Assembly (NCBI GenBank): GCA_016870995.1
Contig: VFZU01000039.1
Location: 1 to 44,951 of the forward strand
Direction of reading: 5' to 3'
Source: Acidobacteriota bacterium
GTDB lineage: Bacteria; Acidobacteriota; Terriglobia; Bryobacterales; Bryobacteraceae
Length of the DNA: 44,951 nucleotides
Part shown: one piece after another, positions 1 to 44,951 of the stretch
Position numbering within the stretch: position 1 is the first letter of the stretch
Layout of the letters: each line of letters starts with the position of its first letter
Made by a program: the position numbers and the translations under genes
Notes under the pieces: model-generated
Told to the model about the DNA's origin: nothing
Databases searched by the model: none
What the model saw: only the letters and a program-made list of their open reading frames with translations

Positions 1-78
1 CGAACATCTCCTTTCGAACATTTTCTCTATGAAATGTCCCAGGGAGCTGTCCATCAAAATCGCGGAGCGGGAGACGCC

Positions 79-1218
79 ATGAATCGAGTATGCAGCACTT
101 TCAGCCAGATATTGAAGGAGGTCCCAGCGCCGTTGTTTCAACTTGCGGTGGATACGCATTGGGGAGAGCGGCATGCGCTTGGATTCCGCTGCTGGGACCA
201 ATTTGTGGCGATGTTGTTTTGCCAGTTGGGCCAGGCCAGGAGTCCGCGTGAGATCGAGGAAGGACTGCTGGCCAGCGAAGGAAAGCTTCGGCAACTGGGC
301 ATTGAGAAGGCTCAAGGCCATTCGACGTTGGCCTACGCCAATCAACATCGTCCTTGGGAAATCTACGAGACCCTCTTTCACTAGTTACGCTGCAGCATGA
401 TGGCAAAGCTAGGTCCGGCGCAGTCGGCACCTCGCCTCGGCCTGCCGGGCAAGCTGTTGAGTTTGGACAGCACCGTGATCGATCTTTGCGCTAAGGTCTT
501 CGATTGGGCGAGATACCGGACTGCCAAAGGAGCGGTCAAACTGCACCTGCTACTCGATCATGCTGGACTGATCCCGCATTATGCTGTGATCACCGACAGC
601 AAGACCAGCGATATCGCCGTCGCCAGTCAATTGGAAATGCCCAAGGGCAGCATGCTGGTAGTGGATCGGGGCTATTGCGACTACAGCTGGTTCGCGACCT
701 CGACCGCCAAGCAGGTCCAATTCGTGACTCGTCTTAAGGACAACGCTTCTTACGTGACGGTTGAAACCAGACCCGCCGAAGGGCAAGGTGTGATCGCCGA
801 CGAGATCGTCGCCTTCGTGAAGCACGCCAGCGAAGAAAACGAGAACTTCTTCCGGCTGGTTCGCTATCGGGATCCGGAAGCGGCCCGCGAGTTGACATTT
901 CTAACGAATGACCGGGAACTTACCGCCGCCATCATCGCCGCAATTTATAAGCAACGCTGGCAGGTGGATCTCTTCTTCAAGGCCATCAAACAGAACCTGC
1001 GTATCAAGAGCTTCGCTGGAACCAGCGCTAATGCCCTGAAGATCCTAATTTGAACAGCATTGATCGCCTTACTGCTGATTTGCTACCTACAACTACGCAG
1101 CAAGCTGGCATCGCACTTATCCCGCTTCATTTCGCTGTTGCGGTATCAACTGTTCGCCTATCGAGACCTTTGGCTCTTCCTCGACAGGCCTTCGATGGCT
1201 CGCAAGAACCCAACTTAG
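79..1218 (+). pseudogene. IS4-family transposase, decayed (DUF4372 N-terminus plus DDE domain)
   Basis: Remnant of a cut-and-paste transposase. The ATG at 79 follows GGAG (69-72) and opens a DUF4372-type N-terminus (MNRVCSTFSQ, then RCWDQFVAMLFCQLGQARS). One reading frame carries the whole protein but is cut by two in-frame nonsense codons: TAG at 382-384, where the family usually has Gln (TLFHQL), and TGA at 1051-1053, where it has Trp (KIxxWTALIALLL). Between them lie the DDE motifs: first Asp in SLDSTVIDL, second in VVDRGYCDY, and the Y-x2-R-x3-E-x6-K signature, here YKQRWQVDLFFKAIK with Asp in place of the catalytic Glu. After the TGA the same frame continues as ALIALLLICYLQL and ends at TAG 1216-1218; a one-base loss near 1190 probably removed the true C-terminus. 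Inactive. Family assignment is from motifs; terminal repeats are not convincing (an 8-bp match GCTGTCCA at 46-53 and 1355-1362 only). Confidence 0.85.
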
Positions 1219-1330
1219 ACGAGGAAACTCCGCCTCTGCTGTTTGCCTTCGCACCTGACGTCAGTGTTCACCCCCAACCTCAACCGAATTCCGCAGCCTC
1301 GCCCCGCTCCAGGCCAATGCTGGCGAATGT

Positions 1331-1690
1331 CCCGTTGCTGGCTTCCGACTAATTTGGACAGCAATAGGTTCAGACACAGATCGCGGTTCTTCCAGCGCAG
1401 CATTCCGTGCTGTTTGACCTTCCGCACGCGTTCACAGTCCTCGTAATTTGCTTCCTGCGCCTTCCCGTGCAAGGCCTCACCGATGCCTGGTAATAACTCG
1501 CCGGGGTCTTCATGCCCAGCGCTTCATGCGGCCGTTTTTCGCTTTATTCCCGCCGAAAGTGATCCATCCGTGCTTGTTCCTTGCGTCAATTCGCTGCTGG
1601 ATCCACTGCCAACTCCCGCTGAATCGTGCCGTGCAATCGCCCCAGCCGGCCATTGTCCTGCGGCTTGCCCGGTTTATTCCGTTGCCCATG
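1331..1690 (-). pseudogene. IS481-type integrase/transposase remnant (C-terminal part)
   Basis: Reading the minus strand, pieces of a retroviral-type integrase core appear in shifting frames. These are a PGKPQDNGRLGRLHGTIQRE segment (around 1600-1680), where the family has G(R/K)PxxNGRxERxHRTLKxE, then KRPHEALGMKTPASYYQ (around 1500-1545), the typical end of the integrase fold, then ANYEDCERVRKVKQHGMLRW (around 1395-1460), matching the small C-terminal beta domain. In-frame stops near 1588 and 1560 and a frameshift near 1470 separate the pieces, so no functional protein can be made. The catalytic DDE residues upstream are not recognisable. It abuts the IS4 remnant, so one element may have inserted into or beside the other. 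The RPHEALGMKTPA motif makes the family call fairly firm; the outer limits are approximate. Confidence 0.7.
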
Positions 1691-1774
1691 TGCCCGGTTC
1701 GGACCCGGCAAAGATGCTAGCCCGCAATGCACAAACGATTTGAGTTGGAAGCTCACGCGATGGCCAGCCAGCAT

Positions 1775-2057
1775 CAGCCCACCTTATAAGCGGAGAACTG
1801 TAACATTGTTTGATCGAGGCTTTGCGTCCTGCAACCATAGCGCGCCGGAGCTCCTTCATTTACCACCCATTGTTGGAGGCGGGCCCGAGACATCCGACTG
1901 CTTTGCCGAAACTGATCCATTGTCTTGCGCGATAAAGGATGGTGGCGTGAGCTTTGCGTCTTTAGGCCATAAACGCAATCCCAGGATGAAGGTGCGCAAC
2001 ATCCGCGCCTGCTCACAGCAGGTACACTTCCTGCTGGTGCAGATTGAAGGCGACGAG
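1775..2057. other. Stretch without a recognisable gene
   Basis: No open frame here looks like a protein on either strand: the short frames have irregular composition and no family motif. The stretch lies just upstream of the IS481 remnant on the minus strand and may be further decayed mobile DNA, but no motif supports that. Confidence 0.4.
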
Positions 2058-2156
2058 ATGAAAATCACGCCTATAAGTGACCAGCCCGTGAAGCTGGTGG
2101 ATTCTTCTGGCTCGGCCGTTTCGACGCCGATTGTCGTGAACCGGCGGCGGCGTTAG
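2058..2156 (+). CDS. Possible 32-residue small protein, or 3' end of a lost gene
   Basis: ATG at 2058 is preceded by a good ribosome-binding sequence (GAAGG at 2046-2050, 7 nt spacing) and opens a short frame starting MKITPISDQPVKLVDSSGSA and ending in four arginines. Its codons look coding-like, with GC-rich third positions. It ends at TAG 2154-2156, overlapping the stop of the convergent gene by 4 bp, the same junction style seen at real convergent pairs elsewhere in this window. An upstream in-frame ATG at 1986 would give 56 residues. There is no signal peptide, membrane segment or recognised family. It could equally be the surviving tail of a gene destroyed by the neighbouring insertion sequences. 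Weak call. Confidence 0.3.
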   Translation: MKITPISDQPVKLVDSSGSAVSTPIVVNRRRR

Positions 2157-3040
2157 GTCATCCGGTTCGAGGGGAAGCTGGGGATCATCATCCCTTTGCT
2201 CATCATGTCGATCGCGTTGGTGGAAGTAGCCAGGTTGAAATTGTCGATTTCTACCTTGTAGATTTCGAGGACACTTTGGGTTGCCGAGAAGGGATCAGCC
2301 GCGGATCTGGCGGCGTTGAGCTGGCTGGCCAGGACGGATGCCTCGATCATTTGGCCGTTCGGCATGCGTATGTATTGGTCGCGCTGGCTGGTGCCGAAGG
2401 TCTCGAAGGGACCTCTTACAAGAGTGCCTCCAAAAAGCTGGGCGAATTCGCGGCCGCTCGTATCCGAGACATTCCCCACGGCGCGCTGGCTGAACTCAGG
2501 TTTACCAGTGGACCCATTGGACCAACGAATATCCACGCCATCGATCTGGAAGGGCTGCGCCCTCTCGAGGTTGGCCTTCATGATATTGGCGTAGGGCCCG
2601 GTATTGGCGTCGAGCCAATTCTGCTGGAGCGGATTGAACTTCACCGGGATAGCCGGCGCGGCAGGAGTGGCGGGATTGTTTGCTGTGTCACCTGAATTTG
2701 CGGGTGGCGGGGCACTCCCTCGGGGCGGATTGTTGGGGGCGCGGCCTGCGCCATCAGCGGCAGAGTTTTGCCGCGGTGCCGAGATATTGGCAGTCCTGGC
2801 CCCGATCGCCTTCAATATGTTCGCGTTGGAACTGCGGTTGGGTGCTGTTCCAATTTGGGCCACGCTGGCCTGTACGCTGACCGATTTGGAATTGGCCAGC
2901 GCACCTTGAAACGATTTCACAGGTGCAGCATTTGGTTTTGATGCTGCCAGATCGCCGATTCCACGGCGGCCAGAGCGGCCGGCGTATTCGCCCCAAAGGG
3001 TAGAACGAGAAGCTGGCTGTAGTGAGGGTTGAACCTTCAT
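2153..3040 (-). CDS. Unrecognised Ala/Pro/Asn-rich protein (295 aa)
   Basis: I do not recognise this protein. The first 130 or so residues are low-complexity, rich in Ala, Ser, Asn and Pro, and probably disordered; around residues 100-130 a PPRGSAPPPANSG-type linker leads into a more ordered C-terminal half. The C-terminal half (about 130-295) has mixed polar and hydrophobic character with segments such as QNWLDANTGPYANIMKANLE and IRMPNGQMIEASVLASQLNA, and ends in a Met-rich tail. No signal peptide, membrane span or cysteine motif is visible. Divergent from the YdjC-like gene across 61 bp. The ATG at 3040 is the first good start; no strong Shine-Dalgarno precedes it. A secreted, structural or envelope-associated role would be a guess. 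Real gene likely because of length and composition. Confidence 0.65.
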   Translation of the reverse strand: MKVQPSLQPASRSTLWGEYAGRSGRRGIGDLAASKPNAAPVKSFQGALANSKSVSVQASVAQIGTAPNRSSNANILKAIGARTANISAPRQNSAADGAGRAPNNPPRGSAPPPANSGDTANNPATPAAPAIPVKFNPLQQNWLDANTGPYANIMKANLERAQPFQIDGVDIRWSNGSTGKPEFSQRAVGNVSDTSGREFAQLFGGTLVRGPFETFGTSQRDQYIRMPNGQMIEASVLASQLNAARSAADPFSATQSVLEIYKVEIDNFNLATSTNAIDMMSKGMMIPSFPSNRMT

Positions 3041-3101
3041 ACCAACGGTTAGGCAACTTCGATGCCAAACGGCCAGAAGTTAAAAAGCGATAATCGAAAA
3101 T

Positions 3102-3995
3102 ATGCTGCGCCGTAACTTTTTTGCCCTAGCTGGAGCGATTCCAACAGTTGCTCAAGCTCCCAAAAAGCGGCTGATCGTCCACGCCGACGACGCCGGGATG
3201 TGCCACTCCACAAATATTGCCACTCGTGAGGCGATGGAAAATGGCCTGGTGTCTTCGGCCAGTGTCATGCTGCCTTGTCCCTGGGTTCAGGAATTTTGCG
3301 CCTGGGCGAAGGAGAATCCGAAATACGATCTTGGGGTTCACCTCACGCTGACCAGCGAATGGAAGAACTTCCGATGGAGACCCGTCGCCTCAATCGATAA
3401 AGTGAAGGGGTTGATTGATGCAGAGGGATATATGTGGCGCGATGTGCGTTCGACAGCCACCAACGCTACCCCCGCAGAGATAGAAACAGAACTTCGCGCG
3501 CAGATCGAGCGGGCCCAGCGATACGGCTTGGCCTTCACGCATATCGACACGCACATGGGTACTCTTTACGCGCGACCTGACTACTTCGAGGTCTATACGA
3601 AGCTCGCCAAAGAGTTCAACGTTCCCTGCATGCTCCCGAAACCGAATGGAATTCCGGAGGCGGAATTGAAGGCATATCCGATCACACTTGATATGCTTCG
3701 CGAGAAAGAAAAGCAGGGCTATGCCATGCTGGACCGCCTGATCACTGGTGTACCTGGCAAGAACTACGCCGAGCGCAGAGTGAGCTACAAAAAGTTGATC
3801 GAAGACCTAAAGCCCGGCGTGACCAAGCTGATCATTCACCTGGCCAAAGATGACGCCGAGATCCGCGCCATCAGCAATTCCTGGGAATACCGCTGGGCAG
3901 ACTATCAGTTCTGGACCAGCAACGAAGCCAAAGATCTGCTGGCACAACACAACGTCGAGCTTTACACTTACCGGCAGTTGGCGACCAAGGGATAG
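3102..3995 (+). CDS. YdjC/ChbG-family carbohydrate deacetylase, exported
   Basis: Member of the YdjC/ChbG/HpnK family of metal-dependent amide deacetylases acting on amino-sugar or sugar-lipid substrates. A short N-terminal hydrophobic segment (MLRRNFFALAGAIPTVAQA) looks like a signal peptide, suggesting action outside the cytoplasm. The fold starts with the motif LIVHADDAGMCHS (Asp29-Asp30), then GVHLTLTSEW (His80) and FTHIDTHMG (His147, His151), the positions expected to bind the metal. At 297 residues it is a normal length. It stands alone, divergent from 2153-3040, and converges on the acyltransferase with a 28-bp overlap of coding ends. The exact substrate cannot be told from sequence; chitooligosaccharide or another acetylated sugar is plausible. 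GATAAT near 3088 is the only -10-like element and is close to the start. Confidence 0.85.
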   Translation: MLRRNFFALAGAIPTVAQAPKKRLIVHADDAGMCHSTNIATREAMENGLVSSASVMLPCPWVQEFCAWAKENPKYDLGVHLTLTSEWKNFRWRPVASIDKVKGLIDAEGYMWRDVRSTATNATPAEIETELRAQIERAQRYGLAFTHIDTHMGTLYARPDYFEVYTKLAKEFNVPCMLPKPNGIPEAELKAYPITLDMLREKEKQGYAMLDRLITGVPGKNYAERRVSYKKLIEDLKPGVTKLIIHLAKDDAEIRAISNSWEYRWADYQFWTSNEAKDLLAQHNVELYTYRQLATKG

Positions 3996-5098
3996 CTGAC
4001 TTCCCTGCCCCGATGCCGCAGGAAAGCGAGCACGAAGATGGTGGCTTGTTTTTCGAGCAGCGTACAGCTTGCAGATGCAGCCATCAGAGTGAGCACAAAA
4101 CATCCAGCGAGTGCACCTACGCAAAGCCACAGGGGCCATTGCTGCCAACTCCACATCGAAGCCAGTCCAAAGACGGCAACCTTGGTCACCGCTCCGTGGA
4201 GCAGATAGAACGAATATCCTCTTACGCCTACCGAGCGCAACAGGCGCGATGGCCAGCTTAAGAATCTCCGCCGCAGGATCGACTCGCAAGAGAAAAGCAA
4301 GAGGACCAGGATGGATCCCGCCGCCAGCCCGCAAAGGCTGTACAAGAACTTCGGATCACTCGGGACAAGATGCCAATTCTGGATTGCGTACCGAAAGAGA
4401 AGCAGAACCGCGGCAGACACCGCCGCAAAGATCATTTGATGGCGTTGCTTCAAAACCACACCCTGAACCATTACGACTTCAGCAAGCAAAGCCCCCATCG
4501 GGATGTAGGACAACCGGATTGAGACCAGATCTCCCAGCACAGCGCACAGGATCACTGCAATCGTGGCACCTAACCACACCCAGGCCAAATTCAGTTTTGA
4601 ACCGAACGCACGACGGCAAAGTTGAGCCATCGCTGGAAGCAAGATGTAACCCGCGAAGACGAAACTCAAAGTCCAACTTACAGTCAGTACGGGCCGTTGG
4701 GGAAACAAACCCGGAATCAAGACTAACTGCTGCAACAAATACTCTGCACCGAGGGAGCTGAACGGCTGCTTGGCTAAAGACGGGATCATGGCCCACAAAA
4801 ATAATGCCGCAAAGACCCAAAAGGCGTAAGGGACATAAATGCGGACGGATCGCTTCAGCAATAGCGGCCAGTAGCGAGAGGCGCCCTCAGCTTCAGACTT
4901 GCCAATCAGAAAGCCGCTCAGGAGGAGCAGGAAATTCGTCCCCAGACTTCCGCCAAAACCAGCCAAAAGGGTGAAGATCTCCCAAGCCTTGAGAGATGAG
5001 CTCCACGCCGCAGTGAGCCCCGCGAAGTGAAAACAGAACACGGCAATAGCAGCGGCACCGCGCAAGACGTCGAGACAAATCCAGCGGCGACTCTCCAT
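3968..5098 (-). CDS. Acyltransferase-3 family membrane protein (OafA-like)
   Basis: Integral membrane O-acyltransferase of the acyltransferase-3 family, which moves acetyl or other acyl groups onto cell-surface sugars or lipids. It opens with the family's first helix motif (LDVLRGAAAIAVFCFHFAGL, Arg and His conserved), followed by a LLLSGFLIG helix and about ten hydrophobic spans through residue 355. 376 residues is usual for the family without a fused SGNH domain. The 3' end overlaps the convergent deacetylase gene by 28 bp, so the two coding ends share sequence. The pairing of a deacetylase with an acyltransferase is suggestive of opposing modification of one glycan, but they are not in one operon. 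Substrate unknown. Confidence 0.88.
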   Translation of the reverse strand: MESRRWICLDVLRGAAAIAVFCFHFAGLTAAWSSSLKAWEIFTLLAGFGGSLGTNFLLLLSGFLIGKSEAEGASRYWPLLLKRSVRIYVPYAFWVFAALFLWAMIPSLAKQPFSSLGAEYLLQQLVLIPGLFPQRPVLTVSWTLSFVFAGYILLPAMAQLCRRAFGSKLNLAWVWLGATIAVILCAVLGDLVSIRLSYIPMGALLAEVVMVQGVVLKQRHQMIFAAVSAAVLLLFRYAIQNWHLVPSDPKFLYSLCGLAAGSILVLLLFSCESILRRRFLSWPSRLLRSVGVRGYSFYLLHGAVTKVAVFGLASMWSWQQWPLWLCVGALAGCFVLTLMAASASCTLLEKQATIFVLAFLRHRGREVSYPLVANCR

Positions 5099-5146
5099 TA
5101 AACGTCACTCTCACCGATGGTGTGACTTAGCTGCATACGAGGCCCC

Positions 5147-5176
5147 ATTATGGTATGACACGCGCTCCGGTCCCAA
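5147..5176 (-). promoter_or_regulatory. Possible promoter of the acyltransferase gene
   Basis: On the minus strand TTGGGA (5171-5176) and CATAAT (5147-5152) are separated by 18 bp, placing a start site about 40 nt before the gene at 5098. Only partial matches to sigma-70 consensus; the rest of the 127-bp gap 5099-5225 shows nothing else. Confidence 0.25.
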
Positions 5177-5225
5177 GTCGTGTGCAAAAAAGCCCTAAGC
5201 AATCAGGCGGAATAGATCAAAAGAA

Positions 5226-6413
5226 CTAAAGTAAACCACTCACTCCCGGCAAGCGGCGACTGCGCGGTTTCTCGATCTTCGTCTCAAGTCGAAGTCTACG
5301 CTGGGTGATTTCGTCCGGCGGGCATAACTTAGCCGCAGCGATCGTACACTCAAGCGCCATAAACCAGTTCTTTTCCCGGTGCTCGTAATACTTGGCAAGT
5401 TCTACCAGTGCCTCACCCCGGAAAGGGTTTCGCCCTGATGCAAGATCTGTCCAGATGGTGAGAGCTGCAGGCCAATTTTCTCGCTTCTTTTCGATCAAGC
5501 CCAACGCCCAAAGGCTTCGAAACAAGAGTTCGTCTGAAATCGGAGCATCCACGGCGCGGCGATACATCGCGGCAGCTTCTTCAAGGCGCCCTTCTGCTTC
5601 CAGCCAGCGTGCCAGGCCAGACAATTCAGCGCCATGCCGCAAAGTCGCTCCCAGTGGGTCTTCAAACACGCCCGGGATGATGGCAGCCAGAAACGCAAGA
5701 GAAAGAATGTCGAGCGCGTTGTGTTCGAGCACGGCTTGAAGCTTTCCTGCCCGGCCCGTGCGGAGGTATTCAAAATAGAGTTGAGGAATCAGCTCTCCCG
5801 GGACGTCACCCACCCGCTCGTGACCCAGAATCTGGCGCTCCAGTTCGACCAAACGGCAGGACTCAAAGCGCATCTTCCACAGTCTTCTGGCTCCATAGAG
5901 CAGGTCCAAATGCTCCAGACGTGAAAACGGTGTCCGTTGCCTCGACAGCGTGTAGCGGGTTTCGAGCAGCGGCTGGTCATAGCTACGTCCGTTGTACGTC
6001 ACCACGGTCTCAAAGCGGCTCAGATAGCTCGCAAGCGAACTCAAGGCGCTGGCTTCTTCGCCATGCTCGCGGATGAACCACTGCTTGAGGCGGAACCCGT
6101 CAGGTTCCATCGATGCAGCGCCGATGAGGAAGGCCATCGTCCCGGCCCCTCCGGCAAGCCCGGTGGTCTCGGTATCAAGGTAGACCCAAGGCTTGGCCTG
6201 AAGCGGTGATAAGCGCTCTACAATCACATTGCCGTGCTCGTGATCGAGCGGGTAGTGGCGATCCAACTCCAGATGACATCCGAGGCTGGTCTCGACTTCG
6301 ACGCCTCCCAGCGCACTGGAATCATCGACCCGTTCAACGGGCTGAAAGCGAGCGTCAACTTTCTCGATGCGTTTGCGCAAGAGCGCGAGTTGCGCCTTGA
6401 GGGAGTCTTCCAA
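5226..6413 (-). CDS. YprB-like ribonuclease-H-fold exonuclease with helical C-terminus
   Basis: Predicted 3'-5' exonuclease of the RNase H-like 'YprB' type. The nuclease core spans about residues 70-265. The first motif is WVYLDTETTGLAGG (Asp80, Glu82), the second is VVTYNGRSYDQPLLETR, and the last is LEHNALDILSLAFL, giving the DEDD acidic set expected for two-metal catalysis. The final 130 residues are alpha-helical with TPR-like periodicity (WLEAEGRLEEAAAMYRRAV and following), probably for protein contacts. There is no export signal, so it is cytoplasmic and likely acts on DNA or RNA ends. It is the last gene of the minus-strand run starting at 10601 and lies 18 bp after lipA, probably co-transcribed. 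395 residues. The substrate is not deducible. Confidence 0.82.
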   Translation of the reverse strand: MEDSLKAQLALLRKRIEKVDARFQPVERVDDSSALGGVEVETSLGCHLELDRHYPLDHEHGNVIVERLSPLQAKPWVYLDTETTGLAGGAGTMAFLIGAASMEPDGFRLKQWFIREHGEEASALSSLASYLSRFETVVTYNGRSYDQPLLETRYTLSRQRTPFSRLEHLDLLYGARRLWKMRFESCRLVELERQILGHERVGDVPGELIPQLYFEYLRTGRAGKLQAVLEHNALDILSLAFLAAIIPGVFEDPLGATLRHGAELSGLARWLEAEGRLEEAAAMYRRAVDAPISDELLFRSLWALGLIEKKRENWPAALTIWTDLASGRNPFRGEALVELAKYYEHREKNWFMALECTIAAAKLCPPDEITQRRLRLETKIEKPRSRRLPGVSGLL

Positions 6414-6431
6414 TGTTCGTGATCTCTTCGC

Positions 6432-7301
6432 CTATTTTACGGCTTCGTCGGCGTGATAGCTAGAGCGAACTAAAGGACCGCTCTCCACATGCCGGAAGCC
6501 GAGTTCGACGCCAAATTGCCGGAGGGCGGCAAACTCCTCGACGGGAACGTAGCGAACGATGGGAAGATGCTTCGAAGATGGCCGCAAATATTGGCCGAGA
6601 GTGACGATATCAACCTGGTGAGCGCGGAGTTGTCGCATGACGTCACGCATTTCGTCGAGAGTTTCCCCAAGCCCCAGCATCAGGCCACTTTTGGTGGGAA
6701 TCTCAGGGCTCTTTTGCTTGGCGTAGGCGAGCATTTCCAGGCTGCGCTCGAAGCGGGCCCCAAGGCGAACTTGTTTGTAGAGACGGGGAACGGTTTCGGT
6801 ATTGTGATTGAGGACGTCAGGCCGCGCTTCGAGCACAATATCGATGGCCTCGCGAGAACCCTGGAAATCGGGGACCAGCACTTCCACGCCACAGCCGGGA
6901 ATGCGCTCGCGGATGGCGCGAATCGTTGCTGCAAAGATGCCAGCGCCGCCATCCGGCTGATCATCACGATTTACGCTGGTGATCACGGCAAACTTGAGCC
7001 CCATGCGGGAGACCGCCTCTGCAACGCGGCGAGGCTCATCATGATCCACTTCAAGCGGAGCGCCCTTCTGTACTGCGCAAAAGCCGCAGCGGCGCGTGCA
7101 GAGATTGCCGAGGATCATGAAGGTGGCCGTCTTGCGATTCCAGCAGTCCCCGATATTGGGGCAAGCGGCGCTTTCGCAGACGGTGTGGAGTTTGAGATCC
7201 GTCACCAATTGCTTCAGGTCGCGGTAGTTTTCACCAACCGGTGCCGGGGCCTTTAGCCACTCTGGACGTTTGGCTCTCGCTGGCTCAATGGATACAAGCA
7301 C
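6432..7301 (-). CDS. lipA: Lipoyl synthase
   Basis: Radical-SAM enzyme that inserts two sulfurs into octanoyl groups on the lipoyl domains of pyruvate and 2-oxoglutarate dehydrogenases and the glycine cleavage H protein. Both iron-sulfur clusters are visible: the auxiliary cluster motif C-x4-C-x5-C (Cys42, Cys47, Cys53, in CESAACPNIGDC) and the radical-SAM motif CTRRCGFC (Cys68, Cys72, Cys75). The C-terminal RSSYHAD carries the conserved Ser that ligates the auxiliary cluster. At 289 residues it has normal length. The start is GTG at 7301, overlapping the ftcD stop by one base (TAGTG), so the two are translationally linked. No lipB is in this window. Cytoplasmic. Confidence 0.96.
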   Translation of the reverse strand: MLVSIEPARAKRPEWLKAPAPVGENYRDLKQLVTDLKLHTVCESAACPNIGDCWNRKTATFMILGNLCTRRCGFCAVQKGAPLEVDHDEPRRVAEAVSRMGLKFAVITSVNRDDQPDGGAGIFAATIRAIRERIPGCGVEVLVPDFQGSREAIDIVLEARPDVLNHNTETVPRLYKQVRLGARFERSLEMLAYAKQKSPEIPTKSGLMLGLGETLDEMRDVMRQLRAHQVDIVTLGQYLRPSSKHLPIVRYVPVEEFAALRQFGVELGFRHVESGPLVRSSYHADEAVK

Positions 7302-8215
7302 TATGATTCCAGTTTAGCGTCGAGCGCGTTTTCCAGCACTGAGCCGCTGGTGAACTGCTCGAATTTAAGCGCTGCGCGAAAGCCCATCTCGACGGCATGC
7401 CTGGGAATGAAGCCAATCAATTCGCTCCCGGCAACACTGACACCATAAGCCGCCGCTTCGCGCTCGACTGCGGCAAACACTTCGTGCACTGGTGTCTGCT
7501 CGAAATCCGTGAGGTTCATCGATACTTGCGCGAGGCCTCGGGAGTGCAACATCATCCCCATCGCCTTTACATGCGGCAATCCGCCAGAGCTGGTGCGAAT
7601 CTTTTTGGCGATCGCCTTGGCGATCTCAAGCCGGTCCGTGGCGAGATTGATGTTGTAGGCGATGAGAAACTTGCGCGCGCCAACGATCACAGCGCCAGCA
7701 GTAGGATGAAGCTGACCGGCACCGATATCGGGAACACGGCCGGAACCAGCTTTCAGTTCTTGAAGCAAGCCTTCGAATTGGCCGCGGCGCACGTCTTCTA
7801 GCCGCACACGATCCGGCGACTTCGCAGCGGCTTCATAGAAATAAACCGGCACACCAAAGCGCTGCCAAATGGCCTCGCCGGCGCGCCAGGCCAACTCCAC
7901 GCATTCAGTCAGGGAGACGCCGCGCACGGGCACAAAAGGCAGAACGTCGGCTGCCCCGAGACGGAGATGCTCACCGCGATGGCGCGTAAGATCGATGCGG
8001 GCAGCAGCTTCACCGACAACTCGAATGGCGGCTTCAAGCACCGCCTCAGGTTCGCCTGCCATCGTGAACACGCTGCGGTGATGATCGATGTCAGCTTCGC
8101 GTCCAAGCAAGGTGACATTCGGGACCGATTCGATCGCTCGGGCCAGTGCCATCAGCGTGGATTCTTCTCGACCTTCCGAAAAGTTCGGCACGCATTCTAT
8201 GATTTTTCGCATCAC
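7301..8215 (-). CDS. ftcD: Glutamate formimidoyltransferase
   Basis: Transfers the formimino group of N-formimidoyl-glutamate to tetrahydrofolate, a step of histidine degradation linked to one-carbon metabolism. It shows the family's opening motif IIECVPNFSEGR, then DHHRSVFTMAGEP and the folate-site motif GEHLRLGAADVLPFVPV, where most relatives have HPRMGA (here Leu in place of Pro). The 304-residue length equals the transferase domain alone; the cyclodeaminase domain found in the bifunctional animal enzyme is absent. The ATGATG start at 8215 overlaps the end of the ABC permease by 4 bp and its stop overlaps lipA, so it sits inside a coupled operon. No hut genes are nearby, so its link with the transporter is unexplained. 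Confidence 0.93.
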   Translation of the reverse strand: MMRKIIECVPNFSEGREESTLMALARAIESVPNVTLLGREADIDHHRSVFTMAGEPEAVLEAAIRVVGEAAARIDLTRHRGEHLRLGAADVLPFVPVRGVSLTECVELAWRAGEAIWQRFGVPVYFYEAAAKSPDRVRLEDVRRGQFEGLLQELKAGSGRVPDIGAGQLHPTAGAVIVGARKFLIAYNINLATDRLEIAKAIAKKIRTSSGGLPHVKAMGMMLHSRGLAQVSMNLTDFEQTPVHEVFAAVEREAAAYGVSVAGSELIGFIPRHAVEMGFRAALKFEQFTSGSVLENALDAKLES

Positions 8216-9843
8216 GATCCGATGGGTCCTTCGCCCTGGCTCAAGGCACTTAGTATCAACTCGCGGCGTTCACGCCCAGCCTCTTCGGCGGTGTCCATCG
8301 CAACGGAATAGAAAGCCGCTGCCATGAAAAGGACGATCAGCAGAACACCGAAAAATGCCCACTGCGAGTCGAAAGCGTATCGCGCCAGGTAAGCAAATCC
8401 GACGGGAATGCCGAGCAGCGGATAAGCGATTAACCTCCACAGCTGAAACTTGCTGCCGCTGCGGGCACGCCAGGAATTCTGTGGGTTGGCGGCATGCGGA
8501 TAGTACACGGTGCCAAGGTTACCGAGGCCGGTGAAGAAGACGGCAAGTACGATCGTCACGGCAAATGCCTCTGCGATTTTGATGCCACCAATCGGCAGGC
8601 GCAGCAAGAGACAAACCAGGGTGATGATCGTGAGTTCCACAAAGATAAATACGCTGGCGGTGATGTTCTTGGCCAGAAGGACGGTACGCATCGGGACCGG
8701 GGCAATCCAGTACAACTGTGCAGCCAAACGGTCGAAGCCCAGGCTGTTGAACAGCGCAACCTCGCCCAACATCATTACGGAGTAAACGCTGATCCAGGTT
8801 AGAAAATTACTCGCGATCGGGCCGGATCTCGTCAAGCCATGACGGCCAAAGGCGAGCGGCAACCAGACCACTAGCCCAAACGTAAAGCCCATAAAGAAGA
8901 CCAGGCGGAAGCGTGAGCTTCTGGCGAGCGTTTGTAGCTCTTTTTCGACAAGTGCCGCCAGTGGATCCCGAAACAGACGCCTCGGCCAGCGAAACAGCAG
9001 ATCGTTCCAGCGGGCGCCGGTGGTGGTGCCACCATGGCCTGAGTCGGCGCGCACTGCATCCGCATCGAAATGCAGACTGCGGTGGAACTGCCAACGCCCG
9101 AACCAGATCGCCGCCGCCAGGTAGAGCCCGGCAAGAATGCAGTTCAACAAGAGATTGCGACCGATGGCGAGGCCGGCAGCGACGCCCCACGGAAAGTAGG
9201 ACTGATTGAAATTGAGTAGGGCGCTCTTCACGCCAGGCGGCAACCCCATCATGGCCACCATTTGTGGAATCACCATCATGAGGACAAGCCCCAGCACTAC
9301 AACTTCGCGAACCCCCTTGCGCTCCATCAACCGTCCCACCAGATCCTTCACGCCTGCGGAAAGGTACAAATTGAATGCGACGAAAATGAGAAGCGTAAAG
9401 GGAGCCCATTTCGAAATCTCGGCATTGAACAGCAAGCCGAAGAAAGCGCCCCCGAGCAGAAGCAGCACTTCTAGCCCCGTCGAGAGCCGCAATAACACTT
9501 CGATCAAAAACAATTGCCGCTCTGGCACGGGATAGACCTTGAGCCGCTTGGTATCCAGCGCCATTCCAGTGGAGGCAAGAAACACGGGCACAACCTGCCA
9601 GTAGAGAAATGCCGCGAGAAAACCAAAGGTCAGCGCGAGCTCGAACCCTTCAAACTCGCTGGGTTTCACACGACTCAGCAGAAACGCAATCCCGACCCCG
9701 CCGCCGGCCAGCATGAGATACCAGATGGCCATCAAGATCGTGCCGAACCAGTAGCCGCCCATTTGTGGACGCCGGTAAAAATTAAGGATGGTGCGCCATT
9801 GGGCCCACAGAATGGCTGCGCCTGGAGATTCGGCTAGAGCCAT
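8212..9843 (-). CDS. ABC-2 type transporter permease
   Basis: Polytopic membrane subunit of an ABC transporter. About twelve hydrophobic spans fall into two groups (roughly residues 30-250 and 340-530) separated by a polar central stretch containing ADSGHGGTTTGARWNDLLFR. The overall plan resembles ABC-2 permeases that work as single large subunits. 543 residues. The gene overlaps its ATPase partner by 10 bp upstream and ftcD by 4 bp downstream, so stoichiometric expression is likely. Direction and substrate are not revealed; ABC-2 systems are usually exporters of lipids, polysaccharides, peptides or drugs. Confidence 0.85.
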   Translation of the reverse strand: MALAESPGAAILWAQWRTILNFYRRPQMGGYWFGTILMAIWYLMLAGGGVGIAFLLSRVKPSEFEGFELALTFGFLAAFLYWQVVPVFLASTGMALDTKRLKVYPVPERQLFLIEVLLRLSTGLEVLLLLGGAFFGLLFNAEISKWAPFTLLIFVAFNLYLSAGVKDLVGRLMERKGVREVVVLGLVLMMVIPQMVAMMGLPPGVKSALLNFNQSYFPWGVAAGLAIGRNLLLNCILAGLYLAAAIWFGRWQFHRSLHFDADAVRADSGHGGTTTGARWNDLLFRWPRRLFRDPLAALVEKELQTLARSSRFRLVFFMGFTFGLVVWLPLAFGRHGLTRSGPIASNFLTWISVYSVMMLGEVALFNSLGFDRLAAQLYWIAPVPMRTVLLAKNITASVFIFVELTIITLVCLLLRLPIGGIKIAEAFAVTIVLAVFFTGLGNLGTVYYPHAANPQNSWRARSGSKFQLWRLIAYPLLGIPVGFAYLARYAFDSQWAFFGVLLIVLFMAAAFYSVAMDTAEEAGRERRELILSALSQGEGPIGS

Positions 9844-10601
9844 GACAGATCCGCCGCGGTGCGGTTCTGCTCGCCAACGGTGCGAACGAACAGGTCTTCC
9901 AGTGTTTCCCGCTCGCCGCCGTCGCGGAGTTCATCGAGCGTTCCTTCGGCAACGAGTTTTCCTTCGTGGATGATCGCGATCCGGTCACAGAGGCGCTCTA
10001 CGACTTCGAGCACATGCGAGGTCAGAAAGATCGTCGCGCCGCCCTTGACGAGATCCAGCAAAAGGTCTTTCATCAGCCGCGCGCCCACGGCGTCGACGCC
10101 CTCAAACGGTTCATCCATCAAGAAGAGCTTTGGACGGTGAATCAAAGCGGCGGCCATGGCGACGCGCTTGCGCATGCCTTTGGAGTATTCCGAGATTAAC
10201 TTGCGACCCGCGGCGTCGAGTTCAAAGAAAGAGATCAGCTCCTTCGATCTTTCAGCCGAGAGCGCACGCCCCAGACCGTACATCCGGCTGATGAATTCGA
10301 GATACTCAGGGCCTGTGAGGTTATCGAAGAGCAAAGTTTCATCGGGCACGAGGCCAATGGATTGCTTCGCCTTTAAGCCAGCGGCGGGAAGATTGGGATC
10401 GATTTGCTCACCCAAAAGGAATATCTCGCCTGATGTCGGCTGGGCTACTCCCATCAACATTTTGATGGTGGTAGTTTTACCTGCACCGTTTGGCCCAAGG
10501 AAGCCATAAAAGCAGCCCTGGGGTACGGAAAGGCTCACGCCATCCACCGCAGCCTTGGATCCATAAGTCTTTCGAAGGTTTTTCGTTTCGATGGCTACCA
10601 C
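9834..10601 (-). CDS. ABC transporter ATP-binding protein
   Basis: Nucleotide-binding subunit that powers the adjoining permease. Walker A is GPNGAGKTT (residues 36-44), the signature motif is a variant EYSKGMRKR (138 onward), and Walker B is LFLMDEP (159-165) followed by FEGVDAVG. The YSKGM variant is common in ABC-2 export ATPases of the CcmA/DrrA type. 255 residues, cytoplasmic, peripheral to the membrane. First gene of the run that continues through permease, ftcD, lipA and exonuclease. The start is GTG at 10601; the gene lies back to back with the HDOD gene, sharing a control region of only about 60 bp (10602-10662). Confidence 0.93.
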   Translation of the reverse strand: MVAIETKNLRKTYGSKAAVDGVSLSVPQGCFYGFLGPNGAGKTTTIKMLMGVAQPTSGEIFLLGEQIDPNLPAAGLKAKQSIGLVPDETLLFDNLTGPEYLEFISRMYGLGRALSAERSKELISFFELDAAGRKLISEYSKGMRKRVAMAAALIHRPKLFLMDEPFEGVDAVGARLMKDLLLDLVKGGATIFLTSHVLEVVERLCDRIAIIHEGKLVAEGTLDELRDGGERETLEDLFVRTVGEQNRTAADLSWL

Positions 10602-10662
10602 TTTTTACATTATCGCCGTTCAAGATCGAGCTGACGGCGACGATATGACAAAGGTGGAGCTT

Positions 10663-11607
10663 ATGCCGCTACCCCAAAAGGAATCAGGGAAGATCCCTCC
10701 ACCCGCAGCGACCGACGTGATGAATGCCGAGAATCGGCAATTGCTCCATCGTCAAAAGCTACAGCGGGTGTTGAATAACCTTCCTCCGTTCTCCCCGATC
10801 CTGAACCGTCTGCTTGGCAGCCTCGCCAGTGAAGACGTGCGCTTTAGTGAGCTTGCCAGCCTGATCGAAAAGGACACCGTTCTTTCTGGGCACGTGCTGC
10901 GATTGGTCAACAGCGCTGCCATGGCTCGTCGCAGCAGAATCAATTCGATCTCGCATGCAGTGAGCGTGCTTGGCCTGGTTCGACTGCGCAACTTCCTATT
11001 GAGTCTTTCGATTGCACGGCTGTGGCAGAGTACAAAAACGATCCCGCCTTGGTCGATGGCGCAGTTCAACCTGCATGGGGCAGGGGTTGCGCTGATGTCC
11101 GATCTGTTGGCGCAGAATACCGTTTGCCGCTATCCAGAAGGAGCTTTTCTGGCTGGATTGCTCCATGACTACGGCAAACTTCTGATTGCCGCCGCTCTGC
11201 CTGAGCAGTTCCTCGAGATCCAGAAAATGATGGAAGAAGGCAAGGGTTCGATCGTCGATTGCGAACGGGCAACGACTGGCTTTACCCACCCCGAACTTTC
11301 GGCCATGACCTTGAAGGCCTGGAACTTACCTGAGGACATCGTTCGAGGGGTGGAGTTTCACCATACGCCAGAAGAAGAAAAGGTCGTTCTCGAACCTGGG
11401 CCTGGCATGCTGCTCAGCCGCATTATCTTTACGGCGGACGCAGTCACGCATCATATGGGCTTGCACGTCACCGCCGTTGAAGGCGTGGCCGAGCCATCGC
11501 GCGTCAATGCAATGGCCACGCTTGAGGCACTTGGCTTTGCGGCAAATGCATCTGACATCCTCGACACCTTCGAAACAGAATTTGAAGCGATCCGAGTGTT
11601 CTTCTAG
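10663..11607 (+). CDS. HDOD domain protein
   Basis: Signalling protein with an HDOD domain (an HD-related output domain), about residues 30-235 of the longest frame, from LPPFSPILNRLLGSLAS through SRINSISHAVSVLGLVRLRN and FLAGLLHDYGKLLIA. HDOD proteins act in stress, motility and second-messenger pathways but are mostly without proven enzyme activity; no metal-binding catalytic set is claimed here. The frame opens at 10591, which would overlap the divergent ATPase start, so I prefer ATG 10663, preceded by AAGGTGG (10651-10657, 5-nt gap); ATG 10645 is also possible. No receiver or other input domain is present. Its 3' end overlaps the DUF4175-like gene by 4 bp at a shared CTAG. Confidence 0.85.
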   Translation: MPLPQKESGKIPPPAATDVMNAENRQLLHRQKLQRVLNNLPPFSPILNRLLGSLASEDVRFSELASLIEKDTVLSGHVLRLVNSAAMARRSRINSISHAVSVLGLVRLRNFLLSLSIARLWQSTKTIPPWSMAQFNLHGAGVALMSDLLAQNTVCRYPEGAFLAGLLHDYGKLLIAAALPEQFLEIQKMMEEGKGSIVDCERATTGFTHPELSAMTLKAWNLPEDIVRGVEFHHTPEEEKVVLEPGPGMLLSRIIFTADAVTHHMGLHVTAVEGVAEPSRVNAMATLEALGFAANASDILDTFETEFEAIRVFF

Positions 11608-14600
11608 TTCTTCTTCGGCGCAGCCGAACCTTTGCTGAGACGACGGAAGTACTCAGCCACCTGATCTGCGTAACCACTCGGGACACGGTCTGGCGTAGCG
11701 CTTCGCGCTTCACCACTACCCTCTTTGCCTTCGGCGTCACGACGCAGCTTGAGTTCAAGCTGCTCGAGCACAGGAAGCAATTGCGACCGCATCTGATCCA
11801 CCAGCGCCGGGTTGCCCTTGAACTTATTCGGATCGAGCGCAGCCATGTCCTTCAACAGCTTTTGAATTTCAGCTTGGTCTTCGGGAGTGCCGCCGAGGCG
11901 TCCACGCATTTGCTCCAGATCGCGCAGGCTTTGGGAGAAATTGCGCTCAATGCTGCGGACCTCGGGCGCGTTCGGCAGATTGGGCTGATTCTGACCTGAG
12001 TTCATCGCACCATAGTCGCGGAAGGGGCTGCTGCCACCACCGCCACGCTGCTCATTCGGCCTGCCGTCCTGACCGCGACCGCCGGAGTTACCAGCTGGCT
12101 GACCTTGTTGACCGGGCTGGTTGCCTTGTTGGTTGCCAGCCTGTTGGCCTTGACCTTGTCCAGGTTGTTGACCTTGGCCACCCTGCTGGCCTCCCTGCTG
12201 GCCTTGACCTTGTTGTTGGCCCGGCTGCTGACCCTGGCCCTTTTGGCCTGGTTGCCCCTTTTGATTGCCGGGCTGGTTGCCTTGTTGATTGCCCTGCTGG
12301 TTACCCGCCTGTTGCTGCTGGCGCGTCAATTCGGCAATCTGCTGCCGCAACTGCTCTACTTGTGCCAGTGCCTTCTCGGTTGGATCGGACTTGGTTCCCC
12401 CCGGGCCCGCCATCTTTTCGGCTTCTTTGACCTTGTCGCGCAAGTTATCGAGGGCTCGCGTAATCTCGCGCTCACGGCCGGACATGTATTGCCCATATCC
12501 GCGGCGAATATGCTCGCTCATCATTTTGAGTTTGAGATTCAGGTCTTCTTTTTGGGCATCGCCCAGACCTTCCTGCAGCTTGGCCGAGGCGCTGCGCTGA
12601 GAGCCGCGCAACTGTCTCGCAGCATCCTGCAGGTCTTTCTCAAACTTCTGGTAGTCCTCCATGAGCCTTGATTTTTCGTCGGCCAGACGGTTGGCAGTTT
12701 GTGGGTCCTGACCTTCGCGGAAGCTATCCGAGCGGGCGCCGGGGTTCCGGTTATCGCCCTGTCCATACTGCTGCTTCATCTTGTTCTCGAACTCTCGCTG
12801 ACGCCGGGCGATTTCTTCGCTACGGCGAGACATCTCGCCAAGTTGTTGTTCGCGGCCTTGCTTTTCGGATTCGCGGAGCAGATTTTTCGCCTCGTTCAAC
12901 CGCTCAGCGGCCCGGCGCGCTTGCCCTTCGCTTTGTTGTCCCTGCTGTTGATTTGAGGAGGCCCGGCGCATGTCGTTCGTGGCTTCCTTCAACTGCTCCA
13001 TAGCCTTGTCGACGCGGGGGTCGCGATTGAGCCGATTTTGCTGGCGGCTCTGCTGTTGGCCCTGTTGGCCGTTCGAAGACTGACTCGACGATGAGGATTG
13101 ACCACCTTGTTGCTGCTGGCTCTGCTGTTGATTGCGCTGCATGCGCTCCAGTTCCTGCTGCAGCTTCTCGGCCTCGCGGCGGAGCATTTCCTGCTGCCAG
13201 CGCTTTTCAGAAGCCTGCTGGTTCGGGTTTGAACCGTTGGCCAATTCCTGTTGACGCCGTGCCAGTTCTTCGAGTTTGCGCATCGCCTCGTCAACTTCTT
13301 TTTGCTTTTGCTCGGCGGTCATTTGCTGGCCAGTTTCGTACTGGTTCTTTTCCGTATCGAGCTCGAGGTCGAGCAGGCTTTCGAGGTCGCGCTGCATGCC
13401 GCCACCGCCCCCGCCGCCCTGTTGCCCCATGGCCACTTCGATTTCCTTACGGCGAGCTTCGGCCCGTTGCAGATATTGCAATGCCTTTTGCTCGTGCGGA
13501 AGCGCGTCCTTGAACTTCATCGAACGTAGAGCCTCAACGGCCGGGACCATGGCGTTAGCGGCCTCGGTCATATCTTTGGCCATGGCTTCGATCGTCTCGT
13601 TTTGTCCAGCGAGCTGACGAGCGCGGATGCGCTGAACAAAGGTCTGAGCCTGCTGCCGGAGCTTTTCCTGAGTATCACTGAGGAACTTCGCGTTTTCCTT
13701 TTGTTCCGCAGAGGGCTTCTTGCCTCTTTCTTCCTGGAAGGTGGCGCTAATGATTTCCTTCTGTCGCTGCACAATGTTTCCATCCTGCTGCTCGCCACCA
13801 CCACCGCCGCCACCCATCTGCTGGCTCTGGCGCAATTCACGTTCGTAGGGTTGAGCCTCGAGGAAGAATACGTCCGTCGTGCTTGCAGACTTTGCGTCCC
13901 TCGCTTTGGCATAAAACATGACGTTGTCGCCGGGGCTCAGCTTGAAATCCTCGAGGGCTAGCATGTGCGAACCTTCTCCGGATTTGCTGCCTCTCTTCAC
14001 AGGCAGATTCACGGTTTGTTCCTGCCCACCATTGACCGAATAGTGAAGTGTCATCGAATTGAGGCCGAAATCGTCAGTCGCGTCCACGGCAAAGGCGACC
14101 TCTTCAATCGGGCTGACTTTCGCATCGCGGCCCGGACGCGAGATCTTGATCTCAGGCGGGCCTTCTTTCAATGCTTCGATGAAATAGTCATCACTCAACC
14201 GCACCGCCTTGCCATTCTCCAGCATGGCGAGATGGAATGCACCATCGCGGTTGATAGCCACCGTCACCAAGTGCTTGGTGGGAGATTCGCTGGTGACCGG
14301 CACTCGCGTCCCGTTATCCATGACAAGGACCGGGGTTTCCAGAGGTTTGTCGGTCTCGATTTCGAGATAAGCTGATGTACCCGTAACCGCACGCAAATCG
14401 CCACCCGGGTTCTCTACTTCATCGGGCATCCCAGACCAGCTCGGGAACTTGTAGGTAGTCTTGTACTTCTTGATGCCCGGCAGATCGACAGCCGTCAAAG
14501 TGTACTGCTGGCTCTTGAAGCTACCCGCGACCACATAGTAATCCACGCTATCGGCGAGCCCGGCAAAGAGAAAATTCCATTCATCAACGCTACCGTTCAC

Positions 14601-15302
14601 CGGCATCATCGGAACTTCTTCCCACTTGGCAGCTTTGTGAAAGCGGGCGAAAATTTTGACGCTTGGCGGATTGATACCCGTGATCTTGGCAGTGATCATC
14701 TGGTCGGCGCGGCGGCGTACCTTGGTGGAACCAGGTTCTACTTTGAGCTCACGATTGAAGACGCTGTTCGCCTTCGGAATGCCACCCCACAACAAAGCAC
14801 TTCCCTGCCCGATCCATCCGGGAGTACCCAAAATCAACCAGGTCAGAACAGCCAGACTTACGCTGGCTGCACCGGCAAAACTCGCGAGCCAGGAACTTTT
14901 TACGAGTTGAGAAGGCTCTACCCCACGCGCCTGCTCCCAGGCCTGCTCGGCGACGAGAGCGACCATCGGGTTCGATTGATCCTTGTTCTCGAGGCAAGTC
15001 ATCAGCCGCTGGTCAAGACCAGGCACAGCAGACTCGATGCTTTGTGCGGCGCGGCGGCGATTGATCAGCAACACCGGCGTGACAATGCCGAAGATGAGCG
15101 CCGCAGCGATGCTGAGAAACAACAGGGCACGAGACCAGTTCCAGTTTTCCGGCTGCACGTCGAGGCGGTAGTTGATGGCGACAAGCAAGACCGTCATGGC
15201 CAGAGCGACAGCAGCCGCGATGGCCGCACCCTTCAGAACAGCACCAGCCAGCAGCCGGCGACGCACACGCTCCAGATACCGGTTCAGATACTCAAATGCC
15301 AT
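11604..15302 (-). CDS. Giant Gln-rich DUF4175-like membrane protein
   Basis: 1232-residue membrane-anchored protein, the last gene of the MoxR cluster. Two hydrophobic helices lie near residues 20-45 and 60-80, a third near 140-165 (SFAGAASVSLAVLTWLILG). A beta-rich region (about 170-480) resembling Ig-like or carbohydrate-binding modules follows, probably outside the membrane. Residues about 490-990 are strongly helical, rich in Gln, Glu, Arg and Ala, and should form long coiled coils, broken by Gly runs. Around 994-1071 there is a low-complexity tract of GNQ/GQQ/GQ units, then a helical C-terminus ending in PKKN. This plan matches the poorly characterised DUF4175-type proteins that accompany MoxR, DUF58 and BatA genes. 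A scaffold role is inferred. 11 bp after the BatA-like gene. Confidence 0.8.
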   Translation of the reverse strand: MAFEYLNRYLERVRRRLLAGAVLKGAAIAAAVALAMTVLLVAINYRLDVQPENWNWSRALLFLSIAAALIFGIVTPVLLINRRRAAQSIESAVPGLDQRLMTCLENKDQSNPMVALVAEQAWEQARGVEPSQLVKSSWLASFAGAASVSLAVLTWLILGTPGWIGQGSALLWGGIPKANSVFNRELKVEPGSTKVRRRADQMITAKITGINPPSVKIFARFHKAAKWEEVPMMPVNGSVDEWNFLFAGLADSVDYYVVAGSFKSQQYTLTAVDLPGIKKYKTTYKFPSWSGMPDEVENPGGDLRAVTGTSAYLEIETDKPLETPVLVMDNGTRVPVTSESPTKHLVTVAINRDGAFHLAMLENGKAVRLSDDYFIEALKEGPPEIKISRPGRDAKVSPIEEVAFAVDATDDFGLNSMTLHYSVNGGQEQTVNLPVKRGSKSGEGSHMLALEDFKLSPGDNVMFYAKARDAKSASTTDVFFLEAQPYERELRQSQQMGGGGGGGEQQDGNIVQRQKEIISATFQEERGKKPSAEQKENAKFLSDTQEKLRQQAQTFVQRIRARQLAGQNETIEAMAKDMTEAANAMVPAVEALRSMKFKDALPHEQKALQYLQRAEARRKEIEVAMGQQGGGGGGGMQRDLESLLDLELDTEKNQYETGQQMTAEQKQKEVDEAMRKLEELARRQQELANGSNPNQQASEKRWQQEMLRREAEKLQQELERMQRNQQQSQQQQGGQSSSSSQSSNGQQGQQQSRQQNRLNRDPRVDKAMEQLKEATNDMRRASSNQQQGQQSEGQARRAAERLNEAKNLLRESEKQGREQQLGEMSRRSEEIARRQREFENKMKQQYGQGDNRNPGARSDSFREGQDPQTANRLADEKSRLMEDYQKFEKDLQDAARQLRGSQRSASAKLQEGLGDAQKEDLNLKLKMMSEHIRRGYGQYMSGREREITRALDNLRDKVKEAEKMAGPGGTKSDPTEKALAQVEQLRQQIAELTRQQQQAGNQQGNQQGNQPGNQKGQPGQKGQGQQPGQQQGQGQQGGQQGGQGQQPGQGQGQQAGNQQGNQPGQQGQPAGNSGGRGQDGRPNEQRGGGGSSPFRDYGAMNSGQNQPNLPNAPEVRSIERNFSQSLRDLEQMRGRLGGTPEDQAEIQKLLKDMAALDPNKFKGNPALVDQMRSQLLPVLEQLELKLRRDAEGKEGSGEARSATPDRVPSGYADQVAEYFRRLSKGSAAPKKN
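12090..12320. repeat. Imperfect tandem repeats encoding GNQ/GQQ units
   Basis: The plus strand shows repeated TTGTTG / CTGCTGG / TTGGCCTTG units of 9-21 bp in imperfect tandem order. On the coding (minus) strand they give Gly-Gln-Gln, Gly-Asn-Gln and Pro-Gly-Gln triplets. Such tracts expand and contract easily by slippage, so length variation among strains is expected. Confidence 0.75.
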
Positions 15303-15313
15303 TGCGGTACTCC

Positions 15314-17317
15314 TTATGCTTTCACTTGCAAAAAACGGGCCGAAAGAAAACTTTCAGCCATTAACGCGAGAAAGGCGGCCACGGCCACCCACCACCAAAA
15401 ACTTTGCGACTCGGGCGCCGGGCTGTCCAGACCCGCGGGTTGCCCGCCAGCGGCAGCAGCACCCCTACCGGATTGCTCCCACAGTTGGAGGTTTTCCTTA
15501 CCCACCGGCTCCAACGCCGATTCGCGCCGATCCACATTCACAGCCACCAATTCCTGCCGGTCGTTTTCGCGGCGCACATCGTAAAAGCCCGCTTCGGTCA
15601 GCCGCAGCGTATTGGCTGCGGCAGCTTCCTTCAGGCTCAGCGCACGGTCGCCCTTCGGGCCGATCACTTCCACAGAGCTGGCTCGCTTCTGATCAGAACG
15701 AAGATCCAGATACGAATCCACAAGAAACGAATTCGCGCGGTCTTCGACGCGGCCCAGGTAGTCGGCCGTCTGCTCTACAAATGGAACAAAGCCAGGCTTG
15801 ACGGGCAGATCGTTCGAGATGTTATCGAAGGTCGAAGCAAAAACCAGCACCTTGCCCTCACCCATGATCTTCTCGATCAGCAGCGGGCTGCCATCTTCAA
15901 GCCTTGCAGCGACTAAAGCCCCCTCAGGTGCCGTAATACTAGCGAACTGAAAGAAGCGAACTCCTTCGAGCCGCCCGGTACGGCGCAAAGACGGAAACGT
16001 GGGATCGACATTGGCGGGGGCAAAGAATCGCCACGTGCCGCGCGAGGCCACCTTCGATCCGCCTGAGGTGAAGCCTGCCACCGGAATCGTCGGCATTGCA
16101 GCCGATTGCGGGCCTGCGGCGATCCAGATCGTACCGCCAGATTCAACATACTTGCGCAGCGTTGTCTCAATGCCCTTGATGTTAACACCGGGGTCGTTCA
16201 AAACAACGAAAGCATAGTTGGAAAGATTCGCGGCAGCGGCCGCTCCGGCGCTGAGCTCCTCAACGGCGAAGAAACTCTGTGCGCTCGATTCGAGAGCTGC
16301 CTTAAAGTAGAAACCCGCCCGTGTGCTGCGCTGTTCTTCGATCAAGAGCACTTTCCGGGGATCGGCTTTTTCTACGGCGAAATAGAAGCGATTGTCGTCA
16401 GATAACGCATCGCTATCGGAAATCTCTACTTCCCCGCGGAGCCAACCGTAAGGACCCTCGAGCCCCGTGAACTCGACCGTCGCGCGACCGTTCTCTGGTA
16501 CTTCCACAGTCTTCGTTGCAAGACTTCGGCCATTCACTTTGAGAACCACAGTCTTCTTGGCGGCGGGCGCATTGATGCCAGCCACGGTAACGTTTACCTT
16601 GGCCTTCGATAGATCAGAAAGCGTCTTGGGAGCATTGACGGCTTCAATCGTATAGTTCGCGAGCTTACGACCGATATCAACCACCTTGAGTTCGCTGCCG
16701 GGCTCAAGCGAGAGGTCTGCAAACGAGGGAGGAAGCGCAGTGCGTTGCGCATCGGTGACAAACGTCACCTTGAGCGGACGCGAGTTGGACCGGGCCGAAT
16801 CGCGCAGGGCACGCGACAATTCGGCGAAGCTCGATTTCTCGTCACTGGCCCCGATGCTGTTGATCGCTCCTGTCAGCTCGCCCCGATCTTTTGACGTCTG
16901 GCTCAAGTAGCTGACATGGCTCCCGAGGCTCCACACTTGAGCTGCGGCTGCGGTTGGTAAGGCCGAAGTAGCTTCCGATTTCGCCGCAGCAAGCCGGTCG
17001 CCTTCACGCATCGAAAACGAATTGTCAACGACGACGATGTGGAGGGTGTTGCCCGCATTCAGGATGGCCGGGGGCTTGCTCAAGTAGGGCTGCGCAAAGG
17101 CGAGCGCAATTAATAAAAGCAGCAGCAGCCGCAACGCCATCAACAACTTGTATTTGAGACGGCGTTGGTAGGTGGTCGACTCGGTGCGCTTCTCAAGCAA
17201 CATTGTCGAGGCAAACTCGACCGGGTCCTGTTTGTGCTGCTGCAACAGATGCAACCAAACGGGCAGCCCAGCACCGACCACACCTGCCAGCAACCACCAT
17301 GGAGAAAGCAAGCCCAT
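15314..17317 (-). CDS. BatA-type membrane protein with vWA domain
   Basis: Membrane protein of the BatA family. The N-terminus is the typical double-helix 'BatA' region (MGLLSPWWLLAGVVGAGLPVWLHLL, then a second span LLMALRLLLLLLIALAFAQP), separated by a short conserved loop. A von Willebrand A-type domain follows with the metal-site motif DNSFSM (Asp98, Ser100, Ser102, the DxSxS pattern). Residues about 210-630 form a large extracytoplasmic part including a GATase-like segment (YAFVVLNDPGVNIKGIETTL, GGTIWIAAG), and a final helix lies near 640-660 (FWWWVAVAAFLALMAESFL). 667 residues. Partner of the DUF58 and MoxR genes upstream, with a 6-bp gap. In related clusters such proteins are thought to be remodelled by MoxR; the role here is inferred. 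Confidence 0.87.
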   Translation of the reverse strand: MGLLSPWWLLAGVVGAGLPVWLHLLQQHKQDPVEFASTMLLEKRTESTTYQRRLKYKLLMALRLLLLLLIALAFAQPYLSKPPAILNAGNTLHIVVVDNSFSMREGDRLAAAKSEATSALPTAAAAQVWSLGSHVSYLSQTSKDRGELTGAINSIGASDEKSSFAELSRALRDSARSNSRPLKVTFVTDAQRTALPPSFADLSLEPGSELKVVDIGRKLANYTIEAVNAPKTLSDLSKAKVNVTVAGINAPAAKKTVVLKVNGRSLATKTVEVPENGRATVEFTGLEGPYGWLRGEVEISDSDALSDDNRFYFAVEKADPRKVLLIEEQRSTRAGFYFKAALESSAQSFFAVEELSAGAAAAANLSNYAFVVLNDPGVNIKGIETTLRKYVESGGTIWIAAGPQSAAMPTIPVAGFTSGGSKVASRGTWRFFAPANVDPTFPSLRRTGRLEGVRFFQFASITAPEGALVAARLEDGSPLLIEKIMGEGKVLVFASTFDNISNDLPVKPGFVPFVEQTADYLGRVEDRANSFLVDSYLDLRSDQKRASSVEVIGPKGDRALSLKEAAAANTLRLTEAGFYDVRRENDRQELVAVNVDRRESALEPVGKENLQLWEQSGRGAAAAGGQPAGLDSPAPESQSFWWWVAVAAFLALMAESFLSARFLQVKA

Positions 17318-17323
17318 CGTCGG

Positions 17324-18208
17324 TTACATCCTCCCCTTACGAGCAGCCAGGTATTCACGAAGCCCTGCGTCGAGAGGCTTGTCGGTCGGCATCAGAAAAT
17401 ATTCCATCCCTGCGCCTTGCGCCTTCGAGTGCAGATCTTCAATGTGCTGGTTCATCTTGGCGCGGTACTCGGTTTTGAGGTATTCGGGGGTCACCTCGAC
17501 GGCTTCGCCGCTTTCGATATCAATCATCGTGGCCGGGCCAGCGATGGATGGCTCTAACTCCTGCCGGTCGAGGATATGAAACAGAACGACTTCATTCTTT
17601 TTCCAGCGCAGAGGAGCAATCGTTTGAATCACGGTTTCCGGGTCAGCATAGAAATCAGAGACGACAATCACGAGACCGCGCTGACGAATGTACTCAAGAA
17701 ACTGCGAGAAGGGTTTGGCAAAGTTGGTGTGTTGCCCAACCTCGGCCTTCTCTACGGCATGAAGCACCTTTTGCAAATGACCAACCCTTGAGGCCGGCGG
17801 AATGAACTGGCGCACTTCGTCATCGAACAAGATCAGCCCTGTGGCATCACGCTGCTGCACAGCCAGATAAACGAGGCTTGAAACCAGATAGCGCGAGTAC
17901 TCAAGCTTGTTGGGTTTCTTGCCAAAGCTCATCGACTTCGACAAATCAAGCAGAACCGTAACCTTGGTGTTCGTTTCGCCCTTGTAGCGCTTGAGGTACA
18001 TGCGCTCGGCCCGAGCATAAACATTCCAATCGACGTGCCGCAGGTCGTCTCCGGGCGAGTACATGCGGTACTCGGCAAATTCCTGGCTGAAGCCGAAATC
18101 CGGCGAACGGTGCAGGCCGTTGATGAATCCTTGCACGACAGTTTTCGCGACCAGGTCAAGACCGGAGATCGCCGACAGCACATGCGGATCGAGGTAGTTC
18201 TGTTGCAA
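17324..18208 (-). CDS. DUF58 (vWA-like) protein
   Basis: Cytoplasmic DUF58 protein, almost always encoded next to MoxR ATPases. The DUF58 signature is clear: MYSPGDDLRHVDWNVYAR (residues about 49-66). A vWA fold follows with the metal motif LDLSKSMSFG (Asp88, Ser90, Ser92) and the second loop SDFYADPE. 294 residues, no membrane span. Gaps of 3 bp to the MoxR gene upstream and 6 bp to the BatA-like gene downstream, so these three form the core of the cluster. Probably a MoxR client or adaptor; substrate unknown. Confidence 0.93.
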   Translation of the reverse strand: MQQNYLDPHVLSAISGLDLVAKTVVQGFINGLHRSPDFGFSQEFAEYRMYSPGDDLRHVDWNVYARAERMYLKRYKGETNTKVTVLLDLSKSMSFGKKPNKLEYSRYLVSSLVYLAVQQRDATGLILFDDEVRQFIPPASRVGHLQKVLHAVEKAEVGQHTNFAKPFSQFLEYIRQRGLVIVVSDFYADPETVIQTIAPLRWKKNEVVLFHILDRQELEPSIAGPATMIDIESGEAVEVTPEYLKTEYRAKMNQHIEDLHSKAQGAGMEYFLMPTDKPLDAGLREYLAARKGRM

Positions 18209-18211
18209 CCA

Positions 18212-19237
18212 CTACTCCTTGGGCACCGGAACGTGATTCAAAATCTTGGCCAGCAAAGCGTCGGTGGCCAGTTTGTCGCTTTCCGCCTGGAAGTTCAAAA
18301 GAATGCGATGGCGCAGGATCGGGGTGTAGAGCTTTTGGATGTCTTCGTAGGTGACGTGGTAGCGGCCCGACATCAATGCGCGCGCCTTGGCTGCAAGCAC
18401 AAGATTCTGAATGCCGCGCACGCTCGCGCCGAAGTTTACATACTTCTTGACGAAGTCCGGCGAACTCGCGTCGCTATGGCGCGATGCACGAACCAGCGCA
18501 ACAGCATAGCGGGCAATGCTTTCGGCGATCGGCACCATTCGCACCAGCGTCTGGAAGCCGAGCATTTCTTCAGCAGTGGTGATTGCTTCAGCGCGGGCCG
18601 ATGAAGTTGTAGTCGTCAGCCCGATCACCTTCAACTCTTCTTCCGCGCTGAGATAGTCGAGCACGGTGTTGAACAGGAAGCGGTCCAACTGCGCTTCGGG
18701 CAGCGGGTAGGTGCCCTCAAGTTCAATCGGGTTTTGCGTGGCCAGCACGAAGAAGGGGCTTGGCAATTTGTGATGAGATCCGCGCACCGTGACAGTCCGC
18801 TCCTGCATGGCTTCAAGCAAGGCCGACTGCGTTTTGGGTGGCGTACGGTTGATTTCGTCGGCGAGCACGACATTGCCGAAGATCGGACCCGGAACAAAAG
18901 TCCAGGTGCGGCGGCCCGTGCCCGGTTCTTCCTCAATGATGTCCGTGCCGGTGATGTCAGAGGGCATCAAGTCCGGCGTGAACTGGATGCGCGTAAACTT
19001 CAGGCCAAGGCTGTCGGCAAGCGTGCGCACCAATAGAGTTTTTGCGGTGCCCGGCAAACCGGTGATCAGACAGTGGCCGCCGACAAACAGCGCGATCTGA
19101 ACCTGTTCAAGAACTTCTTCCTGGCCGATGATGACCTTGCGGACTTCGAGGACCAGCGATTGTTGAACGGTTTGGAAGCGATCGACGCGAGCCTTGATAT
19201 CGGTGGTGTCGAATGCCTCATTGGGAGTCATGCTCAT
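18212..19237 (-). CDS. MoxR-family AAA+ ATPase
   Basis: AAA+ chaperone of the MoxR family, which uses ATP to remodel or activate protein complexes, often containing vWA proteins. Walker A is GLPGTAKT (residues 60-67), Walker B VVLADEIN (Asp127, Glu128), with the MoxR-typical SALLEAMQERTVTV and the sensor motif VLATQNPIELEGTYPLPEAQLDRF; the C-terminal lid follows. 341 residues, cytoplasmic, probably hexameric. ATG at 19237 chosen from a frame that begins MSMTPNEAFDTTD. It sits 6 bp after the TPR-protease gene and directly before DUF58, the conserved order in MoxR clusters. Confidence 0.95.
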   Translation of the reverse strand: MSMTPNEAFDTTDIKARVDRFQTVQQSLVLEVRKVIIGQEEVLEQVQIALFVGGHCLITGLPGTAKTLLVRTLADSLGLKFTRIQFTPDLMPSDITGTDIIEEEPGTGRRTWTFVPGPIFGNVVLADEINRTPPKTQSALLEAMQERTVTVRGSHHKLPSPFFVLATQNPIELEGTYPLPEAQLDRFLFNTVLDYLSAEEELKVIGLTTTTSSARAEAITTAEEMLGFQTLVRMVPIAESIARYAVALVRASRHSDASSPDFVKKYVNFGASVRGIQNLVLAAKARALMSGRYHVTYEDIQKLYTPILRHRILLNFQAESDKLATDALLAKILNHVPVPKE

Positions 19238-19243
19238 GAATGA

Positions 19244-21478
19244 TTAGTCCTTGCTCGAATGATTCTCGAGTTCGAGTAATAGCTTCTGGGCAGGCTTGAA
19301 ACCTGGTGCCAACTCGAGAGATTGAAATAGCGCTTCCTGGGCTTGTTGGGGTCGCGACAGAGCGACGTAGGATCTGGCCAAATTGTAATACGCCCCAGCG
19401 GGGTCTACTGGCTTTGAAGCCAGCTGCGCCAGAAACGCGGGCAGCGCGCGGTCTGGCTGTTTGAGATCGAGATAGTATTCACCCAGCTTGCGATGCAGGT
19501 CTTCGTCGCCCACTGGGGAAATGTAGATGAGACGCTTCAGCGCCGCGGCGGCCATGGCCTTGTCGCCGTTCTCTTCTTCAAGCCGCGCTAGATCCTTCAG
19601 AATCTCTGGTTCACGGCCACTGGCCTTGGCATATTCGCGCCAGGCATCTCGCGCCTTCACCTTGTCCCCTTTGGCGAGATACGCCTTGCCTAGAACTTCA
19701 TAGCCTGTAGCAAGAATCGCCGTTGAGGGGTAACCTTCCACCGCACGTCGGGCTTTAACAATAGCGGCGTCGGCATCCTTTTTCGCAAGTGCCTTGTTAG
19801 CGCCGTCAATGGCAGCGCGCAGATCCTTCAGATTGTTGGCTGTCTTGCCGTAACGCGATTCGATGAATTCGAGCAACTTCGCGTCGAATTCCTTGGGCTT
19901 GAGCTTTAAGTGCGTTTCCACGACTTCGGTCGTGGTCTTGCGTTCCGCAAAGCTCTTCACCATCGCGTTCACTGTATCCTGGCCATAGTTCTTTACGATC
20001 CAATCCAGCGCCTGGCCCGCTTGAAAGTAGCTGAGGCCGATCTGCAGAGGATCCTTGGGACGCACAAAGCCGCTGTCGAGATCTTCGACGGGCAAGAACT
20101 TCTTCTCTTTGATCGCCATCAAGACGGCAGATTCCACCGGGTCGCCCCAATCGGGCGAGGCCATCGTTTCCTCATGAACACTAATGCCTTCTGTAAACCA
20201 GCGCGGCACGAGAAACTTGCTCATCACCAGAATGTAGCTATGGCTGAGTTCATGCCAGAGCGTGGAGGCCCAATGATAATCCCCGCCCTTGCGTGCTGAA
20301 GGTGAATCCATGGCGACAACCGGGCCGAAGCTGACACCAGTCGCTCCCAATCCAGGCAGCCCCATCGTGCGCACCGCAAAATCCTCGTGGTCGGGGTAAA
20401 CCTCAACCTCAAGCGGCACATTCATCTTCATCTTGTATTTCGCTTCGTAGGTCTTGCGCGCCTTGCTCACTTCTTCTTCGAAGTAAGGCTGGAGAATGGC
20501 CGCTTCCTTCTTGTGCAGCCGCACTTCGCCGCCTTCGAACTTATGCGACACAAAGTTCTTGTAGCTGTCCATGAGCGTGAGCGAATTCACCACTTCGCTT
20601 GAGTCGTACTTGTTGTTGTACGCCATGTCTAATTGCTCACGGGCTTCAGACGGCTTGCCGATCCTCATGAGATTGATACCAAGCTGCTCGCGGGCCACCC
20701 ACAAATCTGGCGTGAGCGCGACCGCCTTCCGGTACAGCTCAATTGCTTCCTCATAACGGCGATTCATCACAAAGTGATGCCCGGCCCAATACCAGGCTTC
20801 GCCGTACTTGGGGTTGATCGCAAGCACCTTGTCGAACCAGGTCGTAGTCTGGTTCTTCAGCAATTCAATCGTCCCGAGCGTGGCCATCGCGTTCAAGCTT
20901 TTCGGGTTGATCGCCAAAGCCTTATTGGCTTCTTCGACCGCTTTCTTTTCGTCGGAATTCTCGAGCGCCAACTGAGCCATCAGCTCTCGGACTTCATAGA
21001 GACCCGCATCGGCCTCTGCCGCAGCCTTGGCCAGCTCAATCGCTTTGGAATCGAAGCCGCGCGACATAATCCGGGCGAGCGCGAGCATCCCTTGCGCATT
21101 ACCCTTATCCATCTCGAGCGCTTCGCTGATCAACTTGATCGCTTCGGCTTTATTGAATCGGCTCCAGAACAGAAGGCCGTAACGAATCCTCAGATTGGCG
21201 TCGCCTGGATATTGCTCGAGGGCCTTTTCGAATGCTTCCTTGGAATCCTCCACCTTGCCCATGCCCCAATGGCCTTCGGCACTCAAAGCGGGGGACTTGT
21301 CGGCCATCAATTCGACAAAACAATTCGTGGCCTCAACGGTTGAGCCCGTTTGTTTCAAATCCCAGCAGCGAGTCGCTTTGGCGCGATCGTAGGGCACTCC
21401 GGCAGCCTTCTTTACTACCGGCTTCTGCGCCAGCAACGCCCCGATCGTCAGGACGCCGATCACACTGATGCGCATCAC
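19244..21478 (-). CDS. TPR protein with HExxH (gluzincin-like) protease domain
   Basis: 744-residue exported protein. A signal peptide (MMRISVIGVLTIGALLAQ) is followed by TPR repeats (about 50-310; e.g. YGEAWYWAGHHFVMNRRYEE), then a metallopeptidase domain (about 325-550) with HELSH (409-413) inside LWHELSHSYILVMSKFL and a downstream WFTEGISVHEE that supplies the Glu ligand, the plan of the peptidase-MA/gluzincin group. A second TPR set (about 560-735) closes the protein. It probably works in the periplasm or on the cell surface; substrate not known. It starts 4 bp inside the caspase-like gene (ATGA-type overlap) and is followed after 6 bp by MoxR, so it belongs to the same unit. A protease in a MoxR cluster suggests the complex handles or matures proteins. 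Confidence 0.85.
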   Translation of the reverse strand: MMRISVIGVLTIGALLAQKPVVKKAAGVPYDRAKATRCWDLKQTGSTVEATNCFVELMADKSPALSAEGHWGMGKVEDSKEAFEKALEQYPGDANLRIRYGLLFWSRFNKAEAIKLISEALEMDKGNAQGMLALARIMSRGFDSKAIELAKAAAEADAGLYEVRELMAQLALENSDEKKAVEEANKALAINPKSLNAMATLGTIELLKNQTTTWFDKVLAINPKYGEAWYWAGHHFVMNRRYEEAIELYRKAVALTPDLWVAREQLGINLMRIGKPSEAREQLDMAYNNKYDSSEVVNSLTLMDSYKNFVSHKFEGGEVRLHKKEAAILQPYFEEEVSKARKTYEAKYKMKMNVPLEVEVYPDHEDFAVRTMGLPGLGATGVSFGPVVAMDSPSARKGGDYHWASTLWHELSHSYILVMSKFLVPRWFTEGISVHEETMASPDWGDPVESAVLMAIKEKKFLPVEDLDSGFVRPKDPLQIGLSYFQAGQALDWIVKNYGQDTVNAMVKSFAERKTTTEVVETHLKLKPKEFDAKLLEFIESRYGKTANNLKDLRAAIDGANKALAKKDADAAIVKARRAVEGYPSTAILATGYEVLGKAYLAKGDKVKARDAWREYAKASGREPEILKDLARLEEENGDKAMAAAALKRLIYISPVGDEDLHRKLGEYYLDLKQPDRALPAFLAQLASKPVDPAGAYYNLARSYVALSRPQQAQEALFQSLELAPGFKPAQKLLLELENHSSKD

Positions 21479-22392
21479 TTGTCGAGCTCCTGCTGAATGC
21501 GCGCCACCTGCAACAACAGATTGCGCATCTCAAGGCGGTACTGGTCAGACGGCATCGCCGCTTTGCGGAGCTTCAAATTGTCGATCTGCAGCTCGATGGC
21601 TTCTCGCTGCTTGAGCAACGCCTGCTTCTCTGGAGACTTTGCGGCATTCTGCAGCGAACCGAACAAGAGAACGGGCATGCGCATGGCCACCATCGCCTCG
21701 CCCTTGGTGGGATCGGGCGTGCGGAAGCCAGCCGAGCTGGAAGTATCGGCCAACAACGGGTGCTCCGTCGCCAGACGCTTATTGGACTCGTAATACTTTG
21801 CCGTCTTCGTCTCTGCGTACCGATAGGCTTCAAGAGCCGAGATCACGTCATTCTTGTCTGCGTCGGCTTGAGGGTCGCGCAGCGCTTCCAGCCAGTAGCG
21901 CGCAAATACGGTGGACAACTTCTCGGTTCCACTTTTGGTGGCCGTGATTACCGTGCGGCCTTCCTGCCTCAAATCAGCCAGGCTGCCACCGCTTGCACTG
22001 GTCGTGTTCACCAGCAGCTGGCGCTTGGCGGGCACCGGCAGCATCCACATCGCTAATTCTTTGGCTGTCACATCGGGCCCAACCAGATTGAATTTGTACT
22101 CAACGCCATCGAACGTGCCGTGCCCGATCATCGTCACGACCAACGCGTCATCCGCTTTGGCTTCTTTGGCGATCTCGGCAAAAGTGTCTTTGATTTTCGC
22201 CTTGCTCGCCATGGCACCACTCAGACTGAATGCTTTCGACTGCGGAGCACCTTTGGTCAGCTTATCCAGTTCTTCCACTTGCGCCTTAAAGCGAGTCTCA
22301 TAATCCTCTTGCCCACCCAGGCCTCCCAGATTGACGTAGAAGGTGGTCGCGGCGAGCGGCGCACACATAATCAAGAACACAACGTGCTTCAT
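21475..22392 (-). CDS. Caspase-fold (C13/C14-like) protein lacking the catalytic Cys
   Basis: Exported protein with a signal peptide (MKHVVFLIMCAPLAA, then TTFYVNLGGLG). The first 200 residues follow the caspase/legumain-like plan: a beta strand LVVTMIGHGTFDG with the catalytic-type His91, then a second strand ending in LLVNTTSASGGSLADL where active members have (D/S)xCxSGG. Here the Cys position is Ser132, so a cysteine nucleophile is absent. A conserved-looking TVITATKSGTEKLSTVFARY segment follows. The C-terminus (250-305) is a coiled coil (KQREAIELQIDNLKLRKAAM). It may be inactive or use Ser. It directly follows the vWA/GATase gene without a gap and overlaps the TPR-protease by 4 bp. Fold assignment is from motif order and not certain. 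Confidence 0.65.
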   Translation of the reverse strand: MKHVVFLIMCAPLAATTFYVNLGGLGGQEDYETRFKAQVEELDKLTKGAPQSKAFSLSGAMASKAKIKDTFAEIAKEAKADDALVVTMIGHGTFDGVEYKFNLVGPDVTAKELAMWMLPVPAKRQLLVNTTSASGGSLADLRQEGRTVITATKSGTEKLSTVFARYWLEALRDPQADADKNDVISALEAYRYAETKTAKYYESNKRLATEHPLLADTSSSAGFRTPDPTKGEAMVAMRMPVLLFGSLQNAAKSPEKQALLKQREAIELQIDNLKLRKAAMPSDQYRLEMRNLLLQVARIQQELDK

Positions 22393-24645
22393 CTATACAG
22401 CTCCCCATCGGCGGCGCAGCAGCCATTCGGCGGCCTTGGCCCCGAACAGCGCCATCAGCAGCGCCGGCATGTTCCACAATTCTTTGGTCTCGCGGGTGGT
22501 GATGCCCGCCTCGGAATACGCAATATCGTCTGGCAAAGACTTGGCCGTCGCCGGCGTGTAATAGTTGCCGCCCGTTTGGCGGCTCAGGCCCTCCAGCAAC
22601 TGGCGATTCTGTTCTGCGTGAAAGCTCTCGGCCACACCGTCCTGGCGAATCATCGTGAACACGTCGCGCCCCATTTCTTCTTTTCCATTCTTGGCCAGCA
22701 CTTCGACGATGTAACTGCCGGCCTTCGGCGCGTCCCATTTCGATGTAAAGATTCCGGCTTGATTGGCATCGGGAGTGAGCGTCAACATGGCCGAGACACC
22801 TCCAGGGCCGAGAATGCGCGCTTCCACAGTTGCGGCAGATACGGGATTGTAAGCCTTGTCACGAACGTCAGCGCGAAACTCAACATTGCCATCATCGAGC
22901 AGTAGTTGTTTGGATGGCGCGGCGCTAATCTGCGGTGGAGTTTCTGTGACAAGCCACCGCAGGCCCTGCTGCCAAAACAACTCGTGGCTCAAATCCTTGA
23001 CGTCTTGTGACATCTGCCAGCGCCAGGTACCGCTGCTGGCAAAAACAACGCTGCGGCCGCGGCCATAACGCTGGGTCACAAGCAACGGGTGCCTGCCCTT
23101 GCTCGTAGGCAGCGCGTCGACCAGAACCGTCGCGCCTGGCTTGGCCGGGCCCGTCTCCTGATAGTTCGCCATAAAGGGCAGCTTCTTCCAACGGTCTTCG
23201 TTCCGCTTCGGGTCTTCTTCGATGCGCACAATCAGACTGTCGCGACCTGCTTCGGTCAGCTCCGCCGTGGCTGGATCGCGATGAAACGTTCCTTTTCGAT
23301 CCGTCAAGGAAACGGGAATCATCTCGGCGACAGAACTCGCCGCCCAGCCTCCATCACTCAGGGCTCCGCGCCCCGCCAGGAACATCACACCACCGCCTCT
23401 GCGGTCGGCGAAGTTCTTAATCATGGCTTGTTGCTGCGGCGTAAACCAACTGGCCTCAATGCCACCAATCATCAAACCGCTGAATTTGAACAGGTCTTCT
23501 TCTTTGACAGGAAAGCCTTGTTCCAGTTCTTTGGGGTCTTCGACGCCCTGACGATAGATCTTGTTCTGGGTAGTACGCAGCATCGTGGTGAGCTGCAAGT
23601 TCCGATCACCTTCAAGAGCGCGGCGGATGAATTTGAAGTCCCACTTGGGCTCGCCTTCAACGTACAGGATGCGCGGCTTGAGGCTTTCGACATTGATCAG
23701 CCTCGTCTGGGCATTGTTGCTTGCGTTCTCTTCGTCGGGCAGCTTGACCACAGAAGCCTTCACATTCCGAGCCCCAGCCAAGCCGGCATTAAACAGCAAC
23801 GTTTCGGTTTGCGGCGTACCATCTTCGCCCAAGGCAACTTCGCGCGAGGAGACGATCTTGTCGTCGGCCATCAGCCCGATTTTCGCCTTCTGACCTTTGT
23901 AACCGTAGTGGCGGAATGTCACCGCCGCCCCAATGCGGCTATCGGACAGGGCCCGCAGCGGCACATCGAGATCGATCACTTCAATATCTTTGCTGAGCTT
24001 TTCAGCCCCAAAGCCAACCGTATGGATCGGGATCCTACGGCGGCGGATTTCTCCGAGCGTCTCAGCCTCCATGCCGCCAGAATTGTCGCTACCGTCGCTC
24101 AACAAAACGACAGCGCCAATCGGCAGGCTCGCCGATTCTTCCATCATCTGTTTCATCGAGCCGCCGAGATGCGTCGTGTTCTGGTTGCCGGTCACAGCAT
24201 CAAGGGTCTGAATCCGCTCCAGATTTTCGCCAGCCCTGTAAACGCGCACCTGGAAGCGGCTCTTCATCTTGTCAAGCAGGCCCCCGGTCAACAATTGCTT
24301 GGCCGATTCAATGCGCGACAGATCTTCCTGCTTCAGCAGCATACTGCGCGAATCGTCCACCACGACGGCAATCACGTTCTGCTGCGGTTTCAGCGCCGTC
24401 ACTCGCAAGGCTGGCCGCCACAACATGAACAGCACCAGGCACAGCACAACACCTTGCAAAGCGGCAATCGCAATCCAGCGCCGGCCTTTCAGGTTGTCGC
24501 CATGCTGCTTAAAAACTAGATAGCCGACGGCGGCGACAAGCGCCAGGGAAACGAATACAAGCAACCACACCGGCCAGCCTGAAGCGAACAGAAATTCGCC
24601 TTTAGTGAATAAGCGGTATGGATAGAGGAACAACGATTCGAACAT
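22393..24645 (-). CDS. Membrane protein with vWA and glutamine-amidotransferase-like domains
   Basis: 750-residue membrane protein common in MoxR/BatA clusters. Two N-terminal helices (about 22-45 and 56-77) precede a vWA domain with the metal motif VVDDSRSM (Asp97, Ser99, Ser101; DxSxS) and a second conserved stretch GAVVLLSDGSDNSGG. The central part contains a class-I GATase-like fold (ILYVEGEPKWDFKFIRRAL, FSGLMIGGIEASWFTPQQQ, GGVMFLAGRGALSDGGW) that lacks an obvious Cys nucleophile, so it is likely structural. Immunoglobulin-like strands and a final helix near 725-745 (MPALLMALFGAKAAEWLL) complete it. Most of it should face the periplasm. Lies 23 bp after the DUF4159 gene; no gap to the caspase-like gene. 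Confidence 0.85.
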   Translation of the reverse strand: MFESLFLYPYRLFTKGEFLFASGWPVWLLVFVSLALVAAVGYLVFKQHGDNLKGRRWIAIAALQGVVLCLVLFMLWRPALRVTALKPQQNVIAVVVDDSRSMLLKQEDLSRIESAKQLLTGGLLDKMKSRFQVRVYRAGENLERIQTLDAVTGNQNTTHLGGSMKQMMEESASLPIGAVVLLSDGSDNSGGMEAETLGEIRRRRIPIHTVGFGAEKLSKDIEVIDLDVPLRALSDSRIGAAVTFRHYGYKGQKAKIGLMADDKIVSSREVALGEDGTPQTETLLFNAGLAGARNVKASVVKLPDEENASNNAQTRLINVESLKPRILYVEGEPKWDFKFIRRALEGDRNLQLTTMLRTTQNKIYRQGVEDPKELEQGFPVKEEDLFKFSGLMIGGIEASWFTPQQQAMIKNFADRRGGGVMFLAGRGALSDGGWAASSVAEMIPVSLTDRKGTFHRDPATAELTEAGRDSLIVRIEEDPKRNEDRWKKLPFMANYQETGPAKPGATVLVDALPTSKGRHPLLVTQRYGRGRSVVFASSGTWRWQMSQDVKDLSHELFWQQGLRWLVTETPPQISAAPSKQLLLDDGNVEFRADVRDKAYNPVSAATVEARILGPGGVSAMLTLTPDANQAGIFTSKWDAPKAGSYIVEVLAKNGKEEMGRDVFTMIRQDGVAESFHAEQNRQLLEGLSRQTGGNYYTPATAKSLPDDIAYSEAGITTRETKELWNMPALLMALFGAKAAEWLLRRRWGAV

Positions 24646-24668
24646 TCGTGCTCTTTGGAGGAGATGCT

Positions 24669-25481
24669 TTAGTGCGTCATGCTGTAGATGATGTAATTCA
24701 GGCCTATGCGATAGGCCATGGAAGTGTATCGCTCAGGGTACTGCGGCATGTCGGCATGTTCCCAGGCGTCTCCCAAATCCATGTTGTGGCACATGGCAAC
24801 CACGATTCGCCCCTTTTCGTCATAGATGCCTCCCCATTTTTCCTTCATCCCATCCTGCTCATAGGTGTTTCCGGTGTAAAACATTACGATGCCCGGGATC
24901 TGGATGCGATCTTCCAAATCGAACAACATGTGGAAGATGGCGTCTTTGTTGGGGATGTCGACCACTGGCCGGTCCGGGAACACGCGGCTCATGGACCTCA
25001 TGAAGATCTCCCACTCGATCGTGCCGTGGAAGTCGTCCACCATCAGAAAGCCGCCGCGGTTCAGATATTCACGTAATTTGGCCGCTTGCGAGTCGGTGAG
25101 ATCCCAGTGCCCGACCTCGACACCGTAAATCCAGGGGTAGTCGAAGATCTTGTCCGTGTCGAGATCCACTACTTCTTCGACGCTGCGCACGTGCACCCGG
25201 GAAAGCCGCCGGATGCCCTGCGCAAAATGACGCTCCGCCTTGGGATAGTCGGTCGACCAGCTACCGCGAACTCCCCACATCCCGGCACCCTGCCGATAGG
25301 AGTTGTAACGCAACCGGGCAAAAACCCACTCCGTTTTCTCCGCGGCATCGGTGGGATAAGGCTCTGGAAGATCATCATCATCCAAAAAAGGCAGTCTGCC
25401 ACGCCTCTGGAAGGCGAGACATGCTCCGGCCAACAAGAGAACGACACAAATGGCGCGAAGATGTCGATTCATTGCCATCAC
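24669..25481 (-). CDS. DUF4159 protein, exported
   Basis: First gene of the MoxR cluster. Residues about 50-270 match DUF4159: FARLRYNSYRQ, RGSWSTDYPKAERHFAQGIR, then a GATase-like core with YLNRGGFLMVDDFHG, a VFPDRPVVDIPNKDAIFHML segment and the conserved GRIVVAMCHNMDLGDAWEHA ending. A hydrophobic N-terminus (LRAICVVLLLAGACLAFQ) acts as signal peptide. 270 residues with the longest start (GTG, 25481); ATG 25478 or ATG 25472 are as likely. DUF4159 is regularly found with MoxR, DUF58 and vWA genes; its biochemical role is not established. Divergent from citrate synthase across a region that holds an inverted repeat. Confidence 0.9.
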   Translation of the reverse strand: MMAMNRHLRAICVVLLLAGACLAFQRRGRLPFLDDDDLPEPYPTDAAEKTEWVFARLRYNSYRQGAGMWGVRGSWSTDYPKAERHFAQGIRRLSRVHVRSVEEVVDLDTDKIFDYPWIYGVEVGHWDLTDSQAAKLREYLNRGGFLMVDDFHGTIEWEIFMRSMSRVFPDRPVVDIPNKDAIFHMLFDLEDRIQIPGIVMFYTGNTYEQDGMKEKWGGIYDEKGRIVVAMCHNMDLGDAWEHADMPQYPERYTSMAYRIGLNYIIYSMTH

Positions 25482-25507
25482 CCAGAATGAGCCTACTCTA
25501 ACACGGA

Positions 25508-25539
25508 CGAAACAAAGTGCATCTCGTTACCCTGTTTCG
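25508..25539. promoter_or_regulatory. Inverted repeat in the gltA / MoxR-cluster control region
   Basis: Perfect 7-bp arms CGAAACA (25508-25514) and TGTTTCG (25533-25539), with centres 25 bp apart, lie in the divergent control region between the DUF4159 gene and citrate synthase. The spacing is compatible with binding of a dimeric regulator on one face of the helix. No clear -35/-10 pair is visible here in either direction. Confidence 0.35.
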
Positions 25540-25614
25540 ACAACTATTTAATCGGTGGCGGTCCCGGAGCGATCGATTCCGAGACATAATTTATGTTTGG
25601 AGCGAAACGCGAGC

Positions 25615-26883
25615 ATGGCGAACGACAGCCTTACGATAACCGACAACCGAACCGGCAAAACCTACGAATTGCCCCTGAAGCATGGAAACATCAAGGCCAT
25701 GGACTTGAGGCAGATCAAGGCCGATGAGAAAGACTTTGGGGTCATGTCGTACGACCCTGCCTTTCTGAACACGGCGGCCTGCGAAAGCCGCATCACGTTC
25801 ATCGATGGCGATCAGGGGATTCTCCGTTATCGTGGATATCCGATCGAGCAGTTGGCCGAGAAGGCAACCTATCTCGAATCTGCCTACCTGCTCCTTTACG
25901 GTTCCCTCCCGGACAAAGATCAACTCGCTACCTTTACAGCGCGCATTGCCAAGCACACCTTCATTCACGAAAACATGAAGAAATTCATGGAGGGCTTCCG
26001 CTATGATGCCCATCCCATGAGCATGCTGGTGAGCTCCATCGCGGCCATGTCGACGTTTTACCCCGATGCCCGCAATGTCGACGATCCTGAAGTTCGCGAA
26101 CTGATGGCGATCCGTCTCATCGCCAAGATGCCGACCATCGCCGCCTATGCCTACCGCCACACCAACGGCCTGCCCTTCGTCTATCCGGACAACGATCTCA
26201 GCTACACGGCAAACTTCATGAACATGCTGTGGAAAATGGCTGAGCCCAAGTTCCAGGCAAACCCGGTCCTGGCCCGTGCACTCGACATCCTGTTTATCCT
26301 CCACGCCGACCACGAACAAAATTGCTCCACCTCCACCATGCGCGTCGTCGGTTCGTCGCAGGCCGATCCCTTTTTGGCCATGGCGGGTGCAGCAGCATCG
26401 CTCAGCGGTCCTCTGCACGGCGGCGCCAATGAAGAAGTGCTGCGCATGATCGACGAGATCGGCACTGTCGACCACATCCCCGATTTCATCGCCAGCGTCA
26501 AGCAGGGCGAGCGCAAGCTGATGGGCTTTGGCCACCGCGTGTACAAGAACTACGACCCGCGCGCCAAGGTGATCAAGGAAACCGCCGACAGTGTGTTTGC
26601 CGTCACCGGCAGAAACCCGAAAGTGGACATCGCTCGTGAGATCGAGAAGATCGCCCTGAGCGACGAATACTTCGTCAAGCGCCGGCTCTATCCAAACGTC
26701 GACTTCTATTCCGGTATCATTTACGAAGCCATGGGCTTCCGGCCGGAGATGTTCACGGTCTTGTTCGCGATCCCGCGCACGGCCGGTTGGCTTTCCCACT
26801 GGGAAGAGCAATGCAAGGACGGCGACACCAAGATCAGCCGCCCCCGGCAGGTTTACCTCGGTCCCGATCAGCGCGACATCTAG
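25615..26883 (+). CDS. gltA: Citrate synthase (type II)
   Basis: Condenses acetyl-CoA and oxaloacetate to citrate, the entry step of the TCA cycle. The catalytic triad is present: His268 (SGPLHGGANEEV), His307 (MGFGHRVYKNYDPR) and Asp363 (NVDFYSG), almost the same numbers as in the E. coli enzyme (264, 305, 362). The N-terminal beta-region (SLTITDNRTGKTYELPL) marks the type II, hexameric, NADH-sensitive form. The frame is open from a GTG at 25555, but ATG 25615 (MANDSLTITD) aligns with the family start and is preferred; a GGAG lies 12 nt upstream. 422 residues. Monocistronic; ends 4 bp inside the convergent fucosidase gene, with a hairpin terminator inside that gene. Confidence 0.96.
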   Translation: MANDSLTITDNRTGKTYELPLKHGNIKAMDLRQIKADEKDFGVMSYDPAFLNTAACESRITFIDGDQGILRYRGYPIEQLAEKATYLESAYLLLYGSLPDKDQLATFTARIAKHTFIHENMKKFMEGFRYDAHPMSMLVSSIAAMSTFYPDARNVDDPEVRELMAIRLIAKMPTIAAYAYRHTNGLPFVYPDNDLSYTANFMNMLWKMAEPKFQANPVLARALDILFILHADHEQNCSTSTMRVVGSSQADPFLAMAGAAASLSGPLHGGANEEVLRMIDEIGTVDHIPDFIASVKQGERKLMGFGHRVYKNYDPRAKVIKETADSVFAVTGRNPKVDIAREIEKIALSDEYFVKRRLYPNVDFYSGIIYEAMGFRPEMFTVLFAIPRTAGWLSHWEEQCKDGDTKISRPRQVYLGPDQRDI

Positions 26884-28469
26884 TTCGCTGCGCGGAACGA
26901 CTTGGTCGGCCCATAGAGCTGCAACAACGGATGCTCTACGACAGGACGAAATTCATACTGATGCCCCGGCTGCAAGGCCGGGGCTTTCGTTTGCACTGTT
27001 CCCGGTTTTGAGACGGTCTGTTTCGGCAGCGCGATCCAGTTGCTTGGCCGCTCGGTGAGATCGAAGCCCGTGACGTCCTGATATTCGAAAAACACGTCCA
27101 CCGATGCCGCGCCGCCAAGGGAAATCAGATTGGCCGCAAAGTTCGTTGTCGTTTCGATCTTCGGGGGCTCGAGGGCGGCCTCGACGTTCTCGAGCTTGAT
27201 CACAATCGGATTCGGCCATTGGCGATTTGTATAAAGCCGCTGCGCGTGCATCGCCCTCAGGATCAAAGTATCGCCCTGTTGCCGAAAGCTGCTCTTCGGC
27301 TTTACCGTCGGCTGGTACTCAAGAACTTCGTCGTTCTGCCCAAGAACGCTGATGCGGGTATTCGGCGTTGCCTTCACGCTCTTCAGCGCGATCTCTTTCC
27401 ACTCCCCGTACTTCCAGCGTTCTTTCTCCTTCACGATCGCGTAAACCGTGTTGGTCCCCTTCTTCCGCGTAAACCAGACTCCCTTTTCATTGGTAACAAC
27501 CCAGGGACGAACCCCATAAATGGCTTCCCCGTTGACGAACATCCATAAAGCGATCTCCTCGAGGCGGCGGCGTTGTTCTTCCGGAATTTCACCGTCACCA
27601 GTTGGGCCCACATTCAACAGCAGATTGCCGCCTTTGGCACGGGTCTCCACCAGAAGCGAGATCAACTCGGTTCCTGATTTGTAGTTTTCGTTGGTCGGCT
27701 TATAAGGCCAGGAGTTGCCCATCGTGATGCAGCTCTCCCAAGGCCCGTCCAGCGCCACGCCGGGAACGAATTGCTCCGGTGTCGCAATCCCGCCGCGGGT
27801 CACCACGGTCTTCGGATTGATTTCCCAGGCAAGCTCGCGCAATCCATTCCAGGGGCCATCGAAAAACATGATGTCGATATCGCCGTAGTTGGTCATGATC
27901 TCGCGCACCTGCGCCTGATCATGCTTGAGCAAGCCGGGGTTATTCTCTGGCGACACCGCCGGAATGTGGCGCTGCAACGGGATCCGATTCTCCCGCAGCC
28001 ACCAGAAATCGTCGGGCGAGAAATAGAAGCCCGGCGCCAGCCCAGCATTGCGAAATGCCGAGATCAGCTCGCCGCTGATATCCCGGCCGAAGGGGGTCCG
28101 CATGATGTTGAATGGCGTGGTCGCGGTCCGAAACATCGCGAAACCGTTGTGGTGCTTCGAGGTAAATACGACGTATTTCATCCCGGCCAACTTCGCCAGT
28201 CGCGCCCAGTCTGCCGGGTTGAATTTGTAGGGATTGAAGGATTTCGGCAGTTCTTCAACGTAGCGCTTCAGGTAATCTTCGCTGGCACCCACCATGGAAT
28301 GGCTGATCTCCAGACCAAGCTGGGAATCCAGCGTCCAATGGATGAACATTCCAAATCCTAGATCGCGAAACCATTCAAGCCGTTCGGCCTGATTTCGCGA
28401 GCCAGGGATCGGTTCGACGCTCTGCGCGCACAAAATTGATGATAAGAAGAAAATACGAAACCAATTCAT
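26880..28469 (-). CDS. GH29 alpha-L-fucosidase, secreted
   Basis: Glycoside hydrolase family 29 enzyme removing alpha-linked L-fucose from glycans. Signal peptide MNWFRIFFLSSILCAQ. The barrel begins RLEWFRDLGFGMFIHWTLDS, continues through YVVFTSKHHNGFAMF, and has the nucleophile Asp204 in IDIMFFDGPWN. The GGNLLLNVGPTGDGEIP motif closes the barrel; residues about 330-529 form beta-sandwich domains, including an Ig-like C-terminus. 529 residues. It stands alone and converges on gltA with a 4-bp overlap at CTAG; its 3' coding part contains a stem-loop facing gltA. Divergent from the FecR gene, with only about 60 bp between. Confidence 0.93.
   Translation of the reverse strand: MNWFRIFFLSSILCAQSVEPIPGSRNQAERLEWFRDLGFGMFIHWTLDSQLGLEISHSMVGASEDYLKRYVEELPKSFNPYKFNPADWARLAKLAGMKYVVFTSKHHNGFAMFRTATTPFNIMRTPFGRDISGELISAFRNAGLAPGFYFSPDDFWWLRENRIPLQRHIPAVSPENNPGLLKHDQAQVREIMTNYGDIDIMFFDGPWNGLRELAWEINPKTVVTRGGIATPEQFVPGVALDGPWESCITMGNSWPYKPTNENYKSGTELISLLVETRAKGGNLLLNVGPTGDGEIPEEQRRRLEEIALWMFVNGEAIYGVRPWVVTNEKGVWFTRKKGTNTVYAIVKEKERWKYGEWKEIALKSVKATPNTRISVLGQNDEVLEYQPTVKPKSSFRQQGDTLILRAMHAQRLYTNRQWPNPIVIKLENVEAALEPPKIETTTNFAANLISLGGAASVDVFFEYQDVTGFDLTERPSNWIALPKQTVSKPGTVQTKAPALQPGHQYEFRPVVEHPLLQLYGPTKSFRAAN
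26963..26992 (+). terminator. Intrinsic terminator of gltA inside the opposing gene
   Basis: Perfect 8-bp GC stem GCCCCGGC (26963-26970) and GCCGGGGC (26977-26984) with a 6-nt loop, followed by TTTCGTTT on the plus strand. It lies about 80 bp past the gltA stop and wholly within the fucosidase coding region. The U-tract is interrupted, so strength is uncertain. Confidence 0.65.
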
Positions 28470-28483
28470 TCAAATACGCATCC

Positions 28484-28524
28484 TTGACACCAGAGTGTAT
28501 TCTAGTCAGGATTACCGATAGGAG
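28484..28524 (+). promoter_or_regulatory. Possible -35 and ribosome-binding site of the FecR gene
   Basis: A consensus TTGACA at 28484-28489 is followed after 17 bp by a weak -10 (CAGGAT, 28507-28512), and AGGAG at 28520-28524 sits 7 nt before GTG 28532. The Shine-Dalgarno is good and decides the start; the promoter call is weak, since the leader would be very short. Confidence 0.4.
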
Positions 28525-28531
28525 ATTATCC

Positions 28532-29581
28532 GTGAAAAAGATTCTCGTGGGTTTAGCTCTCAGTGGCCTGGCGGCGATGGCCCAAAACGTCATCTCGGCC
28601 AAGGCGGGCGTCGTCCACTACCTCGAAGGCGAGGCAATGATCAATGACCAGGCCGTGGTCATGAAAGAAAGCAAGTTCCCTGAACTGAAGAATAACGACG
28701 TGCTGCGCACGACCGAAGGTCGCGTTGAGCTGCTCCTCGCTCCCGGTGCATTTCTCCGGTTGAGCGATCAGTCTGCCGTCCGCATGGACTCCAACTCGAT
28801 CCTGGCAACCCGTCTGAGCGTGCTCGAAGGCACCGCGATCATCGAAGTGCTCGAGATCGCCAAGCTTTCTTCGCTCGAATTCACGATGGGGAACGACACG
28901 GTGAGCATCCGCAAGCCCGGCCTCTATCGTCTCGAGATGAACTCCCCTGCCATCAAGGTCTACTCCGGCGAAGTGGCGGTGAACTACAACAACGAACTGA
29001 TCCGCCTGGGCGAAGGCCGCAGGATGACCCTCACGGGCGACCATCTCACTGCCAAGTTCGACAAGAAGTCGAACATGGACGAAATTGTGCAGTGGGCCGA
29101 CATGCGCGCCGGCACGCTGGCGATGGCCAATATCCACTCCGCCAGAACCCTGGGCAACAGCATGTCCAGCAACCAGCGCTTGGGCTCGAGCGGCTGGATG
29201 TACAACAGCTTTTACGGCATGATGACCTACGTACCGTTCGGCCGCGGATTCTTTTCGCCCTTCGGCTACAGCTTCTTCTCGCCCATCACGGTTTTTGCGG
29301 TCTACAATCCGCCGGTTTATTCCGCACCCAGCGGCGGCGGGTATGACGGCTTCGGTGCTGATCGCAGCCAGGTTGGCTTTAATAGCGGCCTCGGTTACAA
29401 CACCTCGAGCATGCGCTCTGCGAGCGGCTACTCTGGCTTTGGTGGCGGAGGCGGTGGTGCCTCAGCCGCTGCTCCTGCACCCGTTTCGGGTGGTGAGCGA
29501 GCTGGCGGTGCTGCTTCTGCGGGCGGTGCCCGTGGCGGTGGTGGCGGCGCCAGCGGCGGCGGTGGCGGCGGCAACAACTAA
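28532..29581 (+). CDS. FecR-domain protein with Gly-rich C-terminus, exported
   Basis: 349-residue exported protein. The GTG start at 28532 has AGGAG 7 nt upstream and yields a clean signal peptide (KKILVGLALSGLAAMAQ); the frame itself is open from 28436. Residues about 20-190 show the FecR-like beta repeats found in extracytoplasmic regulators: VLRTTEGRVELLLAPGAFLR, SVRMDSNSILATRLSVLEG and a KVYSGEVAVNY segment. From about 230 the protein is rich in Phe, Tyr, Ser and Gly, and the last 60 residues are nearly pure Gly/Ala/Ser, probably an unstructured or wall-spanning tail. No sigma factor or receptor is adjacent, so it is probably not a classical signal transducer. Its stop abuts that of the M14 gene (TAATTA) with no gap. 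Confidence 0.8.
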   Translation: MKKILVGLALSGLAAMAQNVISAKAGVVHYLEGEAMINDQAVVMKESKFPELKNNDVLRTTEGRVELLLAPGAFLRLSDQSAVRMDSNSILATRLSVLEGTAIIEVLEIAKLSSLEFTMGNDTVSIRKPGLYRLEMNSPAIKVYSGEVAVNYNNELIRLGEGRRMTLTGDHLTAKFDKKSNMDEIVQWADMRAGTLAMANIHSARTLGNSMSSNQRLGSSGWMYNSFYGMMTYVPFGRGFFSPFGYSFFSPITVFAVYNPPVYSAPSGGGYDGFGADRSQVGFNSGLGYNTSSMRSASGYSGFGGGGGGASAAAPAPVSGGERAGGAASAGGARGGGGGASGGGGGGNN

Positions 29582-31345
29582 TTATTCGAGTGCGCGAAGG
29601 ATCGGATACACATCCTTATCCTTCTCGTAATACGGACTTCTCTTATAAAGCCAGAGCATACGTGCTCTGGCTTCTTTAATTTGGGCGGCTTCCAACTCTT
29701 CTTTCAAGTTCGGATTTTCGGCAAGCATCTTCTCCGCAATCGGTTCAAAAATGTAATCGGAAGCATATTCCTTCTGCTCAAAAATCGTGTTGAAGCTTCC
29801 CCACTTGAGCATCGAATCTGGAGCCGCCGGCTCGAGAAGATTGACAACCACCCTTCCCAGCGGCTGGTTGGTCGAGACAAAGAAATAGCCGGCGTCCACG
29901 GTTCGCTTTTCCTTGGTGGTGGTGGCCTCAAAGTTGGGCATGAACCGGCCCTCGAAAGGTTGACCGGGGAAACTCACTTTGTCAAAACGGATGACTTCCA
30001 TCTCGGCGGTAATTGCTCCCGACACCGGCTCCACACGAGCACCGTGCAGCTTCAACAAATCCACCACATTGCTCCATTGCCGAGGGATGTAGTAACCCTT
30101 CGGAACCACGATCTCCGTCCTGGGCACCGCCGAACGGATCAACGTCACTTCGAAATCCCGCGCTTTGGGCAGATAGCGCAGCACCGGCCCGCCAATGGCA
30201 GACCCCTGGTAGGTTTCCGTTTCGAGTAGCTTTGCGAGGTAAGGCTCGCCCGTTTTAGCAGGGGCATAATCGACCGCAAGCTTCGTTCCCGGCTTCAGCA
30301 ACTCTTTATTGGCAAGCGTAGTCGCCGCGCGCAGCTCCGCACCGGATGCGGCCACAGCCTTGAGCGATTCGAGCATGATGTCATAGTGTCCCCAGGCCCG
30401 GACGGCAAATGGCTTCAGCGAGTGCGTTTCCACAAGTAAGCTAGCCCTGTTGCGCAGCGCTGCATACCCATCGCTGTAACGTCCAGACATCGGCACCATC
30501 GTAAAGGGCAAACCGGGCCGCACCGGCCCACCGACATACCAGCCCATTACGTGACCCTCGGCTTCCATCCCTTTCCACATCGAAGGCAGCCACTTCTTGC
30601 CAACCCAGGCTCCGACTGCAGGATGCACGTCGATCCCATCATGGATCACGATCGTGGTTTCAGCCTGCTGATCCATGCCATCGGTGACATGGTTGTCAAT
30701 CAACATATCCGGCTGCCACTTGTTGAAAGCCTTCAGCCAGTTCTGCATCTCGGGCGCATCCGCCTTCATGTAATCGCGATTCAGGTTGTAGCGCTGCGCG
30801 GTCACGCGAAAGCCCATTTCGTTCGGGCCCTGTTCGTTGATGCGGTTGTAGGGCGAGCGATTTTCAAGCCCATCCACATTGAAGGCCGGCATCGAAAGGA
30901 TCATCGCGCTATCCAGGAATGACTCGTACTTCTTGGTGACGAGAATATCCCGCAGCAGCATCACGGCCGCGTCCTTGCCACCGTTCTCGCCAGGGTGAAT
31001 TGCATTCTGAAAGAACACAATTGGCTTGCCCGTCTTGCGAGCTGTCACCGCGTCAAAGGCCTTATCCTTCGACGCCACAAAGATGTACATCCGCCGGCCT
31101 TGCGGCGTCGCACCGATATCGATCATCCGAGCGTAAGGAGAAGCCGCCGCCAGCTTGAGGTACACATCAACGATCTCGTCGTAATTGCCGGTCTCACGCC
31201 ATTCTGTCTTTTCGGCGTACGTCAGCAAGTTTTTGGGCGACCGCTTGGTCGACTCATTCAGGTTGCGCGCGGCCTTCATCGCGTCCGTCACCCAAACGCT
31301 TTCGTTCGAAGCCATCAACGTCAACAGCAGTACGAAAGAAGTCAT
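29582..31345 (-). CDS. M14-family zinc carboxypeptidase, exported
   Basis: Zinc metallocarboxypeptidase of family M14. The metal ligands are seen as HPGE (His117, Glu120) and DNHVTDG (His209), and the catalytic Glu in LLVETHSL (Glu296). A short hydrophobic N-terminus (TSFVLLLTLMASNES) could be a signal peptide. The catalytic domain fills about 50-340; the rest, to residue 587, is beta-rich, as in large M14 proteins of soil bacteria. It starts by ATGA overlap with the lipoprotein gene, so moly-oxidoreductase, lipoprotein and carboxypeptidase form one unit. Acts on peptides outside the cytoplasm; specificity unknown. A strong stem-loop lies inside its last 100 bp. Confidence 0.9.
   Translation of the reverse strand: MTSFVLLLTLMASNESVWVTDAMKAARNLNESTKRSPKNLLTYAEKTEWRETGNYDEIVDVYLKLAAASPYARMIDIGATPQGRRMYIFVASKDKAFDAVTARKTGKPIVFFQNAIHPGENGGKDAAVMLLRDILVTKKYESFLDSAMILSMPAFNVDGLENRSPYNRINEQGPNEMGFRVTAQRYNLNRDYMKADAPEMQNWLKAFNKWQPDMLIDNHVTDGMDQQAETTIVIHDGIDVHPAVGAWVGKKWLPSMWKGMEAEGHVMGWYVGGPVRPGLPFTMVPMSGRYSDGYAALRNRASLLVETHSLKPFAVRAWGHYDIMLESLKAVAASGAELRAATTLANKELLKPGTKLAVDYAPAKTGEPYLAKLLETETYQGSAIGGPVLRYLPKARDFEVTLIRSAVPRTEIVVPKGYYIPRQWSNVVDLLKLHGARVEPVSGAITAEMEVIRFDKVSFPGQPFEGRFMPNFEATTTKEKRTVDAGYFFVSTNQPLGRVVVNLLEPAAPDSMLKWGSFNTIFEQKEYASDYIFEPIAEKMLAENPNLKEELEAAQIKEARARMLWLYKRSPYYEKDKDVYPILRALE
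29648..29683 (+). terminator. Stem-loop terminator of the FecR gene inside the M14 gene
   Basis: Perfect 11-bp stem AAGCCAGAGCA (29648-29658) and TGCTCTGGCTT (29663-29673) with a TACG loop, then a T-rich tail TTCTTTAATTT on the plus strand. It begins 67 bp after the FecR stop and lies inside the coding end of the opposite carboxypeptidase gene. Confidence 0.75.
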
Positions 31346-31866
31346 TTCCGGGTCTCCAAAGATATTGAGGATACGATCAGGGCCAATTCACGGCCGTCAT
31401 TTGGGAAGGTGTTGGGTGCCAGTGGCTTATCGGTTGAGAACTCCACCAGAATCTGATCTGCAGATAGCACCTGTGGAGGAACATCCACCTTGTAGACCAC
31501 CTCTCCCGCGGCTTTGAACGCTTGTGTCGGTAATACCGTGTTGTTCAGTTTTGCGGTCAAGGCAACGGGCCCCGTGCGGGCGAACAAGATCTCGGGTAAG
31601 TTCCCGTTCAACGTCAATACCGCTCCCAGTTTGGGGCTGGCAAAGGGCGCCCGCAGCTCAACAACGAACTTGCCTGCAACCCAACGCCAACCGCCCTCTT
31701 CCAATTGATGAAAGCCCGACTTCAACTGCGGTTCGTGCTTCGGGTTCGCCACCGAAACATTTGAGGTGAGTTGTGATTTGGGATCTTCCTGCGTGTACTG
31801 TGACAGGTCGCGGCGCGGGCGGCAGGATGCCATCACCAGCAGGCATACCAGCAGCAGTCTTAACAT
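31342..31866 (-). CDS. Small lipoprotein of unknown function
   Basis: 174-residue predicted lipoprotein. Starting at ATG 31866 it begins MLRLLLVCLLVMASCRPRRD, a hydrophobic stretch ending in a lipobox-like MASC, so the Cys would be lipid-anchored. The longer frame (31887) adds only seven residues. The mature part is mainly beta-like (GWRWVAGKFVVELRAPFASP, GAVLTLNGNLPEILFARTG) with no motif I recognise. The ATG overlaps the last 7 bp of the molybdopterin oxidoreductase gene and its stop overlaps the M14 start by 4 bp, which places it firmly in that operon. Possible accessory of the carboxypeptidase, by position only. Confidence 0.75.
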   Translation of the reverse strand: MLRLLLVCLLVMASCRPRRDLSQYTQEDPKSQLTSNVSVANPKHEPQLKSGFHQLEEGGWRWVAGKFVVELRAPFASPKLGAVLTLNGNLPEILFARTGPVALTAKLNNTVLPTQAFKAAGEVVYKVDVPPQVLSADQILVEFSTDKPLAPNTFPNDGRELALIVSSISLETRK

Positions 31867-33896
31867 GCTTCTACCTCGATCAAACAAGAATAAAACGTCG
31901 CCCCTTGCCCCAAGTCGGTCAGCCGTTGGCTAGTTAGGGCATTGATGCCGAGGCCGTTTCTGGATTTCGAAGGCCAGCGCACACTCGGTGCGCAAACCAC
32001 GCCAGGCTGGACATGTTTCTCATCCAGCTTTGCGATCGCCTCTACAGCGCCCCGCTCATTGAACAGGCGAATCGGAGTATTGTCGGCAATGTTGCGAGCC
32101 GCCGCATCAACAGGATGCAGGATGACTTTGGCCGTATCTTGATCCACATCCGGGCGATTACCAAACGTCGAGTTCATCGAGTCATGGTTCTTCCAGGAAA
32201 TCAGTTCGAGCGGATAGGTCTTCGATGCCGCCTGCCCAAAGCGGGATTCGACCGGGGGCTCGTAAGCCAGCGCAGCGCCACCCGTGATGAATCGCCCATG
32301 AGGGGTTGGGAACTTCCCTTCCCTAAACGGCAAAAACTCACCCACCGCAGCCCCAAGATTCAAGCGAACAAAATGCTCGGCATCGAGCTTTTCCAGCGTA
32401 ATGCCTTTGAGAAATGCAGACCCTGAATCCAGCGTCTGCCGGATCATGTCGTCATTGCTGTCATCGAAGCAGGCATCTTGAAAGCCCATCGCTTTGGCAA
32501 GCAGTCGGAACACCTCGACATTCGACTTGCATTCGCCCGGTGCCGCCACCGCCGGCCTTGCCAGTTGCACGTAGTAATGGCCATAGGCCAGATACAGATC
32601 CGTGTGCTCGAGAAACGTCGTTGCAGGCAGAACGATGTCGGCGCGCAAAGCCGTGTCTGTCATGAACTGCTCCAGCACCACCGTAAACAAATCTTCCCGC
32701 GCCAGCCCACGCAACACCTGCACCTGATCCGGGGCAATTGCTGCCGGATTCGAGTTGTAGTTGATCATCGCTTTGACGGGCGGGTCATTCAACTCCGTCA
32801 GAGCAGAACCCAGCAGAGTCATATTGATCAAGCGGGTGGGATGAGGCTGCAAGTCAAGCCGCTCGAGCGCCTGCCGGTTGAACTCGAAACCAGCCGAAGT
32901 CGATAGATTGACACCACCGCCAACATGCTGAAACTGGCCTGTGATGGCCGCCAATGAGACAATCGCCTGTACCGCCCGGCCACCCCGGTCAGAACGTTGC
33001 ACTCCATAGTTCACGCGAATCACCGCGGGAGTCGTCGTCGCCAGTTCCCGGGCAAGCGCCTCAATTTTTGTGGCAGGCACTCCCGTGAGCTCTGCGGCAA
33101 GAGACGGAGGCATGCTGGCCGCAACCTTGCGAAACTCTTCCAAATCCTCGATGTGCTTGATGTATTCGCTGTCTTCGAGCTGGTCTCGAAAAATCACATG
33201 TGCCATCCCGAGCGCCAATGCCAGATCCGTCCCCGGATGGATCGGGATATGTTCATCGGCCAGGCTCGCCGTCTTGGTTCGAATCGGATCGATCACCACG
33301 AACCGTGCACCGTTGCGTCGCGCCTGAACAATGAAAGGCCAAAGATGAACATTGGTCGTGAGAACGTTCGCGCCCCAGGCCAGGATCAACTTCGACTGGG
33401 GGAATTGCTCCGGCTCGGTCCCGAGACGCGTGTTCATCGAAGCCATCAACGCCGCCGCTCCCGCCGAAGCGCAAATCGTCCGGTCCAACCGGCTCGCGCC
33501 CAGACGATGGAAAAACCTGCGGTCCATCCCCGAGCTGTTCAACAATCCCATCGTGCCCGCATAGGAGTAAGGCAAGATTGCTTCAGAACCATGCTCTTCA
33601 ACGATCGCCTTCAATCGCGAGGCAATCGTTTCAATCGCTTGCTCCCACGAGATTCGTTCAAACTGCCCGCTACCCTTCGGACCAGTCCGCTTCATCGGGT
33701 AAAGCAATCGGTCCGCGTTGTATTCCCGATCCAGGTATTTCGACACTTTCGCGCAAAGAAATCCCTGCGTGATCGGGTGCTCCGGTGTTCCCTTCAGTCG
33801 CGTGGCGCGGCCCGTGTCAGAGTCCACCTGAACCAGAAGTGAGCAGGCATCGGGACAATCGAGGGCGCAGACAGAATGTCGCCATTCGGAGGGCAT
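31860..33896 (-). CDS. Molybdopterin (bis-MGD) oxidoreductase
   Basis: Large subunit of a DMSO-reductase-superfamily molybdoenzyme. The N-terminal 4Fe-4S ligands are C-x3-C-x3-C-x29-C (Cys10, Cys14, Cys18, Cys48), followed by the conserved YNADRLLYPMKRTGPKG. The molybdopterin-binding regions include ILAWGANVLTTNVHLW, VVIDPIRTKTASLADEHIPI and a C-terminal dinucleotide-binding domain with SWKNHDSMNSTFGN and ending in SRNGLGINALTSQ. 678 residues. No Tat signal is present, so it is probably cytoplasmic. No electron-transfer or membrane subunit is encoded beside it; instead a lipoprotein and carboxypeptidase follow in the same unit. The substrate cannot be named. It is divergent from the PL-like gene. 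Confidence 0.92.
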   Translation of the reverse strand: MPSEWRHSVCALDCPDACSLLVQVDSDTGRATRLKGTPEHPITQGFLCAKVSKYLDREYNADRLLYPMKRTGPKGSGQFERISWEQAIETIASRLKAIVEEHGSEAILPYSYAGTMGLLNSSGMDRRFFHRLGASRLDRTICASAGAAALMASMNTRLGTEPEQFPQSKLILAWGANVLTTNVHLWPFIVQARRNGARFVVIDPIRTKTASLADEHIPIHPGTDLALALGMAHVIFRDQLEDSEYIKHIEDLEEFRKVAASMPPSLAAELTGVPATKIEALARELATTTPAVIRVNYGVQRSDRGGRAVQAIVSLAAITGQFQHVGGGVNLSTSAGFEFNRQALERLDLQPHPTRLINMTLLGSALTELNDPPVKAMINYNSNPAAIAPDQVQVLRGLAREDLFTVVLEQFMTDTALRADIVLPATTFLEHTDLYLAYGHYYVQLARPAVAAPGECKSNVEVFRLLAKAMGFQDACFDDSNDDMIRQTLDSGSAFLKGITLEKLDAEHFVRLNLGAAVGEFLPFREGKFPTPHGRFITGGAALAYEPPVESRFGQAASKTYPLELISWKNHDSMNSTFGNRPDVDQDTAKVILHPVDAAARNIADNTPIRLFNERGAVEAIAKLDEKHVQPGVVCAPSVRWPSKSRNGLGINALTSQRLTDLGQGATFYSCLIEVEAC

Positions 33897-33955
33897 GTAG
33901 TCAGGGTACCAATCTCATCCCCACAAACGGCTATGACAAACTTGATGAAAACACC

Positions 33956-34678
33956 ATGCGCACGATCGCTCTGTTGCTCATCCTGTCGATATCCGGATCT
34001 GGAAAAATCCTCTTTAAGGCCGATTTTGAAACTGGAGATCTCACTCAGTGGAACCTCACCGGCACGCGCAGCCAGAATGCCACCCCTCGCAACATTCAGG
34101 TCGTGAGCGACATCGTTCAGGAAGGTAAATTCGCGGCCCGGTTCACGATTCACCCAGACGATGCATTCAACCCCCAACAGCTCCGCGTTCAACTCGGCGG
34201 CCCAAGAGTCACAGTCGAAGAAGGCTCAAACACCTACATGTCTTTTTCCCTTTACGTCGCGGCCCCACCAAAGCACCGAGACAACTTCTTCTACTGGGAA
34301 GGCAACCCTCCCCCGCGCTACAACAACGTCATGACCTGGTGGCTCGAACCGAACCCCGAAGGCGGCACGCTCATTCGATATGGAACCGGCAACCTCGGCC
34401 GCAACGGCACTGAATGGTCCGCCGATTTCTCCACCGGAAAATGGCACCATCTCGCAATGCACATCGTCTGGTCAGAAGACCCCACCAAGGGCAAAGTCCG
34501 CCTCTGGTTTGACGGCCTCACCGTTCTCGACAAAAATCTCAAGACCAAGGGCGCTGAGAGTGTCTACTTCTGTCAGCCCGGCATTCACCGCAGCCCGCAT
34601 CAACCCTCCGAAGAAACGATCTATTTCGACAACTTCATCCTGGCTGACACTCTCGAAGAAATCCTGCCCAAACGCTAG
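33956..34678 (+). CDS. Polysaccharide-lyase-like secreted protein
   Basis: 240-residue secreted protein resembling the Polysacc_lyase (PF14099, heparin/glucuronan lyase-like) beta-jelly-roll group. ATG 33956 gives a signal peptide (MRTIALLLILSISGSG); the frame is open from 33785 but the upstream part is inside the oxidoreductase gene on the other strand. Features: ILFKADFETGDLTQW at the mature start, TYMSFSLYV, then WHHLAMHIVWSEDPTKGKV, LWFDGLTVLDKN and a C-terminal YFDNFIL strand. Jelly-roll lyases usually act on uronic-acid polymers; catalytic residues were not verified. Divergent from the molybdoenzyme and converging, with a 4-bp overlap, on the MBL-fold gene. Confidence 0.72.
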   Translation: MRTIALLLILSISGSGKILFKADFETGDLTQWNLTGTRSQNATPRNIQVVSDIVQEGKFAARFTIHPDDAFNPQQLRVQLGGPRVTVEEGSNTYMSFSLYVAAPPKHRDNFFYWEGNPPPRYNNVMTWWLEPNPEGGTLIRYGTGNLGRNGTEWSADFSTGKWHHLAMHIVWSEDPTKGKVRLWFDGLTVLDKNLKTKGAESVYFCQPGIHRSPHQPSEETIYFDNFILADTLEEILPKR

Positions 34679-35727
34679 AGCTGATAGCGCACTTCTTCAC
34701 CCCAGCACAAAGGCAGCATGACGCCCTCAGCCCCTTCAAATCGCGTGAAGGTTTGAGTCCAATCCTCCCGGTGCGGCACTGTATGAGCCATCTCATTCTC
34801 ATGTCCGGGCAAAATCAGCGAAGGCTTCACTCCGGCCACGAATCGCAGCGGCTGAGGCGTCCAGCAATTTGGCAAAAACACATGCACCTTATGAGTCCGA
34901 TGTATTGCGTCAATCCAGGCGAAATCCTCGTCGTTCGATTGATCTCCTGTGTGCAGTAGCGTCCATCCTTCTGGTGTCGTGAACAGGTAGTTGTTGTTGA
35001 TCACATCTTTGCCTTGATGGCCGGGATAGGCGATCACCGACAATTGGCCAAACTTCGCAACCTTGGTCGTGCTTCGCTCCGGTACCGTCAATTGTTTCTG
35101 CAATTCCGGTTCCTGCCGGAATACATCTGCGGGAGCGACTACCGGTTTACCTGCGGCGAGAAATTTCCGTGCCACAGCCGGGTCCGCGTGATCACTATGA
35201 AAGTGGCTGATAAACAGAGCATCCGAAGCCGCCACAAACAGATCCAGGGCTTCCTCGGTCATCTGAAACCCAACAATCCGTGGCGCCCCGCCGACAAGGT
35301 CGATGGCAAACTTCGAACCTGCCGTTTGCACATGCCAGCCGTGGTCGTACAACTTGATAATGCGATTACCAGAGGGCGGGCTTGAGGCCTTTCGCGCGGC
35401 GCCGAGCATCCGGCGCTTGTACCACTCATGAATCACTGGCTTCGTCGGCGCCGACTCGATATGAAGAATATCGTCCAATCGAATCAGGGCTGCGCGATGC
35501 ACGGCCTCTTCCGGCTGGCTGAGCCGGCTACCAGAAAATCCATACTGCGGGCGCCTCGCCAGCATGTCTTCCACCCAGGCAAACGAACGAGTGATCCACT
35601 CATCGGGAGCATCCAGCAATTCAGGCGCAGTCAGGGCACGCCGTGGTGAGCTGAGATACTTCTGCGCCATCAGCGGCATTACTGCACCAAAGCCAAGCAG
35701 AGCGCGGCGTGTCGATAGGGGTGTCAT
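34675..35727 (-). CDS. MBL-fold metal-dependent hydrolase with Tat-like signal
   Basis: Metallo-beta-lactamase-fold hydrolase. The N-terminus MTPLSTRRALLGFGAVMPLMAQ has an RR pair followed by a hydrophobic stretch, as in Tat signals. The metal motif HFHSDH is at residues 175-180, a second acidic ligand in LLHTGDQSNDEDF, and the last His in ILPGHENEMAH. The YDHGWHVQTAGSKFAIDLVG region leads into the fold. 350 residues. Reaction unknown: this fold covers lactonases, nucleases, phosphodiesterases and others. Divergent from the SDR gene with 38 bp between, and overlapping the PL-like gene by 4 bp at its 3' end. Confidence 0.85.
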   Translation of the reverse strand: MTPLSTRRALLGFGAVMPLMAQKYLSSPRRALTAPELLDAPDEWITRSFAWVEDMLARRPQYGFSGSRLSQPEEAVHRAALIRLDDILHIESAPTKPVIHEWYKRRMLGAARKASSPPSGNRIIKLYDHGWHVQTAGSKFAIDLVGGAPRIVGFQMTEEALDLFVAASDALFISHFHSDHADPAVARKFLAAGKPVVAPADVFRQEPELQKQLTVPERSTTKVAKFGQLSVIAYPGHQGKDVINNNYLFTTPEGWTLLHTGDQSNDEDFAWIDAIHRTHKVHVFLPNCWTPQPLRFVAGVKPSLILPGHENEMAHTVPHREDWTQTFTRFEGAEGVMLPLCWGEEVRYQL

Positions 35728-35765
35728 GCACTCCGCAATCTAACATGACGATAAACTAAGCGCCA

Positions 35766-36536
35766 ATGGAGATTCGTTTCGATCGAATGAACGTTTTGAT
35801 CACCGGCGGCGCGGGCGGCATTGGCCGAGCCTGCCTCCGCCGGTTTCGGGATTCCGGGGCAAACACCTGGTCCTTCGATCGAGCGGACAATGACGAACCG
35901 GGCATCCAGTCCGTCTCGATTGACCTCACAGACCACACCTCCTTCGACGCACACCTCGATTCCCTCGCCTCGATCGACGTCGCTGTGCTGAACGCCGGGA
36001 TCTGCCGCCCTCAGTTGCTCGATCAAACCACCCAGGAGGACTGGCGGTCGACCCTCGAGATCAACCTCACAGCGGTCTTCTTCCATCTGCAAGCCATCGC
36101 TCGCCGCATGAAACAACAACGCTCGGGTACGATCGTCCTCACCGCCTCGACTAACTCCTTCGACGGCGAACCCGGGCTCATCGCCTACAACGCCAGCAAA
36201 GCCGCTCTCCTCGGCATTCTCCACACCGCTGCGAACGAACTTGGGCCTTACGGCATTCGTGTCAATGCAGTCTGCCCCGGCCTCATCCAAACCCCTCTCA
36301 CGGCGGCCGCTTTTGAGAACGAATCCATCGTCAAACCTTACTTCGCCGCGCTCCCGCTAGGCCGCGGCGGCCAACCTGAGGAAGTCTCCAACACGATCGC
36401 CTTTTTGGCCTCAAACCAGGCCAGCTACATTACCGGTGCCTCGATCTTCGTCGACGGCGGCCAGATGGCTTCGAAGTTCGCCACCTGGAACGATCAAAAC
36501 GCCACGTTTGCCAACGGCGAATGGAAACTCAACTAG
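35766..36536 (+). CDS. Short-chain dehydrogenase/reductase
   Basis: NAD(P)-dependent oxidoreductase of the classical SDR family. The cofactor motif TGGAGGIG occupies residues 13-20, NAG 76-78, Asn100, and the catalytic Ser128 with Tyr141-x3-Lys145 (YNASK). The segment GPYGIRVNAVCPGLIQTPL and the closing YITGASIFVDGG are typical. ATG 35766 is used; ATG 35787 (MNVLITGG) would also serve. 256 residues, cytoplasmic. Substrate (alcohol, sugar or ketone) is not deducible. It sits alone between the MBL gene (divergent) and the sigma-factor gene 29 bp downstream on the same strand. Confidence 0.9.
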   Translation: MEIRFDRMNVLITGGAGGIGRACLRRFRDSGANTWSFDRADNDEPGIQSVSIDLTDHTSFDAHLDSLASIDVAVLNAGICRPQLLDQTTQEDWRSTLEINLTAVFFHLQAIARRMKQQRSGTIVLTASTNSFDGEPGLIAYNASKAALLGILHTAANELGPYGIRVNAVCPGLIQTPLTAAAFENESIVKPYFAALPLGRGGQPEEVSNTIAFLASNQASYITGASIFVDGGQMASKFATWNDQNATFANGEWKLN

Positions 36537-36565
36537 CGTTATGATGAACGACGCAGGACCCGCAA

Positions 36566-37155
36566 ATGAGCAGCGACATTACCATCGTGCTGGAGGACCG
36601 GGGTAAGGGTGACGCAACCGCCTTGGACCGTCTCGCACCCCTCGTCGACCCTCAACTCCGCCAACTCGCCCACTCGTTTCTGAGAAGGGAACGGGCTGGT
36701 CATACGCTCGGCGCCACGGGCCTTGTCAACGAATTGTTCCTGAAGCTCATCGCCCGCAAGACCGCCCAGTTTGAAAACCGTAGGCACTTCTATGCGCTCT
36801 CGGCGCGCTTGATGCGACTGGCTTTGATCGATTACGCGCGCAACCACGGTGCAGAAAAGCGTGGCGGAGACCGCGTTAGTGTTCCTCTTCACGAAGAGAG
36901 ATTTAATGGATCGACGCAAGCAGCCCACAAATTCTCGATCTCGATCGGGCACTCGCCGAACTCGAGGCATTAGATCCAGAACAGGCTCAGATGTTCGAAG
37001 TTCGATTTCTTCTTGGATGCACTTCCGATGAAACGGCCGAACTCTTCCAGGTCTCGAAATCTTCCGTCGAGCGTCGTGTACGCATGGCCCGGGCATGGCT
37101 TTATCAACGTCTTACTGAAGGGAAAAACCTTCAGACCACGCCAAATGAAGTATGA
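36566..37155 (+). pseudogene. ECF-type sigma factor (TIGR02999-like), frameshifted in this sequence
   Basis: ECF sigma factor of the type typically encoded before a Ser/Thr kinase. Region 2 is seen in LRQLAHSFLRRERAGHTLGA, TGLVNELFLKLI and RRHFYALSARLMRLALIDYA. The frame then runs into RFNGSTQAAHKFSISIGH and stops at 36973, whereas the expected continuation, WIDASSPQILDLDRALAELE (36907 on, a different frame), reads through region 4 (CTSDETAELFQVSKSSVERR) to TGA 37153-37155. Restoring one base near 36905-36907 (AAT to AATT) would give a full protein of about 195 residues. The TGA overlaps the kinase ATG (ATGA, 37152-37155), so kinase translation would normally be coupled to it. Either a sequencing error or a real loss; no canonical slippery site is seen. 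Confidence 0.85.
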
Positions 37156-39581
37156 CCCCGCAGCAGCGCTGGCAAAGAGTGCGGCAACTGGCCGAGCAGG
37201 CTGAAGCCCTTGGTCCGCTGGAAAGGGAAGCCTTTCTGGTAGCCAGCGAACCCGACGTTTCCATTCGAACTGAGGTCCTCTTCTTGGTTGCCGGCCTGGA
37301 ACAGGAACCGCAGGCAGAACCACTCCAAAAAGTTCTCAACCAGGCATCCACACCCGACTTCATTGGCCCCTACCGCATCACAGGAATCCTCGGCCAGGGC
37401 GGTATGGGTATCGTTTACTCAGCGGACCTGGAAGCAGGCGGCAAACTGCAGGCCGTCGCCATCAAGCTCATTCGCACGCAATGGAGCGACGCGAAACAGG
37501 CAATCCGATTCGCTCGCGAGCAGAAGATCCTCTCAACACTCGATCATCCTGGAATTACCAAGCTCATCGATACCGGCGTTACAGCCGACAATCAGCCCTA
37601 TCTCGTTATGGAGCGCGTCGACGGTCAGGCGCTCGATCTGTGCTGCGATCAAAACCGCCTCTCACTCAACGACCGCATTCGATTGCTCGTTGATATCTGC
37701 CGGGCCGTCGACGGAGCACATCGCAATCTTGTTGTTCACCTGGACCTAAAGCCGTCCAACATCCTCGTCACAAAATCAGGTCAAGTAAAGCTCCTCGACT
37801 CTGGCACTGCAAAGCTGCTGCACCCTGATTCAGACCTAACCACCACGCGCCAGTTGACACCCATGTACGCGAGCCCCGAGCAGCTACGTGGCGAGCCCGT
37901 GTCTACAGCTTGCGATATCTACAGCATCGGCCTCATCCTGTACGAACAACTCTCCGGTTCGTGGCCCTTCGGCAGCCGGGATTCCATGATGTCCGTGGCT
38001 GCGCGCGCCATGGGCACGACCGATACGCAGTCCCTATCGAAAGAGATCACCGAAGACAACGCTCAACGGCGCGGACTAACCGTTGGCCGTCTCAAGGACA
38101 GACTCCGTGGCGACCTCGAGGCAATCGTCAGGAAAGCACTGGCCCCGCATGCGAAAGACCGTTACGGTAGCGTCAACGCCCTGGCCGACGACCTCGACAA
38201 TTTCCTTTCCAACCGCCCGGTCTCGGCCCGTCGCAACACCACCCTCTATCGCGTCAAAAAATACGCGCTGCGAAATCGAGGTGCTCTCGGGGTAACAACG
38301 ATCTTGATCGTGGGCCTGCTTTCTAGCGCAGGCTACGCCTTCTGGCAACAAAGGCGCGCCATGGAAGCTGGACGGCGCGCGCAGGTCACAGCTCAGTTTC
38401 TGCAATGGATGATTCAGACCTCCAATCCGATCAACGGAGGCTCCAGCACAAGAACGGTCCGCGACATGATCGAACAAGCCCGCCCACGCATAGAGAAAGG
38501 CCTGCAGGAATTCCCCGAAGTTTTCGTTCCACTCACAGCCACTTTCGGTGACTTTCTCGTCAGCGCGAGCAGACCCGAATCCGGCATCGATTGGCTAAAG
38601 CGCTCCGTCAATCGATCCCGCGAACTCAATTCTCCAGTGGCTCTGCTCAATGCGCTAGCCCCTTATGTCACCACGCTCTCCAACAACGGCAAATGCCCTG
38701 AGGCGATCGCGGTTGAAAAAGAAATGAAGCTGCTTCTCAACAAGCTGGAGCCCGAGTTAAGCCCCGTCGAAAGAGTCAACATCAATAAAGCCATTGCCTA
38801 CCCGGAAGAAGCCTGCGAACTCAATTCGTCAGCCAGTCTGATCTCCATGGAAAAGGCTTACGCCGCTTCAAAGCAGATCCCCAACGACACACTGGCCACA
38901 GACTATCCGGCCCGCTTATTCAAGGGTGTTCTCGCGGTAAATTATGCTGCTTCACTGAGAAACGCCGATCGTCTGGTCGAGGCGCGATCCATCCTAAGCG
39001 AAGCGCTTGGTCTCATCTCAGCAGAGCCCGATTCCAGTCCAGTGCGGGTTGCCCTGCTTTGCATCCGCTCCACGATTGAGGCCGAAGAATTGAATTACAT
39101 GGTCTCCGCGGAGTCATTGCGCGAAATCATCAAATTAGCTGGCGATGGACTTGCCCCGTTAGATCTTGTCCGCCTTCACTCAGTACTCGCCATTCGGCTC
39201 GCCTCGGCACAGCGTTACCCGGAAGCAATTCAGGAAGCTTCGCTCACAAGCAGCATCACAGAATCTCGAATTGCTGAGCTTGGCGCGACCGCCCACATCC
39301 CCTTTGTGGATCTGGCTGTTGCGAGTGCCCTCGCAGAGAATTGCGATTCCTCACTCAAATTCAGTGCCAGGGCGTACCAACTGAGCGGAAACCAAATCGG
39401 TTCAGAACACCTCACCAATTATGAAGCCGCTCGCGGTGTTTGCCTGGTTCGTACCGGCTCGAAAGCCGAAGGGCTCGCCCTTGTCCTCTCCATCATCGAG
39501 AAGCAGAAGATTGCTCAGAACCCATCGCGGCCTCTCGCCAAGGCACTGAGGGCCGCAGAAGCCCTCGCCAGGCAACCTTAG
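37152..39581 (+). CDS. Transmembrane Ser/Thr protein kinase with atypical HLD and DSG motifs
   Basis: 809-residue bacterial eukaryotic-type kinase. The glycine loop is GQGGMGIVY (81-89), the ATP Lys is Lys105 (AVAIK), the helix-C Glu is Glu123, and the activation-segment end is MYASPEQ. The catalytic loop reads HLDLKPSN (His196, Leu197, Asp198, Lys200), with Leu replacing Arg of HRD, and the Mg-binding loop is DSG (Asp216, Ser217) instead of DFG. A transmembrane helix near 377-397 (GVTTILIVGLLSSAGYAFW) follows the kinase, and about 400 residues of helical, TPR-like repeats lie beyond it. Essential acidic residues are kept, so activity is possible. It is coupled to the broken sigma-factor gene upstream. 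Converges on the beta-helix gene, overlapping 4 bp. Confidence 0.9.
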   Translation: MTPQQRWQRVRQLAEQAEALGPLEREAFLVASEPDVSIRTEVLFLVAGLEQEPQAEPLQKVLNQASTPDFIGPYRITGILGQGGMGIVYSADLEAGGKLQAVAIKLIRTQWSDAKQAIRFAREQKILSTLDHPGITKLIDTGVTADNQPYLVMERVDGQALDLCCDQNRLSLNDRIRLLVDICRAVDGAHRNLVVHLDLKPSNILVTKSGQVKLLDSGTAKLLHPDSDLTTTRQLTPMYASPEQLRGEPVSTACDIYSIGLILYEQLSGSWPFGSRDSMMSVAARAMGTTDTQSLSKEITEDNAQRRGLTVGRLKDRLRGDLEAIVRKALAPHAKDRYGSVNALADDLDNFLSNRPVSARRNTTLYRVKKYALRNRGALGVTTILIVGLLSSAGYAFWQQRRAMEAGRRAQVTAQFLQWMIQTSNPINGGSSTRTVRDMIEQARPRIEKGLQEFPEVFVPLTATFGDFLVSASRPESGIDWLKRSVNRSRELNSPVALLNALAPYVTTLSNNGKCPEAIAVEKEMKLLLNKLEPELSPVERVNINKAIAYPEEACELNSSASLISMEKAYAASKQIPNDTLATDYPARLFKGVLAVNYAASLRNADRLVEARSILSEALGLISAEPDSSPVRVALLCIRSTIEAEELNYMVSAESLREIIKLAGDGLAPLDLVRLHSVLAIRLASAQRYPEAIQEASLTSSITESRIAELGATAHIPFVDLAVASALAENCDSSLKFSARAYQLSGNQIGSEHLTNYEAARGVCLVRTGSKAEGLALVLSIIEKQKIAQNPSRPLAKALRAAEALARQP

Positions 39582-41485
39582 CGGTAGAACGGCATCCAAT
39601 CGATCCATCGCGGGCCATAGTGCGGCTCGGCCTGACCCAATTCAATTGCTCCCAGGTCGGGCGCCTTGCCTGCAAACAAATCATTGACGGTTGGCAACAC
39701 CAGTCCTGCGTCAATCGCCTTGGAATTCGCCTTCAATTTGAAGTTCAGATCCATTGCGTGATAAACCCGGTGCCGCTGCGCTGGGTTTGGTGGCGACAGC
39801 TTCTCGAAGATGTCGAAATCCAACTCCACACCGTGCGCCTCCTGCCCGGTCCCAGCACGAAACTCTGCCAGCGTCGTGAACTCCTTCATACTCTGGCCCG
39901 GCACCAGCCATTGATACTGCGGTCCACCCCCGCGATTTGGCCGGAAGCCATTGTAGTCGCTGCTGAAGCTCGACGTCGCATTGGCCCAGCTCATAATCCC
40001 CCGGTTCGGCGCATCCTTGCCCAGGAACAGGTTGTTTCGGAAGTGAGCATTCGAGTAAGGGTCACGCCCGCCCTGCTCACTGATAAACGTGTTGTGGAAA
40101 ACGAGAATGCCCGCCGGTGCAGCATTGAATTTCAACGCGTTGCCGAGCGGCACGTGATACAGCAGGTTGCGGAAAAAATAGACCGGCCCACCAAACATCG
40201 GTTGTGCGCTGTAGCCGTTATGCGACGCATTCACGCCCCGGTTCCCAAAGACACGAAGATTATGGGTTCCACCATCCGTCTCGATAAAGTCATCGTTCGA
40301 CAAATGAATGTCGTTGTTGTGGATGTCGATCGAAGAAGCCCTCAACTCTGGATCCGCATCCGGCGGTCCATACGTCGAAACACAAATTCCGTCATGGAAG
40401 TAAGCGATGGCATTGTGCGCGATCACATGCCCTGGCCCGTACACCTTCACCGCGAAGAAAGATCGCAGTTGATGCGAGGGATAAATCCCTGCGGTCCTCT
40501 GCCCAGCCTGATTCCAGCCAATCAACCGCATCTGGTCTTCACGCCCAAGAAACAGATTGTCCGCGATGTAAAAGTCACGAGACTGGGCACTCTCGGTCCA
40601 CACGCCAACACCAATATCCTCAAACCGGCAATTGCGAACCACCAACCCCACGGCCCCCATCACTTCCTTTTCACCCGCGAAGATCGCTACTTCCGTGTTG
40701 CGGAATGTAAGCCCCTCGAAGATGTGATGTTGCGACGCCATCACGTCGAACAACTTGTGATTCCCAGCACCATCGAAGATTGCCTCGCCATCTCCGGCAC
40801 CCCGAATCGTGATCGGCTTCTCTGCCGTGCCTTTGAGCGATAAGGACCACGTTCCCGTAAAAGGCGCGCTCAACGGATCGACGTAGTTCAAACGCTCCGG
40901 CCGGTAAAGCCCAGCGTGCACGAGGATGGTATCTCCAGGCTGCGCCTTCTTCATGCGCACCGCCGTCCAGTCTCCGCGCCCTTCCCCGTAATAGGCCGCT
41001 TTCAACCCGATAAAGCTGGGCTCCTGCTTTGGCCCTTCGTGATCGTTCGGGTACACATGCAACACCCTGCCACCCGCATAGGATTTAGGTTCAGCTCGGG
41101 TCGCCACCGTCACCCGCTGCTGTGTCGTCCCGCTCAAGCCATCGGGATCCTTCATCGTGAACTCACACTCGTAGCTGGTTGCAGGCTCAAGATTCAGAAT
41201 GCTCCCTGCGAACCCATGCGGCACAATGTAGCTCATCGACTCGCGCTCACGGAACACCCGCTCCCCGCCAATCCTGAGCAGCGGCAAAGCAGGCCGCCAC
41301 GGCTGAGTTCCCACCTTACGGAACCGCACTTCCACCGTCGCGTTCCGATTCGCGTCTCCATCAATCCGCCACTCGAATCCAAGATTCAAGAGCGTCGGAT
41401 GCTCCACATGAAACGCACCCGCGACGGTGCCATTTTGCGCCATCAAAGACGCCACGCCAAGAAAGAAAAGGGCCGGAGTTCGCAT
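39578..41485 (-). CDS. Right-handed beta-helix protein with N-terminal FnIII-like domain, secreted
   Basis: Secreted parallel beta-helix protein of the pectate-lyase-like fold. ATG 41485 gives a signal peptide (MRTPALFFLGVASLMAQNG); a TTG at 41497 would add four residues. Residues about 20-130 look like a fibronectin-III domain (EWRIDGDANRNATVEVRFRK, LNLEPATSYECEFTM). The helix begins at AQPGDTILVHAGLYRPE and runs through repeats such as DVMASQHHIFEGLTFRNTEV, VVRNCRFEDIGVGVW, DFYIADNLFLGRED and IDIHNNDIHLSNDDFIETDG. The catalytic type is not recognised; a polysaccharide lyase or hydrolase role is plausible. About 635 residues. Last of the four-gene run LamG, BadF, pgk; the 34- to 46-bp gap to pgk leaves room for its own promoter. 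Confidence 0.82.
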   Translation of the reverse strand: MRTPALFFLGVASLMAQNGTVAGAFHVEHPTLLNLGFEWRIDGDANRNATVEVRFRKVGTQPWRPALPLLRIGGERVFRERESMSYIVPHGFAGSILNLEPATSYECEFTMKDPDGLSGTTQQRVTVATRAEPKSYAGGRVLHVYPNDHEGPKQEPSFIGLKAAYYGEGRGDWTAVRMKKAQPGDTILVHAGLYRPERLNYVDPLSAPFTGTWSLSLKGTAEKPITIRGAGDGEAIFDGAGNHKLFDVMASQHHIFEGLTFRNTEVAIFAGEKEVMGAVGLVVRNCRFEDIGVGVWTESAQSRDFYIADNLFLGREDQMRLIGWNQAGQRTAGIYPSHQLRSFFAVKVYGPGHVIAHNAIAYFHDGICVSTYGPPDADPELRASSIDIHNNDIHLSNDDFIETDGGTHNLRVFGNRGVNASHNGYSAQPMFGGPVYFFRNLLYHVPLGNALKFNAAPAGILVFHNTFISEQGGRDPYSNAHFRNNLFLGKDAPNRGIMSWANATSSFSSDYNGFRPNRGGGPQYQWLVPGQSMKEFTTLAEFRAGTGQEAHGVELDFDIFEKLSPPNPAQRHRVYHAMDLNFKLKANSKAIDAGLVLPTVNDLFAGKAPDLGAIELGQAEPHYGPRWIDWMPFYR

Positions 41486-41531
41486 GATAAAGATCAAGCT
41501 GATCCTATCAACAACTCAGGCCCCTGTTGTT

Positions 41532-42710
41532 CTACTTCTCGGTTAAGGCGGCCACACCCGGTAATGCGATACCGCTGAGGAACTCCAGGCTCGCTCCACC
41601 ACCGGTCGACACATGAGAAACACGGTTGCTGATGCCAGCCGTCTTCACAGCCTTCTCGCTATCGCCACCTCCCACGACGCTGATGGCACCCTGATCCGTC
41701 GCCTCAGCCACTGCATTGGCGACAGCCATCGTGCCCTTGTCGAAGGGCAGCATCTCAAACACTCCCATCGGTCCATTCCAGATGATCGTCTTTGCCGCTG
41801 CAATCGCCGCCACGTAAGCTTCGATCGTCTTCGGCCCGATATCGAGCGCCATCTGCCCATCCGGAATCTGGTCAACTGTCGTGTTGCCCGCATCGGCCTT
41901 AAACTCAGGGCTCACCTGATGGTCGACAGGCAGCATCAACTTCCCACCGCTGGTCGCAAGCAACTCTTTCGCCAGGTCCAGTTTGTCCTCCTCGACAAGG
42001 CTCTTCCCTGTCGGCAGCCCCTGGCTCTTCAGGAACGTGTAAGCCATGGCGCCACCAATCAGAAGCTTGTCTGAAATCTTCAGCAGGTTCTGAATCACTT
42101 CGATCTTGTCGCTCACCTTCGCGCCACCGATGATCGAAATCGAAGGATGCTCCGGCGCATCCGTCACCTTGGTGAGGTACTCCAGTTCCTTATCCATCAA
42201 CAACCCGGCGGCTGCCTGCGACACGAAAGGAATCATCCCCACGGTGCTCGCGTGAGCCCGATGCGCAGTACCAAAGGCATCGTTCACATACACATCGCAC
42301 AAGCTGGCCAACTGCTTCGAGAACTCAGCGTCATTGCCCTCTTCCGCAGCATGAAAACGTAAATTCTCAAGCAGCAATACTTCTCCCGCCTTCAGCTTCA
42401 TCGCTGCTACTTCCACGCCAACGCAATCCGGGGCAAACGCAACCGGCCGCCCCAGCAGTTCACTCAATTTCGCAGCAACAGGTGCGAGGCTCATCTCCGC
42501 GTTCCGCTTGCCCTTCGGCCGTCCCAGGTGGCTCGCCAGAACCAAGCCAGCACCTTGCTCAAGCGCATATTGAATCGTCGGCAAGCTCGCACGGATCCGC
42601 TTGTCCGAAGTGATTTCCTTGCCTCCAGGTGCCAGTGGAACGTTGAAGTCCACACGAATAAAGACAGTCTTGCCGTTCAGCTGCAAGTCACGAATAGATA
42701 GTTTTGCCAT
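41532..42710 (-). CDS. pgk: Phosphoglycerate kinase
   Basis: Glycolytic enzyme moving phosphate from 1,3-bisphosphoglycerate to ADP. Family motifs are in order: [17 protein letters not shown] near the N-terminus, [66 protein letters not shown] and [16 protein letters not shown] at the ATP site. 392 residues is normal. Cytoplasmic. Translated 16 bp after the BadF-type kinase gene; the ATG at 42710 directly follows a GGGG-TTTA-CCCC stem-loop that covers its only purine-rich Shine-Dalgarno-like sequence. No gap or tpi is encoded beside it here. Confidence 0.97.
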
Positions 42711-42722
42711 GGGGTAAACCCC
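42711..42722 (-). promoter_or_regulatory. Small hairpin over the pgk ribosome-binding site
   Basis: On the coding strand GGGG-TTTA-CCCC, extendable to TGGGG/CCCCA using the A of the ATG, sits immediately before pgk. The GGGG run is the only Shine-Dalgarno candidate, so the stem could limit initiation unless upstream translation opens it. Short stem; speculative. Confidence 0.3.
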
Positions 42723-42726
42723 AAGT

Positions 42727-43665
42727 TTAGCGTGAGCCCAACTTCTCTTCTTTCGGCAACCCGCTAAAATCTGGCTCGATGCCGGCCATCCGCCACGCCT
42801 CGATCAATGCACCCGAGGCCGGCCCATACGCAGGCTCGGCGAACTGGTTTGCGTCATTCAGCCCCACCAGCATCTCAAAGCGATCGCGCAGGATTTCGCT
42901 CTTATAAACATTCCCCACCGGCGAGACCAACGCAGGCTCATACGGTTCAAAAATCGCCTGCCGCACACTGGCCGCAAATCCTGCCAGTTGCTGGGCGGCC
43001 CGATTCAGAATCTCGATTGCGACCCGGTCTCCCTCACGTGCCGCCTCATCCACCAGCTTCGAGCAGCTTGCGATCTGCGGCCGCGGAAAATCGGTCGTAT
43101 AAAAACGATGCATCAAGTCATTGGCGTTCTCTGCACCGACCGCCGCGAGCAGCTTGTCGCGCAACGAGGTCGCCGGGCCCCAGCGCTCCTCCATCCGCAA
43201 CGCGGCCCGAACGGCCTCGCGCGTCAGATCAAACCCGCCGCCCTCGTCACCGTAAATGTAACCCCAGCCACCAGCACGCCCTGTCTCACCTCTCGCATTA
43301 CGGCCAAAGGCAATCGAACCTGTTCCCGCCACAACGATGATTCCTGGTGCTCCGCCCGTCGCCCCGGTCAACGCGATCAGGCCGTCGTTCGTCACGTTGT
43401 ATTCATCGGCGCGAATCAGCTGCCGAACCAGATCCTCTTTGTCCTTTGGCCCGCCGCTGAAGCCCAGGCAAGCCGCCCGATAGTGCAATCCCGCTTGTGG
43501 CAATGCGCCCCGAATCGCATTCTCAAACTTCGCCCGACCATCGCCTGTCTTGATGTGATTGCAAGGTCCACCTCGTCCAATCCCAATCACATTCCCCTTC
43601 TCATCTCCGATGATGGCGGTTGTCGAAGACTGGCCTCCATCCACTCCCAAAAAGTATTGCGGCAT
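42727..43665 (-). CDS. BadF/BadG-type sugar kinase (N-acetylglucosamine kinase-like)
   Basis: ASKHA-fold ATP-dependent kinase of the BadF/BadG/BcrA/BcrD group, closest in plan to N-acetylglucosamine kinases. Phosphate-1 motif [20 protein letters not shown] at the N-terminus, phosphate-2 region [14 protein letters not shown], and [20 protein letters not shown], which is typical of GlcNAc kinases. The adenosine motif is near the C-terminus ([20 protein letters not shown]). 312 residues, cytoplasmic. It would phosphorylate an amino sugar released from polymer breakdown; the deacetylase and fucosidase in this window fit a glycan-using organism. Lies 2 bp after the LamG gene and 16 bp before pgk, so probably co-transcribed with both. 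Confidence 0.87.
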
Positions 43666-43667
43666 CT

Positions 43668-44951
43668 CTACCTTGCCGCCACTGGAATTACAACGCCCGT
43701 CGGCGAAGACACTCCGTTGATGGTGATCTGCAACTCGTAATCGCCCGGTGGCAATGTTGGCACTTCGAAGCCAACCAGATACACACCGACAAATCCCGAC
43801 AATCCGACATAGATCGGGCGAATTGTCTGGGTTCCAAATCGCAAAGAAACCGTCCCCGATACAGGATGTCCTCCTTCACGAAATGGCGGAATCATCCCCG
43901 CCGGCACGTTCGGCGTCGTCGCCCCCATGCCCATTCCGTAGGCGATGACAAACTCTCCGGGCCTTGTCGGACGCACAGCCAAACCATTCACGGTCGATAC
44001 TCCGAACAAGTCAGCCGGCGCAATGTAAGCCGTATTGTCGGCTGAAAGGGTGGCGACAAATCGCCGGTTCCGTTGATCGTAAGTGAAGAACGAAGGGTTC
44101 AGCGCTCTCGCCTGCGCGGTCACCGCCGGGCTGCGCACCCCACTCTTCTCCACCACAATCGTCACATTCCCCGGAGCAATCGTATCTGGAGCAATCGCAA
44201 TGAGCTGACCGGGCGAAGTAAACGAAATAAAAGCCGGGCGGTCATTAATCAACACCCTCGTTCCGTTCAATGTAGTCGGCGCGTTCGATCCATCAAACCG
44301 TCCCGACCAATCGCTCGTAGCCTCGCTCAGCGACGAGCCCAAAATCGAAAAGAACGCTCCCGGCGCGATGGGCTGGCTCTCGGAGAATGTGGCCCCGTTG
44401 CGCACACCCGAAGTGAGAAATGACGGCGGTCCAATTCCCACCGAACTGTTAAACGGATTCGCCGCGATCTGCCGCACCTCCGCATCCGACAGTGCATTTG
44501 TGTACATCCGCAACAGCGCGATTCGGGCCGTGGCAAAGTCCGTCTGGCTTGTATCCTCCAAATTGTCGAGGAAGAAATGTACGACGCGGTCGGGCGTCGT
44601 TAGATTCATCGAGTTGGTGCCGAGGTTGATGTCAAGGTTGCCATTGATGTAAAGCCGGGCACCATTGTTTGCAATTGTCATTACCATGTGCACGTACTGC
44701 CCATTGGCAAGCGTTGCCGTTCCTCTCGACAATCGTGAAAACTCAAAATTGTTGTTCTGATTGACATACAGCCCGCGATCCGAAGTACGGTTCAACGTAT
44801 CGAAAATCCGCCGGTTCAACCCCGCGCGGTCCGTGAACGCAAAGATTGTTCCGCTCCGGACGTGGTGGACAGCGCGTTGGGAGTGAATTATTGCCATTGA
44901 ATCACGCAGCAATTTTGAATTCAACAGAAAAATCGCGACGAGCTTGAGTTG
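43668..44951 (-). CDS. LamG plus TIGR03437 (Solibacter C-terminal) domain protein, 5' end outside the window
   Basis: Partial gene: the frame remains open to the window edge, and no start is forced inside (a TTG at 44924 is the first start-like codon), so the N-terminus is probably missing. The visible N-terminal part resembles a LamG/concanavalin-like beta sandwich (GLYVNQNNNFEFSRLSRGTA, GARLYINGNLDINLGT, RIALLRMYTNALSDAEVRQ). The C-terminal 240 residues, from VRNGATFSESQPIAPGAFFS, through LINDRPAFISFTSPGQLIAI and GEFVIAYGMGMG, to PPGDYELQITINGVSSPTGV, carry the features of the TIGR03437 family that is abundant in Solibacter relatives. Probably a surface or secreted protein. 2 bp before the BadF-type kinase gene. 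Confidence 0.82.
   Translation of the reverse strand, partial: QLKLVAIFLLNSKLLRDSMAIIHSQRAVHHVRSGTIFAFTDRAGLNRRIFDTLNRTSDRGLYVNQNNNFEFSRLSRGTATLANGQYVHMVMTIANNGARLYINGNLDINLGTNSMNLTTPDRVVHFFLDNLEDTSQTDFATARIALLRMYTNALSDAEVRQIAANPFNSSVGIGPPSFLTSGVRNGATFSESQPIAPGAFFSILGSSLSEATSDWSGRFDGSNAPTTLNGTRVLINDRPAFISFTSPGQLIAIAPDTIAPGNVTIVVEKSGVRSPAVTAQARALNPSFFTYDQRNRRFVATLSADNTAYIAPADLFGVSTVNGLAVRPTRPGEFVIAYGMGMGATTPNVPAGMIPPFREGGHPVSGTVSLRFGTQTIRPIYVGLSGFVGVYLVGFEVPTLPPGDYELQITINGVSSPTGVVIPVAAR

Follow-up and report, generated by a model that had tools for sequence, protein, structure and literature searches.

The locus described here probably encodes a chaperone machine of the cell envelope, extended by a metal-dependent protease and a caspase-shaped protein. 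Many relatives carry the set with its gene order largely preserved and, therefore, the caspase-shaped protein, which is devoid of the catalytic cysteine, is probably a conserved working part of it. ORF mapping of the window (by which we mean the whole stretch of 44,951 nucleotides of an Acidobacteriota contig that was analyzed) placed eight ORFs at 11604–25481, all on the minus strand, with intergenic spacings of 23, 0, −4, 6, 3, 6, and 11 bp in the order of transcription. The tightly packed eight-gene minus-strand unit is real, just as the initial annotation had it. Spacings of 23 bp at most suggest that the eight genes may be read as a single transcript; a scan found no minus-strand promoter-like site in 11300–25800, with promoter-like and terminator-like totals at chance level. 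The genes, in the order of transcription, and the sites discussed below are as follows:

24669..25481, minus strand: DUF4159 protein, first gene (270 aa; PF13709, 161 bits; signal-peptide-like N-terminus, hydrophobic stretch 6–26)
22393..24645, minus strand: vWAGAT, membrane protein with vWA and GATase-like region (750 aa)
21475..22392, minus strand: CASP, predicted caspase/legumain-fold pseudo-protease (305 aa; signal-peptide-like N-terminus)
19244..21478, minus strand: TPRpep, TPR and Peptidase_MA_2 domain (744 aa; signal-peptide-like N-terminus, hydrophobic stretch 4–22)
18212..19237, minus strand: MoxR AAA+ ATPase (341 aa; no membrane segment; AAA_3, 208 bits)
17324..18208, minus strand: DUF58 vWA protein (294 aa; no membrane segment; DUF58, 146 bits)
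15314..17317, minus strand: BatA-type membrane vWA protein (667 aa; BatA, PF07584, 53.5 bits)
11604..15302, minus strand: DUF4175-like membrane protein with a Gln/Gly-rich stretch, last gene (1232 aa; three N-terminal membrane segments)
24343..24357, minus strand: MIDAS DxSxS of vWAGAT, residues 97–101 (D97, S99, and S101 invariant in alignments A4 and A5)
20240..20254, minus strand: HELSH zinc-site motif of TPRpep, residues 409–413 (H409, E410, H413, and E430 invariant in A2)
22120..22122, minus strand: His91 of CASP, catalytic position (conserved in the alignment)
21997..21999, minus strand: Ser132 of CASP, in place of the catalytic Cys (alignment to a Cys-bearing caspase-like protein)
21829..21864, minus strand: EF-hand-like DxDxNxxxSxxE loop of CASP, residues 177–188 (D177, D179, S/T185, and E188 nearly invariant)

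The Pfam matches passing their cut-offs were DUF4159, AAA_3/MoxR, DUF58, BatA, and TPR with Peptidase_MA_2. The kinship with MoxR-DUF58-BatA-DUF4159 sets that had been proposed for this locus is borne out. The DUF4175-like giant fared less well: the large protein does exist, but its DUF4175 match (25.6 bits) stays under the cut-off of 27.3. Both matches in vWAGAT are also sub-threshold (GATase1_like, 26.3 bits for a cut-off of 27; VWA, 18.1 bits for a cut-off of 23.8). The DxSxS motif attributed to three vWA proteins is present in the vWAGAT, DUF58, and BatA proteins and is conserved in their homologs, with DxSxSM in 93/93 vWAGAT homologs scoring >600 bits and in 92/92 DUF58 proteins, and DxSxS in 82/82 BatA-type proteins; Walker A and Walker B patterns are found in all 95 MoxR proteins. 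The vWAGAT model has a pLDDT of 87.7 and helices at 26–48, 56–75, and 727–747; according to this prediction, the protein is a vWA domain joined to a GATase-like region lying between membrane helices. A Foldseek search with the whole vWAGAT model gave TM-scores of at most 0.36 among the 50 matches listed, and this result was not used.

The core of the cluster resembles the Bat/cmd type, with adjacent MoxR and DUF58 genes and a BatA-type membrane vWA protein that matches the NCBIfam double-membrane anchor TIGR02226 (59.3 bits) in addition to PF07584. The Bat (Bacteroides aerotolerance) operon, as described in the accessible part of PMC5700661, also combines MoxR, DUF58, a BatA vWA protein, and TPR proteins; however, that description lists neither DUF4159 nor a GATase-like vWA protein, and neither a pseudo-caspase nor an HExxH-TPR protease, and the TPR protein of the window cluster, unlike theirs, is a putative metalloprotease. 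Outside Acidobacteriota, the spread of the set was viewed through plasmid records only: all eight families are represented on a megaplasmid from Gemmatimonadota, and one Azospirillum and one Methylobacterium replicon carry homologs of MoxR, DUF58, the BatA-type protein, and vWAGAT (22–24% identical for the latter) in one run. The Azospirillum gene set may be the cmd-type (cmdA-D) set. These alphaproteobacterial loci differ from ours in that neither CASP nor TPRpep had a match within the 10-kb flanks read of the Azospirillum and Methylobacterium loci. The RL3499-RL3502/cmdA-D operon of Rhizobium leguminosarum and its alphaproteobacterial relatives has a core like that of the window, and RL3499-RL3502 affects morphology and envelope integrity, according to the same accessible part of PMC5700661. 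Literature searches returned nothing on DUF4159, MoxR with DUF4159, or Acidobacteria MoxR-von Willebrand operons and, for DUF4175, an Acinetobacter division protein.

Gene order was surveyed in the best 80 named loci among the matches listed, nearly all from Acidobacteriota, and loci were counted from profile matches on all ORFs because, when ORFs were picked mechanically, shadow ORFs could mask CASP or BatA. The order seen in the window is kept in 80/80 of these loci as far as the contigs reach, with DUF4159 absent in some; all eight families are present in 46 of them, the DUF4175-like gene being last in each, and the CASP gene precedes the TPRpep gene in 75, the remaining five beginning at a contig edge. 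Such a recurring gene order is more than chance. Cultured carriers of the cluster include Terriglobus roseus DSM 18391 and Edaphobacter (loci L127, L107, and L114). Across the phylum, 119 genomes were compared, and strong matches to CASP, TPRpep, and vWAGAT picked out one and the same group of 29; none of the three was strongly matched in 89, and one (G080) had fragments only. In the class draw, each of the 29 genomes listed for the window's family has CASP. CASP lies directly after vWAGAT, on the same strand, for 32 of 33 CASP genes, and 2/34 vWAGAT genes lack an adjoining CASP (G014 C158 and G107 C19). The set is co-inherited, and the divergence of CASP and TPRpep tracks that of the rest of the cluster (r 0.93–0.95 over 77 loci, for a permutation maximum of 0.37). 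The protease and caspase-fold genes, thus, belong to the unit because they co-occur, are mostly linked, and co-diverge with it; the neighborhood comparison revealed no loss of these genes in close relatives, in line with the initial annotation.

TPRpep has a Peptidase_MA_2 match of 34.9 bits (cut-off, 32.4) and the HExxH motif with a downstream Glu that defines zincin metallopeptidases; the pattern HExxH...W.[ST]EG is present in 96/97 homologs with a score >600 bits, the exception being L112. The HExxH TPR protease announced for this cluster is, thus, well founded and, judging from its motifs, TPRpep looks like the only member of the set able to cut; the earlier count of two peptidases is not supported. 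Long TPRpep ORFs suggestive of CASP-TPRpep fusion genes turned out to be over-extended starts; none of the ORFs >600 aa contained a CASP domain in a domain search. One may see in the locus an ordinary Bat/cmd-type envelope-integrity operon, where CASP and TPRpep would bind peptides as structural accessories and proteolysis would not be central: the core genes match Bat/cmd operons, CASP has no Cys, and TPRpep is missing from some CASP clusters, namely four second clusters (G077 C209, G041 C33, G028 C17, and G116 C6) and the sole CASP cluster of G088, whose TPRpep lies on a different contig, where the stretch of 20 kb that was read contained no mapped member of the other seven families. We regard this as somewhat less likely than the reading proposed below, as the near-universal HExxH...EG of TPRpep points to selected catalysis, and TPRpep is present in each of the 29 CASP genomes.

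The CASP model (AlphaFold2; pLDDT 91.2, pTM 0.87) has legumain (E 1.3e-7), MALT1, GSU0716, and caspases as best Foldseek matches, and we are confident in the prediction of a caspase/legumain-type fold (clan CD). At the level of sequence families, the CASP of the window has no Pfam match at E 0.1, its sole NCBIfam match is the EACC1-associated caspase (E 4.7e-4; 19.7 of 140 bits, far under cut-off), and Pfam C13 and C14 are found, at E 0.01, in 12/58 and 5/58 CASP members, the window's being in neither group. By profile, the nearest solved sequences are GSU0716 (3bij) and metacaspase-4 (6w8r), with E 0.0017 (A3) and 3.6e-6 (A1), but only about 100–110 residues align, and CASP differs by two long C-terminal helices in its model and by the lack of Cys. 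CASP is well conserved, with 85% amino acid identity to the copy in a Bryobacter MAG (dN 0.087), its dN/dS being only indicative because dS is near or past saturation. The EF-hand-like loop may bind calcium.

The position of His91 is His in 100/100 cluster members covering the column (one further member is gapped). Ser132 aligns with the Cys of a caspase-like protein in L040 and with residue 139 of metacaspase-4; its column holds Ser in 92 and Cys in none of 101 cluster members, window included. A weaker GSU0716 alignment moves the Cys column by one residue, to 133, where 13/101 members, but not the window's, have Cys. The caspase-like protein of the initial annotation, thus, is supported as a fold but not as a peptidase, the His-Cys dyad of active caspase-like peptidases being reduced to its His. 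Pseudo-orthocaspases are likewise caspase-fold proteins without this dyad, and the available part of PMC6426788 names the dyads YS, YA, FS, YN, YG, QC, and HA; CASP differs from them by a kept His, a Cys mostly replaced by Ser, and a MoxR operon setting, and “Acidobacter” is absent from the main text of that paper. That Ser132, paired with His91, replaces Cys in an active hydrolase would agree with the invariant His, with Ser in 72/75 named-locus members, and with the Gemmatirosa copy, which has His and Ser at the two positions in the one frame read; we find it improbable, as Ser gives way to E, T, A, P, G, or N in 9/101 members (six of the nine belong to the group of 26 formed by the phylum draw and the window).

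The locus might also consist of two merely adjoining units, DUF4159-vWAGAT-CASP-TPRpep and MoxR-DUF58-BatA-DUF4175: a second layout (B) rearranges the halves, TPRpep being about 10 kb away from CASP, and in G014, the exception among the CASP genes, CASP is next to TPRpep and apart from the MoxR cluster. This is very improbable, however, as the complete layout-B loci (L036, L054, L151, and L152) hold all eight families in one cluster, and MoxR and CASP distances are correlated (r 0.93). The ternary MoxR-vWA biological-conflict systems, in the available part of PMC7159879, unite MoxR and vWA with caspase domains that are often inactive, as our locus does, with a third component (VMAP, iSTAND, FtsH, or beta-propeller) and variable effectors, whereas the window cluster has separate exported proteins in a fixed order. 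Such an immunity function is the least plausible reading, despite a bpMoxR match above cut-off (45.5 vs. 27 bits) and the EACC1-associated match of CASP, given the fixed order, the occurrence in every family genome listed, the exported components, and the absence of DUF58, DUF4159, and “Acidobacter” from the main text of PMC7159879. No VMAP, iSTAND, FtsH, or vWA-beta-propeller partner was found among the eight proteins with Pfam, NCBIfam, and PADLOC (without a separate VMAP model), and PADLOC gave no convincing defense-system match, the best being mad8 on MoxR (E 1.2e-5).

We tentatively propose that the operon joins an inner-membrane Bat/cmd-like MoxR machine to an extracytoplasmic TPRpep-CASP module. 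MoxR and DUF58 would be cytosolic, the BatA, vWAGAT, and DUF4175-like proteins would sit in the membrane, and DUF4159 would be exported; the signal-peptide-like or membrane N-termini appear to be no less compatible with a place in the periplasm or inner membrane than with the surface. The added module would comprise the metalloprotease TPRpep and the pseudo-caspase CASP, acting as adaptor or regulator. Without cutting, CASP would hold a peptide or partner in its caspase groove, dock onto the periplasmic part of vWAGAT, and hand clients to the zinc protease or gate it. ATP hydrolysis by MoxR would act through the MIDAS vWA proteins to remodel the complex, and chosen envelope proteins would be matured or removed. 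A bolder version, which we find rather unlikely, makes CASP a bacterial counterpart of pseudo-caspase regulators such as cFLIP: a caspase-type ancestor would have lost its nucleophile and would now serve as regulatory subunit to a zinc protease unrelated in fold, under the control, across the inner membrane, of a MoxR-vWA ATPase.

One has to keep in mind that MoxR-vWA operons are widespread. The MoxR machine considered here brings its own protease, together with a caspase-fold protein that family databases hardly annotate, if at all, and the question of the envelope targets of MoxR machines, thus, becomes testable via the substrates of TPRpep and its possible control by CASP and MoxR. In the proposed machine, the caspase fold would also serve a conserved role without catalysis, within an operon of the cell envelope.

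All eight ORFs of the cluster were confirmed between window positions 11604 and 25481, each on the minus strand, and domain searches gave their transcription order as DUF4159, vWAGAT (a 750-aa vWA/GATase-like membrane protein), CASP (a 305-aa caspase-like protein), TPRpep (a 744-aa TPR metalloprotease), MoxR, DUF58, BatA, and a DUF4175-like protein, with intergenic spacings of 23, 0, −4, 6, 3, 6, and 11 bp. The eight-gene unit described in the initial annotation is confirmed, and more strongly than was stated there. On the upstream side it is flanked by a citrate synthase gene in divergent orientation. Hydropathy alone predicts signal-peptide-like N-terminal stretches for DUF4159, CASP, and TPRpep and membrane segments for vWAGAT, BatA, and the DUF4175-like protein; by the same measure, neither was found in MoxR and DUF58. 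The cluster and other features of the window are:

10591-11607 (+): HDOD-domain gene, convergent downstream neighbour, sharing 4 bp with the 3′ end of the DUF4175-like gene
11604-15302 (−): DUF4175-like gene, whose product has a stretch very rich in Gln/Gly; strong AT skew in this region (−0.386 at 12001-14000)
11604-25481 (−): the eight-gene cluster
28436-29581 (+): gene for a protein with a Gly-rich tail, possibly FecR-like from its appearance, with no Pfam match at 1e-5

We then read gene order in the best 80 of 568 confirmed matches, so that these counts describe close relatives only; genes were taken from profile hits on the plus strand that exceeded set scores, and were ordered by their stop codons. 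The record titles are those of Acidobacteria, Terriglobia, Bryobacterales, and relatives, among them Terriglobus roseus, Terriglobus albidus, Edaphobacter aggregans, and Edaphobacter modestus; four MAG records labelled Gammaproteobacteria (L092, L102, and L110) or Acidimicrobiia (L133) are probably mislabelled. Among the 80, the closest named loci are L062, from an Acidobacteria MAG, and L063, from a Bryobacter MAG, each with 81% identity in TPRpep. In all 80 loci, the families present follow the order DUF4159-vWAGAT-CASP-TPRpep-MoxR-DUF58-BatA-DUF4175, the single departure being an additional MoxR-like ORF upstream in L088 (in L077, BatA comes ahead of DUF58 if sorted by mechanical start). 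All eight families are present in 46 loci, 42 of them exact and 4 with an extra or split gene, and whenever MoxR, DUF58, BatA, or DUF4175 is absent, a contig end lies no more than 723 bp away. DUF4159 is not a constant member, since 10 of the 15 vWAGAT-bearing loci without it have at least 1.8 kb of upstream sequence. The two peptidase-like genes, which the initial annotation had allowed might be missing from the cluster in close relatives, are not missing there: CASP precedes TPRpep in 75/80 loci, and the remaining five (L091, L102, L103, L110, and L121) start inside or at the start of TPRpep.

In 119 genomes sampled evenly from the Acidobacteriota, CASP (E ≤ 2.4e-76), TPRpep (E ≤ 5e-212), and vWAGAT each match strongly in an identical set of 29 genomes; our counts use this strong-match group, which is separated by a wide gap. 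At E 0.001, the CASP profile matches 34 genomes, five of them weakly (1.5e-8 to 5e-4), and the TPRpep profile, owing to the TPR repeats in it, hits every one of the 119. DUF4159 is found in 31 genomes, namely the 29 of the trio, G015, and G080, which is 75% complete and in which the trio is represented by no more than pieces of vWAGAT and TPRpep. At E 0.001, 67/119 genomes encode a BatA-domain protein, 37 of them without the trio; in four of these, the regions read (L146, L148-L150) show MoxR-DUF58 without CASP, TPRpep, and vWAGAT in three cases and BatA alone in one. In a class draw, CASP is present in 71/151 genomes and in 29/29 listed genomes of the window's family, the absence of negatives from this family being deduced from how the list is ordered by kinship, with 60 negatives outside the listing.

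Linkage within the cluster is uneven. vWAGAT is followed directly by CASP, on the same strand and at most 357 bp away, for 32 of the 33 strong CASP genes (29 genomes). The exception is G014, where CASP adjoins TPRpep, while vWAGAT, DUF4159, MoxR, DUF58, BatA, and DUF4175 lie on another contig. Conversely, two of the 34 vWAGAT genes have no adjoining CASP, in G014 (C158) and in a second cluster of G107 (L153, on C19); the latter combines vWAGAT, MoxR, DUF58, BatA, and DUF4175 with three DUF4159 genes, and neither CASP nor TPRpep was found in it. In layout A, that of the window, CASP is followed by TPRpep; in layout B (e.g., L036, L054, L151, and L152), TPRpep stands at the cluster head and vWAGAT-CASP at the end, about 10 kb apart. 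Four layout B genomes (G077, G041, G028, and G116) each have a second cluster with CASP and without TPRpep. The CASP cluster of G088 has no TPRpep; the TPRpep gene of this genome is on a different contig (L155), and the 20 kb read around it yielded no mapped member of the other seven families. vWAGAT-CASP is, therefore, the firmest pair, and TPRpep is tied to the genome set and not always to a neighbouring gene. DUF4159 is variable in position (cluster head, between TPRpep and MoxR, or both). Two additional DUF4159 genes of one genome (L002/L034 on C31; L003/L035 on C46), scoring 136 and 129 bits, fall in none of the MoxR clusters seen; in the 20 kb read around those of L034 and L035, the other seven families are not convincingly present, L034 having just one neighbour match, to TPR at 54 bits and about 8 kb distant. 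Across 77 loci, the distance matrices of the vWAGAT, CASP, TPRpep, MoxR, and DUF58 proteins are correlated in each of the ten pairings (r 0.93-0.95; permutation maximum 0.37), which shows co-inheritance and not contact.

The AlphaFold2 model of CASP (58 sequences; mean pLDDT 91.2, pTM 0.87) has as its top Foldseek matches legumain (E 1.3e-7), MALT1, GSU0716, and caspases, with query TM-scores of about 0.4-0.5. Pfam at E 0.01 assigns C13 to 12 and C14 to 5 of 58 members, with no match for the window CASP. His91 is kept in 100/100 members covering the column. The catalytic Cys column was set by alignment to the Cys of the L040 caspase-like protein and to residue 139 of metacaspase-4, an alanine in structure 6w8r, which we take to be the mutated catalytic Cys; CASP has Ser there in 92/101 members, E (3), T (2), A, P, G, or N in the remainder, and Cys in none. 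Alignment to GSU0716 gives a register one residue further on; at its position, residue 133, 13/101 members have Cys; the window CASP reads Ser132-Ala133 and thus lacks Cys in either register. Of the two peptidase-like members initially proposed, TPRpep stands, with its HExxH kept, and CASP is a pseudo-enzyme by the aligned column of 101 members. Decay of CASP is disfavoured by its conservation: it is 85% identical to that of the Bryobacter MAG, with a dN of 0.087, similar to that of MoxR (0.090), and sequence conservation this strong argues against decay; dN/dS is only indicative, as dS is near or past saturation and not computable for 4/8 genes. A nearly invariant DxDxNxxxSxxE loop (residues 177-188) may resemble an EF-hand calcium loop. 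The L040 protein (9049-10485), from the same phylum, has intact HG and CFSGG motifs; in the 20 kb read around it, no member of the eight families reached the mapping scores.

Motifs of the other proteins, counted in homologs above set scores, are kept almost throughout: HExxH...W.[ST]EG in 96/97 for TPRpep, DxSxS in 93/93 for vWAGAT, 92/92 for DUF58, and 82/82 for BatA, and the Walker patterns in 95/95 for MoxR. In the vWAGAT model (pLDDT 87.7, pTM 0.71), two helices at the N-terminus and one at the C-terminus accompany alpha/beta and beta-rich parts; from model and Pfam, the parts may be read as vWA, Ig-like, GATase-like, and Ig-like, with no confirmation of these domains from Foldseek.

Outside Acidobacteriota, all eight families are found on the 1.1-Mb plasmid 1 of Gemmatirosa kalamazoonensis (Gemmatimonadota; L142, 7873-22986), listed as vWAGAT, CASP, TPRpep, DUF4159, MoxR, DUF58, BatA, and DUF4175; its CASP spans two reading frames, with the same His and Ser in the frame read. 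Among 72,556 plasmid records, it alone matches CASP or TPRpep at the limits used. One Azospirillum and one Methylobacterium replicon carry homologs of MoxR, DUF58, BatA, and vWAGAT, and a Planctomyces plasmid has DUF58, BatA, and vWAGAT and matches DUF4175 weakly; neither CASP nor TPRpep was matched in the stretches read of these three. The simplest history would start from an older core of MoxR, DUF58, BatA, and vWAGAT; CASP and TPRpep would have joined it in a lineage that Acidobacteriota and Gemmatimonadota either share or have exchanged.

Our literature searches found no paper on this eight-gene set; its core corresponds to Bat/cmd-type operons. MoxR, DUF58, BatA, and TPR genes are described in Borrelia, Bacteroides, Leptospira, and Rhizobium, and cmdA-D are associated with envelope and morphology changes (PMC5700661); tolerance of thermal and oxidative stress has been connected with MoxR and bat (PMC11834572). 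Inactive caspases near MoxR-vWA have a real precedent in conflict systems of different architecture, where about 70% of effector-position caspase domains are inactive and the MoxR-vWA pair is described as a chaperone with a peptide-binding co-chaperone (PMC7159879); pseudo-orthocaspases are described in PMC6426788. The gene set, fold, and motifs are established here; the predicted arrangement would place the ATPase pair in the cytosol and vWA proteins in the membrane, with protease and pseudo-protease exported, possibly in a complex. With it, the most economical reading would be ATP-driven handling of envelope proteins with regulated proteolysis, in which CASP may act as an adaptor or gate. 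The initial suggestion of a surface protein-processing machine is partly right, with one supposed peptidase fewer.
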